Assembly: GCA_032622095.1 (NCBI GenBank)
Contig: CP136066.1
Coordinates: 65,852,278-65,916,277 of the forward strand
Origin: Siphonodentalium dalli
Lineage: Eukaryota; Mollusca; Scaphopoda; Gadilida; Siphonodentaliidae
Direction: 5' to 3'
Length of the DNA stretch: 64,000 nucleotides
The notes under the pieces were generated by a model. It saw only the letters and a list, made by a program, of their open reading frames with translations, was not told the origin of the DNA and ran no database searches. A program made the translations under genes and the position numbers. Shown one piece after another: positions 1 to 64,000 of this stretch. The first letter of the stretch is position 1. Every line of letters begins with the position of its first letter.

Positions 1-420
1 AGATGTCCCTTTACTTAAATATACTAGAGCTCCGGTGCGGAGACAATCATTCGTGGGGCAAGTATGCTGATTATATGAAAATGTGGGTTTTTAAAACCCA
101 ATTTAAGTCAATTAGTACAATATATGAGGGAAGCAAGCCCCCAAGTATCCCTAATTCCATTTTTATAACTATGGACATGTTATGTATCTTTGCAGGAGAT
201 GTCTCTTTACTGAAATTTACTAGAACTCCGAGGTGGAGAAACATTCATGGGCAGGGATGTTGATATGCATTTGGAAATATGTTTTTTATTGAATTTTTCG
301 AGTCAATATAGGCCCACCATACATGTATGCGGGAAGCAATCCACCCAATAACTCATAATTCCCTTTTTATGACCATGGAAATGCTATATATGGGCAGGAG
401 ATGTCCCGTTATTGAAATGT
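1..420. repeat. ~200-bp tandem repeat, cut by the window start
   Basis: The string GATGTCYCKTTAYT recurs at about positions 2, 199 and 400, with matching downstream sequence (AATTCC..TTTTTAT.AC.ATGG.). At least two full units, ~80% alike by eye, continue to the left of the window. Short open frames here are chance. Confidence 0.75.
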
Positions 421-497
421 ACGCCACAAGCGCCAAACATGCGCCAATGTAATGTAACGGCGCAAATGTTGGCGCATTCGGTGCTTCCGGCGCGCTA

Positions 498-850
498 CTA
501 CACTGCCAAAAATAATTTCTTAATAAGAAATAGTTACTTGAAACAAGAAAAACAATTTCCTGAAACAGGAAAATAAATCTTATTTTGAGAAATATACCCC
601 TCAAGTCTGCTACATCTAGAAAATTTAAGAAACTCACACCAGACAAGAGATAGTTTTCTCAAATAAGATAGATTTTAGTCTTGAAACAAGAAACAATTAA
701 GAAATAATTATTTCGTTTGAGAAACAATTTCCTTACTAAGAAAATGGCTTCAAAAATATAATATATATTTCTTGTTTCAATATTGTTTTTCTAACTTAAG
801 AAATATTTAAAGAAATAATAGAAAATATTTCTAAACCAAGAACTAATTGT
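498..850. repeat. Short-word repeat block (TTTCTTR / YAAGAAA), possible transposon end
   Basis: Begins with CACTGCCAAAAATAATTTC, then many direct and inverted copies of AAGAAA/TTTCTT and GAAACAAG, each able to pair with a neighbour. The layout resembles the subterminal regions of CACTA/EnSpm-type DNA transposons, in which short words repeat in both orientations inside a CACTR terminus. No matching right end was found. Confidence 0.4.
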
Positions 851-1193
851 TATGTAAAAATTACTGCTGTATTGGAATAACTGTTAAAGTCCAATGGGAG
901 CACAATTGTGATCAAAACTTTATGGTAAACATTGGAAAAGGTACAACATGTTGATTAAATATTCTGAAAATCATATCCATACTTAAATATTTGAACTAAT
1001 ACTACAGCTAGGATTATATACTTTTGTTGACAAATCACTGTAACAGTTATGTTTACATAACAATCAGATGTAATTTTGTTATTGGAGAACTGTCAGTAAG
1101 TTTTTATCTATTTCTCAATGTTCTTAGTGGCGCATTATAGTGGGTTCCATTGAGGAGGTCGTCCCTTGAAATCTCAAGCAGTTGACGGTATAT

Positions 1194-1209
1194 CCCCCCC
1201 CCCCCCCCC
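1194..1209. repeat. Poly-C run
   Basis: Sixteen C in a row in otherwise unremarkable sequence (851-1270 holds no recognisable gene). Similar C runs occur at 16914-16927, 34612-34624 and 36756-36765. Confidence 0.9.
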
Positions 1210-1269
1210 AGAACTATACAAACCTCTCTGATGCCCACTTGCATTGCACCATTTAAACTGGTACCTCAA

Positions 1270-3755
1270 GCTGGCAGACACCCCTTCCTATAAGGTTGGA
1301 AGATGCTACAAATTTGAAACCAAGGTCATTTCCTCAGAGTTGACTCTCTTGAATGATGAAAGGAAGCCCAAATGAAGCCACATATTGCTTGTTTATAACA
1401 CGAAAAAGACTATATCTTAGCAGAATGCATGTCTCAATAAAACAATAAATATCTAATTTATCCATTTCATTCGGCTTTACAGGGATGCATTCAATGTGGC
1501 TTTTAGGTAGTTTCCAGACTATTTTAAGTAAAATATCCATCAAATGATGTATTTTACTTTGCTTTTAACACAAAAATGCATGCAATGACCATAAGAAATT
1601 TGAATTTATTGGCAGATATGTTCATCTGATAAGATGAAGATAGAAGTACTAACATTTTAGGTCTGAGACACCATTTCAAGGGGCATGGTATCTTAGAACT
1701 AATGGAATTTCTTTATATTTGACTCTCTAAATGATGAAAGGAAGCCCAAGGAAGCCATTATTTGCATGTTTAAAACATGAATACGGCTATATCTCAGCAG
1801 AATGCATGTCTCTGGTGAAATAAACAATAAAATATTCATAGCTAAATTTCATTTGGCTATACATGGATGCATACTATATTGCTTTTAGGTAGTTTCCATA
1901 GACTATTTTAAGTAAAATATCCATAAAATGATGTTTTCTACCTTGCCCTGTACATTAAAATGCATGCAATGACCATGAGAAATGTTTAATTTATTCGTAG
2001 AGATGTCCATCGGATAAGAAATACTGCCATTTGAGGTTTGATACACCATTTCAGCTGGCTTGGCATCTTATAAATTTGAAATAAGGGAATCTATTCAGCT
2101 ATGACTCTCCAAATTATGGAAGGAAGCCCAAATGAGGCCACTATTTGCATGTTTATAAGATATATAATGTTATATCTCAACAGAATACATGTCTCTGATG
2201 AAATAAACAATAAAATATCCATAGTTTAATTTCATTTAGCTATACAGGGATGCATACAATGTTGCTTTTATGTAGTTTCCACAGACTATTTAAAGTAAAA
2301 TATCCATCAAATGATGTTTTCTACCTTGCATTGTATATTAAAATGCATGCAATGACCATGAGAAATGTTTAATTTATTGATAGAGATGTCAATATGATAA
2401 GAAATACTGCCACTTAAGGTTTGATACACCATTGCAGCTGGCTTGGCATCTTATAAATTTGAAATAAGGGAATCTCTTCAGCTTTGACTCTCTAAATTAT
2501 GGAAGAAAGCCCAAATGAGGCCACTATTTGCATGTTTATAAGATATATAATGTTATATCTTAACAGAATACATGTCTCTGATGAAATAAACAATAAAATA
2601 TCCATAGTTTAATTTCATTTGGCTATACAGGGATGCATACAATGTTGCTTTTATGTAGTTTCCACAGACTATTTTAAGTAAAATATCCATCTAATGATGT
2701 TTTCTACCTTTCCCTGTATATTAAAATGTATGCAATAACCATGAGAAATGTTTAATTTATTGGCAGAGATGTCCATCTGATAAGAAATACTGCCATTTGA
2801 GGTTTGATACACCATTTCAGCTGGCTGGGCATGTTATACATTTGAAATAAGGGAATATCTTCAGCTTTGACTCTCTAAATTATGACAGAAAGCCCAAATG
2901 AAGTCACTATTTGCATGTTTATAACATATATAAGGCTATTTCTCAACAGAATAAATGTCTGTGATGAAATAAACAATAAAATATCCATAGTTTAATTTCA
3001 TTTGGCTATACAGGGATGCATACAATGTTGCTTTTATGTAGTTTCCACAGACTATTTTGAGTAAAATATCCATCAACTGATGTTTTCTACCTTGCCCTGT
3101 ACATTAAAATGCATGCAATGACCATGATAAATGTTTAATGTATTAGTAGAGATGTCCATCTGATAAGAAATACTGCCATTTAAGGTTTGATACCCCATTT
3201 CATCTGGTTTGGCATGTTATAAATTTGAAATAAGGGAATCTCTTCAGCTTTGACTCTCTAAATTATGGAAGAAAGCCCAAATGAAGCAACTATTTGCATG
3301 TTTATAACATATATAAGGCTATTTCTCAACAGAATAAATGTCTGTGATGAAATAAACAATAAAATATCCATAGTTTAATTTCATTTGGCTATACAGGGAT
3401 GCATACAATGTTGCTTTTATGTAGTTTCCACAGACTATTTTAAGTAAAATATCCATCTAATGATGTTTTCTACCTTTCCCTGTATATTAAAATGTATGCA
3501 ATAACCATGGGAAATGTTTAATTTATTGGCAGAGATGTCCATCTGATAAGAAATACTGCCATTTGAGGTTTGATACACCATTTCAGCTGGCTGGGCATGT
3601 TATACATTTGAAATAAGGGAATATCTTCAGCTTTGACTCTCTAAATTATGACAGAAAGCCCAAATGAAGCCACTATTTGCATGTTTATAACATATATAAG
3701 GCTATTTCTCAAAAGAATACATGTCTCTGATGAAATAAAATAAAATTCCATACTG
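1270..3755. repeat. 383-bp satellite array, about 6.5 copies
   Basis: The string GACTCTC recurs at 1342, 1721, 2103, 2485, 2869, 3252 and 3635 (spacings 379-384). Other unit landmarks are TGCATGCAATGACCATGAGAAATG and GGGATGCATACAATGTTGC. The first units are most diverged. The units at 2485 and 3252 share private variants (TTTCCCTGTATATT, TGCAATAACC), as do those at 2869 and 3635 (ATTATGACAGAAAGCCC), so the right part repeats as a 766-bp dimer. No coding potential. Confidence 0.9.
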
Positions 3756-4684
3756 CAACTTAAAAATGAATTTATCATGCCCCAATGGAACTGGGGCAAA
3801 CAGAATAGAAGTCACTTGTCAGTTAATTAACTAACACGTATAATAAACAATTGAGTCAAAACTAACTTTTCGGAAAACGCAGAGAATAATGTTCTGGATA
3901 TATGTAAAAAAATTAACTTTTTACAAATTTGGTTGCCATTTTGGAAGCCATCTTGAGCATTTTGGTGTATAAACACCGTAGTGTGACACATTTAAGGTAG
4001 ACCAAAACAATAAACATATTTGATACCAAAGATAGTTCCATTTTACTTGAAAAAATGGTGCAAACCTGAAAAGTTAATTCTTGCCGATATTTATGTAAAG
4101 TTTGTGAGAGAAAAATCCAATATTTCTGGTGATATCAGTGGTGACAATAGTAACAATGATCCATAGTGCATCATACATGTTAGTATTCAATGTATAGAAT
4201 GCAGAATGGCCAATTTTATACATCAACCACAGCTTGTAAGCGATTGCAGAAAAAGCTGGGGCAATATTTACCATTTTCCATATTTTGGCGGCCATTTTGG
4301 CAGCCATTTTCTGCCAAAGTAAGAATTTTGGTTCTAGTGAGTTGGAATGTTCATAGGTAATGATTTTCCTCACTTACATTTCAAAGTTCTGTTCATTTCT
4401 TATTGAAATATGAAATGTACGCGGATGGCACGTGCCCCACCTCACGTCTAGCAATGAAAGTATCCACAACCTAGTGGATAGTGTGAATTCTATTATAAGG
4501 TAAGTACTGCCTGGTCAAATCAGTGGTTACTCATATTTAGTTGTAGTAAATCAAAGTCAATTGCACTTTCTTGCTCCGGCGAACAGCCAGATATACATTT
4601 TTTGTTGAATGGGGAACCACTCAAGCAAGTAAGTTCACACACACATTTAGGTTTGTTATACAGTCTGACCTAAACTAGGACAAC
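3756..4684. other. No gene recognised
   Basis: AT-rich sequence. It holds scattered pieces of the GGCGGCCATTTTGGCAGCC type at 4287-4315 that recur across the window and probably mark old repeats. Confidence 0.5.
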
Positions 4685-5460
4685 CATACTACTGAGCTAT
4701 CAAAGAAAATGTATGGTCGCCTTGAATACGTTAGGAATTTGAATTACACTATGAACATGAAATGTATTGACTACGATGATGTCGTATGGGATTCCGCACC
4801 AGCGATTATTATTTCCAAATTATATCGAATTACAGACGCTCATTGTATAACACTACTCTCACGCGTTCTGTTAGTTAGTAGAACTGGGATGACAATCTTT
4901 AGCTACCAGAAGAAAATCCAACCGAATGAAAATCATGTATAAAATACTCAATAATGAAACCCCTAAATATCTCCTAAATGTTCTACCAACTGACTCGATC
5001 GAATCGGCAGCAAGACATTTCTTTCGATATGTAACAAGTTTCCAACCATATCAGTTCATCAAAAGTTCAACTAAACACTTCGAACAGTCTTTCTTCACAA
5101 AGACAACTTGTACATCGAACATACTGCCAAAAGACTCAAAGGCTTCATCTTGCCTATAATAACTGCCTTTAAATTTAGCAAGCAAATGTTAAATACAATT
5201 GTTGCACCACCAGATTATTTAAATTCTGAACACCATAAATTCTGATGCACATACTTATCACACAATTAGCCCCTCATATTGCTTAGTAAGACACATGTAT
5301 ACGATCGGCGGGCGCATTGTCATCATATTTGTGTATAATCCTTATGTTATGTTAATTTTGTGTGTCAAAGTGTGTGGGGACAGAGACGCACTGTAAATCG
5401 ACAAATGTGTGTCTCAATCCCTTTGCTATGTGTTTATCATGTAATAAAATATGAATATAC
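4685..5460 (+). pseudogene. 3' end of a LINE (ORF2 C-terminus plus 3' UTR), decayed
   Basis: Two overlapping open stretches read as the C-terminal tail of a non-LTR retrotransposon ORF2: first LEYVRNLNYTMNMKCI..DYDDVVWDS and SKLYRITDAHCITLLSR, then MYKILNNETPKYLLNVLPT and FKQSFF-like text (FEQSFF). A frameshift near 4925 separates the blocks and several conserved positions are lost. The tail to about 5455 ends near an AATAAA. Only the 3' end is present, the usual result of 5' truncation on insertion. It lies downstream of the GCNT-like gene. Confidence 0.7.
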
Positions 5461-5696
5461 TAATTGTTTCACAGTATTACGTGAAATAACAGCGTATAAC
5501 TAGAGTTCAGATTCCATGTAATCAGATATACTTCCGTGGTATCGGCATCCCATGTGTGTGCTCTGTATGTAGGTGTGTTCCACTTCATATGAGTACATGC
5601 TGGTGCTTCCTGATATGGTGGTAGACTTGAATTGACATTTCGAAATAAGAACTCTCGTGCAAGGTTTTGTCATATGGTTCGAAACAGCGTGCATTG

Positions 5697-5850
5697 TCTG
5701 GTCGATAAAAGGTCTGACCTACAAAAGTATTTGGACTAAGTTGGTTTGTATACCATTTTGAAGAGGAAGATATCCAAAATCCGCTAAAATCCTCTTTGAG
5801 ATGTTTTTGTAATTCAAAATGGCGTCCAAGATGGCTGCCATTTCCATTAA
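5697..5850. repeat. Dispersed repeat copy (pair of 45084-45240)
   Basis: Shares GTCGATAAAA, ATTTGGACTA, AAGTTGGTTT, CCATTTTGAAGAGGAA and TTCAAAATGGC-TCCA in the same order with 45084-45240, ~70% alike by eye. Ends in an AAATGGCGTCCAAGATGGC string. Confidence 0.65.
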
Positions 5851-7017
5851 GTCAGTTTGATGCAATTATAGTGAGAAGATATTGTCATATGTATACATAT
5901 GTGTACAGTTTTGTGAAGATAAGACATAACGCCACCTTTCTATGTTAAAACTGGATCTCCCGGTCCAAAATGGCCGCCAAAATGACAACAGGAAGTGGAA
6001 AATATTACGTTTTTAATGATATCTTTAAGATCTGTTTCTGCTGTTTGGAAATGGTTGAGTATTGTGACTGAATTCGTACTTAGCATGTTAACTGGCCATT
6101 GGAGCAATGCAATATGCCAGCACCAACGCGAGTTCTCCATTTGGCAGATTGCATATATAGTAGAGCTGTCAAATTTTGGAGGCGTACCTACTGTATACAA
6201 ACGTACGTGTTCCGGCATTAAACTCGCTCCTTCATGAGCTCGTTGGATGTTGGGCAAAAATAGGTTAGTGGTACACTACTTACATATACGTATTTACGTT
6301 ATATAGCGCTGTCACGAGTAAACCGTTCGCTCTAAAATAAAATAGAATATCAGTCGTCAAAATGATTTATCTCGATGATTGAATTTTGCCAAATTGTTCC
6401 CTTTACGATTTTCGGTGGTATTTTCCAAAAGTCTCAACCCAATGCATGCCGACGTGCACTCTCCGTTGGTCAAATTGCTGAGTGATCATATTTTAGGGGC
6501 CTACCTACATTATACGGACGTACCTGTCACTACATTACCTTGCTCTTTCATTGGCAGGAGACATATGTGAATTTTTGTACCCAGACTTTCATCGGTAACG
6601 TCTGGGACAAAAAACCTGTAAGCGGAACAATCCGGTCCAAATCACTCTTCCCATTCGGAATATGCGATAAAAATTTAAAACCAATGAAAAAAAGAAAAGA
6701 TAAAAAACCACCTCCGTGCATACATCTTATTGTCAGGTGTATGCCTATGGTCGGTAACCTCGAAGGGAAAGCGCGGCTACAAGTTTTGATGACGTGCCCA
6801 ATAGGGCATATCGAAGTGCGCATATGATTAAAATTTGGATACCGTGCTCCTCATAATTTCCGAGAAAGTATAATGACGTTTTGTTTTAGATAAAGGGATA
6901 TAACTTATCGGGGAAATGCGGACAATTAGTTAGAACTCGTTAGCCGCAACATAAATACCAGTTTTTAGTTTGCTTCTCCTCATACTTTCAGATATTAAGA
7001 CGCTGAAAAAGTGTCCA
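5851..7017. other. No gene recognised
   Basis: Open frames of up to 105 codons exist but have no family resemblance, overlap on opposite strands and lie in AT-rich sequence with GGCCGCCAAAATG-type words (5968). Confidence 0.45.
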
Positions 7018-7049
7018 GTATAATAATAATAATAATAATAATAATACTA
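7018..7049. repeat. (TAA)n microsatellite
   Basis: About nine TAA units in a row. Confidence 0.9.
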
Positions 7050-7080
7050 ATGAAAAATAATCGTAAAAGGGCGATATTTC

Positions 7081-7335
7081 CAATTAAACGGAACACTGCC
7101 TCAATAGAAAAACAATATACATCCTTGGTTACACCATGGAAGTATAATAAACGTAAAAGGGCGATAACTCCGAAAAAACGTTCGGCCGAAATCCGGATAC
7201 CTTTAATTTCAATAGGCCTTAGATGCCTAGATTCGCTGGAGATTTCGCCATTAGTTTCTGAGTATTTCCAGTTAAACGGAAAACGGCCACAATGGAAAAA
7301 CAATATACTTCCTCGGTTACACCATGGCAGTATAA
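7081..7335. repeat. Direct repeat, ~65 bp at ~188-bp spacing
   Basis: AAACGGAA.AC.GCC.CAAT followed by AAAAACAATATACWTCC and GGTTACACCATGG.AGTATAAT occurs at 7083 and 7273. It lies 150 bases beyond the 3' end of the GCNT-like gene. Confidence 0.7.
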
Positions 7336-7492
7336 TTACCAATTATTATTCCGAAATAACAACATGCTTACAGTGATTAACAATTTTGAGCAGTTAGTTA
7401 GATAGACAAATGATAGATATATGTAACATAACACAAACATGCAAGCAAAAAGAAAATAAAAACTCCGCACATACCATATAATGCATTTTAAG

Positions 7493-7797
7493 CTAAAATT
7501 TATTTTTTACGAAGTCCAAGTTTCTGTAGTAAGAATCATCGAAGAACAAAGTCCCACTGTAATAATCTCTACTCCGATTGAAATTCCATTCTTCCAGACA
7601 ATCGTATGAATAGTGCTGGAAGTCATAATAGAGTTTATTCACAAACAGCTTTTTCGACGTGTATAGTTTGGGCAAATCAGTGATGCCATTGACGCATACA
7701 CCGTGAACATATTTCCCCCCACAACCAGGCCTCCATAGTTTATATCTAGCGACAAAAGGCTTCAGAGAATAATCATCTTCCGTTGTATCCGAAGAAC
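7493..7797 (-). CDS. GCNT-like: GCNT-like exon 3 (C-terminal exon with stop)
   Basis: A 305-base terminal exon starting after a pyrimidine-rich acceptor (CTTCTCCTTTCAG) and ending at TAG (7493-7495). The first two bases GT complete a Gly codon with the last G of exon 2. It encodes SSDTTEDDYSLKPFVARYKLW, then the family's C-terminal pattern: PGCGGKYVHGVCVNGITDL, a LFVNKLYYDFQ block and DCLEEWNFNRSRDYY. The three cysteines correspond to the last three conserved cysteines of core-2 GlcNAc transferases. An AATAAA string overlaps the final codons; no clear poly(A) signal was spotted shortly after the stop. Confidence 0.88.
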
Positions 7798-10700
7798 CTG
7801 AAAGGAGAAGGAAATTTCAGATCAATCCATCAACGAGTGACGTGGCTAGAGGGTCTCCGTTAGGGGAGGGGGTCTATACCTTGAAATATTCCGTGATCCA
7901 GACCAATCCATTTGCACCACCCCTTGGGTTTAAACGTTCCAGTTGTAACTACATGGTGCCTCAAGCTTTCAAACTGTTGGAGATTTCCAACCTCTGACAC
8001 CCCTAAAGTTGGAATATTTATTTCAAACTAATAGCCATTTCGGACTAAACTTTAGCAAAAAGTATAAAATATGCTATTTTTAGTCTAAAAACAACATATA
8101 CACAAATTTCTGGTTCGAATATCACGCAATGAGAACAAATCAACCCTTATCATGCTGGCCTATTAGATTGACCAATGAGAATGGAGGTCTACTGACAGGA
8201 GATGATGGCATATTAGGTTCACCTTGATTGGCACCAACCCCACATTGAAACCCACAGGGGGTATATTGATTGATATGGGGTTGGTAGACGCCATACTGTA
8301 TTTCCTGGAACTTTGCCGCCTCGGGGATATTTTCGGTGTATTTGGCGCCAAAAAAAGGGGGGATATCTGTCGAAAATCATTATCTGTGAATTTAAAGACA
8401 TAGTACAATGTACCAAAACCTGCATGTGATATATGTGAGGAATGCTAAAGACTCATAAATTAACTAGCAATCTCAATTTGTTGTCCAACTTCTGGTGATT
8501 AGCCATATACTCAATGCGTTGACGTCCAACCTAGAGCGCTGTGATTTGTCTTCACTATATATCGAATGAACCATCCCTTCACTACCTCATACCAACCTTT
8601 GTAAGATCCGGGAACTTCGAGGTGTGGGTTGTGGTTCAGCGTAGAGAAATATGTTTCATCAGGAACTGATGTATTTTTCACCCATTCTAGGAGATCTATC
8701 GCCGTTTTGTTGTGTAAAATGTAATTGATATATCCTCTGCTGGCGACGATGTGAACGGCACCCTTTATTGGAGTTATGCCATGAGGAGGATCGACCGTCA
8801 TATTCCATCTCATTTGAGCATTTCTACAACAAAAAATGCTGGATCGTAATTCAAAACAGCATTAGTTTGAGTTCGTTATGTTGTTTTATGCCAATATAGA
8901 ACAGGCAACTACGCCTTTGGTGGTGTCAATAAATAGAGCAGTATGGACTGAACCCTTTGCATGCCGGAGTTATGACATGAGGAGGTTTTTCACCACTCCT
9001 CCATCACTTTATGCCGCTCTTCGATCTGTGTTAAACGTTTCTGCCTCTGCACAATATTCAATGCGTGCACGTAATTCACGACGACGTATTTTATTCTGCG
9101 GTTATTTACATGTCCCAACCTATGACAGTCACGCATTCGGTATACATTCTCGAACAAAATGACAGTAATTCAATATTTTACGTCAGCGTTATCCAGACCC
9201 AGATTGCTACATCTTTGGTTGGCTCAAGTCTGACGTCTGACGTCAAGGGACGAATATATTTAGCTTAAAGATGCTTAATCCGAATCAACGCTCGCAAATT
9301 AATATTTTCTTGGCTTCGGTGTTAAAACATATTTGATTCGAGTTGAAGAACCCACCCATCAAAGCTCAGAGTGATCAGATATCGATGTTTGAAATCTATT
9401 ATTTTTCACCATCGACAATTTTAAGTGCGAACCAAATCGCGGAATAAGATGGATAACTCTAAAATCAAGTGGCTTTTTTGTGTAAAAAAACAGGAAAAAT
9501 TTCGTTGAACAAACTGTTTATAAATAGCAGGTTTCGGGCAATTTTATACTGTATAGTTGACTGTGGTTAGCATTATTTTTGGGCAGTTACTCGATTCTGA
9601 TAACTGAAGCGTCACTGATCGAGTCCCTTCGACCATATTTTAACAGAAAGAATGTCTGGTGCATACATTCAATACAAGGGATTGGATGACAAGTCTAAAA
9701 CTTACATGTTCATCCAATCCTAACAGAATATGTACAAACACAAAACTATAAGAATGTAACACAATATCAGGCTATGGAATGACGGATAATTATATCGCAC
9801 ATGTATATAATAACATTTCACGGCTACACATCATTTTGCGAATATGTTTTCTCAAAGATAACATGTTGCCTGTTTCGGTAAATTAACTCCCGATAGAATA
9901 GAGTTTCTTGATAAACATATTCTGCCTGTTATGGTAAATTAATGTCCCGAAAAATCGACAAAATGACGACACTAATCTTGTTTTCTTTCCAAGTGTTGTT
10001 GTAACATCACCAGTATGCTTGTATAATTTTGCAGGCAAAGAAAAATGCATAACTAAAATATTTTGACCGCGTTTAGTGCCATATCTAATTACTTGCGGTA
10101 ATCTATTAATGTGTCTCACCGCGTGAAACAGCCACGTGGCAAAACGTGTGACTTTGAATACATGTTGGATCCGGCGGGAGTTCTGTTAAAGTTCGATTTA
10201 TACATCGCTGGTCAACTTGAATCTAGGAGGACTGGTGGTTAAACTAAATTCAGACAATCGTGATTATGAAAAAAACATCCGACACAAGTGATGGTTAAAC
10301 ATGGCTTCAGAGAAAGCGAAACTTGGAGAGTGCGCTGGTTAAATTTGACTATTGGCAGACCTACATGTATAGCTGAACTTGGATTTTGACAGAGTTCCGG
10401 TCAAATTGGGGTTTAAACATATATAGGTGTGGTTAAGCAGTTATCGGACAAATTGATGATTAATCTTGTAATTATACACAAAGCTTTAGGATAAACGGTT
10501 ATGGGTAGTTCAATGTAGCTTCGAAACGTGACACTTTATCTGCATAAAGTTATGAGATTTTCTGGTAGTATGGTCGCAAAATGTACTGCACCCCATCCAC
10601 ACTCCATGGGCGCCCTGACGCATTCGGACTCTACAAGAAACCACTGTTACATTGGGAACAAACGAGCAACTCGATATGTTCGGAACATTAATTTACTGAA

Positions 10701-13700
10701 ACAGGCAACATATTATCGCTCTCTGAGAAAACATTTCAAAAATGCCGTGTAGCCATGATACGTTATTAAAGTGGCAAGAAACAAGCAACTCATTTTTTAT
10801 TTTTTCGGGAAATTAAATCTCCGAAACAGGCAAAATATTTTTCTTTCAGAAAATATGTTTCAAAAATACTTTGTATCCGCGAAACGTTGTTACAGTGGCA
10901 GCAAACGAGCAACTCAATATTTTCGGGACATTATTTTACCGAAAGCTATAAATAATCGATCAGAAAATGTGTTTCAAAATATTCTGACCAGCAACTCAAT
11001 ATTTTGGGCCCATTAATTTACCAAAACAGGCAACATATTGTCTCTGAGAAAATATTTCAAAATGCTTTGTAGTCGTTAAATGTGCTTACAGTGACAAGCG
11101 GTTGGTAGTCGTAATTCCATGAAACTTTGAGAAGATAAGCTTTTCTGCGTTACCAACATATAGTATGACTAATGATTTGCTGAGTGACTGCACGCTTGAA
11201 TGAAAATCAATTTAATGGGAAGAATCGACTTTCAAAACATCACAAAATCACTGGGTTCATTAAGAGGTAACATGTCCATAAAATTTGGTCATTTTGTCAC
11301 GTTAACATGTCAGAATACTCGGATAGCGACATGCAGACCTCTCATTTGTTATTTGGTACATGGGACCGAAGAGGTTGGGTGAGAAATCTACCAAAGAGTG
11401 GACATTGACACTAAACGTTATGACAATGATCGGCTGTTGCACGGGAAACGGAAGACATATTTGTATATTTTATAGTGGAGCGGCCAAATGCGAAAAGTGG
11501 TCGAATAGCCCTATCCCTCGTTAGAACAAGTTGTAGCCGCCAACGTTTTCTCGAAGGTAAATAAATTATTCTTGGCGTTGCCGGAATTAGTGACAGCTGT
11601 GTATGGTAAAACTATTTGTGAAGGTACCCTGCCGAAAAATTAGCCTATTTTCAGCTTTTGACGAGCAATACACAATTAGTTAATCGTTCTGTTATTTTAA
11701 TGTCACATTGAGTCAGCAATTTTGGCCCATAGTCTTGCCCTTTGGCACTGGCGACTTCCAGACAAGATATATGCTGACAAATCTGGGATATTGGCTTTGA
11801 TTTCGTTGCCATCAATTTTCGTGGTTTGTCATCGAAAGGCTTTTTCGTCGGTACATGAATTCGTGGTTCAGATATAATATTTTTGCATATCAACATGCAT
11901 GTCCTACAATAGGAGCTGCATGACAAAAATGATGTGAGTACTATTGAGAAATTAGACCCCACGGTGTTCCTGCGCTGAAAGCACATCACGCAATCATTAC
12001 CATAATAGCTACCAGCTTCATTTCAAAGTTTGGCCAAGTAGGTATTTATTGTATTATGTAGTCTGCACGTGGTTACAGGTAAACAAATAGCCTTTTAAAG
12101 AAGCCAATGATGTAGCATATCAATTTTGTTTCGGTGAATGAATGATAATGTATTGAAAGAGATAACGTATCATCTCGCCTTCTGTGTTTTTCTATACATA
12201 AATTTTACGGCTTAGAAAACAGAACTTAAAACGCTCTAACATAACGACACCACTGAATTGACATGTTTATCTGAACAAAGTACACCACTACAGTCCAATG
12301 AGTCTACATTTTTGCCGCGAGAAACGACAACATATTAGCATTATCGGGACATGGCAATCTGCGGGATGGGATGGGATATGGGACAAAACGACAATCTGCG
12401 GGACATAATTTCAAATTGCGTGGGACGGCCGATATCTCGAGGAATACAGCGCGTAGAGGGCTACTTTTGGTGTCTAGCGAAAGGTCCACATTCGCCCTAT
12501 CCACACATATTAACCCCGCCACTGACCGGACACCGGAAGTTACATTATTCGGTCGACAACTGACCTAACATAAAATTCCACAAACACGAAAAACTGCCTT
12601 CGACATTAATGTTTAGAATTTAGATTTCTCCTTGAATACACTAGCAAACAACAAGTTTTAGGTATCAAATAACGCAGTGGACTAATGTGCATTCGTTTTT
12701 AGCTACAATATGGCTGTTTTAGTGCGAATATGGTAATGGCGAACACGCAAACACGCAAACACGCTCCGATAAAACAGCTAAAAATAGACTCGATGTTTAC
12801 AATTACAGGATCGATTTCAGCCGGTATATTCAATATAATGGGGCGTATAGTATATCAAAATGTAGAATTAGACACAGGGAATGTATTATTTTTCCAAATG
12901 GGTCCACCAGGCGGTGAAATTGTTGCAGAAATTCGCTCCAAGATATTCTCACTTATTTTTATTTCAGTTGCGACTAAAAGCCCAGATGCCGGAGCCCAGG
13001 GACTAAAAGCCAAGATACAAAATAGATTAGCTGGTTTGAACGAATGGATATGTCAATGGTAAGACTATTCAAAAGAATATTCAAATCAAATAGTGTTTAT
13101 AGACTTAAAAACTTATGTGTCCGCCATTCATATGCTGTGGAGGTTCTCATATTATCTGCCAGTCATACGCGGGGGAGGTTCTCATATGAACATATTATCT
13201 GCTGGTCATACGCGGTGGAGGTTCATATTATCCGCCGGTCATACGCGAGGGAAGTTCTCATATTATCCTCCGGTCATACACGGGGGAGGTTCTGATATGA
13301 ACATATTATCTGCCGGTCATACGCGGTGGAGGTTCATATTATCCACTGGTCATACGCGAGGGAGGTTCTCATATTATCCTCTGGTCATACGTTGGGGAGG
13401 TTCTCATATGAACATATTATCCGCCGGTCATATCCTCCCTCGCGTGTGACCGGTGGATAATATGAGAACATCCCTCGCATTGGACCGGCAGATAATATGT
13501 TCATATGAGAACCTCCACCGCGTATGACCGGCGGATAATATGAGAACCTCCCTCGCGTATGACCGGTGGATAATATGAACCTCCACCGCATATGACTGGC
13601 AGATAATATGTTCATATCAGAACCTCCCCCACATATGATTGGAGGATAATATGAGAACTTCCCTCGCGTATGACCGGCGGATAATATGAACCTCCACCGC

Positions 13701-16700
13701 GTATGACCGGCGGATAATATGTTCATATGAGAACCTCCACCGCGTATGACCGGCGGATAATATGCTCATATGCAAACCTCCCCTACGTATGACCGGTGGA
13801 TAATATGAACCTCCACCGCGTATGACCGGTGGATAATATGTTCATATGAGAACCTCCCCACCTATGACCGAAGGATAATATGAGAACTTCCCTCGCGTAT
13901 GACCAGTGGATAATATGAGAACCTCCACCGCGTATGAACGGCAGATAATATGTTGATATGAGAACCTCCACCACGTATGACCGGTGGATAATATGTTCAT
14001 ATGAGAACCTCCCCTACGTATGACCGGTGGATAATATGAACGTCCACCGTGTATGACCGGCGGATAATATGTTCATATCAGAACCTCCCCCACATATGAC
14101 CGAAGGATAATATGAGAACCTCCCTCGCGTATGATCGGCGGATAATATGAACCTCCACCGCGTATGACCGGTGGATAATATGTTCATATGAGAACCTCCC
14201 CAACGTATGACCGGAGGATAATATGAGAACCTCCACCGCGTATGCCTGGCGGATAATATGTTCATATGAGAACCTCCACCGCGTATGACCGGTGGATAAT
14301 ATGAACCTCCACCGCGTATGACCGGTGAATAATATGTTCATATCAGAACCTCCGCCATGTATGTCCGGAGGATAATATGAGAACCTCCCTCGCGTATGAC
14401 CGGCGGATAATATGAACCTCCACCGCGTATGACCGGCAGATAATATGTTCATATGAGAACCTCCCCTATGCATGACCGGAGGATAATATGAGAACCTCCC
14501 TCGCGTATAACCGGTGGGTAATATGAGAACCTCCCTCGCGTATGACCGGCGGATATGTTCATATGAGAACCTCCCCATCGTATGACCGGAGGATAATATG
14601 AGAACCTCCCTCGCGTATGACCGGTGGATAATATGAACCTCCACCGCGTATGACCGGCAGATAATATGTTCATATCAGAACCTCCCCCGCGTATGACCGG
14701 AGGATAATATGAGAACTTCCCTCGCGTATGACCCGCGGATAATATGAACCTCCACCGCGTATGACCGGCAGATAATATGTTCATATGAGAACCTCCCCCG
14801 CGTATGACTGGCAGATAATATGAGAACCTCCACCGCATATGAATGGCGGACACATAAGTTTTTAAGTCTATAAACACTATTTGATTTGAATATTCTTTTG
14901 AATAGTCTTACCATTGACATATTCATTCGTTCAAACCAGTTGATCTATTTTGTAACTTGGCTTTTAGTCGCTGGGCTCCGGCATCTGGGCTTTTAGTCAC
15001 AACTGTAATAAAAATAAGTGAGAATATCTTGGAGCGAATTTCTGCAACAATTTCACCGCCTGGTGGACCCATTTGGAAACAAATACATTCCCTGTGTCTA
15101 ATTCTACATTTTGATATACTATACGCCCCATTATATTGAATATACCGGCTGAAATCGATCCTGTAATTGTAAACATCGAGTCTATTTTTACCTGTTTTAT
15201 CGGAGCGTGTTTGCGTGTTCGCCATTACAATATTCGCACTAAAACAGCCATATTGTAGCTAAAAACGAATGTACAGTAGTCCACTGCGTTATTTGATACC
15301 TAAAACTTGTTGTTTGCTAGTGTATTCAAGGAGAAATCTAAATTCTAAACATTAATGTCGAAGGCAGTTTTTCGTGTTTGTGGAATTTTATGTTAGGTCA
15401 GTTGTCGACCGAATAATGTAACTTCCGGTGTCCGGTCAGTGGCGGGGTTAATATGTGTGGATAGGGCGAATGTGGACCTTTCGCTAGACACCAAAAGAGC
15501 CCTCTACGCGCTGTATTCCTCGAGATATCGGCCGTCCCACGCAATTTGAAAATCCTGTCCCGCAGATTGTCATTCTATCCCAAATTCCACCCCATGTTAG
15601 GTCAGTTGTCGATCAAATAATGCAACTTCTTATGTCCGGTCAGTGGTGTTGTTAATATGTGTGGATATGGCGAATGTGGGCCTTTCGTTAGACACTAAAA
15701 TGAGCCCCCTACGCCCTGTATTCCTCGAGATATCGGCCGTCCCACGCAATTTGAAATTCTGTCCCGCAGATTGTCGTTTTGTCCCATATCCCATCCCATC
15801 CCGCAGATTGTCATGTCCCACATTATCTAGCTTCAGACAAGAACGCCTCGGTGCAACAATCTGTCCCGACTTACCGAATAAGCGCTCATAAGGTACACTT
15901 ACGACACATTTTTATACAGAGATATGTTCGCGCGAATTCGGACAACGTTGTATAGTTTGCATTTCGTAATTGTATGGATGGGGATCATGGTCTAATTATT
16001 TCTTTGTGTGCACTAATTTGAGCTGCATATATGAGACGACTATAACACACACCCATCAGTATACAACGCGTTGACTCTCACTTTGTTATGTATATGTAAA
16101 CTGTTGGGTGTTTCATTAATTTAGATTTTTAGTAAAGAATTTATATTTATATGAGACACCATTTGCTGGGATCTTATATCATTTGAAATCTTGTTTCGGG
16201 CAATACTTCTATTGTTACAGGATATAGCAGTTTCCCTAAACGCAGTTAGGTTGGAATAAATCGATGTAAGTCCCTTTGTCGACTTCGTGCTCTTATTATC
16301 ACATATTTACATACACCTAAAGGTACGTTTACATTTGTATAGATCTGTGTGTATTTCTACATGCACACCAGTGTAAACGGTTGGATATAGAAATGCATAC
16401 ATAAATAAAACGGTAATCGTTCGTGTGAGCCAAAACCGTGTCGGTTATTAGTCATGATCAACGCCGAGGCATTGCGGCAGGCACATCGGATTTGATTAAT
16501 CATTACTCGGGGTTGGTGTCTGCTTAAACTTTGTCAGTTCAACACACGTATTAAGCTATTCCATGGCATGATATGGTTCGCTAGTGTAATCACATTTCAG
16601 TACTTAGTATATATATATATGGCCGAACAAAGATCTGGGACGATTTTGCATATTTCTGAATCAGAAATAAGAAACTCGGTTCGCAAACAGAAGCAATGAA

Positions 16701-19700
16701 TCGCAGAGTGACATACAGTTTTTGATACGGCTTCAACGCTTTCTGAATTTGTGCGTGGTGTTTCATTTCCAATGGTCAATCGTGTAGTTCGTAGAAATTA
16801 GGGCTGTCAAGTTGGAAATTTGCAACACTTGGAAAACTGGAAGCTAATCTAGATGCTAGGATTCTGCGATGTTCATGTTCATATTTCACATTTCTCACAC
16901 TGGGCCGAACACGCCCCCCCCCCCCCCACCCGATGCAGCAAAAGCTAAAGGGATCGAGACACAAGTTTAAAAATAACTTACAAACGCTATCCTCACACGA
17001 GTAAGACCACTAGATGTTAGGATTTGTCACTTTCCAGGTTCAGATCTCAAAATTTGATCAGAACTTGTTCAGATCTATATAATCAACCCAGTTAATTCTG
17101 TTCCTCCGTCTGTGTGGCTATATAGTGACCACCATCCAAGCCTGTGAGGGGAAAAAATCAAAACTCAAGGGGGGTGCAAATGGAATTTCAATCTCGTGGG
17201 ATTGGTCTAATTCAAGGAAAGGAGGTACAGTAGGAAATTCCAATGTGGACTCCCCCCCCCCAAATGGGGACCATATAGATAGACACGTCCTGGTACCGCA
17301 TAGATCCAATCGCTTTGGTCTGCTGATGGTTGATTCATTTGTTTTGTCTGGCCTAAACTGACACGACTCATTTCGGCCAATTTGGCCGGTTATTTCATGT
17401 CTGTTTTTCATCTGACGTGTGTGTCGAATAAATGATGTGGAGGATTTATGTAAATGTTAGCCCAAACTACATTTCCAAGTAACGATGGTTTTGTTGTTTA
17501 TTTTGAGGAATAATACCGCGTCAGATGAATTCAGCCCAAATATGTTAGCGTTATTTAGTATTTGTGGATGTCCTTTAACATGGGGAAAATAGACTACTGC
17601 GCTTGAACGAGCATGTGAATTTGTCGTTTTTAATGTATAGCAACTTGATAATCAATAACAGAGGCATTCTCTGTCAAATATGGTCGCTCTATTTACGGTA
17701 TTAATTGCGGAACTTTCTAAAGTAAACTACGCGTAAACGGATACATACGGTAAATTATAGAAGGTGCCGGAATCGGCCTAATCGCCCCAGGGCCAACTCG
17801 CCCCAGTCGACGTGTGTCAATTCGGTACCTACTATAACATGTACCCGAGAATGAGTCTGGCTCGGAATAAAATATGTATACGGGTGTTATATAGCGTTTT
17901 GTCCGTTGTTTCTCAATGAATATTATTGAAATTTGGTGTATATGTCCGGGCTGGGACATGTAATACAACAACGTTTGAATTGTTTTTAAATTTACAAATT
18001 TGTTGATTTTATTCATTATTTTTTTCGTTCTGAAAACACACTATAAAGTGTATATAATATAATAACGAACACGAGACATACATAATTTATAAACTGTTAA
18101 CAAAAGATATTAAATTCAATACATGACAAAGATGACTCAGTGGAGTTTATAAAGTGAACATAAAAACATTGAGGTAAGAATCTTTTTAAGGAATGCAACT
18201 TTATTTAATGATAATAAACACATAAATTAAAATAACAAACATGAGACATACATAATTTATAAACTGTTAACAAAAGATATCAAACTCAATACATGACAAA
18301 GATGACTCAGTGAAGTTTATAAAGTGAACATAAAAATATTAAGGTAAGAATCTTTTTAAGCATTACCAAACCGTTTAGCACAGACCACAGTCCACTTCAC
18401 TCATCCGATCATCACCAAACTTCATATTTATCTTGATATTGATCTATCAGATGAGAGCCATCAAATATTTTTTTAATTTCATAGGAAAAAATGGTCGCCA
18501 GCGGCCATATTGCATTTACGTTATATGTTATCGCGTTATGTCGATATCTAGTATTACTTAGAAATTTCACCTTTCCAGATTCATAATTGCTCCATTGACT
18601 GTAACAGATGAAATTATTCCCCTCTTCGGATAGAGTGTCACTGAAACTTTATTTTGTCAGACTGTCTGTATAATCACTGATTATATATGGCAATAATCTG
18701 TAATAAGATGTAGCACTATTTAATTTTATATTTACACGCAGTGCTGTTTTTATACAACAATTCTAATCCCCCCCCCTAGATCATCATGTGATTGACCATA
18801 CATCGCGCGAGGACCTGGTTGAATTAAGGGGGTTTTATGGATCACTTCTGTCCTCAAGCTAGATTATACTTATGACATTTAATGGCATGTCTCTAACGTG
18901 GAGGGTTATATATGCTTGAGAAACCACCACTCTTTAATTCACACCAAGTTCTCAGCTGTCATGAACCCATAGCCATGATATATGGTTTATTTTATGTATA
19001 CTAGTAATATAGTTATTTTCAGTACCTTTATATACCAGTACTGTGTATAACAATGCATATAAATTAATACATGTATACATGTATATTGATTCAACGGATT
19101 CAGTGGTTTTGTCCATCAGTCTATCAAATTTGCGGGGAAAACATGGCCACAAGCAGTACACCCTGCTAAATTTCGAATTTGAATCAATTGGCGCACCCTG
19201 CAGCCAGCTTTTATTGGAGAACTTTTTCTCATGTGGATATTTTGGGTCACCGCTAGATGTGAGCCATATTTTGTTCTCAAACTGTCCTTGTGAAGACATC
19301 ACTGCCAGCGGTGATCTTCAATTTTACTATTTTTATGGCTAAATAATTTGGTTGATCCTACAGACGACACCCCTTGTCCGATCGTCACCAGATTCCACAA
19401 TGATCTTCTGGATAACCAGCGTGAGAGTAATCTAATTTTCCCGAATTTCGTTAAAAAACATTACCACAGGCAGCAATTTGGTATCTTACTCTTTGATCCT
19501 CTTTTGCATGACTGAATTGTTTAGCAACTGTACAGACATATCCCTCATCTGATAGTCACCAAACTTCATATTGATCTTCGGGCTGAAAACTAGATGGGAG
19601 CTATCGAATGCTTTGAATTTTTTTTGGAAAACATTGTCGCCAGCAGTCATCTTCTCTTTTGGTTTTTATATACATGTATATCTCTTCATGCGGATAGCCA

Positions 19701-22700
19701 GTATTACGTAGGTACTTCAACTTTCCGCATTCCTGTCATCATTTGAAATATAAAAATTTACCTGATACATGCACCCTTCAAAATTTGTTTCATCGTATCT
19801 ATTTTAATGACCCGCATGCTAATATTGATACAGATATATTTGTCAAACATTTCTTTGTACAATATACAGGTATTTAGTTTGTAACTAAATCTAGAAATAT
19901 ATAATAGTAGCTGGTGGACCCGACTTCGTCCGGGATGTTCCCCTCTGATTTTCGGAGAAATGCGCGATTTAACCTTGAATTGACTATTTTAAAGGTGAAG
20001 GTCATGTCGGGGTCACGATTTGACCCGTCCAAAACACTCCCCGGACAAAAGTCACGACAAAAGTACCCGTCGAAATCGGCCCGGCTTTACCCGATTTGAC
20101 CTTGAATTGACAATTTTGAATGTCAAGATCAGGTCAGGGTCATGATATGACCCACCCGAAACACTCCTGGGACAAATGTAACAGTAGGTATCAAATTTCG
20201 TTGAAATACTTCCGTTTTACCAGATTTGACATTGAATTGATCTTTTTGAATGTCAAAGTCAGGTCGGGATCAACATTTGACCCGTCCAAAATACTCCCTG
20301 GAAATAATTTCCCCTAGGTATCAAATTTCGTCAAATCTGTCAGGCAGTTTTCCCGGCCATAGCTAACAGACAAACAGACAGACAAATGTCCAAAATATAT
20401 ATTAGACTAGCTGATGTACTCGACTTCGCTCGGGCTAGTTAGGGATTTTTTTGTGATCGCCTCCATCTGGACAGTACCCAGTATATACAGCGTCTGGCCA
20501 AACTATTGTTCAATTGGTCCAGAAACATGCCTATATCAGCACGTTCGAGAACATGGTCCCAAGTGAAATTGGACCCGTCCATATTGCTCCCGGGATCGAA
20601 GTAGTCCTACACACAAATTTTTAGTCGGATCGGTCAAGGTCCAGAAACATGCCTATGAGCGAGGTCAAGTTGACACGTTAAATACCAAATTCGAGCAGTG
20701 TTAGAGTCTATAACACATACACACATGCATTCATGCATACACACATACATACATACAGACAGGTGTTTCAAAATGTATAATCGATAGCTACAACAATTCT
20801 ATGGTAGATAGTTCACGGCCGACCTGATGCATGCATCTTAGTTTTCTTGTAGTGTATTGTCAATGATCAGAGTACTGACGAGCGCCCGTACATTATGAGT
20901 AATCATGTTGTGATGACAACAATCCGCGACACATATCTGTATACCGATCCACAGCAATGTAAATACACCCAAATATCGCTTCCGATTTCCCTATAGCGTT
21001 ACGGTAGACACACCCCCTGAGTCAATGTGTTCATAAACCTATGAACGTAACGTGACATCACTGTCAATGTCGTTCATAGGGTTATGAACTCATTGATCCC
21101 GGAAATCACCGGGGATTATCGGACATGAACGACTGCTTGACTATTCAGCACGTCCGGATTTGGCAAGCAATTTGTTTTGGTCTATAATCAATGTTGTTAC
21201 CCTGCAACTAAAACTCATCTCCTCTGATTACACAACCCACGACCTCACAAATATATCATTATGGCAGAACGGCGTGTTGTCAATTTCTTATCACCCACAA
21301 CAGAAACTTAACTCATTGAACCCGACAGGCCGCAAAAGCGGCCAGCCAGAAAACGTTCATACACCCGACTGGCCGCAAAAGCGGCCAGCAGCATCCAGTG
21401 ACATCATAAAGCTATGTAACATGTGTATATATGTTATAACCATTGGCACATCCACTTATATCTATGTAAATGATAACAAGGAACTTCAGCAGTGCCATGG
21501 GTGCATGTGTATGAGTTTGTAGCCGCCTAGTTGGGGTAGAAAAAACATGCGCATGCGCACAGCGCAGAATTCAACAAACGTATATACATTATTTGAAGCG
21601 ATTCGGGTAAAGCTATACATTGTTGCGCGGTTCGCAGGATTGTAGAAAGACAGCATTTCGATCACTCTTTTTGGTTTAAATTAGTATTGCATACATAATC
21701 AGTGTTCTGTCATATGTGAGGAAGGCGCACGCAGTTTTTTTTATTTGAGTCGATTTGTTTCGCGCATGCGCATAGGATAAAATGATAAAAATGTATGGAT
21801 TTTTGTGAAATGATAGAATCACATCATGGATCTACATAGTACATAAATTTGCGTTATACATATGCACGTTTAGACAATGAACCAGAGTAGTACTGTGCAA
21901 ATGGGTTGCATGGTCACAATACCATCTAGTCCGATCTACTTGCGCGTGCACATTACAAATCGTACAATATTGAGCAATTATGTAAAGTTAGAGACTCGTG
22001 GCACCATTTGAACATGACCATCACCGTGCCCTATAGGCGATGTCTAAAACGGGACGTAATGGCATTGACTACACAGGGAAGTGGTGTCACTCGATCACTT
22101 GGGCTATATGCTTAGCAACCATTGATACCGTTAAATACCGTTAAATACCGTTAAAACTACATGTAGGTTCAATCTTCTGACCTGATGTATCTCCAGTTTC
22201 ACAATAGGGTATTGACTGCATACAAAATGCCGTTTCTTAGCGCGGAATTATACGACGCTAAAAGCTTATGATAATTGCATTATACTTTCAGTTCCGTGTA
22301 GTTGCTTAGAAACCGTTACCAGGGAGTGATCGTGTGGCAAAGTATACCGTTCTAAAAAAAATACACAGTGGCCCATGGGAACATGCCTGTAAAATTTCCG
22401 ACCTGTAGCACCATTTGAACATAACCATCAGCATGTGCATGCCAAGAAAGTCTACATTGCGGCATAATACAATTGGATTCAGAGGGCAATAGTGTGTCAT
22501 TCGATCATTTGGGGTATTTGCTTAGCAACCGTTGCTACCCTTAAATACAAGTTAGGATCAGTCACATCTTGCCAGATATATCTCAAATTTCACAATAGGG
22601 CGTTGACTGCATAAAAAACGCCATTTCCTTGGGCTGAATTACGACCGTAAAAGCTATAATTGTATTTTACTTTTAATATCGGGTAGATGCATAGCAACCG

Positions 22701-25700
22701 TTACCAGGGAGTGACCACGTGGCAATGTAACCAGATTGTAAAATAATCAGTGGTCCATGGGGAACATACATCTAAAGTTTCAGAAATGTGACACCACTTG
22801 AACATAAACAACACCATACATCTAAATACTGGCCACAATATAAAAAATACCACTGGCAGCCCAGGGTCAGGGTGTCGATCGTTGTGGGGAGCCAGGGTTC
22901 AAATGGTTAATGGTTAGTTTAAGATATTATCATTCTTGAAATCAACACGTCTACATTTATCACAAGCTAAACAAGACATTTCGTCATATATGTATACTTT
23001 ACTGTGAAATTGCGTTTTCCTGCTCTCCGTCAACGGATTCTCACAGTGTTTGGTTTTCTAAAAAGCGAGGATTCGAACTGTCAGAACTGTACTCCATGCG
23101 TTATTTAAAGTTGAATAAATATTGGGAAGGACAGACACTCCTAGTTGATAATGAATTCAAGTATATAAATATAGATAATAAACGGCGGACTCAACGTGGT
23201 CATGTGTTTTGACCGCAATAAAAATTCAACTTCGGGGTTCATGCAGTTTGCTGAATTTGTCTCGGGGTCAAAATCCCATGGCCACATTGAAACCGCCGTT
23301 CATTTCTTATATAAACACAAATATATGATAATATACCATACATTTTCTATATATCTGAGAAGCATCACATGGCGCTTTCGTTACACGAAATACACTGCGA
23401 GTACTACGACAGACGGCAATGTGTTACATGGATTATACTATTGTAATAATAGCTAGAAATCGTTCGTTGAGTATTTGTTTATTTTGTCCAGATATTTCAT
23501 ATTTAGTAGAGGAGTGTAAAATGATTTGGAAATATCGAAGTTAACATGATAATGGTACATTTCCATGCACAAATAAACGTTATACAAAACACTACGATTA
23601 GTTGTCAATGTAGAATGAGCAGGTGAGGGAGACAGTTATCAAGGAAAGTTGTATGCAGATGGATATGGAGAGTATGGCGAGTCTTGTCCGGATACTGGAT
23701 GCAGTAGAGAGTGTGTATGCGAGTAGGACAGTTGTCGAGAAAAGTTATATGTGGTATCATATCATCGAGAGTGTGGAGAAATATAGACTTGTCCTGAAAC
23801 GGCAGTAGAGATTGAGCATGCATGGGATATGTAATATGTATTATTCCAAGAAAACTGAAGGAAAATATATGGCTGAAATGAAGAAATCAACATATAGAAT
23901 AAAGTTTGTGGAGACTATATATAGTGCGCACCACTGCCCTCTGGCATAACTGCACACACCCCTGATACACTAAGTGCAGAGGAGAAGCAGGTTGATGACG
24001 TGGACGAGAAGTGTTGTAAAACTGAAGTAGAGAATGAAGAGGTGGATAATACAGATGTTGAATGCGAAGGGAAGAGACATGTGAAACTGCAGTAAAGAGT
24101 AAACAAGTGGGTAAAACGGGTATATTTGTGTGTATATGAGAGCAATCGATTTGGTGTGTCTGCGAAGGTGATTACGGCGAATGTGTCATATCTATGTATT
24201 AATAACTATGCCAATATTGAATACCAACGTAACCTAACTATGCCTTGGATACAGGGACGTGGCGACAGGGGGGGGGTAAACAAATTTCAACATTTTGTAG
24301 TTTCATGCCTGACACAGCATTAGTTGGAAATTGTTCACCACATATATGTTTAAATTGTTCTCATTGTTTGATTTTCCAACCAGTTATTAGTGGGGAATGT
24401 TTGTTTAATTGATCAAAATTTCAATTTTCCTATCTTAGGAGGGGGGGTCAGGTTGAGATAATCCAACAGTTAGAACGCTTAAGGTACCGATTGGGGATCA
24501 TCCAGCCACGCAGAATATTTCGGGTGATATGATATGTTCATATAATGCATAAGGCGTATGGATTAGAATAATTCACATTTCGTTGCACGACCAAAACAAT
24601 GTGCAGATAATTCGCGGTACAGTCATAACGGAATTATGTCAATATGGAATGAATCGCTGAGTCAGGTTGGATTTAACCTCAAATTATTTCTCGTGCTGAA
24701 GAAACGCTAACCGTAACGTAATTTAATTGAGATGTTCTATATGTTACATGCATGATGCGTTGGCAAACCTGTATATTGTGCATTCGTTGTCTTTCGCAAA
24801 GCATTTGATACTGTCAATAGAAGTCTTCTTTTTCATAAACTGGCATCTGTGGCTAGCTGCCGAGCTGACCAGCCGTGTTTTAATCGAGCTCCCGTTAATA
24901 CCATGCGGTAATAATTAAAGCCAGTGGTGCTGGTATGCCGAATGAATTCCGTTTCTGGTTAATTTCTTACAGTGGATTTCTTATGTTAATTTCTTATAGT
25001 GGATTTCTATAGCTATCATTATGAATATAGATATGGATGAATGTTCGGATTTTTACGACACGTTTGACGTTGTAGGTGAATCTGACATAAGCCTTGTTAC
25101 ACCAATCTCCACAGGTGTTAAGACAATGACACGCAACTACACAGTAAATCAAGAAAATCTCATAAAAAAGAGAAATATTCTTTACGGAAGATTTGGAAAG
25201 GGCTGTGGTGAAGGACGGTGGTAAATGTATAACATTTGATGTGGATACCACCAGATTTAACAGCTAATACAACGGACTTTGTGTTAGATATAGGGACGAC
25301 AGAATAGAAAGGGAACAGAACAATTCAAAATGGTTTGTTGCAAGAGACAAGGCTGACTTTGTTGTTGACGAACGAATAGAAGTATCCAGGGGGAAATCGG
25401 GAAGGTGACTTTACACAATTATAAAACCAACAGCAGATTTATGGTGCAAGGGTCGAAGAAGAACGTTCGATGGTGGGTTGATAAAGAGCTGCCCGTTGTT
25501 TTCGAAGTATTTTGTTCGGTTGGTAGGAGTGATCAAAATTCTAAGGAATCTGATTGGGATGATATGCCCAGTTCAACAGACCATCCGATTGCCTGTAAAA
25601 GTGTTATCCCCAGAACACCTGGAATGCAGCTGCGGATTGTGAGCAAACATGTTACCAAATCAGCCCGCAAGTCGATTCCGTTGTATAATGACAAAGTCTC

Positions 25701-28700
25701 TAATTTAAACCTAAGGATGATGGTGGCGGAACTTCAAAATATTGTAGAAGAAGTTAAATCGAATCATATGGACAACAATTCAGTCATTTTATCTCGTTTC
25801 ATTACTTTGGAAGAGGAAAATGCACAAGTGAAATATATTCAAAAAACACATGAACGAGATTTTGTGAATTTAAAAAAGGAAACCAAGAAACATGACAGGA
25901 CAATTCATCAGATAAGAGAGGAAAACAATAATCTTCGGAAGGCTATGAAAGCAGATAAGCTGGAGGCCAACGAGAAGAGTATGTTGACGCCACAGAAACT
26001 AAATCCGAAAGCTCCAAAGTGGTCACCCAAATTAACAGGTGATGAACAGAGTAACCCTAAACCAATCGTTTCAGAGGAACACATAGTGGTACCGTCTATC
26101 ACGACGTATAGCAAATTCTAAACACAAAGAGATGAGTCATTCTCAGTTCCAACACAGTCATATGGACGAGGCACCCGTTACCCAATGCTGAGCCTCGTCG
26201 GACAGTTCACTTGGTTATAGGTGACTCAGTATTGCGATATGTTGATCTCCGGAGGCTTGCCAACAGAGGAGAATATATGAAGAAAGTGTCGATCGGTGGA
26301 CTTAGACTTGATGGATTGCTCAGATGGTTAAATGATGAGCGAAATTTAATTCGCCATAACGTTGCGAAAGTTACTATTCATGTTGGAATCAACTCGTGTC
26401 GTAATGGATTATATACGGAAACCCAACAACTACAGGGCGTCCTGAATAAAATTCGCCATTTATATCCCGAGGCGAAAATCATAATCTCTTCTGTGTTGCC
26501 GACTCGAAGCAGAGCGGGGGCCAATACAATCATATGGAGCGCAAACCAGGCCTACAAAGCCGTATGTGTTGAACTTGGTTGTGAGTTCATTGACAACACT
26601 GCAAGCTTTGTTGAATCTGGAACAACACGAGGAATGGATAATTTATTTCATGATAATTGGCACCCTAGCAATGAGGGAGTAAAACTGCTAGGTGCTAACA
26701 TTCGGTTTGGAACAGTATGTGATCCAAGTCAGCCAAGCCCCCAGGCAGGATCATCTAACTTTGATGGGATGCGCGTGACTGACGATGTTTTGGCATTGAA
26801 AAGTGAGCTATCTGACATCAAGGCTAATCTTGACCATTAATAGTGAGTGTTTTATTGCATGTGAATTACTCTCTCCGTTTTGGATAGACGCGTTATTTAA
26901 GTCTGACCACGTTTTGGCCATTAACTCCTTGATTTACATTACAATTGAATGCCAATTAACTGCTAAAGTTTACAATGTGAGGGGCTTACAGCAAAATATT
27001 TACCATATGCTCTTTATTCAGTTTGCATGTGAATAGCTATATTACGCCCTCGTGAAAACGTGGAATATCAAACGGAAAGTGTGTTTGTCTTTAATTTGAG
27101 TGTGACAAACTGATTTAATTAATACGTAATTTAATTTGAGTGTGACAAACTGATTTAATTAATACGTAACATACATCCAATCGAATGATATTAATTCCCA
27201 TGCAGTAAATAGCATTTATTGAACCATGTGCACTCCTGTTTATATTTCTTTGTGTACACGTTAGAAAGAGAGAGCACTTTACCCGCATGAAAGTGGTACA
27301 CCACGTATACATGCATGCATATATATTTACTTACTAAGAGGAATTTCATCTCGGCTACCAGCTCACATGACCTTTAAATTGCTTATCTATATGAATTCAC
27401 CGGGACGTCCCGAGAAAGGCATTTCAAAAACGTTACGGTGCACTAGTTGGAACGTGCAGGGTCTTCGTCATAAATTGAACGATCATGAATTTAAAAGTTT
27501 ACTGACTGCTTATGATTTCATTACATTGGTGGAGACGTGGCATCACTCAGAAAGTGATATTGATATCCCGGGATACGAGTGCATACACATGCACCGTACA
27601 GGGGGAGGAGGCAGCAAGGAGAAAGCATTTTATTACCGTTCTGAATTTAAGATATTTTTCAAAACATCATTCGTCATCAAGGACATTGCTATCTGCGCTG
27701 AATTTCACAGAGAGCTAATGCATTCACAAACATCTGTTGTGTTTATGTCTGTCTATATACCACCTTCTAATTCAACTTTTTGGAATGGCCAAAACCGAGA
27801 CCAGGATGTCTTTACAACTGCAGAGACGGCGTTGTCGAAGTATAAGGATAACACGACCATTATTCTTGGGGGCGATCTCAATGCTCGAACGGGCACGCTT
27901 CCGAATCATATTACTGATGATGATACAAGGCACGTGCCATTGTCTGTAAAGTATACTCTCGACACTACTAGTTTACGTAATAGCATGGACGTAAAAGTAA
28001 ACTCATTTGGTCGACAATTACTTCATTTATGCCATAGAGCTGGCATTCGAACAGCAAATGGAAGGTGCCCAGGTGATCGTCTCGGGCGTCCGTAAACTAT
28101 TTATGTGTTAAACTTCCAACTGAATATTCTGATCACTGCCAACAGGTCACACATTTTAAAGTTAATGACAGCTCGCTCCCCAAATCCAGTACGAAATACA
28201 AATACGACAATAAAACACTCCGATTCATATGGAATGAAATGAGCAATCGACTATTTGACCGGACAAGCTTTCAACGATAAATTAGGGAATTATAGAATGC
28301 AATTATATTCTAATGATCAACCAGGTGTATCCCGAGCAGCAATCGATTTCACGGAGATATTAACTAAACTAGTGTTAATATGTACGATTGCAAGCGGAAG
28401 CATGACAACCGAAAATCACAACCGCGTAAGAGGAAACGGTTTGATAATAGATGCAAGGAATTAAAGCAGAGTCTAGATGGAACAATCCGTGAAATGAAGA
28501 TTAATCCATTCGATGCCACTTTAAGACTAAAATATCATACTATGAAATGAGCGTATAAGCAAGAAATAAAAAAGAAGAGATTTTTTTTGTATACAGACGT
28601 TCATGCCAGTTTAGAACAAATGGAAAGTGATGATCCCAAGAAATATTTGAATGTTATAGCCCAACTACGACAAAAACCCAGTTCTGATAATAGGCTCGAC

Positions 28701-31700
28701 CCTGATAAGTCAGTGGATTTGTTCAAAAAACTCATTTGTCCGTCCAATTCAGAAAACCGAATAGACATTAAGTCCACTTCTGATGGATTTTCAGAGATAC
28801 CAATAAACAATGAGCATACACCTGCGGAAGAGGTTATAACTGCTGCACGTACTCTAAAAATGGCAAAGCTGAAGGCCCAGATCAAATCTGCAATGAACTG
28901 ATTAAGCTTACGCTAATTACAATGCCATTATTGCTTGATGATATTCTTAACATGTTTAATATGATTTTACAGTCTGGTCACTATCCGACTGAATGGAGAG
29001 GGTCTGTATTACATTTATTGTACAAGAAAGATGATAATGCTGATCCCAATAACTATCGTGCAATAGCATTAAGCTCATCTCTTGGAAAGCTGTTCAATAA
29101 AATAATTAATCGCCGTCTGACTGCTTTTCTGGAGGCAAACTGCAGCATAAGCGACAACCGATTTGGATTTAGTAAAGGTAAAAGTACAATAGACAGCGCG
29201 TTTGTTCTTCATTCGGTGATACAAAAGTACAAAAACGTTGGCAAACCTGTATATTTTGCATTCGTTGACTTTCGCAAAGCATTTGATACTTTCAATATAA
29301 CTCTTCTTTTTCATAAACTGGCACCAATAGGAATAACTGGACGCTTACATACAATTTTGAAATCATTGTATGCTTCAAGTTATTATTCTGTGAGAACTTG
29401 TAAAGGATTGGGGCCTCCGTGTTTGTCAACAATTGGTGTACGCCAAGGGTATAACTGTCACCTACGTTATTTAAAATATTTATAGACGATGTTGGGAAAC
29501 GTTTCAATGATACATGCTGACCTGTGCAAATTGGCAATAGCCAGGTAAATCATTTGTTATTTGCCGACGATCTTGTGTTATTATCTGATAGTCCGGCTGG
29601 GTTACAGCTTTGTTTAGATAAATTAAACGCATATATACGCGGACTAATTATCTCAAAATCAATGAGGACAAAACTAAATGTGTAATATTTCGATCAAGAC
29701 ATCGTTCTATTAATCCAAAATTTTACATCGAGAATACTAAACTGGAAATCGTGAAAGAATACACGTATCTTGGAATAAATTTTACTAGTAATGGAACATT
29801 CATACAAGCTATATGCGATATGAGCGCTAAAGCCCGCAAAGCCTTCAAATCATTTTACACTGCCCATCTAAATATGAAATATCTGGACAGAATAAACAAT
29901 TGCTCAACGAACGATTTCTAGCTATTATACAATAGTTTAGCCCATTTAACACATTGCCGCATATCGTGTTGCTCGCAGTGTATTATTTGTTGTAACGAAT
30001 GCGCCGTTTGATGCTTCTCAGATATATAAAAGATGTATATATGTGTTATATACACAATGTGTTTGTATCGATTCATGTATCGCGAGGAGGCTAGACCTTG
30101 GTCTCCGAGTCGCTATGTGGTCACGAAAACTAGCCGAGTCGCGATACATGAATCATTACAAACATTGTGTATATAACATGCTTACCTACCATTGGGGGAC
30201 AGAATCCATCACACAAAGTACATTTTAGGAGATTCGTAAATGCCAAAATTGTTGGATTTGTTTCCGACGATTAGCTTTCTTGAGTACCGTTAACTTATCC
30301 TAACCTGCAAAGGTATCTGCGTCACGCGATTAGGTCGCTTTGCTAAATTCTCACAACGTGCCAGTTCACGCGAATATGCCCAACGGAAATTGAACACAAT
30401 GGTCAAAATCTCTTACACCTGCGTTTTTATATAATCTATAAAGGATACTCAACAAATACATATTAGTTACTTTGTGATATGTTATACTATAATACCCACG
30501 ATGGCCTCATGTCTCTCATGCCTCATGTGTCTCAGATACAGGCTAAATCGGGGAGATATGATAGCAGTGTATAAGCTAACACACCGTTTCTACAACATAG
30601 ACAGCTGTGTGTTTTTGAAGACACACTCCACAAAGGAACACAAGCATAAGATGAAAAAGAACATAATTGTCAAAGATGTGCGAAAATATTTCTTTTCCCA
30701 GAGAGTGATTACAAACTGGAATAGTTTATCAGATTACAATTTTTCCTCTGAATCGGTTAAACAGTTCAAGGAGCTATTCGATGACAAATGTTATAACGAG
30801 CGGTATATGTACGATTAAACGTCATGGATAACTTTAAAACTGAATGAATTCATTAACGTTATTCTATATATGTATTTTATTATGTGAAAGTGGTAAACGT
30901 CATGGCGACTTGCTCCCCAAACATTGATGATGATGATGATACGCCTTTATCACATTTCAACCATGCGTCCAACGTAGCCGAAATGTGGACCACTGCCTAC
31001 ATTGTGTCGTAGAAGATGACTCACCAACTTTCACTCCGATTGGTCAACGAATGCAAAAGATTGAACATGGTCCACAAACCCCGTATTTGAACTCAAGTAA
31101 ACACTGTTTATTATGACGTTTGTCGAAATGACGTCATATGAAATCGCACACAAACCCACACTTTCTTTGCTATAAGTAAGGCGTCGCACGGGCTCGGCGA
31201 CGCGATAAAATTCGTATCCGGAGCAAGATACATTCACATACCAAATTTCAAGTCGATAGCTCCACCCGTTTCCGAGATCTCGTCTGCGCATGCGCGAAGC
31301 TGGCGTCGCACTGGCTCGGCGACCCGATACAATTCGTATCCGGGGCAAGATACATTCACATACCAAATTTCAAGTCGATAGCTCCACCCGTTTCCGAGAT
31401 CTCGTCTGCGCATGCGCGAAGCTGGCGTCGCACGGGCTCGGCGACCCGATAACATTCGTATTCGGGGAAAGATACATTCACATACCAAATTTCAAGTCGA
31501 TAGCTCCACCCTTTTCCGAGATCTCGTCTGCGCATGCGCTGCACGGGCGTCGCACGGGCTCGCCAATACAACAACGACCACCGCCTGGTCAAACTACATA
31601 CACGTACCAAGTTTCGTCCCGATCGGTCAAGAATCGTAGATTTGTATTAATGACAGACAGACAGACAAACAGACAGACAGAGGTCTTCAAAATATATATG

Positions 31701-34700
31701 AGACTAGTCGATGAGCCCGACGTTGTCCGGGCTATTCAAAAACCAAATTTCAAGTCGATAGCTCCACCCGTTTCCGAGATCTGGTCTGCGCATGCGCGAA
31801 GCTGGCGTCGCACGGGCTCGGCGACCCGAAAAAAATCGTATCCGGGGCAAGATACATTCACATAGCAAATTTCAAGTCGATAGCTCCACCCGTTTCCGAG
31901 ATCTCGTCTGCGCATGCGCGAAGCGGGCGCCGCACGGGCTCGCCAATACGACAACGTCGACCGCCTGGTCAAACTACACGCACGTACCAAGTTTCGTCCC
32001 GATCGGTCGAGAATCGTAGATTTGTATTAATGACAGACAAACAAACAGACAGACAAACAGACAGAGGTCTTCAAAATATATATGAGACTAGCCGATGAGC
32101 CCGACGTTGTCCGGGCTATTCAAAAACCAAATTTCAAGTCGATAGCTCTACCCGTTTCCGAGATCTGGTCTGCGCATTCGCGAAGCGGGCGCCGCACGGG
32201 CTCGCCAATACGACAACATCGACCGCCTGGTCAAACTACACGCACGTACCACGTTTCGTCCAGATCGGTCGAGAATCGTAGATTTGTATTAATGACAGAC
32301 AAACAAACAGACAGACAAACAGACAGACAGAGGTCTTCAAAATATATATGAGACTAGCCGATGAGCCCGACGTTGTCCGGGCTATTCAAAAACCAAATTT
32401 CAAGTCGATAGCTCTACCCGTTTCCGAGATCTGGTCTGCGCATGCGCGAAGCTGGTGTCGCACGGGCTCGGCGACCCGATAAAATTCGTATCCGGGGCAA
32501 GATACATTCACATACCAAATTTCAAGTCGATAGCTCCACCCGTTTCCGAGATCTGGTCTACCACCTGAGTAACCATCCAAGATGGCCATTAAAATCCAAT
32601 ATGGCCGCCGAAATCCAAGATGGAGGCCAAAATGTATCAGAATCAATTGTGTCGGCTAAGTGAACGGTATGTATACATCACAAAACGTCAAACTATTGTT
32701 TTCTTTGATAATTATTATATCACAGTCCATAATGAACAAAATGAGCGACAGTACCACATTGTTAACTATCCAGGATGGCCGCCAAATTCCAAGATGGCCG
32801 CCAAAATTTCTCAGAATCAATAGAATCAGTGTAGGCTTAGTGAACGGTATGTAAACTTATTATTTGCTTTGCGGGTTATTATAATAGGGTCTATACATAT
32901 AAACAAATGATCCATAGTACCATATGACACATGGGTATATAAACCATCCAAAATGGCTATTAAAATTAATTTGTCTGCCAAATTCCTCAGAATGTATACA
33001 ACACAGATACTCCAACATATAGTTTTCATTCATCCATACTCAAGCCTCATCATTCTCAGTACTATGTTATTCACTTATTGTATTACTTATATCCATTACC
33101 ATAGGATTGCACATTTCCAATGTGTGTGGTAATATTTTGAAGTATTATTATTTTATGATTATTGGTTATTGCATACGAAATATTTACTATTTGTTTTTAA
33201 ATTGTTATGAATCAGCCGATATCAATTATAATGTATATGACGTATGTGCGAGATGTGTAATATTAGTTGAAGCACACGTATGTTGAAATTAGTTAGAAAT
33301 TACCACACTCAAGTAAGTTGCACAATTATACCACTCGAGCCTATTGGACCTTGCTCTCGTCTAGTAATTTCTAACTTATCTCAAAATAAGCGTAGTTCTA
33401 TATATGACTATTGGTATGCAAACGTACATATTATTGTCTGCCCAAGGAATTTGTAATGTGTCAGTCACTCATGCTGTCACTGAAGGATGATCCGTCAGAC
33501 ATATCACCAACACTGCATGTTGCAGAAGCAGATTCTCCAGATGATGAGTTTGCGACGAGTTCATCAGATGCACTGGTGGAAACTTCAACATGACTAGACA
33601 GTTTCAGTTTAATCGGAGAAGCACGCGAGTTCTTTCGCATTTTCTTCGGTAGAATAGTTGGCTGTTCAGTCTCGTCGGCATCCGCTTCATATCCGTATTT
33701 TTCCACGTTGCTTTGACCAGTTGAATCTCTGCGTGTGAGGCTTGGTGGAAACTGAGAGCCCATGAACCAAACATGAATTATGTGGTCATCCTCCTCTTTC
33801 CATCATCTGTTTGCAACATACGGGTAGATGATATTCTGGGATAACACTGCCGTCATATGAAGCACTGGAGATCGCTACGCTTAACGTGTTCGACTGCACT
33901 GTACTTATCTGGACATAAACTTGCACTTGATTTAGTTTTCTGCTTTTCATACATCCTAACGCGTATTGCGACAAAATCTTCTCCAGAACGCCCACTGTAC
34001 ATAGCGGTTTGCATGAAGACCTGGGCTTCTTCAATTTTCAGGACTGAAGACAATGATGTTCCCATGTTGTTTGAGAAGGCTGGTTTGATCTTTTTTGAGC
34101 ATTTTCCTAAGTGGTTTTATTTGTCCTACGCCATACGGGAATGATGTTGTATCACATCCGGTGATATGCTGGTAGAACATCACACACGTCATCACCCAAG
34201 TGATCGCAATACATCAATACATCTCGTATGGTCAATCTTCATAATCATATGTATGCAGGCTTTGTCTGTGCCAATGCATGACACAACAGAACGAGAACGT
34301 CTGTGTCCGCCGCTCGAACCACAGCATGACCTGGCATCTTGGAAGATATCAACACCAATTGAGTATCGGCTTCTTGATGATTACAATCTTCCTGACGTTG
34401 TGTGTCATCTGAAGTAATTCGCCATGTCTCGTTCTCCTTTGTCACAACCAGGGGAATTTTGAGATATTTCTTAATTTCTTCGGATTTGAACAGCTCAAGC
34501 AGGTAAGATATAAGATCCGTCTTATTGTCACCGTTGCTTAGGAAACCATTCCATTCTCTCCCGGTTGGCATCTGTTGGTTTCCACTGATTATGTGAATTC
34601 TTCTGCTAGAAGCCCCCCCCCCCCTCCGTCGTTGTGTCAGTTGCTTCGTTGTCGTGGTACAATAAGAATCGAAGATGAGAGAGAGGCTCAGTGCTTCGCT

Positions 34701-37700
34701 ATCTTTGGGTGGAATACAAACTATCAGTAGCGACTTCCCGAAATTGAGCCAGCTATCACATGTTTGAATTGCTTTAACAGCAGCCATACCGTCGATCAAC
34801 CAATGTGCGCTCTTCACGGGTCAGAACAAGCATTTGTTTCCCCAATAAGATGGTTTCTGAGTGCAGCTTTGGATCCTTGTCTCAAGTCTCGCTCTGGAGT
34901 TGCTAAAGCGAGCGGAACTGATGTCAATGGATATGAATGCGCTTCAGATGCATGGGGTTGTTGCCTTCCCGACCAATAAACCGAAAGCTTGGTGATCTTA
35001 CTTCAGAACGTTGACAACTTTCGGATCCTTTTTCTTTTTCTCCCTGCCAGTTTTGATTTTCGGCTTAGGAATTCTGTCGAAAAGGCTTACCCGATCGGAC
35101 TCCGTGACCTTAATCCTCTTGTCAATGAATTCGGTAAATAATTTCTCACCGAGGTCTTATGAAGACAACAATCCATCAACCGTACCCTTCTCAATCTCAA
35201 CTCCTGTCGACAGATGTCTCGCTGGGCCATCTTTAAATGGGTCAAAGTACTTAGCCAGTTGGTTAACAAGCTTCTCGATCATGATTCCGTGTATTTTACA
35301 TGCCCCTTTTGTTGTTTCTGTGTGTGCATGAGAAGTGGTGAGAACACACAATTTGTCTTTGTGTTGATCGTACCTTAGCCATAACCATGGGCGTATCCAG
35401 CATTTGTAAAAGACGGGTTCGAATATTAACTATGGGGCACAGGTGACAGGACCCAGGTGAAAAGCTCCGACCGCGGCGCGTGTGAAGACGCATGAGACGG
35501 CGCCCCTTTCCCGCAGGTGGGGGTCCGAGGGGCCTCCCCCGGAAAAAACAATCTTCAAAAATTGAACCCATCGAGCGCGAATCTGTAGCATATTTGACGA
35601 TTATTTGTGTAACATCTGCACGTATATTAGAGAGGTAATAATTTATTGGATTTGATCTACCGATTATGTGAGAATATATGACATGGCAGTGTTTGTCTTC
35701 ACACATGACCAAGTTTTATGTACTAATGTTTTCTCCATGTATGGGACTGTGACCGCGTGTAATATCGACTCGGATAATAACGAACGATGACAAAACCCAA
35801 CCATCCCCATATATAATCTGCGTATTATATCCCTTTGCGATATTATGAATTTATGTTATGAAGGCCTACACTCAAAATTGTTATGTTATTCGCTGAAGTG
35901 GGCTATATAATATATGGAATTGAACGACAATCAATCACTCATTGCATATAGCCCACTATCGTTAAATATATATGCATGTAGAACTTGATATGTAAAGCCT
36001 GGAATTTTCCTATACTATATACATGAACAAACTGCACACTAAAAAAAAAGTAGATAGATTTGGGTAGTTAAAATTTTTTCACTACTCTCCTAGTTTTTTT
36101 AGCTACTTTTCCTAGTCACTTTAGCTACCTGGAGCTGGTATTTTAAATACTGATTAGGTAGCAAAGATTCTTACATAGGTAGTTAAATGGACGAACATGA
36201 CATTTGGAACTTATTCCCTATTCTTTATTTTCAAAAATGTGGCTTTCGGCCGATTTCATGGCATGGGTGGGAGGCCGGCCCCAAACACCACCAAGAAACA
36301 CCCCGACCCCCACCATCACCCCCGGGGGTGCCACCCCGAGGGGGTGAAAATGGGGATATGGACAATTTTCGAGAACGGTAAGGATTTCGACCGAGTTGAC
36401 GGCATGGGTGGGTGGCCGGCCCCAAATACCACCTAGAAACACCCCGACCCCCACCCATCACCCCCGGGGTGCCACCCCGAGGGGGTGAAAATTGGGATAT
36501 GGACAATTTTCGAGAACGGTAAGGATTTCGATCGAGTTGACGGCATGGGTGGGTGGCCGGCCCCAAATACCACCTAGAAACACCCCGACCCCCACCCATC
36601 ACCCCGGAGGGTGCCACCCCGAGGGGGTGAAAATTGGGATATGGACAATTTTCGAGAACGGTAAGGATTTCGACCGATTTGACGGCATGGGTGGGTGGCC
36701 GGCCCCAAATATCACCAAGAAACACCCCGACCCCCACCCATCACCCCCGGGGTGCCCCCCCCCCCGAGGGGGTGAAAATGGGGATATGGACAATTTTCGA
36801 GACGGTAAGGATTTCGACCGAGTTGACGGCATGGGTGGGTGGCCGACCCCAATACCACCTAGACACACCCCGACCCCACCCATCACCCCCGGGGTGCCAC
36901 CCCGAGGGGGTGAAAATTGGGATATGGACAATTTTCGAGAACGGTAAGGATTTCGACCGATTTGACGGCATGGGTGGGTGGCCGGCCCCAAATACCACAT
37001 AGAAACACCCCGACCCCACCATCACCCCGGGGGGGTGCCATCCCGAGGGGTGAAAATGGGGTATGGACCATTCTCGAGAACGGCAAGGATTTCGACCTAT
37101 TTGACGGCATGAGTGGGTGGCCGACCCCAAATACCACATAGAAACACCCCCTGGGGTGGTGGGTGGGGGTCGGGGTGATTCTTGGTGGTATTTGGGGTCG
37201 GGAATAAGTTCCAAATGTCATGTTCGTGTTAAACGGTTCGTATTCCTGATTGGTTAAACTGCGTGCCACGTGATCGTTGTTTAAACTCTGTTTGAAAATA
37301 TTCCGAACTTTAACGGCGGACTTTTCTCGATAACTGTCCAGTCACTCCAGTGGAAATAGCAAGGTTCCACGTCTTTCTGCCTCTGGCAGTACGCTACGAA
37401 ACGACCAGATGGTACCAGATGGTACGAAACGTCCGGGTACGAAAAGTCCTGTATCCGCGCCCGGACCGTCACCACGCGGTCGGAACTTCTCTGTGTTGGA
37501 TTTAGATGATTAAAATATGACATTGCATTCGTTCCCATGGTAAGTTTCTTTTGTACTATCGTATGAACACATATGCATGAGGTTTTTATAGGAAATATGA
37601 CATTTAACGTCCAATTATGAAGTGATCATGGGTGATACATGTACCTCGAATATTGGAAAGGTAGATTTCCTAAAAATAATAGTATTAGGCCTACTATTAG

Positions 37701-40700
37701 TAAAGTGTCAGTGTCTTTTTTATTAGTAATGATTAATGTGAGAAGAAAAATTTTGTGTGTCCAACCACAGTCACTGTACATTAACAGTTCTGGGTAAACA
37801 ACGGATCGATATATAATGGCCCGATTCAACGATTGGGCTAAAAGTTAAAACAGTCAATTGGTGAACGTTCAGACGACCACGATTCAATCGTAAGCAGCTG
37901 TCGTAAGTGGAAAAATTTCCATTATCGATAAAGGAAGTAACCAGTAGGCAGTAGTTGAATTGCGCATGCTCATGACAATGTTGCAAGCCTAAAAATATTA
38001 TCAAGCACTGTTTTATTTTAGATGCGAAATCGTGGCATATCCTTGGCTACTTCCACTAATTGTGGCATAATCGCTGTCGTACATGTATGTATGTAAAAAT
38101 CATAGCTGGATATGATTGTAGGGAAGTCAATCACATGCTTTACGAACAACTTACGATATCATGTACGACAACATCACAATCGTTGGATCCATTGGAACTT
38201 ACTATCAATGCTTACGCCTTGTAAGTTCCAACATTAGCCCTAAATGCTATTAGACACTACGCCGCCCTAATGGTCAGCTCAAACTGCCCATTAGGGCGGC
38301 TGACGGCCTGCCATACCCTGTGTAGAACTATCTATTTCACAACATTTTTCATGTAAACAATGAATGCTAGCCTTATTACCTCACCATATATTTTCAGTCG
38401 GTACTCCCCGCCACAAGTTGACGCCAAAAGTTCCCTGTGTCGGTGTATCTAAATCCTTTAATCGGACATTTCTAAACTGTCTAATGTTGGTGACCTCGAT
38501 AAGTCGTCCATCTTCACGTTCTTGTTGACATTTTACACAAGGCCACGTGCTCGGAAGAACTACTGGGTAATTTACTACGTCCGGTTTGGCCTATAGTCCA
38601 TTTCACGAATAACCGTTTTAAACTGATTTCAAGATTTTATTGTTAGCAAACCATTACAACGGTGTGAGTGTGTAATATAGTGAAACATCCTAGTTGAACC
38701 AAGCGAACAATATAACTTCTGTCTTGTGTATATAGTATTACAGCATAGTGTTAAATGTTAGTAATTATGTAGGCCTTGAAGATTAACCTGCATATCTATA
38801 GCTAGGAAGGCCTACATACAAAATCTCATTTTATGGTATATGTGGCTTTGTAGATGTTCGCCAATCGCCATGGCTGCATGTATGTGTCATAGACATGATA
38901 CATATTAGTATTCATCGTATTTTGTTTCTTTTTATTGGCTTGGTATGCAAACTGACATTAAATTGGACATTTTCGACAAATTTGTTGTTAGATCGGACAA
39001 TGGAATATTTAAGTCATCTGTATGGACGAAGGAACGATCACTAGATCTTATTGAACCATGCACGATGCCCAGCGACTGATAAGTTCACACCGACTGACAT
39101 GCCCGCAGCAGTTTTTATCTCAAATAAATTGTTATCAAAAGTTCAAAACACATATTTCTGGCCGAGAAATAAGCGGAGTAAGTGTGATCATCATTTATCC
39201 ACGCACTCAAGGCTTGACAAATGTGGACCTTGTTTCTATTCGACACAAGCATGGAACATTGATATAAATCTATAAGTTTCATTTTTGTCTAACAAACGGA
39301 CAACTTTAATAGCTTCAAATTTTCGCGTGACGGTAATGACGGGGTACAGGGATGTCGATTTTTGATATTTTTTATATATATCAGAAAAACAAAAATTACA
39401 TATATCATTGAAAGATGCATCTCCTGAATATACGGGATATGAAGATCACTCCGTTTTATCCGGAAATGTATCTGCTAACCGATAAAACAATCTCACTTCT
39501 TATAATTTCACTTTTAACAAATCGTGTGGTGGGTGAGAGACATCTCATTTGAGTGATTATGGGTATAAAGGGACGTCAAAAAATCTCAATAAAACTATAT
39601 ATAGATGTTCATCGAGCGTTGGCTCATAACGCAAAACATAGACTGCATGGTCAGTTTGGTTTTCTGACATTTACGACAATTTTGTCGCATAAAATAAATA
39701 AAAATACGATAAGAAACTGGAAATGTTTATGCACATTCCGGACGGGATATATGTCCCTGGCACATATTTGAAATTTCACGGAAAATATGAAAGATAACAA
39801 AGTTATAGCCTAATTAGTTTTATAGACCCGTTCTAAATATCCCATAGAAAATGCATGCCGACGATAAGCATGCAGGGGTGCGTAGAAATACCAAGCAGAA
39901 CCAAGTTGGATAAAACTAAGGCGGAAAATGACACTTAAATCATGTTGTGTGCTGTATAATGGAGAAATAAACCATAATAATGCAACATGACGTGATTTTA
40001 TTTGAGTTTTGTTGACTATATAGCGAGCGTAAATCAAAAAAAAAAACAGTGCGGCGATCGCGAAAACTTTTCAGCTTGGTCATTTACAGATCGCTGTGTT
40101 TGGATACTTTCCGTCCCAGAACGCAACATAAGCTCCATCCTGAGTTCAGTCTCCTACACAGGACTTACCCTGCTAGCACCTACATGGAATGTGAAGCAAT
40201 GTCGTATTTATTTATTTTAGAAGCAAATTTGATACCTCCTATATATACATATTTATTTTAGATTTTTGTAGGTTACAGCTAATTCTGCATTATTCTGAGA
40301 AACGTAAATGTCCATATTCGTTTGAAAATGGTCTAGGTCAAGCCAGAATGAATTATTATTATTTATTATTATTACAAAACACTTCTATAAAAAAAATATT
40401 TTATTTAAAAAAATACACGTGCCTGCAGCCGCAGCGTTACGACATCTCTTCGCGCGGAGACTAAACTATGTCTGCAGCTTGAACGCAACAGTCAATAGTT
40501 ATTCGTGAAATGGACTATAGGCCAAACCGGACGTAGTAAATTACCCAGTAGTTCTTCCGAGCACGTGGCCTTGTGTAAAATGTCAACAAGAACGTGAAGG
40601 TGGACGACTTATCGAGGTCACCAACATTAGACAGTTTAAAAATGTCCGATTAAAGGATTTAGATACACCGACACAGGGAACTTTTGGCGTCAACTTGTGG

Positions 40701-43700
40701 CGGGGAGTACCGACTGAAAATATATGGTGAGATAGTAAGGCCACCATTCATTGTTTAGTTGAAAAATGTTGTGAAATAGATACCTCAACGCAGGGTATGG
40801 GGGGCCGTGTGGCACTAGAAATGATGAAATACATTTCTAGTGCCATCGGGTCTAAATGCTATAGGCGAGTAGATTTTCAATAAAAGTAACAATTATGACC
40901 AAGGCACATGTATTTATCAACTAAATACTAATACAAGTATGAAACCACCCACTCACCAATGTGTCATTTATCCTTAAAATGACAAATAACAGAACGTAAA
41001 CACTGGCAGACATGTCTACCATAGTATGTGACCGCAACATGTCATTACACACGTTCATGAATCCTGTGGAATATCAGAACAATCCACAATTATGTCGAGT
41101 TTGAGGGGATGGCAAAGTTTGGTCAAGATGGCCACCGCGGATTGCACCCTACCTCCAGATGATCAATAATTACTCACCGGTCATATAATGGATCAACTTC
41201 ATATTTTTCACACATAATAATCAATAATAAACAAAGATCTTGTCATTAGTAGAGAAATTTTAGCTGTTAGAATTTACTCGCGGTAGAGTGACAAAAAATC
41301 ATGTCCCCAAACGGCGTTTCTCCAGTTCCAATGGTTAACAAACTGAACAGTCAAAATGGTCCTATAAGAATCTGGCTAGAGACAAGGAGACATCATTTTG
41401 AGGAAAAACAAGAACTTTCCCAAATACCCTGCCTGTGAAAATAGTACTGTCATCCTGAATAATGGCAAAATGTCCTCCATTTGCATTGTTTACATTCTTA
41501 GGAACTATTTTTCTTGGTATGGGAGACCATAATATCCTAACATTATTTTGCGATAGCCGATACACATGCCATGGGGGCGGGGCGGCCATGATTACAAACA
41601 AACCCATCCGTCAATACTAGAATACGATTACGAATGGAGATCGATCAGTATAGACAATCGCGCATGGGATTAAGCTTTTGATTATGCCCATCAATATATA
41701 TGGGTTATAAGCTATACCGGTATGATTGTACCTGATAACCGACAATTTCTCGATTAATTTACATTCAAATGTTATTAAACGTATTTTTTTCTCCACAATG
41801 TTTTTCTCCCAGTGCACCAAAATAGAATTGACCGGAAGTGAACTCGCACAAGGAGTCCGTCGTAAAATATGACATATTTCGTCGGAATACGGTACTTTCC
41901 TATTCATAAATATGTTTTTATATACATGTAGGCTATTTGATTTTAGAATAATACAATATTCTGAAACATGTGTTTACAATAGAAATATGGCGACTGGCTC
42001 CCAAGAAAAACTGACACGTTTTAGCGGACGTTTTTCAAACGATACAGTGAACATTAATCTAAAGCATAGCTCCTTGGCTCTTAACGGTATGTCACTTATC
42101 ATAATGGGCTGCCTAATGATACTGTTGAAGTTATAGTTTTTCACATTTGAATGCCAAAACAATGGCATAATATTGCAGATATACTCTGTTTCAAAGTCAT
42201 TTTTCTGGTACAAAAAGCTTTTTAGCTCCCATCTATTTGTGGCACCTCCTTTAACGATATATGCTCTATATATTATCTCTATGTTGTTATATCTATTACT
42301 CTCTGCTTTTATGTGAAAAAATTATGCAGGTCTTCATTGTATATAGAATATGAATGATTATTAAAGTGATGTGAAACACTTCGGTTGGGTGATCAAATAG
42401 AAATAGAGAATAATCTTGCTCAAAGTACCATAGTTATTTTTTACGAATATTAATCCAAATTGACAACGCACATCGTCATTCTGTTATTTTAATTCAATGC
42501 AATGACTCTCGATGCGAAATCATTTGTATGTTTTTATTGTCGATAGTTGCGTCCCGAATCGAGATGTAAATATTTACAGTTGATCGTAGTTCAGACGATA
42601 TTTTCTATGAAGTGGTTTCGTTGATTTCTTTGAAATTTAGTAGAAAGTTAGCAGAACGGTACCTTTCCCAGGTTGGCGTAATGCCTGAGTATACTAACTG
42701 GTCACTTCACGCACCCAAACAAGTCCATAATATGTCTTTAATGGAAGACAAAAACAATTGATTTTAGTACGATTGAGGTTGAATATATATATATTTTTTT
42801 CTCCCTTTCATAGGTACATGTATCATGTACTAAACACTACTCAAATTCTATATATGGGTTGATATCTCAAAAGTGCATTCTGGCTGGATAAAAAACTAAT
42901 TTTGAAACATGAATACGGAAGGAAGTTCAAAATACATGATTTGCAGGTACTGGAAACGTGCAGCAGTGCTAAAATGACATAGAAACATATGCTACTGTTA
43001 GTCTAAAAATAGAAATTTCCTACTAAATGGGCACTTGTAATTTCTGGTTCGAAAATCAAGCAATGAGAACAAGATACTCCCCCCCCCAATCACCCTGTTG
43101 CCACGTCCCTGATACTGGGGCAAATTGGGTGCAATTGCCAGGTGGACAAATTATTGTACTTTGCAAGTACATTTCAAGAATGCCTGGACAAACATACATG
43201 TATATTATGATATCTCTGAATGATTAATCGTTAATCATTAATTTTTCACATTCAGAAAAGTTTTCAATATGCCCATTAGCGTGATCGATGAGAAATGCAC
43301 TGCACTCTTAGTGTTACATGGTTGCGAGGTACATGTATATGGTACAAGTCTGCGAGTTACATGTATGCTAAAAAAAATTCTATATCAGATTTATGGAGGC
43401 ACGTACTCAGCACTAGGATGATTTTTCATTGCTTCACATGTGCTTGCTTTGACAGTGAGCTCGAACAAATATTTTGAATTTTGGAAAATTCCCAGGCCCT
43501 CCTTATAAGCTAATATAACATGTGAGATCTAAAACCCTAAATGTAAACCATGGATGAAATATGTCCACCTACATGTACTAGTACCTCCTCATAATCCTTG
43601 AAATTCTACAAATTTGTTGAAAAATACTAGCGATATAACAAGATACACCAATGCATTCATATGTTTTTGCGCATAAAACCATGATATATTTGAAACTTTC

Positions 43701-46700
43701 AATTTGAATCTATGAATGCATTGGTGTATCTTGTTATATCGCTAGTATTTTTCAACAAATAAAATAGGTCTATCAGAATAGTTCACTATCTAAGGTGTTG
43801 TGTAATTACGGTGTCACATTGCAAGTTATGTGACAAGCTCTGAGCAGCACAGTAAAGACATCAAATCATTTTCTTGACCACATATCTACTACAAACATAT
43901 TTGTCATTGATCCCTAATGGAGTTTCGCATATGTAAGAGAATGCATGATTGGCACAGGGTTTTCGCAAAATTTCAAGAAGCTCCAGTCATAGAAGGGTTA
44001 TAAATAATTAAGACAGTTGTAGACATTAAACGGACATGGCTCATTCGAACCCTGAAATTTATGTTTACGTAATTCGAGAAAAGGGGTCTCAAAACATATC
44101 TGCAAACCAGCATCCCTATCATTTTTGGTTCGCGATAATGTGTTTCCATTGGATCTTATTTGTCCATGCGAGAATAATAGCCTCTGTTGACATGGATGTA
44201 ACAATAGACCAGTTTTCCAGTTTGTTACACAATGTCAACATGAATTTTAGTCATTTACATTGATTCTTGGAAAACATTGATTTTTCTCAAATATACTCTA
44301 ATCACAATTTAGTAGTCAATAATTCTCAGTTGGCTGTCGATGAACTGCAGTTAGTTAAATTCCGTAGTTGTTTTTAAATATACTCAAGCCAATCAAACAG
44401 TACCCATATCATCAAGATACAACATTTCTTCAAAATATGCTTTAGTTATCAGAATCGATGTATTGCAATAAAATAATGCTAATCACTGTCAACTATGGTA
44501 TCAAATTACTCAAAACTTGTTGTTTACCAACATTCTTTCAACAAAATATGGTAGTATCATCACTAAAGTATATCAAAATTTGATCGTATTACCACTTACA
44601 TCTCGAGAAATAACAAACTTCAAAAAATTATATCTGATCACTCTGAGCTTTGATGGGTGGGTTCCTCGACTCAAAGCAAAATTTGTTTGCCCCCAAAACA
44701 AAAGAAATAGTAATATAGGAGTGTCTGATCATCGGATTGAGTACCTCCTACCCAGGTGGTGAAAAATAAAAGATATGAAAAATTGATATCTGATAACTCT
44801 GAGCTTTGATTGGTGGGGTCCTCGACTCATATCTAATATTTTGTTAACCCCCGAGCCAGAGAAACACTAATTTAGGACCGAAATGAAAATTGGGAAAATA
44901 TGTTTCTACTTCTAATAAAAAGGAACGATATTGAAAACTGTCACTCAAATTTTTTAAATTTTATTTCTCCATCAGTTTAATTAAAACCACCTGCCTCTGA
45001 GTCACAAGATGAAATGTGGGAAAATGGCAAACATGGTAAGACCTCCAGGTCAGGGATAAATGCTGAAAAGACAAAATAGTCTTGTCGATAAAAGTTTTGA
45101 TCTAGAAAATATTTGGACTACATGTAAGTTGGTTTTTATTCCATTTTGAAGAGGAATAATAATCATATCCTCTATAACATAATCAAAATCTGTTGGAGCA
45201 AAATGTTCTATTCAAAATGGCATCCATGATGACAATTGGTATTGAAAAATGCCTATCACTTTCTGTGATAGGTGGCTTTAGGTGAATCAACTATTGCCAA
45301 GTTAGTAATAAAATGAAATATACACAAACAATGCTTTAATAGTCGTAAACGATATAATTATGTAGAATGTCTGTACCAACATGGCTATAACACACCTGTT
45401 AGGCTGTTACCCCATTTGATATTGGAATAGTTAGAAAATAGACATGAAAAATAACACCAAAAACAGTGTCTTCACCATCGGTTATAGTAGTAGAATCGGG
45501 GTAGTATAGGATTAAATTTGTTTTAAATTATTTTTCCTCAATATGTGTCTACAGTATATTGTTTACACGCCGTTCACTCAACACAACATTCAAATTATAC
45601 AGCATTGCGGAACACAAAGCTAATATCTTATACTTCATATCATATCTATTTTTTTTGTGTGTTGAAAAAAATTCTTTAAAACAGTTAATCCAAGTAGATA
45701 ATTAAAACAGTTCCAATGCTACGTGCATGTGCACACTGCGCACTCTCTCCATCTTTCTATTGTTTACAGTTGATTTCAACATATAAACGCGCAGTGGACG
45801 GATCTACGTAAATTGTGAAAAACTATGTGGATATATACTTAGGCCAATGAAAAAAGATACATGTTTCCGCACGTCGACCGACCCTAAAAATAACCTCAGA
45901 CCAGGGGGTCTGGAAAAATATTGCACATACATGTATAGGGCCAAACAAAAAAAATTCAGACCCCGAGAAAAACATCACCCCATTTGTGCAAAAAAATTCC
46001 TCAAAATTTTGGGGGCCAACCCCCCTTTTTCATGTTTTTTTTTCAAAATTTCAGAGTTTTTTTTAGCCGTTCATCAATACGGTAACTGTGTTAACTGCCT
46101 TTCAATCCCATTCCACTATCCTTTTTTGGTGCAAACTCTTGCTGTGTACCATTAAGACTCGAGCAATAACATGCTTAATTGGTAAACACAGATCAGAAAA
46201 ACAAACTGTATTTCCAGGTGTTTCCTGTATCTAACAACAATGATAAAGCATGTAGGTACATTATAATACCCTGCTTGACAAAACAAGAGTCCACCTAACC
46301 GCGGTGCAGTTAGCGTTGCCACCGTGGCTGAAATGCAACTACTAGTACACCGCGGCTCCACCGCCTAACTACAGTTGGGCCGCGGTGTACTTGCCGTTCG
46401 GCCATGGTGTAATTGCCGCGCCGCGGTGTACACTGTACGTTCATTAAACCGAAAAAAGACGATGCAAACCAGAAATCTAACCACGGTGTACATGCCGTTC
46501 GGCTGCGGTGTAGTTGCCTTTCGGCCGCAGTGTACTTGCTGTTGGGCCACGGTGTACTTGCCGTTCGGCCGCGGTGCTCAACTGCAGTTACAAACTCTGA
46601 CACCGCGGCCGAACGGCAAATACACCGCGGTGCCAATGGACACTTGTTTTGTCCAGCGGGGTATGTCACAAATAGCCCTAGACCCCATTATACAGTAATG

Positions 46701-49700
46701 CCCTAAGTAATCAACCTCTTAACCAAAGCAGAATTATGGGTAACGTTCAGGATTTAGTCGGAATATGGCTTGTTGCCTTTCATCGCAAAGCTCTCGCCGT
46801 AAGCTTTCCGATGAATGGCAACAAGCCATATTTCCTACTAAATCCTGAAAAGTTACCCATAATTCTGCTGGTTATTTAAAGATGTCGATTACTTTAATAG
46901 GGCATTACTGTAGCCTTAATATATCGAGTGTGTTGTGTGTGACAGAACACTGGCCAGTGTAGATAGTGGTAAACAAGTCAGGGGTTCCACAATTATTTGT
47001 ACATGACCAAAAAACTCTTCAGTCTTATTCACCGAGGTGGGGTGGTGGAGGGGAATTGTTTTGTGTTTTTTTTCAGTCTTATTCACCAAAGGTGGGGTGG
47101 TGGAGGGGAATTGTTTTTGGTTAGGTATACACAGAGATATACATGTATGTTTATTATATCCCCCGATATTAGTTGGCAGGTACCGGTATATTGTTGACCG
47201 TCCGACCATACAAACATTTTGCATGGTAACTCGGGAGTCGGTTGTCATATGTTGATGCTCTATGGCACGGTGACAGACCAGAAATGGGGAATGAATATGC
47301 ATAATATCACGGGTTGTGACCATCGATGCCTACCAGAGTTATGGGCCCTGTTCGGCTTTATGAAATTCAGTCCGTTCAAAGTTTTTGCAATATAAGTGTC
47401 TGTTGTCGAATTTCCGATTTGGTTTGGTATGGTGATAGACCAGAATGATAGGGAAGGACATGTGTATGCATATATTACTGCATATCACAGGTTTTGCCTG
47501 TCAATGCATACCAGAGTTTCCGGTCTTGTTCCATCCGTAAACACATTATGCATTATTATAACTCAGGGGCTCCCGGTGGTACAGTCGGTAGAGTGCCAGG
47601 TGCTTACTCTGTCCAGTGCCGACGAAGCTGGTTCGAACCCCGTCATAGGTAGAGTGACTGGAATCATGTATCTGGGCAAGTTTGTCAGTTGCTTTCCGGG
47701 GGGTCGGTGGTTTATACACGCAGTGAGACGATTTGCAATTTGAAAGGAATATACATGTATGTCAGCTGTGTATGTCACTAATAAATTGTTGGAAAATCTA
47801 TGACCACAATTTCAACCTATTTTTGGTATAAAGTTTCCAACTAAATGTTGAGTGATGTTTGACTGCAGTTGGTGGGATTAAGACCCATGCATTACCAGCC
47901 CACGTCCCACTCTGATGCCCCGTCCCAAGAGGGTGGTCTTGCATTCATCACTGATGATGAGAAATTGTCAATATTAGATCTCATTGGAAAACAGGGTTTG
48001 ATCTCGTCAGGGAGGGGATACAACCCCTTGTCCATGAGGGTTAGCTGCACCCATTGCGGAGATCTGCAATAGTCAGCCCGGTATTATAATCTGGAGATAT
48101 CCTGGTGGCACCCATGTTGCAAAAGATATAAAAACATTTAAAGACAACAGAGCAGAAATCAGGGGGCCAATAACAAGGCATGCATGTGGTCTCATAACCA
48201 CAAAACTACATGAAAGTCACCCATATCAACCCAAATTGGATGCAGTATATATATATGATTATATATGATTTCATTATCTCTATATCATATATATTCGGTC
48301 TCTTTCATAACTTAGGGAAAATACATAAGTACCGGTATAGAAAGAGTTGAAGATATGGGCGGCCTTGGAAGTGGGTTTGCTGTTTAAATATTCACCTCGG
48401 TCAAAAACCACCATAAACAGAAATAATAGTAAAATATAGACAGACCTTGTTCTTATCCCAATCAGAAATATGGCAAAAACAGTATGCTATTGTAAATGTT
48501 TTCCCCTTGTTATGTAAACAGAAGCAAAAAAAGTTACGTTTTCTGACTTTTGTTTAGATCCGGATATGGTAAACATAAAGAGCGTTATTTGTTACTCTTT
48601 TCCCGATATGGAAATAATAAAGAGCGTTTATATAATTTTTGTGTGATTAACCAATAAATTACGTTGTGTTGTGTAAACAGAAGCACAACTGCTGTAACAC
48701 AAGCAGGTTCTTGTTTTTGTACACCATCGTACGTCTTGACGACAATGTTATATTTACGCTCTGATTATGTTTGGCATATGAGCGGAACTGTATGTATTTT
48801 GGTGTTCCTTCCGTTGATGGCGATTTGAACAAATAGAAATATTCCTGCAACGAACGCCGCTCTTGCCTTTAATGTTCTCCAGATAATACTGAGTATCAGA
48901 TGACTTTCATGTCAAATCCCATTATCATCAGCAAATTCTTGCACAGACAAGGTCTACTATCAATGGAGCGAATTTATGCAACAAACATGATAGATCTGTT
49001 GAATCTTCCCATCTAGGGTAAAGGGGGGGTCTATCATTTGATGATATTGAGTTGGGAAAATCCTGTGCCAATGCATTCTCTTATATAAGAGTCTCCCCCG
49101 CCAATACAAGATAATACATTGGCCTAACAATATTTACCATGACCTTGTAAGCCAGTGCATTCTCTTATATATCAATTAATAATATGTGAGGCTCCATATG
49201 CCAGTGATCTTTACTGATTAGACCGTGTTGTGGCTGAGGTAGCTGTCACCCGGAGATGGAGAAATTCCTATTTTGATTTTCTATTTCTGTGTACTATTCT
49301 ACATCAGAATTTCTGAGGTGTATGGGGCAAAGCCCAGAATTTTGTTTTTAAATGGTCAAACTCGTGTCAAAATTCCTTGAAAATGGCTATATTCTATAAA
49401 ATCAATCAATGATAGTTAAAATTGTGATAAATGAAACGAAACATCCACTTAACTGACCCCAATTAGTCTACTTATTATGAACAAAAAGAAATATCACAAA
49501 AGGATAGACGTATTTTGAAAAAAAGTCGAAAAAATTTTGGCATATATATTTGACGAAATTTCAATGGTCATAACTTAAAAATCGTTCCTTAAATCACAAC
49601 CAAATGAGCTTTAAAAACAGCTCACATCATTTGTGCTACTATCTAATGAGAAATAATTACATGTACCATTTATTGTATATGTTTCGTTATATTCATGATA

Positions 49701-52700
49701 TTGTTACCCCTACCGTCATTTTGTAATCTAGAATGGTCATGTCTCCCAATGTTTGCACTACGAACTCCCACGCCACGGGGATCTCTATTCAAGAAATATC
49801 AATCATCAGCACATTGCTTATAAACGCCCTTGTTTATGTAATACAATTCCTTGTCAGAAAAAGCAGCATGTATCGGGGGGGGTGAATTTTTTTTTTTCGA
49901 CAAGTATGCCAGGGTGGGTGGGTGGTCAAAGCCACCAACAAGCAATTTTTTCCGCAACTAAAAAAAATTAATTCCTGCTTGTTTTTTAGTGTTTTGGCAA
50001 TGAGTTGGGCTTCAAAACCACTTTGAATGAGAGAAATAATGTAATTCTAACTGTAAACTGACTGCAGGCAGTTATCGTGTTGTATTTTGTTGCAAATTTT
50101 GAAATCCAAGATGGCCGCTGGCAGCCATGTTTTTTGGGCCGAATAACCTAAAAATGACTCATTCCTATTTACATGTCCATGTTAACATCCATGATAAATA
50201 GTATGCACAGAAATTCATATACAGCTGTTTACAGTGAATTTCCCCCCGCAAATCTCTGTTTTAGTGTTAAAAGGGGGGGGGTGGGTGTCAAAAAATTGTC
50301 GGAAAAAACTGCCGAAAATGGAAACAAATTTGGCGGTGGGGGTGGGTGGGTACAAAAAATGATCGAAAGGGAAAAAATGCCATACGTTCCTGAAATTTAT
50401 GCATGTATTGGATCAATGTACTTTCTCCTTGCATATTATAAAACTGTTTAAGTCGGTTATAACTTATTGGACTCGCTACCGTAGGCTACCGGACATTCAT
50501 AAACTAAATGGTCCCGGGTTATGCCCTTGACCATCTTGGCATCTAGTTTACGAATGTCCAGTAGCTCTGACATAGAGCCACATCGGTTTTTGTGTACAGG
50601 TACTCAAATCAATAATGCAGGCATGCCTAAAATATCTTCAGAAATTCCACCAAATATTTACAAAAATAATGCTCTGCTAGTATTTAATGTTATATGTACA
50701 TGTAGCTACAATGGCACTGATTATTGTTACGTCCAATGCTGTTTTAGATTTAATTAGATCTTTGAGCATTTTCCGAAATATAATTAATGTACAAAAACAT
50801 GACAAATTCTGAATATTACGGTTTGGTTATAACCAATTTTGGGCACCCAATCCTGTTGCAATGGGTCGGCAAAGGCCTAGAACAATGTGTGATATATGAA
50901 TCTGCTTAACCGAAGGTATACGCTTCAATCCATCACTGGAAATTTCCACCTTCATCATTCCATGATGTTCTGTGAGAATTATATTTCATGTCCAAGCTGA
51001 GCTACATTAACACTTTTATTAATGTACATGTACATCATCTCGTTTGGCCCTTAATTGCAGGTAGGAACATGTTTGGAACTACATTGGAACTACAGAGAAG
51101 AATATTATCCCGATCTCTGAGCTTCGGGTAGTGTAATTCGATGTTCATACTAAGAATTAAAGGCCCAACATCATACCCACAGGTTGCATCCATGTACATG
51201 TGTATGTATACCAGGAAATTCTCTAACATGGTGACTAGGATGAAAGTCATACAATGTTCCGCTTCCAGTAAGAAACCACATCTTTGGTTGGTAAGAAAGT
51301 CGCGCAGCATATCCCATGTTTACATCTGGAGCCATCAACATAACGGAAACATGTTTGGAACTACATTGGAAGTACAGAGAAGAAGTTCAACACAACAAGC
51401 ACCTAAATGATTCTGAGCTTGAGTCAGTGTAGTTTGGTGTTCGTACTAAGAATTAAAGGTTCAGCATCGCACAGTTTGCACTTATGTACATGTGTATGTA
51501 CTGCAGGAAATTCTCTTAACATGGTGACCAGGTTAAAAATCATTCAATGTTCCGCTCCCAGTAAGAAACCGTGTCTTTGATCAAAGAGTTGCGCAACATA
51601 TTCTATGTTTACATCTGGAGCATCAACATAACGGAAACCAAGACCGTTCCATCGTCTCTCGATGGCCTTTTCATGACGTCATTTATGTTGGAGAGAGGTA
51701 TAGGAGATTTTGACATTTTCTGCTGATCATTCTTCGGAATAAGTGCCAAATTAATGTGAATGACCAGGACTGTTGGTAGAACATATACGCTATTGTGGTG
51801 GATTGGCGGTAACATGGCATGACATTGACCGCTTCTAGTGTATGTTCAACCTCATTGCTTTGCGAATTGGTTGAACATAAACCCGAAGTCGTCAATGTCA
51901 CACCATGTTACCATCAATCCACCACAACTAAACTAAAAACGTTTTACTGAACCAAGCAGTTCGCTATACAATTATGAAACGTTCTTAGACATTATAATTG
52001 AAATTACCATTTAATCACATATTGAATGCATACATTTAGAAACCTGAATAATACGTTGAAAATGTTTGGATATTGAATCTACAGTTAAATGGGACATATG
52101 CAACTGGTTTCATCATTTGCCAAAATAATGAATTTAATTGGTTGCCCATTTGGTCAATGTTTTGAGATAGGTTTTGCATTTTGACCGAAAACTTCATTAC
52201 CTATCTCCCCAAATTTTTGTGACATCACTGATTGAGGTTAAAGCAATCGCTGTTTATTTCTCCCAACACATACCATATTTCAGCAAGATGATAAGTCAAG
52301 TGATACATGTATTTATTCTTTTACAAAGTGTATCTTATAATTGGATACAGAGCCAATGATAGGATTTGACCAGTACAAGAAGTATGTGTATGGAGGTGAT
52401 GTACACATTGAAAACTTGTTCGTTCGTATGTATTGACAAGACACAACAGGTGTATCCTCATGTCATGGCTGATTGGTCATCTGTAGCAGTTGATAACACA
52501 TGCATGCCGTGAACATGTGATTAGAATCCAGGGACATTTTCATTAACTATATATGCTCTTTGTAACTTTAACAGAAATACAAATTCTGAATGCAAAAAAT
52601 TATGGGCGCAGTGCGTGTTCAGCTGAAGTTAAGTTGAGACCAGAATAATATTATCCATCATGACCTGGGGCGTGGGGATGGAAAGATCTCACCCGAGGGA

Positions 52701-55700
52701 CAAGATATTTCGACCGATTGTTCGGACCCAATAGCTGGCCCCGAAGATAAGATTTTTTCTATGCCCACATCCCAGGTCATAATGGATTATTTTTCTCCCA
52801 AACCCAAGAGCCTCATACTCATTGTTTTGTTTTATACCAAATATTGGCACATTTCAGTAGTTTAGTAACGGTACATCTGGGGAGAAATCTGATGCCACAT
52901 TTGTGATTTTATTTGTTGATTTTGGTATATACTGGGAAAGCAAAGCACGATACCCACACAAGATGATCACTGACAATCTGACTCGCTTGCTGGTTAGGTC
53001 GGCCGCATTTATGTGGAAACAGTTTCATTTTGATAATGGTGATGATGTTCAATTGCCCTTACAAGTACTTGTTTGCGATTCTGTACTTGGTGGAATTGAT
53101 CCCCAGAGAATGACGACACAAGGGGGGAAGTTGTTGTCACTCTCGGGCATCGCATCGATGAGTTGATTGAGTGGTTAAATATAGAATATCCATAAATACT
53201 GTTGACGAGATACATCGTTTATTTTCGCGAGTATGATTCAGTAAATAAATTCCAAATGGGAACCGAGCTTTAGCGAAGTTCCCCCATTTGCTGAATTATA
53301 CATTCGAGCGAAAATAAGCCTTGTATCTCGTCAAACTATATGGGTATTATTTTTATCCATTTTAAATATAATGAAATAATGTGCAATTGTTGGCTAAAAA
53401 AGCAGTACACAAGAGCGTTCTCAATTATGATTGTCTATACTCTTTGCTTTTGTGGATTTACGTGATACCCATACACAAAATGGTGATGCCAAGTATTTTT
53501 CCTTGTAAGCCGAACATTATCTAAGGCAATTTTGGCAAATTTGGTGATTAATATATTCTTTCACTGCATATAACGATACCTCAAGTGGACTACACAAAAT
53601 TATAAAATTATCTTTTGGCTAATGGCTATGCGAGGTGCGAGGGCTGTTGTGACTCTACTCGACTGAAATGGTATGAAAGAGGCTACAATACTATTTCGGA
53701 TGCTACGCACCTGGTGTCTCGATGCTCGTAATGAATGATACGGGAGAGTGGCTCCGCCCAGTTGTGACGAGGGATACTAATCCATGCCCGTAATGTTCTC
53801 TGGGTTGAAGACTGATATCATGTCTGAAGGGTGCTTCCGTATTTTTTATTATTGGTTAAAGCTATAAAACAATATTTTGAACATGAACATGTTATGTTCT
53901 TTGGAATTATTTATCGACTCTTGTGTAGTCCACAACTGCATATAAACAATACAACCATTAGTTCATGCACTCCCATTAGTATTGCAAAGCCCACAAAGTG
54001 AGTTTTTTTAATATATATAAATATGTTTGAACAAATAAAAATCTCTAAAATAGATAAAAACGTCCCAATACGTGATTTTTTTGGAATAAAGTAGAGACCC
54101 AGTGAAAGACCAGTAATTTTTTATGCGGACCTTTCACATGAATATATCAATTGAGTTTGAAGATTTATTTTACCTGAATTATAGCCCTTAGTATATCAGT
54201 TTTGTAATGTTATATATGACCTTTGGCATGATAACATGAACAAACTTTCACAACAATATCTCATTTGAGTTCAAAAGTAGGGATTGTCAGATATCTTTTC
54301 TACCAGAGTTTTGGCACTTAGTTCTTCCATTTTTTTTATATATACATAAATTTATTGATTCCTGGTAAAACAGATTCACTCTAATATGAGCAACCAAAAC
54401 TAACTTGACCTAGGGCAATTTTTTATGCACAACCTTAGCTGGGTAGCATCAGTGCTCATGTTAAGAATGCGTTATTTGCGACCCTTCAAGTCATTTAAAT
54501 AATTAAGTATCTGGGATAAACAGCAGCTGAAATATAACTCCTGACAAAGTTACATCTATGTTTTAAGAATATAATAAAGCTCTTTATTGCTGATTAGTAG
54601 CCCATTTATAAATAATTTGATGCCCACAGCACCTATCCAAAATATTAACCATGCAATACTAGTTTTACTTTTGTCCAATTTTGCTACATATGTTTAAAGG
54701 AACGCTCTTTATTGCTCATTTTTGATTTTTAAAGACGTCTGAGGTCAAATGACACTCCATTTCAGTTTATCGCTGTTTTAAAAAAATTGACAAATCAGAT
54801 TGCAACAACCATTTTGGTTATATAATCAATTTGGATGAAATAAGTTTTAGTGTCATTTTAAGACATTTGAAGTCTGATGAGATTCCCTGGCATTGGGTCA
54901 AATTTTCAACTATTAGAATCCATCGATTTTCACAAAATTGACATTGTTTTGTGCAGGCTAATGTACTTATTCCTGGTAAGAAACCTTGTATTGCAATTTG
55001 CTAAAAGCACAAATGCTCTGAACTATATATATAAATATTTATGTTTTGTTTTTAATAAATATTGAAATTATTTTCTGCATTGTCTTATTTTGTGGTCCAC
55101 ATGTCATTACTATCTTTAGAGGTAAAATAGCTGCTTGGAGTGGTTAGATGGGACACCTTTGAATTACCAATTAAAATAGTTAGAATAACCATTCTAGGTA
55201 GAAAACTTTCCCACCAATAGTAGTTATCAGATTAACTACCCGTAGGTAGTTAAAATTCCAACCACCCACAGGTAGTAAAATTAACTACTGGGTAGTTCGT
55301 ATTCATCCCCCTACCCAAAGTAGTTAAAAATTTGCCTCCCGTTGGGTAGTTAAAATAGCCCCCGGGGGTAGTTATTTCAACTACCGAATGTAGTTATTTT
55401 AACTACCAAAGGTATTTAATTTTTTACCTACCCATCTGGTAGTAAAATTAACCACCCAAGGTAGCGGTATGAATACGAACTACCTAAAGTAGTAAAATTT
55501 AACTACTTTTATCGTTAATTTACCAACTTTGAATTTAGTGTGTGTATTTGACTTATTCTATATACATGAAACCTATAACTCCCGACCTTCTATATATACT
55601 TTCTGTGAAATTGCGCATTTATTATCCAGAGCAACGTGTTGCTGCAAATAGTGGACACATGATTAATCACTATACCCTCTCTAAATTCGAATAATTATTT

Positions 55701-58700
55701 TCTAACAAATGTTTAGTTATCTTCATACTATCTGCTTATATAATATCATACAAGATCTATTCGAGAATTTTACGAAAACTGAAAAAAAAAATACTTGCAA
55801 TCAGCCAATCACAACCATTGGCATGTCACAGCATCTCGAAAATAAACAAAAACATCTACCTTACTACTATTTAAATTCGCGGTACTATATTTAGCTTGGT
55901 TTTGAATTCGCGCACAATATTTTCCTAAAAGTTTTGGATCTGCACTGAAAAAAAAATCCGTGTCACCACCATCGTAAGTGTGTCATGTGACCTATTTGCA
56001 CATAATATTCTGACACACTTAGCATATTTCATCACAATGTGTGTTATTGTGTCAGATAACACGGCTCTTTTTTCTCTTACTGGCTCAGATGTGTCAACTG
56101 TTTTTAGTAAAGCTCGCTAGTGTGTCATATTGCTCGATTCCGTGTCATCTGACCAATCCCAATTATTTCGAAAAAAACACATCTTGATTTTGTGATACAG
56201 AGAGAACATATATACTTTATTATGGAAATGCACAACTGTTCCAAATAAAATATGTTTTGTATGTGCGTGCACCAGATAATCCAATGGGAATTTCCCTTGA
56301 GTAACAAACAACTTTTTTTCATAGAATACCAGGACCTATTAGTAATTGAAGGCACGATTGTTTTACTGTTATTTAATAGTCTAAGTATATTTGAGTATAA
56401 ATATAATTAGTACGTACTGGTATACATATATGTCGCAAACAAAAATGAGAATTATGACGTGCGTCCCAATATATACATTGTATATATATGGCTATATTTT
56501 CATGTAGGTGATTCGCGTCCATTGGAATGGGTCAGTATATAGATGTCTCTATTTTTCAGTGTACCTATAAATGTGTTTTGGCACACTTTTTTTTTTTTGG
56601 AAGGTCATTTGGGGGGGTGGCTAAACCCGGGACACTTATAATTTCCTGTATGAATTTTTATACAAAAGGCGCGGCATTGTCACGCTACCATCAAAGGGGC
56701 ATAGCCACCTTCATCAAAATAATATCACCGGGGAAATCTAAGCAGATGACATGATATGAAGTTGAGATAAAAACAATTGCAATGACAACAACCTCTTGTG
56801 GTTATTAGCCCTGACACTATATACAGGGAAACAATATTGCAATTAAAGGCAACAATTAACGTCCGGTGGTTGGTTATTAACTGTGACAGCATGTGTTTTC
56901 TTAATCCTCTTATATAAGATTATACCGCGAGCATGCATGCTTCGAACTGGCGTTAAGTGTTAAACAGTTATGCTTGCTCTCATGCTGTCGTTGATTGCCT
57001 CTTATATATACTACTATACATGTGTGGTATGAGGCGTTTCCAAGCGGACCAACACAGATAAAAATCGTGATTTTTCAATTTAATTGTTTTCAAGTGGATT
57101 AAATGGAGTTTGCAGATATCATCATGCACGTATGTATTTAGGTAAGTATTTATTACGAACAATTGTTATGAGTGGAAAACGAACCAAATACATATAATAT
57201 ATGTGTGCATAGGTATATGACCTTGCAATGAGATACTTTTAGTCCGGAATTTCATATTGCATCCAATGGGTCCCAGTTTTGACTGATCTCGACCTACAAA
57301 ATTATAGATCGAAATTTGCGCCACCTCTTTGGATTGAAATGTTTCAACTGGAGCTCTAAAGTTAGAGTGGATAGTTTAATTTTTTGTAATGTTAATTGCA
57401 GAAATGTATGGTGACGGTTTTAGTTCTTAATCGTTCCTGAAAATACATGTGTATATTAATCACAATAACGACGGATTCACACCGTGCATGTAAAACATGA
57501 CTGTATCATCAATCTGTTATCAAGATGTGTGTTTATATGCTCCAAATACTTATTCTCAGTGAAATAGTTAAAGACATCATTGGAATAAACTCGAAAGAAG
57601 TAAAACAACAGGCACATACTAGGCAGCTGACTTCAGAAAAAATCAACACTTGGATGAGGGTGCCTTGCCAACAGAAATAATAGTAAAATATAGACAGACT
57701 TTGTTCTTATACCAATCAGAAATATAGCATAAACAGTATGTTATTGTCAAATGTTTTCTTTTGCTATGTAAACAAAACGCAAAAAACGTTACAGAACCTG
57801 GCTTGTGTTTAGATCCGGATATGGTAAACATAAAGAGCGTTATTTGTTACTGTTTTCCTGATATGGAAATAATAAAGAGCGTTTATGTAATTTTGTGTGT
57901 GATTAACCAATGTAATTGCGCTGTAACTTATGTTACACGAGCATGCTCTTGTTTACGTACACCATCGTATCCCTTGATGACAATATACCATTTACGCGCT
58001 TATTATGTTTGGCATATGAACAAAACTATATATATTTTAACATTCCTTCTGTTGATGGCGATTTGAACAAATATGAATATTTCTGGAACGAACGCCGCCC
58101 GTGCCTTTAACTATCGCTGAACTGGTTTCTTTTACTACGTTTTCGGAATTGTTGGTAGGCTTATATACGGTGTGTTTTCCGTCACGGAAAAAGCGTGCTA
58201 TATCTCAAGAATACTACTGAGTTGTTACTAATCTTGATGTTTATTTACCCTAATTACCCCTTGTCAGTTTTATGTGATTCCGTGACGACCAATGCTAGAA
58301 TAATATAGCATCGAGCAGTCAACACCACTGTTTTATTTAGTTTGCCTCATGTTTCTAGAAATTAAAAACAAACCTGCCTCGAATTAATCGCATATAAAAT
58401 GAAAAGTAACACAAAAATGATGATTAATGCAATCGGTATCGATGTAGTTGGGTCAATGTGGACAAATTATGGACCCCTATATGTCCGAAAATTAATGACA
58501 GCAACCAGTTCTGCGTAAATAAAACATAAATATATAACATAAACAAATGCAGACCATCAATACAGTTACAAGAGAGTAGAACAACGAAGCACCACACATT
58601 ACATTGAACGTAGTATTAGTTAGCATTTAGAACGAAACCGCTTTCCGTAGATTTGTTGAGAGAGAAAGCTTGTGACGTCCCCTTACTTCGATTTCAGAAT

Positions 58701-61700
58701 TTTGTTTTGTCCGATTGATTTATGATATTTATTGCCGTATAAAACAGTCTATGACATATTTGTCTACTTGGGGAATGTAAACACGTTTCTTCTTTGGATT
58801 TAACTTACTATATCTTCTATGCAAGGGCTCTAATTTAATAATTTTATTGTGATCGAAGCTAGCGACCTTTTTGACAGCGCTGAATGACTTTGAATATTTG
58901 ACATTAGGCCTAGTGTTGTCGTGAGTTGTTAAAAGTTTCTGCAGTCATGAACTATATCTATAACTCTGTGGTATGTTACCATTTCATTTTGCCACACAGT
59001 GAGCTGTTGTATAAGATAATTCCAGACACAATATTACACTTGACAGGCACATCACATTGTTTTTAGCGTACACTCAATTTTAGAAAAGTCGATCAGACGA
59101 ACCGCAATCACGTTGATAACGTTATTGGGTTACTCCCCTTTTCTAAAGTATGGTGCGCCATAGTAAAACATAAAATAATCGTCATCGATTCATATCTCGT
59201 ATTCCAGGTGATTTCCCAGGTGGCCCCGAGTCTTATTTTATTTAGTATAACCTCCAGTATGATAACCACTATAGAAAAGTTTGACAAAAAAAAAGTTCCA
59301 TAATTTTTGAGCTGCACCTGTCTATAAGCTAAGTTAGTCACCATGTGCACAAACAGTTGACTAACCTAAGTCAGTCATATCGATTTTTTTCTTCAGTGTA
59401 ATACCGTCCATCGGTCTGTTCACTTTTCGTTTCCGGTTGATAACTTAAGTAAGTCTCAACTGAATGGAATGACATTTGGTATGTGGGTTTACTAGCCCAA
59501 AATACAGGCCAAGTTCGAATTTGCACGGGTTCCACCCGCCAATTTGCACCAGAGTTATGGCTCTTTGTTGAAATTACCACGGGCGTATACTGCCACGCTC
59601 TAGCAATGCTCTTGTTCGTCGGCGTTTAGCACACACAAAAAGTTGTCCGGGGGAGTATATTTCGAACAGTTATCGTAGGCTTTGAAAGATATTTTGGTAT
59701 ACGAGTTCACAAGAGGCGTACTGTATCTGAAACGAGTTCGCAAACTGAGCCCGGCCGGTCATTTTAACAAGTGTTTGGGCCCCTTGATTGTCATTCTTAG
59801 CGTTTAGCACACACAAAGTTGTCCGGGAGTTATTTCGAACAATTATCAACGTATTTGACAGATTTTTGGTGAGATCATAAGAAACTAAGCCTGCAATTAG
59901 CAGAATGAGGTCCCCAGAGGGTGAATTTGGTGATGCTATCCCGCACAGCGGGCTAGCATCCCCAAAATTACCCTCTGGAGACCTCTTTCTGCTTAGGCTT
60001 CATCTTCCGGGAAGTATATATAGTATCAAAGTAAGCTCGAACTAAAACATTTATTAACCAATGACAACCAAATACTAACTGATTTCGAATATGTCTTAGC
60101 ATATTTTGAAAATACCCATGCCCAAAGTTGTCCACCTAGGCGGGCGATACCGCCGTAAGCGACTGCTTGTTTAAGTTGTACAATCGACGTGGTTGGAATT
60201 CGCTGCAATAGTAGATGTTTGTCACATTATTCATGATAATATAATACCTGATTACTCACTGATCAAGCCGTGTTCAGTCACTCAATTGACACAAATGTTG
60301 CATTTAATAAGAAACCAAACGTTCTATGTGCATGGTTAACTGTTCTTTTGGCAAGTTAGTATTTTATCAATGTTGGTGACGCGACCCTGTTATAATAACA
60401 CAAAGGATGCCACTTTACATCTTCAAACAACACGAGTAGATTCCTCGTATGATATAAGCGTCTAATATAAATTAAATAGTAAATTTCGTTACCAACACGG
60501 ATTTATCATTTCCGGTGTCCCTAGCTGCTTATCCCCAACGTCACCGAGGGCCGGGAACTTATGTATATATGTGGATTTGAAATATAATTCGTGCAACAAT
60601 TTAATATTAGCGTGTGTGCATTCTTTACAAGCATGTACTTCCGGTAAGACGTACCATATTCGCAGAAGGACATTCATCTGAACAAAGAAACAAAGAAACG
60701 GAGATCCGGACAGACCGAAAACATTACTTGCGTCCAGAATAGACTGGCGCAAGTAATTGCAGGATAACTCGCTATTTCCGAGTTAATTGTGATTTAAAGT
60801 TCAGCTTTCGATAACACGACACTTCTGCTCTGTTCATTCAGAAACGTTTAATGCATTAGTTATCTAATTTTGCGTGATTTTATCCTGATGTTATGGTTCC
60901 AGTACACAAAATAATGAAAAGAAATCATTTCTGAACAATCACAATATCGGAAATAGAATAACTTCCTATGTAAAAGTTCCTACACAGTGACTTTCTCTTA
61001 TGTGTGGAAACAAAACAAACGGAATGTAACCAAATGTGAAAAAGCGCATTTTTACCCAAACTTTTGTGAATAATTTTCAAATTATGGTTTTTCTTTACAA
61101 GTAATTGCCTTCATTTGTATTAGTCTATGACCGTAGCATATGTATATGTATGAAGTTATCAAAATGTTTATGCTAGAGAATCCAAACTGACGTCACATCG
61201 AGTGATTTAATAAAACAAGGAATATCCAAAATTGATAACGGCGGCCATCTTGGATTTCAAAATGGCGGGATATGACCACGAATGAGATCACCTAACCGAG
61301 AAAATATAAATCAACAAGCACTCTGCCATCAATACCCGAAGTCAAAGTGAGGATACATTTCGTGAATAAATACCTGCACCAGCAGCTTACAAAACAAATT
61401 TTGTTTGCGAGGGATCCAAATTTGGTGACGAACTTGAATTTCTAACTTGAAGTTCAAATAATGTGCATACCTGACACCTTCCATATCGTTGGCCCCACCG
61501 TAAGCGTTCAGTATTCTCGCGAGCTCGTAGTTGGTTTTTAGTGGAAATTCTTGGCCTGTGAGATTGATGAAATACTTCCAGTTTCTTCCTCTCTTCCACA
61601 GTTCTTTCATACAAATTATTTCTGGTAATATAACAGAGAACTGCCCCCACTTTACATCCACCGAGAGCGGCGACGGAAACACGTTATTGAAGCAGCTTGA

Positions 61701-62306
61701 AAGAAGTGCTATTTCAGACTTGAATGTCTCTGATGACGCGTTATCCACGTGGATACAGTATAAATTAGTTGGTCGATATATTGCGCGGAGAAGTCTTTCC
61801 ACCTGAAAAATAAAATCTTTGAAAACCATCAAATAAAACGCTATTGGCATCCCTTTCTCCTCTGTCGTTATTTTCTCCATGGCATAGCCTCTCGATTTGA
61901 CAAACTGAGAACAAGTTTGCGTATGGAGGTTTTGCCGTAGACTTCTATCAACATGACGCATGTCTGCGTCGCTGTAGGGTGTGTTCAATAGTGAGAATGC
62001 TTTAGTTTCTTCTGTCTCATCTCCCCTAAACAACAGCCGGCAGTCAACTGAGTAAACGGTTCGATCGTCCTCCATATATTTAACATCAGAAAGTTTGATA
62101 CAGTCAACCGAGTCAACGGTCCGATTGTCGTCCATATATTTAACATCAGTAAGTTTGATACGGCCAACCGAGTCAAAGTTGGAATGTTTAACAATATCAC
62201 TTCTCATAAACATTAAGACAACCAAACAGGTTGTCGCAAATAAAACAGCAACACGAAATGTCCAAAACCGAAACCTGACCACCCTTCCACATTTGTAACG
62301 CAACAT
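7493..62306 (-). CDS. GCNT-like: GCNT-like beta-1,6-N-acetylglucosaminyltransferase, three exons
   Basis: Joined CDS: complement of 61471-62306, 8597-8823 and 7493-7797, 1,368 bases, 455 residues plus stop. The family (GT14) transfers GlcNAc from UDP-GlcNAc in beta-1,6 linkage onto core-1/core-3 mucin O-glycans or poly-lactosamine in the Golgi lumen. Seen: a short basic N-terminus, one membrane segment (about residues 15-34), a stem, then family blocks such as RAIYRPTNLYCIHVD, NWKYFINLTGQEFPLKTN, KGAVHIVASRGYINYIL, a PDE motif (Glu about residue 335, the likely equivalent of the family's catalytic Glu) and a C-terminal DCLEEWNF block. Cysteines match the vertebrate C2GnT pattern: one after the stem, one before the catalytic core, YC, SC and IC in the core, and three at the C-terminus; the free Cys of human GCNT1 is Thr here. 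Exon phases 2 and 1 match. No stop or frameshift is seen, so it is probably functional. Which GCNT subtype and acceptor cannot be told. The alternative is two paralogues, each with missing exons. Confidence 0.85.
7798..8596 (-). other. GCNT-like intron 2 (799 bp)
   Basis: Bounded by GTTGGT (5') and TTTCAG (3') on the minus strand, phase 1. No gene is seen inside. A ~70-bp piece at 8071-8142 resembles 42985-43075; both carry TTAGTCTAAAAA and TTTCTGGTTCGAA, so part of the intron is an old dispersed repeat. Confidence 0.75.
8597..8823 (-). CDS. GCNT-like: GCNT-like exon 2 (catalytic glutamate exon)
   Basis: A 227-base internal exon encoding residues 279 (part) to 355 (part). It is preceded on the minus strand by a T-rich tract ending TTGTTGTAG and followed by the donor AAAG/GTTGGT. 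The residues NAQMRWNMT, PIKGAVHIVASRGYINYIL, TSVPDETYFSTL and NPHLEVPGSYK match the centre of GCNT proteins, where the PDE glutamate is thought to act as the catalytic base. Sequons NMT, NKT and NTS are present. The frame stays open beyond the donor to 8511, but that part does not resemble the family. Phase 2 in and phase 1 out fit exons 1 and 3 exactly. Confidence 0.88.
9679..9720. repeat. Small perfect hairpin
   Basis: GGATTGGATGA pairs with TCATCCAATCC around a 20-base loop. The surrounding 8824-9800 shows no gene. Confidence 0.7.
9800..11100. repeat. ~120-bp repeat units in opposite orientations (possible fold-back element)
   Basis: On the plus strand about four units span 10630-11090, each with GYAACAAACGAGCAACTC, TTTTCGGGACATTAATTTACC, GAAACAGGCAACATATT and GAGAAAATATTTC. 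At 9800-10060 two units read in the opposite orientation (GTTGCCTGTTTCGGTAAATTAA). About 570 bp separates the sides. Open frames here are repeat-derived. Confidence 0.7.
11101..12337. other. No gene recognised
   Basis: A 112-codon frame at 11651-11989 (minus) has several Cys but resembles nothing known to me and lacks convincing splice context. Left uncalled. Confidence 0.4.
12346..15819. mobile_element. Fold-back DNA element with long inverted arms and minisatellite core
   Basis: The left arm (12346-13130) and right arm (about 14840-15819) are near-identical reverse complements over about 0.8 kb. The tips read GGGACATGGCAATCTGCGGGA on the left and the matching complement ending CATGTCCC on the right. 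Flanking octamers GCATTATC (12338-12345) and ACATTATC (15820-15827) differ at one base and look like a target-site duplication. No transposase frame is seen, so it is non-autonomous. The right arm has an extra 204-bp tandem copy (15391-15594 and 15595-15798). The core is a minisatellite, listed separately. Confidence 0.85.
13120..14860. repeat. Minisatellite array of ~33/35/43-bp units, orientation switch near 13434
   Basis: Units carry CATATTATCCGCCGGTCATACGCG followed by GGGAGGTT or GTGGAGGTT. Three variants (33, 35 and 43 bp; the longest contains CATATGAACATATTATC) alternate to give a higher-order unit of about 111 bp. Left of about 13434 units read on the plus strand (~310 bp); right of it they read on the minus strand (~1.4 kb). 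Because 111 is divisible by three, long open frames occur in several frames (up to 188 codons); these are not genes. Confidence 0.92.
15828..18060. other. No gene recognised
   Basis: Contains (TA)n at 16606-16620 and C runs at 16914-16927 and near 17252. Open frames up to 99 codons have no resemblance to known families. Confidence 0.5.
18061..18362. repeat. 170-bp tandem duplication
   Basis: AATAACRAACAYGAGACATACATAATTT recurs at 18061 and 18231. The copies are about 95% alike through GGTAAGAATCTTTTTAAG; the second copy ends slightly earlier. Confidence 0.9.
18370..19680. repeat. Diverged repeat units with CACCAAACTTCATATT and GTCGCCAGC words
   Basis: CATC.GAT.RTCACCAAACTTCATATT occurs at about 18400 and 19550, with related text at 19380. 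GGTCGCCAGCGGCCAT-like text appears at 18493, 19147 and 19636. The units are old and irregular, and no gene is seen. Confidence 0.5.
19905..20405. repeat. Hairpin-headed repeat element with internal tandem units and CAGA tail, copy 1
   Basis: Head: CCCGACTTCGTCCGGG, a short hairpin. Internal unit TTGACCTTGAATTGAC occurs at about 19970, 20096 and 20225 (~127-bp period), each followed by GACCCGTCCAAAAYACTCC. Tail: AACAGACAAACAGACAGACA then AAAATATATATTAGACTAG. Related to the 31.2-32.6 kb array. Confidence 0.75.
20406..20790. repeat. Hairpin-headed repeat element, copy 2 (head to tail)
   Basis: Starts with GATGTACTCGACTTCGCTCGGG directly after the tail of copy 1. Contains GGTCCAGAAACATGCCTAT twice and ends in a CATACA/CAGACAG tract then TTTCAAAATGTATAA. 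Confidence 0.7.
21029..21089. repeat. Inverted repeat (19-bp arms)
   Basis: GTTCATAAACCTATGAACG (21029-21047) pairs with 21071-21089 with one mismatch. Each arm is itself partly palindromic (GTTCATA..TATGAAC). Confidence 0.85.
21321..21389. repeat. Two GGCCGCAAAAGCGGCC hairpins in direct repeat
   Basis: CCCGACWGGCCGCAAAAGCGGCCAGC occurs at 21321 and 21364, 43 bp apart. The stems are 6 bp (21328-21343) and 8 bp (21369-21388) with an AAAA loop. The only difference inside the unit is one base, which lengthens the second stem. Confidence 0.85.
22000..22815. repeat. ~408-bp tandem duplication, diverged
   Basis: GTGTCAYTCGATCAYTTGGG...TTGCTTAGCAACC, TTTCACAATAGGG.RTTGACTGCAT, CCGTTACCAGGGAGTGA and GTGGYCCATGGG recur in order at 22083 and 22492. 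About 75% alike by eye. The first copy has an extra TTAAATACCG triplication near 22130. Confidence 0.75.
22816..24755. other. No gene recognised
   Basis: At 23622-23770 a ~110-bp motif (AGTTRTCRAGGAAAGTTRTATG) is repeated once. At 23960-24095 (+) an acidic open stretch (SAEEKQVDDVDEK, EVENEEVDNTDVE) follows a possible acceptor, but it lacks a family match and a clear donor. Confidence 0.35.
24756..24915 (+). pseudogene. Short reverse transcriptase fragment of the neighbouring LINE family
   Basis: Encodes VGKPVYCAFVVFRKAFDT.N and SLLFHKLA, nearly identical in DNA to 29236-29325 of the larger LINE (motif A of the reverse transcriptase). The catalytic Asp of FVDF is Val here, so it is dead. Only about 100 bp is recognisable. 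It sits just upstream of the LINE's ORF1, so it is a separate older insertion or a rearranged piece. Confidence 0.75.
25021..26200 (+). pseudogene. LINE ORF1, N-terminal and coiled-coil part, frameshifted
   Basis: The open stretch 25021-25224 (NIDMDECSDFYDTFDVVGES) and, in other frames, TFDVDTTRFN and NSKWFVARDKADF lead into a 25405-26121 frame. The latter has a TLHNYKTNSRFMVQGS block, typical of ORF1 proteins of CR1/L2-group elements, then a charged helical region (about residues 100-190, ENAQVKYIQKTHERDFVNLKK) likely to form a coiled coil. Frameshifts near 25195 and 26190 and a stop at 25270 break it from the SGNH domain that follows. In intact elements this would be one RNA-binding ORF1 protein. 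Confidence 0.65.
26190..26840 (+). pseudogene. LINE ORF1, SGNH/GDSL hydrolase-like domain
   Basis: Reads HLVIGDSVLRYVD (GDS nucleophile block), VTIHVGINSCRNG (the GxN-type block, altered) and LFHDNWHPSNEGVKLLG (the D-x-x-H block), spaced as in SGNH-fold esterases. Such domains occur in ORF1 of CR1-like and related LINEs. The 209-codon frame is open; it connects to the upstream ORF1 half only through a frameshift near 26190. Function in retrotransposition is uncertain even in the family. A host acetylesterase is less likely because coiled coil, endonuclease and reverse transcriptase flank it. Confidence 0.75.
27091..27170. repeat. 40-bp exact tandem duplication
   Basis: TTAATTTGAGTGTGACAAAC starts at 27091 and 27131; the two 40-bp units are identical. 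It lies between the ORF1 and ORF2 remnants of the LINE. Confidence 0.95.
27367..28255 (+). pseudogene. LINE ORF2, apurinic-type endonuclease domain
   Basis: Shows endonuclease/exonuclease/phosphatase signatures in order: CTSWNVQGLRHK (Asn), FITLVETW (Glu), VFMSVYIPPSN (Tyr), IILGGDLNARTG (Asp/Asn) and, after a frameshift near 28095, PTEYSDHCQ (Asp-His). All the expected metal and catalytic residues are visible, but the last block is out of frame and followed by stops. In living elements this domain nicks the target DNA for target-primed reverse transcription. Confidence 0.85.
28570..29905 (+). pseudogene. LINE ORF2, reverse transcriptase domain, broken and 3'-truncated
   Basis: Blocks in order: LYKKDDNADPNNYRAIALS, GKLFNKIINRRL, NRFGFSKGKSTIDS, VYFAFVDFRKAFDT (motif A), GVRQG (motif B region), then after a frameshift LLFADDLVLLSD (motif C with both Asp), and in further frames TKCVIFRSRHRS and KEYTYLGINFTSNG. 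Stops and frameshifts near 28530, 28890, 29455 and 29680 make it inactive. It stops near 29905 without the usual C-terminal region or tail, so the 3' end was lost after insertion. Best placed in the CR1/L2/Jockey group. Confidence 0.88.
30041..30178. repeat. Palindromic miniature element (~40-bp arms)
   Basis: The left arm (30045-30084) contains GTTATATACACAATG and GATTCATGTATCGCG; the right arm (30139-30177) is its complement with few differences. The middle is GC-richer. Sits 130 bp after the broken LINE end. Confidence 0.85.
30474..30860 (+). pseudogene. C-terminal fragment of a second LINE's ORF2
   Basis: The open stretch contains RYRLNRGDMIAVYKLTHRFY, then DVRKYFFSQRVITNWNSLSD and SVKQFKELFD. 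This is the standard ending of ORF2 in many CR1/L2-like elements (R-L-RGDM ... RK-FFS-RV--WNSLP). The piece starts abruptly, as expected for 5' truncation. It probably does not belong to the 25-29.9 kb element, although it shares the strand and lies only 570 bp on. Confidence 0.75.
30861..31180. other. No gene recognised
   Basis: Unique-looking AT-rich sequence with a GATGATGATGAT tract near 30927. Confidence 0.45.
31181..32565. repeat. Compound array: 122-bp units and hairpin-headed CAGA-tailed units
   Basis: A 122-bp unit (GCGTCGCACGGGCTCGGCGAC ... CATACCAAATTTCAAGTCGATAGCTCC ... GCGCATGCGCGAAGC) repeats at 31181, 31303, 31425 and 31548. Each longer unit then adds CAAACTACACGCACGTACC, GTAGATTTGTATTAATGACAGAC, a CAGA/CAAA tract and TCTTCAAAATATATATGAGACTAG, followed at once by the next head CCCGACGTTGTCCGGG. 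Heads begin near 31701, 32085 and 32351; the 384- and 266-bp spacings differ by one 122-bp unit. Frames reading through are not genes. Confidence 0.88.
32566..33010. repeat. ~180-195-bp tandem units with AAGATGGCCGCC words
   Basis: ATCCAAGATGGCC..TAAAAT, AAGATGG.GGCCAAAAT, TCAGAATCAAT and GTGAACGGTATGTA occur in order at about 32573 and 32767, with a partial third unit at 32942. Older than the neighbouring array. Confidence 0.7.
33290..33385. repeat. Inverted repeat with GTTAGAAATTAC ends
   Basis: AGTTAGAAATTAC near 33291 pairs with GTAATTTCTAACT near 33364. Possibly a tiny miniature transposon; no target duplication was identified. Confidence 0.5.
33461..35350 (-). pseudogene. Decayed gene of a widespread uncharacterised family with HxEADT and ADTDVLVL motifs
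   Basis: Read on the minus strand in several frames, family-like blocks keep their order: VDQLAKYFDPFKDGPARH and GVEIEKGTVDGLL; LFTEFIDKRIKV; SLFDRIPKPKIKTGREKKKK; HWLIDGMAAVKAIQ; an R-rich turn then RRIHIISGNQQMP; CNHQEADTQLVLISSK and VRAADTDVLVLLCHAL; ITGCDTTSFPYGVG; EEAQVFMQTAMYSGRSGE; and QFPPSLTRRD with GYEADADET. I recall this arrangement from many near-identical predicted proteins in molluscs, cnidarians and fish, which suggests a mobile-element gene. The EAD...ADTD spacing resembles PIN/FEN-type nuclease acidic motifs (inference). Several frameshifts and stops, and a C run at 34612-34624, break it. Same strand as the GCNT-like gene. Confidence 0.6.
35370..35595. repeat. Probable repeat: GGGCGTATCCAGC ... 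CCGAGGGGCCTCCCCCGG
   Basis: A GC-rich block starting CATGGGCGTATCCAGCATTTG with a CCGAGGGGCCTCCCCCGG palindrome-like end, unlike its AT-rich surroundings. Such text is common in invertebrate repeat ends (recollection, not searched). Confidence 0.4.
36028..36190. repeat. Short-word block (GTAGTTAAA / TAGCTACC), possible transposon end
   Basis: Begins CACACTAAAAAAAAAGTAG and carries GGTAGTTAAA, TAGCTAC, CTAGT and GGTAG in both orientations. The same vocabulary fills 55190-55545, which ends with the complement TTTAGTGTG. Confidence 0.5.
36191..37227. mobile_element. Element with perfect 28-bp inverted termini around a ~141-bp minisatellite
   Basis: The left terminus 36191-36218 (starts ACGAACATGACATTTGGAAC) is the exact reverse complement of 37200-37227. 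It is flanked directly by GTTAAATGG (36182-36190) and GTTAAACGG (37228-37236), a 9-bp target duplication with one change; 9 bp is usual for Mutator-like elements. Inside, GGATATGGACAATTTTCGAG recurs at 36354, 36495, 36637, 36782 and 36920 and, altered, at 37060 (spacing 138-145). Each unit carries CCGGCCCCAAATACCACC and GGGTGCCACCCCGAGGGGGTG. Just inside the right terminus a piece of the unit is inverted. No transposase is seen; long open frames are repeat artefacts. Confidence 0.88.
37237..38239. other. No gene recognised
   Basis: AT-rich apart from 37370-37500, where CAGATGGTAC is repeated in tandem and short palindromes of TACGAAACG occur. Frames up to 85 codons have no family match. Confidence 0.45.
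38251..40851. mobile_element. Long inverted-arm element with a different hairpin at each tip
   Basis: Arms of 311 bp (38303-38613 and 40498-40808) are about 90% identical reverse complements (AACTTTTGGCGTCAACTTGTGG, GACTATAGGCCAAACCGGACG). Immediately beyond each arm lies a perfect hairpin: GCCGCCCTAATGG stem at 38261-38300 on the left and TGGCACTAGAAATG stem at 40810-40845 on the right, of unrelated sequence. Outside both hairpins, CTAAATGCTAT occurs as an 11-bp direct repeat (38240-38250 and 40852-40862), a candidate target duplication. The 1.9-kb middle has no recognisable frame. Class unknown. Confidence 0.75.
40863..42984. other. No gene recognised
   Basis: AT-rich. Frames at 41362-41607 and 41617-41907 (minus) lack family resemblance. 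Several TACATGTA words. Confidence 0.45.
42985..43075. repeat. Dispersed repeat piece (pair of 8071-8142)
   Basis: Shares TGCTA..GTTAGTCTAAAAA and AATTTCTGGTTCGAAWATCA.GCAATGAGAACAA with intron 2 of the GCNT-like gene. Confidence 0.6.
43612..43760. repeat. Perfect 50-bp inverted repeat, 49-base loop
   Basis: 43612-43661 (ATTTGTTGAAAAATACTAGC...) is the exact reverse complement of 43711-43760. No mismatch was found, so it is young or conserved. Likely a miniature inverted-repeat transposon; no clear target duplication. Confidence 0.93.
44633..44860. repeat. ~156-bp tandem duplication
   Basis: TCTGATMACTCTGAGCTTTGAT.GGTGGG.TCCTCGACTCA occurs at 44633 and 44789, with matching text before each (AAAAATT.ATATC). 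Confidence 0.8.
45084..45240. repeat. Dispersed repeat copy (pair of 5697-5850)
   Basis: Same order of GTCGATAAAA, ATTTGGACTA, AAGTTGGTTT, CCATTTTGAAGAGGAA and TTCAAAATGGC blocks as the first copy, same orientation. Confidence 0.65.
45241..46268. other. No gene recognised
   Basis: A 102-codon frame at 45847-46155 (+) lies in A/C-homopolymer-rich text (GGGGGCCAACCCCCCTTTTT) of a kind repeated near 49870 and 50270; not called. Confidence 0.45.
46269..46661. mobile_element. TA-flanked miniature element carrying a 22-bp minisatellite
   Basis: Termini CCCTGCTTGACAAAACAAG (left) and the complement ending CTTGTTTTGTCCAGCGGGG (right) are flanked by TA on both sides (46267-46268, 46662-46663), as for Tc1/mariner elements. 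The inside is filled with copies of CCGCGGTGTACTTGCCGTTCGG (about ten, some inverted near the right end). A non-repeat piece at 46435-46480 interrupts the array. No transposase. Confidence 0.88.
46693..46910. mobile_element. TA-flanked palindromic miniature element (mariner-type)
   Basis: CAGTAATGCCCTAAGTAATC at the left matches the complement at the right end (ATAGGGCATTACTG), with TA at 46691-46692 and 46911-46912. The arms run nearly the full length (GCAGAATTATGGGTAAC, GGCTTGTTGCC), leaving a small centre at about 46785-46800. 218 bp, starts 31 bp after the previous element. Confidence 0.9.
47020..47125. repeat. 54-bp tandem duplication
   Basis: CAGTCTTATTCACC.....GGTGGGGTGGTGGAGGGGAATTG at 47020 and 47074. 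Confidence 0.9.
47207..47565. repeat. Diverged tandem pair with TACCAGAGTT words
   Basis: RGTGAYAGACCAGAA...GAATATGCATA and ATGCMTACCAGAGTT occur in order at about 47268 and 47430. A related CACCAGAGTTATGGCTCTTTG is found at 59546, so this is an old dispersed family. Confidence 0.55.
47566..47745 (+). mobile_element. tRNA-derived SINE
   Basis: The head looks like a tRNA with polymerase III promoter boxes: A box TGGTACAGTCGG (47577-47588) and B box GGTTCGAACCC (47630-47640), 41 bp apart. The 3' acceptor side does not pair, so it is not a functional tRNA. The body continues with ATCTGGGCAAGTTTGTCAGTTGC, similar to the central text of several metazoan SINEs. Located in the intron, antisense to the gene. 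Confidence 0.75.
47746..48424. other. No gene recognised
   Basis: A 67-codon frame (47869-48072, +) with CTHCGDLQ at its end has no recognised family. (TATATGAT)n-like text near 48245-48290. Confidence 0.4.
48425..48872 (+). repeat. Dispersed ~435-bp repeat, copy 1
   Basis: Shared landmarks with 57670-58115: AATAGTAAAATATAGACAGAC, TTTAGATCCGGATATGGTAAAC, two AATAAAGAGCGTTT-like words 50 bp apart, TTATGTTTGGCATATGA, TTGATGGCGATTTGAACAAAT and ACGAACGCCGCYC. Same orientation, about 85% alike by eye. Confidence 0.85.
48873..49860. other. No gene recognised
   Basis: AT-rich. GCATTCTCTTATAT occurs twice (49074, 49155), a weak local repeat. Confidence 0.4.
49868..50390. repeat. G-rich low-complexity text, two related blocks
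   Basis: GGGGGGTG followed by AAAAAATT/TTTTTT and GGTGGGTGGG..AAA occurs at 49874-49960 and 50270-50365. AATCCAAGATGGCCGCTGGCAGCC lies between. Frames here are artefacts. Confidence 0.5.
50490..50563. repeat. Hairpin with ~20-bp arms
   Basis: GGACATTCATAAACTAAATG pairs with the complement CATCTAGTTTACGAATGTCC with two mismatches, around GGTCCCGGGTTATGCCCTTGACCAT. Confidence 0.8.
51066..51640. repeat. 282-bp tandem duplication
   Basis: AACATGTTTGGAACTACATTGG starts at 51066 and 51348. The units share ACTAAGAATTAAAGG, CATGGTGACYAGG and CAATGTTCCGCT and end in ACATCTGGAGC..ATCAACATAACGGAAAC. Confidence 0.9.
51792..51928. repeat. Palindromic miniature element, TTGTGGTGGATTG ends, TA at both sides
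   Basis: Arms of about 38 bp (TTGTGGTGGATTG..GGTAACATGG) with roughly five mismatches, and a second inner pair TGTATGTTCAACC/GGTTGAACATA. TA next to each end suggests a mariner-type origin. Confidence 0.8.
52643..52795. repeat. Palindromic miniature element
   Basis: AATAATATTATCCATCATGACCTGGGGCGTGG pairs with the complement of CCACATCCCAGGTCATAATGGATTATTTTT, few mismatches. Confidence 0.8.
52880..53166 (+). other. Unassigned open frame, 87 codons
   Basis: Reads YWESKARYPHKMITDNLTR and LQVLVCDSVLGGIDPQRMT. Composition is less biased than neighbouring chance frames, but I recognise no family, and no clear splice sites frame it. It ends just before a palindromic element. Confidence 0.2.
53184..53348. 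repeat. Palindromic miniature element, GACGAGATAC arms
   Basis: ATATCCATA..TGTTGACGAGATAC at the left pairs with GTATCTCGTCAAACTATATGGGTAT at the right. Inner arms TTATTTTCGC and GAGCTTTAGCGAAG also pair. Confidence 0.82.
53349..55164. other. No gene recognised
   Basis: Very AT-rich. GCTCTTTATTGCT occurs at 54580 and 54707, a weak direct repeat. Confidence 0.45.
55165..55545. repeat. AACTACC/GGTAGTT hairpin cluster
   Basis: About twenty copies of GGTAGTT or AACTACC alternate in orientation, making many small stems such as AACTACCCGTAGGTAGTT. A larger stem joins GGTAGTTCGTATTCAT (near 55283) with ATGAATACGAACTACC (near 55470). Ends in TTTAGTGTG, matching the CACACTAAA start at 36028. Confidence 0.8.
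55944..56561. mobile_element. CACTG...CAGTG element with TGTGTCA words
   Basis: Starts CACTGAAAAAAAAATCC (55944) and ends CTATTTTTCAGTG (56561). The left 200 bp carries about eight copies of GTGTCA or TGACAC in both orientations. CACTR ends and oriented short words are features of CACTA/EnSpm transposons; no 2-3 bp target duplication was visible, so the pairing of these ends is tentative. Confidence 0.5.
56562..57669. other. No gene recognised
   Basis: Holds a weak direct repeat GGTGGTTGGTTATTA / TTGTGGTTATTAG (56807, 56865). Otherwise unremarkable. Confidence 0.4.
57670..58115 (+). repeat. Dispersed ~435-bp repeat, copy 2
   Basis: Same landmarks and orientation as 48425-48872; lacks about 20 bp around the ACGTTGTGTTGTGTAAACAG portion of copy 1. 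Confidence 0.85.
58116..59600. other. No gene recognised
   Basis: AT-rich; a TTTCCGTCACGGAAA palindrome at 58177. CACCAGAGTTATGGCTC at 59546 links to the 47.2-47.5 kb repeat family. Confidence 0.4.
59611..59880. repeat. ~180-bp direct repeat
   Basis: GCGTTTAGCACACACAAA..GTTGTCCGGG..AGT followed by ATTTCGAACARTTATC occurs at 59620 and 59798. Confidence 0.8.
59886..60000. repeat. Palindromic miniature element
   Basis: Arms AAGCCT..AGCAGAATGAGGTCCCCAGAGGG..ATTTGG.GATGCTA..CCCGC fold onto the second half with few mismatches; the tip is ACAGC. Confidence 0.85.
60001..61470. other. Intron 1 sequence next to exon 1, no gene recognised
   Basis: Contains GGCGGCCATCTTGGATTTCAAAATGGCGGG near 61240 and chance frames only. 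Confidence 0.45.
61471..62306 (-). CDS. GCNT-like: GCNT-like exon 1 (start codon, membrane anchor, stem, N-terminal catalytic half)
   Basis: Encodes residues 1-278 plus two bases of codon 279. The Met at 62306 precedes a basic stretch (RYKCGRVVRFRF) and a hydrophobic helix at residues 15-34, the layout of a type II Golgi anchor, which supports this start. The stem (residues 45-89) is a near-exact duplication with units DSVGRIKLTDVKYMDDNRTV and DSVDCIKLSDVKYMEDDRTV. The catalytic domain starts near residue 153 (GMPIAFYLMVFKD) and runs to GANDMEGV. Sequons for N-glycosylation are present near residues 61, 189 and 248. The exon ends with ...GTCAG followed by GTATGC, a good donor; open reading continues past it by chance for 46 codons, but those residues do not resemble the family. 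The donor leaves AG, which with the first A of exon 2 gives AGA (Arg). Confidence 0.9.
62040..62174 (-). repeat. In-frame 60-bp duplication in the stem of the GCNT-like protein
   Basis: Two adjacent 60-bp units (62115-62174 and 62055-62114) plus the start of a third. Each full unit encodes 20 residues with the core IKL-T/S-DVKYM. The unit is exactly 20 codons, so the frame is kept, and it lies in the stem rather than the catalytic domain. Both units carry NRT or DRT; only the first keeps the NRT sequon. Confidence 0.9.
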
Positions 62307-63019
62307 GCTATACCGAATGTGTGTATGCAGATAACGTTCAGTCGATTTACTAATTATGCGAGAACTTCTAATGTTTGCATTATTTTTATATCTGTGCTGC
62401 GATGCGGTCGATGTCAGGTGTATCGATGTCTACGTGCTGTCGACGAGGGGAGATAGTCTAGGCAAATATGGACATAGGTGTCGCATCGAGAGGGAATTTA
62501 TGAGACCTACATTTTTGGTTAGCATGAACACTTAACTTTCGTAATCTGTATGTTGGCTTTGTCGGATAGGCGGACATTTTTTTTCTCGCACCGCGCGGTT
62601 TTATTAAGGCACCTGGTGATCAAATCGGTCGTTTTTTAAATAAAGCCGACATATTTGACAGAGTATATTCACACCTTTTGATAAGAGATATTCGTCCAAT
62701 GTTGACACCTGTACATGGGGCGATAAACAGATTAAGGTAATACATGTAAACATTGAACCTCGGAATGACAGTCATGACGTCATGTGACGTCAAATAATAT
62801 TTAGGGTGGGAAGAATATGAGGATTCACGCAAAGCGTTGTCTTTCGTTTCTAATAAAATCAGAAGTAAGATAGTTATGCCCAATTATTTTATACCATGGG
62901 AAACTGCTGCCAATTAGCTACGTTATAATATATCACTTATCGCTGTTGGTCGCATTATCAAAGGCAGAAAAATCAACCCTCCCCTAAAGCTGAGAGGCGT
63001 CAGACTGTGGTGTAAGGCA
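62307..63019. other. Upstream flank of the GCNT-like gene
   Basis: The promoter and any 5' UTR exon of the minus-strand gene should lie here or beyond, but no convincing core promoter motif was picked out. No other gene is seen. Confidence 0.4.
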
Positions 63020-63800
63020 CAAAGAACGCACGATTATGTGCCAAATTGCGAAATCAACACAACGGTCGTTGATGGACTGCTACGGTATTTCTAACATATG
63101 TTTCGATCGACACAGTCGAGCATTAAAGTAAAAATATTACATAGTGTACATTCTGACTCAATTTTTTTTATTTTTTTAGATTTTTTCCCAAAAAAGATAA
63201 TCTGAAATGCATTTTGTCTTCTTCCGGGAGGCACAAATGAAAATACTGTATTAAGGGTGGAGATAATTAGTGTACACTGTAATTTCGTTCTGTCTTGGTT
63301 TAAAAACTGGCCTAATAATTCAAGATGGCAGCCAATATGGTGGCCGGTATATACATGTATGTGGGAATTGTGAAATTTGTAAGAACGCACGATTACTTGC
63401 CAAAATGGCTTAACTAACACAACACAACGTCCGTTGATAAACTGCTACAGTTTTATGTAGTATATATATCCCGATCCATCGACTAGAACATTTGAGTGAA
63501 ACCGGTATACAAACCACCTCATGGCCCCAATTGTTTATTAAATATTTAATTGGTTTAGTCCAAAACTAATCGAAACCTATTTTTGTCATATTCTCGAAAT
63601 GCATAAAGAAAATACTGTAGCGTGGTTGGATATAATTTGTATGTACGATAATGTCATGCCGTCGGGGGGTTACTACATGACATATTAACCCCAAGATGGC
63701 TGCCAATACGGTGGCCGGTATATGGATGGAAATTGTAAAATCTGTCATGTCGCAATTAACACCACCATCGCAATGCAAAACCAGAACGTGACAGAGGCCA
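63020..63800. repeat. ~360-bp tandem repeat, about two copies
   Basis: AACGCACGATTA.KTGCCAAA and CGTTGAT.RACTGCTAC occur at 63024 and 63383. AAAATACTGTA and CAAGATGG.WGCCAATA.GGTGGCCGGTATAT occur at 63240 and 63612. The downstream end to 64000 shows no gene. Confidence 0.75.
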
Positions 63801-64000
63801 GTTCCATTAAAAATGACAACCCGATTGGTACCAACGAGTGAGAGGATCGACAATTTTGCATTCATTCGCGTTCAAGTAAGATTTGTTCTTCGAAATCGTT
63901 GGCATGTCGTGCAAATTATTTCACAATAAACATGATTGATTTAATGCAGATGGCTGTCTGACTATATTTGCGAAATGAATAAGGAAATTATTTAGGTTAT

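Follow-up and report, generated by a model that had tools for sequence, protein, structure and literature searches.

Introduction

Helitrons are rolling-circle transposons. Helitron1 ends are described as carrying a hairpin 10-12 nt from a CTRR terminus (PMC5148889). In the published account of Helraiser the hairpin is reported to act as a termination signal, with about 90% of activity kept after exchange of the stem and activity as low as that of a hairpin deletion after alteration of the loop or of the whole hairpin; new 3' ends are reported for 39 of the 395 bat copies examined in that study (PMC4778049). Lep1 Helitrons are reported to keep their body while acquired 3' sequences vary between species (PMC4038834), and non-autonomous Helitron2 insertions of Chlamydomonas are described as sometimes having target repeats of 7-19 bp (PMC3627910).

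The locus described here is a mobile-looking, non-coding element of about 2.6 kb with inverted arms, located at positions 38250-40855 of the window, the whole 64-kb stretch of DNA analysed. Its left and right ends (B and C) each carry a hairpin, and a third end of like form (A) sits directly outside the left end. Similar to the ends reported for Helitron1, all three show a spacing of 10-12 nt between the hairpin and the end of CTAA, and unlike stems are found at alike places. In contrast to Helitron1, 3'-like ends are present on both sides and face outward, while the 5'-TC start is absent at either outer border, although an internal 5' end is possible. Helitron1 inserts between A and T, whereas here T follows CTAA at end B only and A follows it at ends A and C. 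Canonical Helitrons are without inverted repeats or a target repeat, in contrast to the 311-bp arms and 11-bp direct repeat of this element. Loops are likewise dissimilar among the three ends, and the loop intolerance reported for Helraiser counts against a Helitron reading. Helitron2 and Helentrons resemble the element in having a hairpin at both ends and, in some non-autonomous copies described from Chlamydomonas, target repeats. Their inverted repeats are however 8-15 bp long and asymmetric, one at the 5' end and one upstream of the 3' hairpin, whereas the 311-bp arms lie inside the hairpin and are placed alike on both sides. Replitrons, which are HUH elements with short terminal direct repeats of 5-11 bp, are comparable in the direct repeat at both borders but are described as having no terminal inverted repeats. 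Long-armed cut-and-paste and fold-back elements of the Mutator-like and Galileo type combine long inverted arms with a direct repeat, as seen here, where coding sequence is absent. To our knowledge, unlike subterminal hairpins at both tips are not a feature of those families. The first-pass annotation knew of no family with this layout, which is accurate in part: a hairpin 10-12 nt before CTRR corresponds to the Helitron 3' form as published, but its presence at both termini of an inverted element that has long arms and a direct repeat is unusual.

The inverted arms are conserved and enclose a non-coding interior

The left arm (38303-38613, plus strand) and the right arm (40498-40808, minus strand) are each 311 nt long and align without gaps at 95.5% identity (14 mismatches), consistent with the good conservation initially claimed for them. 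Mismatches are unevenly distributed, with the outermost 80 bp holding 12 of the 14 (binomial p 4e-6). No further copy of the arm is present in the 64-kb window. The interior (38614-40497, no strand assigned) shows no coding signal, and the longest stop-free stretch in 38251-40851 measures 89 codons compared with a shuffle median of 95. Nine stretches, seven from the interior and two from the arms, were searched against Pfam; four gave matches, all below the curated cut-offs, and five gave none. The best sub-threshold match was to DUF6106 (E 0.0017, 40195-40461). Each arm contains an open stretch of 69 codons with a protein-like appearance, but a coding arm was rejected: Pfam returned only weak matches for the left-arm stretch (E 0.11 and 0.18, below cut-offs) and nothing for its right-arm counterpart, and a structure-database search returned one chance match (E 0.37). 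No Rep/helicase was seen in a Pfam search of 15 reading frames representing a part of the window, and the window is without an Rfam match at gathering thresholds.

Searches with exact 20-25-mers of the arm against viral contigs and prokaryote genome contigs and BLASTN searches with the whole element against phages yielded no relative. Using the arm peptide as a query against viral contigs, 14 stretches fitted the pattern and none was confirmed by tblastn. These collections consist of viruses and prokaryotes and the absence of relatives therefore says little about the host.

Both ends of the element carry near-perfect hairpins of unrelated sequence

Hairpin B at the left end (38261-38300, minus strand) has a 13-bp perfect stem followed by one T.C mismatch and 3 more base pairs, with a loop of 6, and lies 2 bp from the left arm. 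Hairpin C at the right end (40810-40845, plus strand) consists of a 14-bp perfect stem with a loop of 8 and lies 1 bp from the right arm. The perfect stems and their spacing from the arms were correctly given in the first-pass annotation. Reading outward, hairpin B is followed by 7 nt and hairpin C by 6 nt before CTAA, so that both ends share the layout arm, hairpin, 6-7 nt, CTAA. Together the two stems contain 1 mismatch in 31 pairs. DNA folding indicates that both tip segments are far more stable than shuffled sequences (z -6.5 and -10.3), with 0 of 200 shuffles matching them. Among the 13 stems of at least 9 bp with loops of 3-16 in the window, B and C are the only ones with a perfect stem of at least 11 bp. 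In 60 simulated sequences, stems of 13 bp occurred at a mean of 0.03 while stems of 14 bp never occurred. Imperfect palindromes longer than hairpins B and C are present elsewhere in the window.

The sequences of the two hairpins are indeed unrelated, and the B and C stems resemble each other only as far as chance predicts, with equal scores reached by fractions of 0.36 and 0.40 of the controls. Homology of the stems to each other or to their flanks was rejected, as the five comparisons were at chance level with one exception, left stem against left flank (0.02-0.04), which was lost after allowing for five tests. The terminal palindromes of parvoviruses may also differ between the two ends, but parvovirus-like capped ends are ruled out by the tip and arm shared on either side of each hairpin. 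The variability of the ends is observed at two ends of one element and at one neighbouring end.

A shared outer tip and an exact direct repeat border the element

A tip common to both ends, reading outward GNGTCTAA, lies beyond each hairpin, and the hairpins are consequently subterminal. The left outer tip TTAGACAC (38250-38257, plus strand), which reads GTGTCTAA outward, is the counterpart of the right outer tip TTAGACCC (40848-40855, minus strand; GGGTCTAA on the plus strand). The tips of B and C agree at 7 of 8 bases. Out of 20,000 simulations, 0.9% reach 7 matching bases and 0.2% do so with a run of 6 included. The element thus possesses inverted termini TTAGAC(A/C)C at both ends in addition to its arms.

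The 11-bp direct repeat CTAAATGCTAT is present as exact copies at 38240-38250 and 40852-40862, both on the plus strand. When 40-bp segments of the window were paired at random, 13 of 19,703 pairs had at least 11 bp in common. The repeat had been placed just outside both hairpins; it is exact at both borders but is separated from them by 10 bp on the left and by 6 bp on the right, and it overlaps the outer tips TTAGACAC and TTAGACCC. DDE transposons duplicate a target of constant length; this one copy allows readings of 6 bp, 8 bp or as much as 11 bp, and the core of the repeat is probably the ca. 6 bp ATGCTA at 38244-38249 and 40856-40861.

A third end of like form adjoins the element

When loops wider than 16 are allowed, one extra 11-bp perfect stem with a loop of 18 is observed, adjoining the element at 38192-38231 (hairpin A, plus strand). 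It is followed after 8 nt by CTAA (38240-38243, plus strand), which represents the first 4 bases of the left direct repeat. The repeat is longer than the probable 6-bp core because the CTAA of end A adds to it. The distance from the hairpin to the end of CTAA is 12 nt for A, 11 nt for B and 10 nt for C, and the 7 bases following A and C are identical (ATGCTAT). The ends had been proposed to be defined by structure. Recurrence of the hairpin-spacer-CTAA layout at this third nearby end agrees with the proposal, while the position of the hairpins between shared tip and arm modifies it.

Both strands of the window were scanned with a strict rule (a perfect stem of at least 11 bp with a loop of up to 26, then 5-12 nt and CTAA) drawn post hoc from ends already seen. 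The scan identified three ends, which are not fully independent, all inside 2.7 kb, compared with a mean of 0.023 and at most 1 in 300 simulated sequences. Such ends are common under a looser rule accepting imperfect stems with a score of 8 or more, which weighs against the Helitron reading: it returned 8 matches with CTAA (simulated mean 2.1, maximum 5) and 11 with other CTRR words, or 10 in a recount (simulated mean 4.0, maximum 9; 40 simulations). No convincing left end or arm was found as a partner for end A. Small inverted pairs involving end A are present in the region 37500-38300 but were judged too weak, for example 37823-37835 with 38177-38189 (13 nt, 92%) and 37889-37908 with 38197-38216 (20 nt, 75%). 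When 37801-38250 was compared with the window by BLASTN, all matches were at chance level. Further upstream, the loose scan identified a single CTAA end facing outward to the left, at 4180-4223 (score 8).

The element may represent a unit with two outward Helitron-3'-like ends

We tentatively favor the reading that the element is a non-autonomous mobile unit whose two ends both act like outward Helitron 3' ends and which inserted beside another such end. A Helitron-type enzyme (HUH Rep/helicase) encoded elsewhere would unwind the strand outward, stop at the hairpin and cut after CTAA, and the letters of the stem may therefore change while a stem near the end persists. Tip and arm would remain alike, with conversion keeping the inner arms alike. 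The unit would have landed directly beside the older end A, duplicating the ca. 6-bp ATGCTA, and the repeat would appear as 11 bp because the older end supplies CTAA. The outward orientation of two 3' ends would most likely have originated when related 3' ends came to lie inverted to each other and later moved together as one unit.

If ends are read by fold rather than by letters, sequence similarity alone cannot find element boundaries and similarity-based annotation would cut such elements at their arms. The locus would then be a natural counterpart, within one element, of the Helraiser stem-swap experiment, joining a Helitron-like end to long inverted arms and a target repeat, features thought not to occur together. 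A more far-reaching and rather doubtful possibility is that the element belongs to no known cut-and-paste family, is no canonical Helitron either and represents a new class of eukaryotic mobile element. Recognition of both its ends would depend on a hairpin at constant distance from a CTAA tip, while the sequence of the stem could turn over freely. Such an element would also have long inverted arms and a short target duplication, and would preferentially insert next to ends of like form.

Nearly as likely as the two-ended Helitron-3'-like unit is a cut-and-paste (DDE) element, also non-autonomous, whose terminal inverted repeats would measure ca. 360 bp and start TTAGAC. Its target repeat would be the 6-bp ATGCTA or, with tips TAGAC, the 8-bp AATGCTAT. 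The hairpins would then be fast-changing subterminal stems and end A the end of an older relative whose flanking target was reused. Elements of this type ordinarily show long inverted arms, a shared outer tip and a direct repeat, and the same window contains a second long-armed element (12346-15819) with a 7-bp repeat, CATTATC. By itself, however, this explanation does not account for a hairpin at all three ends with a spacing of 10-12 nt to the end of CTAA, and no family with unlike tip hairpins was described in the titles and abstract openings surveyed.

It is improbable that hairpins B and C are roleless products of fold-back copying during broken-end repair, arising separately by snap-back at CAG/CTG on the left and ATG/CAT on the right. 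The stems are mutually unrelated and near-perfect, whereas divergence between the arms reaches 15% in their outer 80 bp; stems this perfect have a chance of 0.04 if they are as old as the outer arms. Judged against the arm-wide divergence of 4.5%, however, near-perfect stems are unremarkable (0.59). The same accident would also be needed twice at the same place, with a third hairpin of similar CTAA spacing next door.

Tiny independent insertions beside each arm, which the first-pass annotation had considered as nested hairpin insertions, would explain differing sequences at the same place but are very improbable, as the flanking bases are not duplicated (CACTAC and TGACGG on the left, CCCGA and CACGG on the right, strand-turned) and the spacing to tip and arm is nearly equal on both sides. 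Equally remote is the chance presence of two separate Helitron copies of the same family in opposite orientation, which agrees with the resemblance of both ends to 3' ends but leaves ATGCTAT after both A and C to a coincidence of about 1 in 16,000 with all bases equally frequent, whereas a single insertion with a target repeat accounts for the shared bases.

Arms, hairpins and borders of the element

The inverted-arm element proposed in the first-pass annotation, a unit of ~2.6 kb at about 38250-40855, is real, with matching arms and hairpins beside both of them. The two 311-nt arms (38303-38613 on the left and 40498-40808 on the right) differ by 14 mismatches. Hairpin B (38261-38300) lies 2 bp outside the left arm and hairpin C (40810-40845) 1 bp outside the right arm. 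Both fold far more strongly than shuffled sequences and represent the only perfect stems of at least 11 bp with loops of 3-16 nt in the 64 kb. Longer imperfect palindromes are present elsewhere in the window, for example at 46762-46832 and 59899-59993, and it is therefore the position of B and C, not the strength of their folding, that is unique.

The arm mismatches are unevenly distributed. The outermost 80 bp contain 12 of the 14 (15%) and the inner 231 bp only two (0.9%), the pattern expected of conversion that homogenizes the inner arms and weakens with proximity to the tips. Across 31 stem pairs there is one mismatch, a rather low number against 15% divergence (probability 0.04) and an unremarkable one against the whole-arm value of 4.5% (probability 0.59). 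Judged from this one element, the stems may thus postdate the outer arms or be maintained by selection.

When the ends are aligned outward, their sequences agree again past the hairpins (TTAGACAC left, TTAGACCC right). The best parse of this shared tip yields 7 of 8 matches including a run of six (TTAGAC) and leaves ATGCTA as a 6-bp target repeat; a second parse gives TAGAC with an 8-bp repeat, AATGCTAT. A 7/8 match was reached in 0.9% of 20,000 simulations with random spacers, and in 0.2% together with a run of six. The motif TTAGACNC is common by itself, with seven occurrences in the window for an expected 5.2, and its place is what counts. As agreement resumes beyond each hairpin, B and C are subterminal, with the conserved tip on their outer side and the conserved arm on their inner side.

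The element contains no reading frame beyond chance, the longest stop-free stretch of 38251-40851 being 89 codons compared to a shuffle median of 95. A Pfam search of seven interior and two arm stretches returned rows for four of the nine, all below curated cut-offs (best DUF6106, E 0.0017), and none for the other five. We take the element to be non-autonomous. No relatives were found in the viral, phage and prokaryote collections searched.

A third hairpin end at the left border

The left border of the element is itself another hairpin end. Directly outside it, hairpin A (38192-38231) possesses an 11-bp perfect stem and an 18-nt loop and is followed by CATTAGCC and then CTAA at 38240-38243, which makes up bases 1-4 of the 11-bp direct repeat (38240-38250 and 40852-40862) described in the first-pass annotation. 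Read outward, CTAA follows after 8 nt at end A, 7 nt at B and 6 nt at C. A strict scan of both strands of the window (perfect stem of at least 11 bp, loop of 3-26 nt, CTAA after 5-12 nt) identified ends A, B and C and none besides. In 300 simulated sequences this rule gave a mean of 0.023 and a maximum of 1, a figure that overstates the case because the rule was devised after the ends had been seen and B and C are linked by the tip, A and C by the repeat. The more independent part of the scan evidence is end A sitting at the very border.

Stems of at least 9 bp with one mismatch allowed gave four distinct hairpins, A, B, C and one at 796-835, compared to a range of 0-2 rows per simulation (15 simulations). 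A loose rule (imperfect stems, score at least 8) gave eight rows for CTAA (the three ends, two from the palindrome at 46.7 kb on both strands and three weak stems) and 11 rows for other CTRR words, with 8 and 10 on recount; 40 simulations gave means of 2.1 (maximum 5) and 4.0 (maximum 9), respectively. By these counts the loose Helitron-end rule alone proves little here, and the argument rests on the strict rule and adjacency.

Likeness to and departures from Helitrons

Helitron1 is described as having the termini 5'-TC and 3'-CTRR, with a short hairpin located 10-12 nt from its 3' end (PMC5148889); the hairpin-to-end distances here are 12 (A), 11 (B) and 10 nt (C). Work on Helraiser (PMC4778049) describes the hairpin as a termination signal whose deletion allows bypass, with new 3' ends in 39 of 395 copies examined in bat. 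Stem exchange retained about 90% of activity; a loop change or exchange of the whole hairpin reduced it to the level of hairpin deletion. Ends A, B and C differ in their loops and not in their stems alone, which argues against a single enzyme following a simple fold-only rule. Other studies report a preserved body and acquired 3' sequences varying by species in Lep1 Helitrons (PMC4038834), and hairpins at both ends of Helitron2 with 7-19 bp target repeats in some non-autonomous Chlamydomonas copies (PMC3627910).

The element also departs from canonical Helitrons. These insert between A and T, whereas here T follows end B only. To our knowledge they possess neither inverted arms nor a target repeat, in contrast to the 311-bp arms and direct repeat observed here, and neither element border begins with the TC of Helitron1. 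The features are consequently split. Hairpin, spacing, CTAA and the neighboring end A fit Helitron 3' ends, and on these sequence features we tentatively and narrowly prefer a unit whose ends would work like Helitron 3' ends. Almost as plausible is a cut-and-paste element, of which arms, tip and repeat are ordinary marks but which alone would not account for hairpins at all three ends. No such layout was noticed in the openly licensed literature as judged by titles and the starts of abstracts, and absence from print is not claimed.

Other features of the window

The window appears eukaryotic in character, with few long reading frames (13 of at least 150 codons), LINE-like frames (Pfam Exo_endo_phos and RVT_1) and a Core-2/I-branching enzyme fragment. 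One LINE-like set (25369-29485) has separate frames for a GDSL-like lipase domain, an endonuclease and a reverse transcriptase. A minus-strand open stretch at 61329-62429 carries the Core-2/I-branching enzyme domain and includes 60-bp tandem repeats at 62041-62176. A second long-armed inverted element (12346-15819) has nested arms, inner tandem repeats of ~35 and 111 bp, tips GGGACATG and CATTATC flanks at 12339-12345 and 15821-15827; no perfect stem of at least 9 bp with a loop of 3-16 nt lies near its tips. The large snap-back palindrome at 46691-46912 (~220 bp) combines an inner stem of 31 nt (94%) with outer arms, with CTAAATCCTGA facing outward on both sides, and the near-complete palindrome at 59899-59993 has 46-nt arms at 87% separated by 3 nt. 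Several frames are open on both strands of the minisatellite at 36244-37150 (141/283-bp units), and the long reading frames that result are probably spurious. A tandem array of a 383-bp unit in 6.4 copies occupies 1303-3752.
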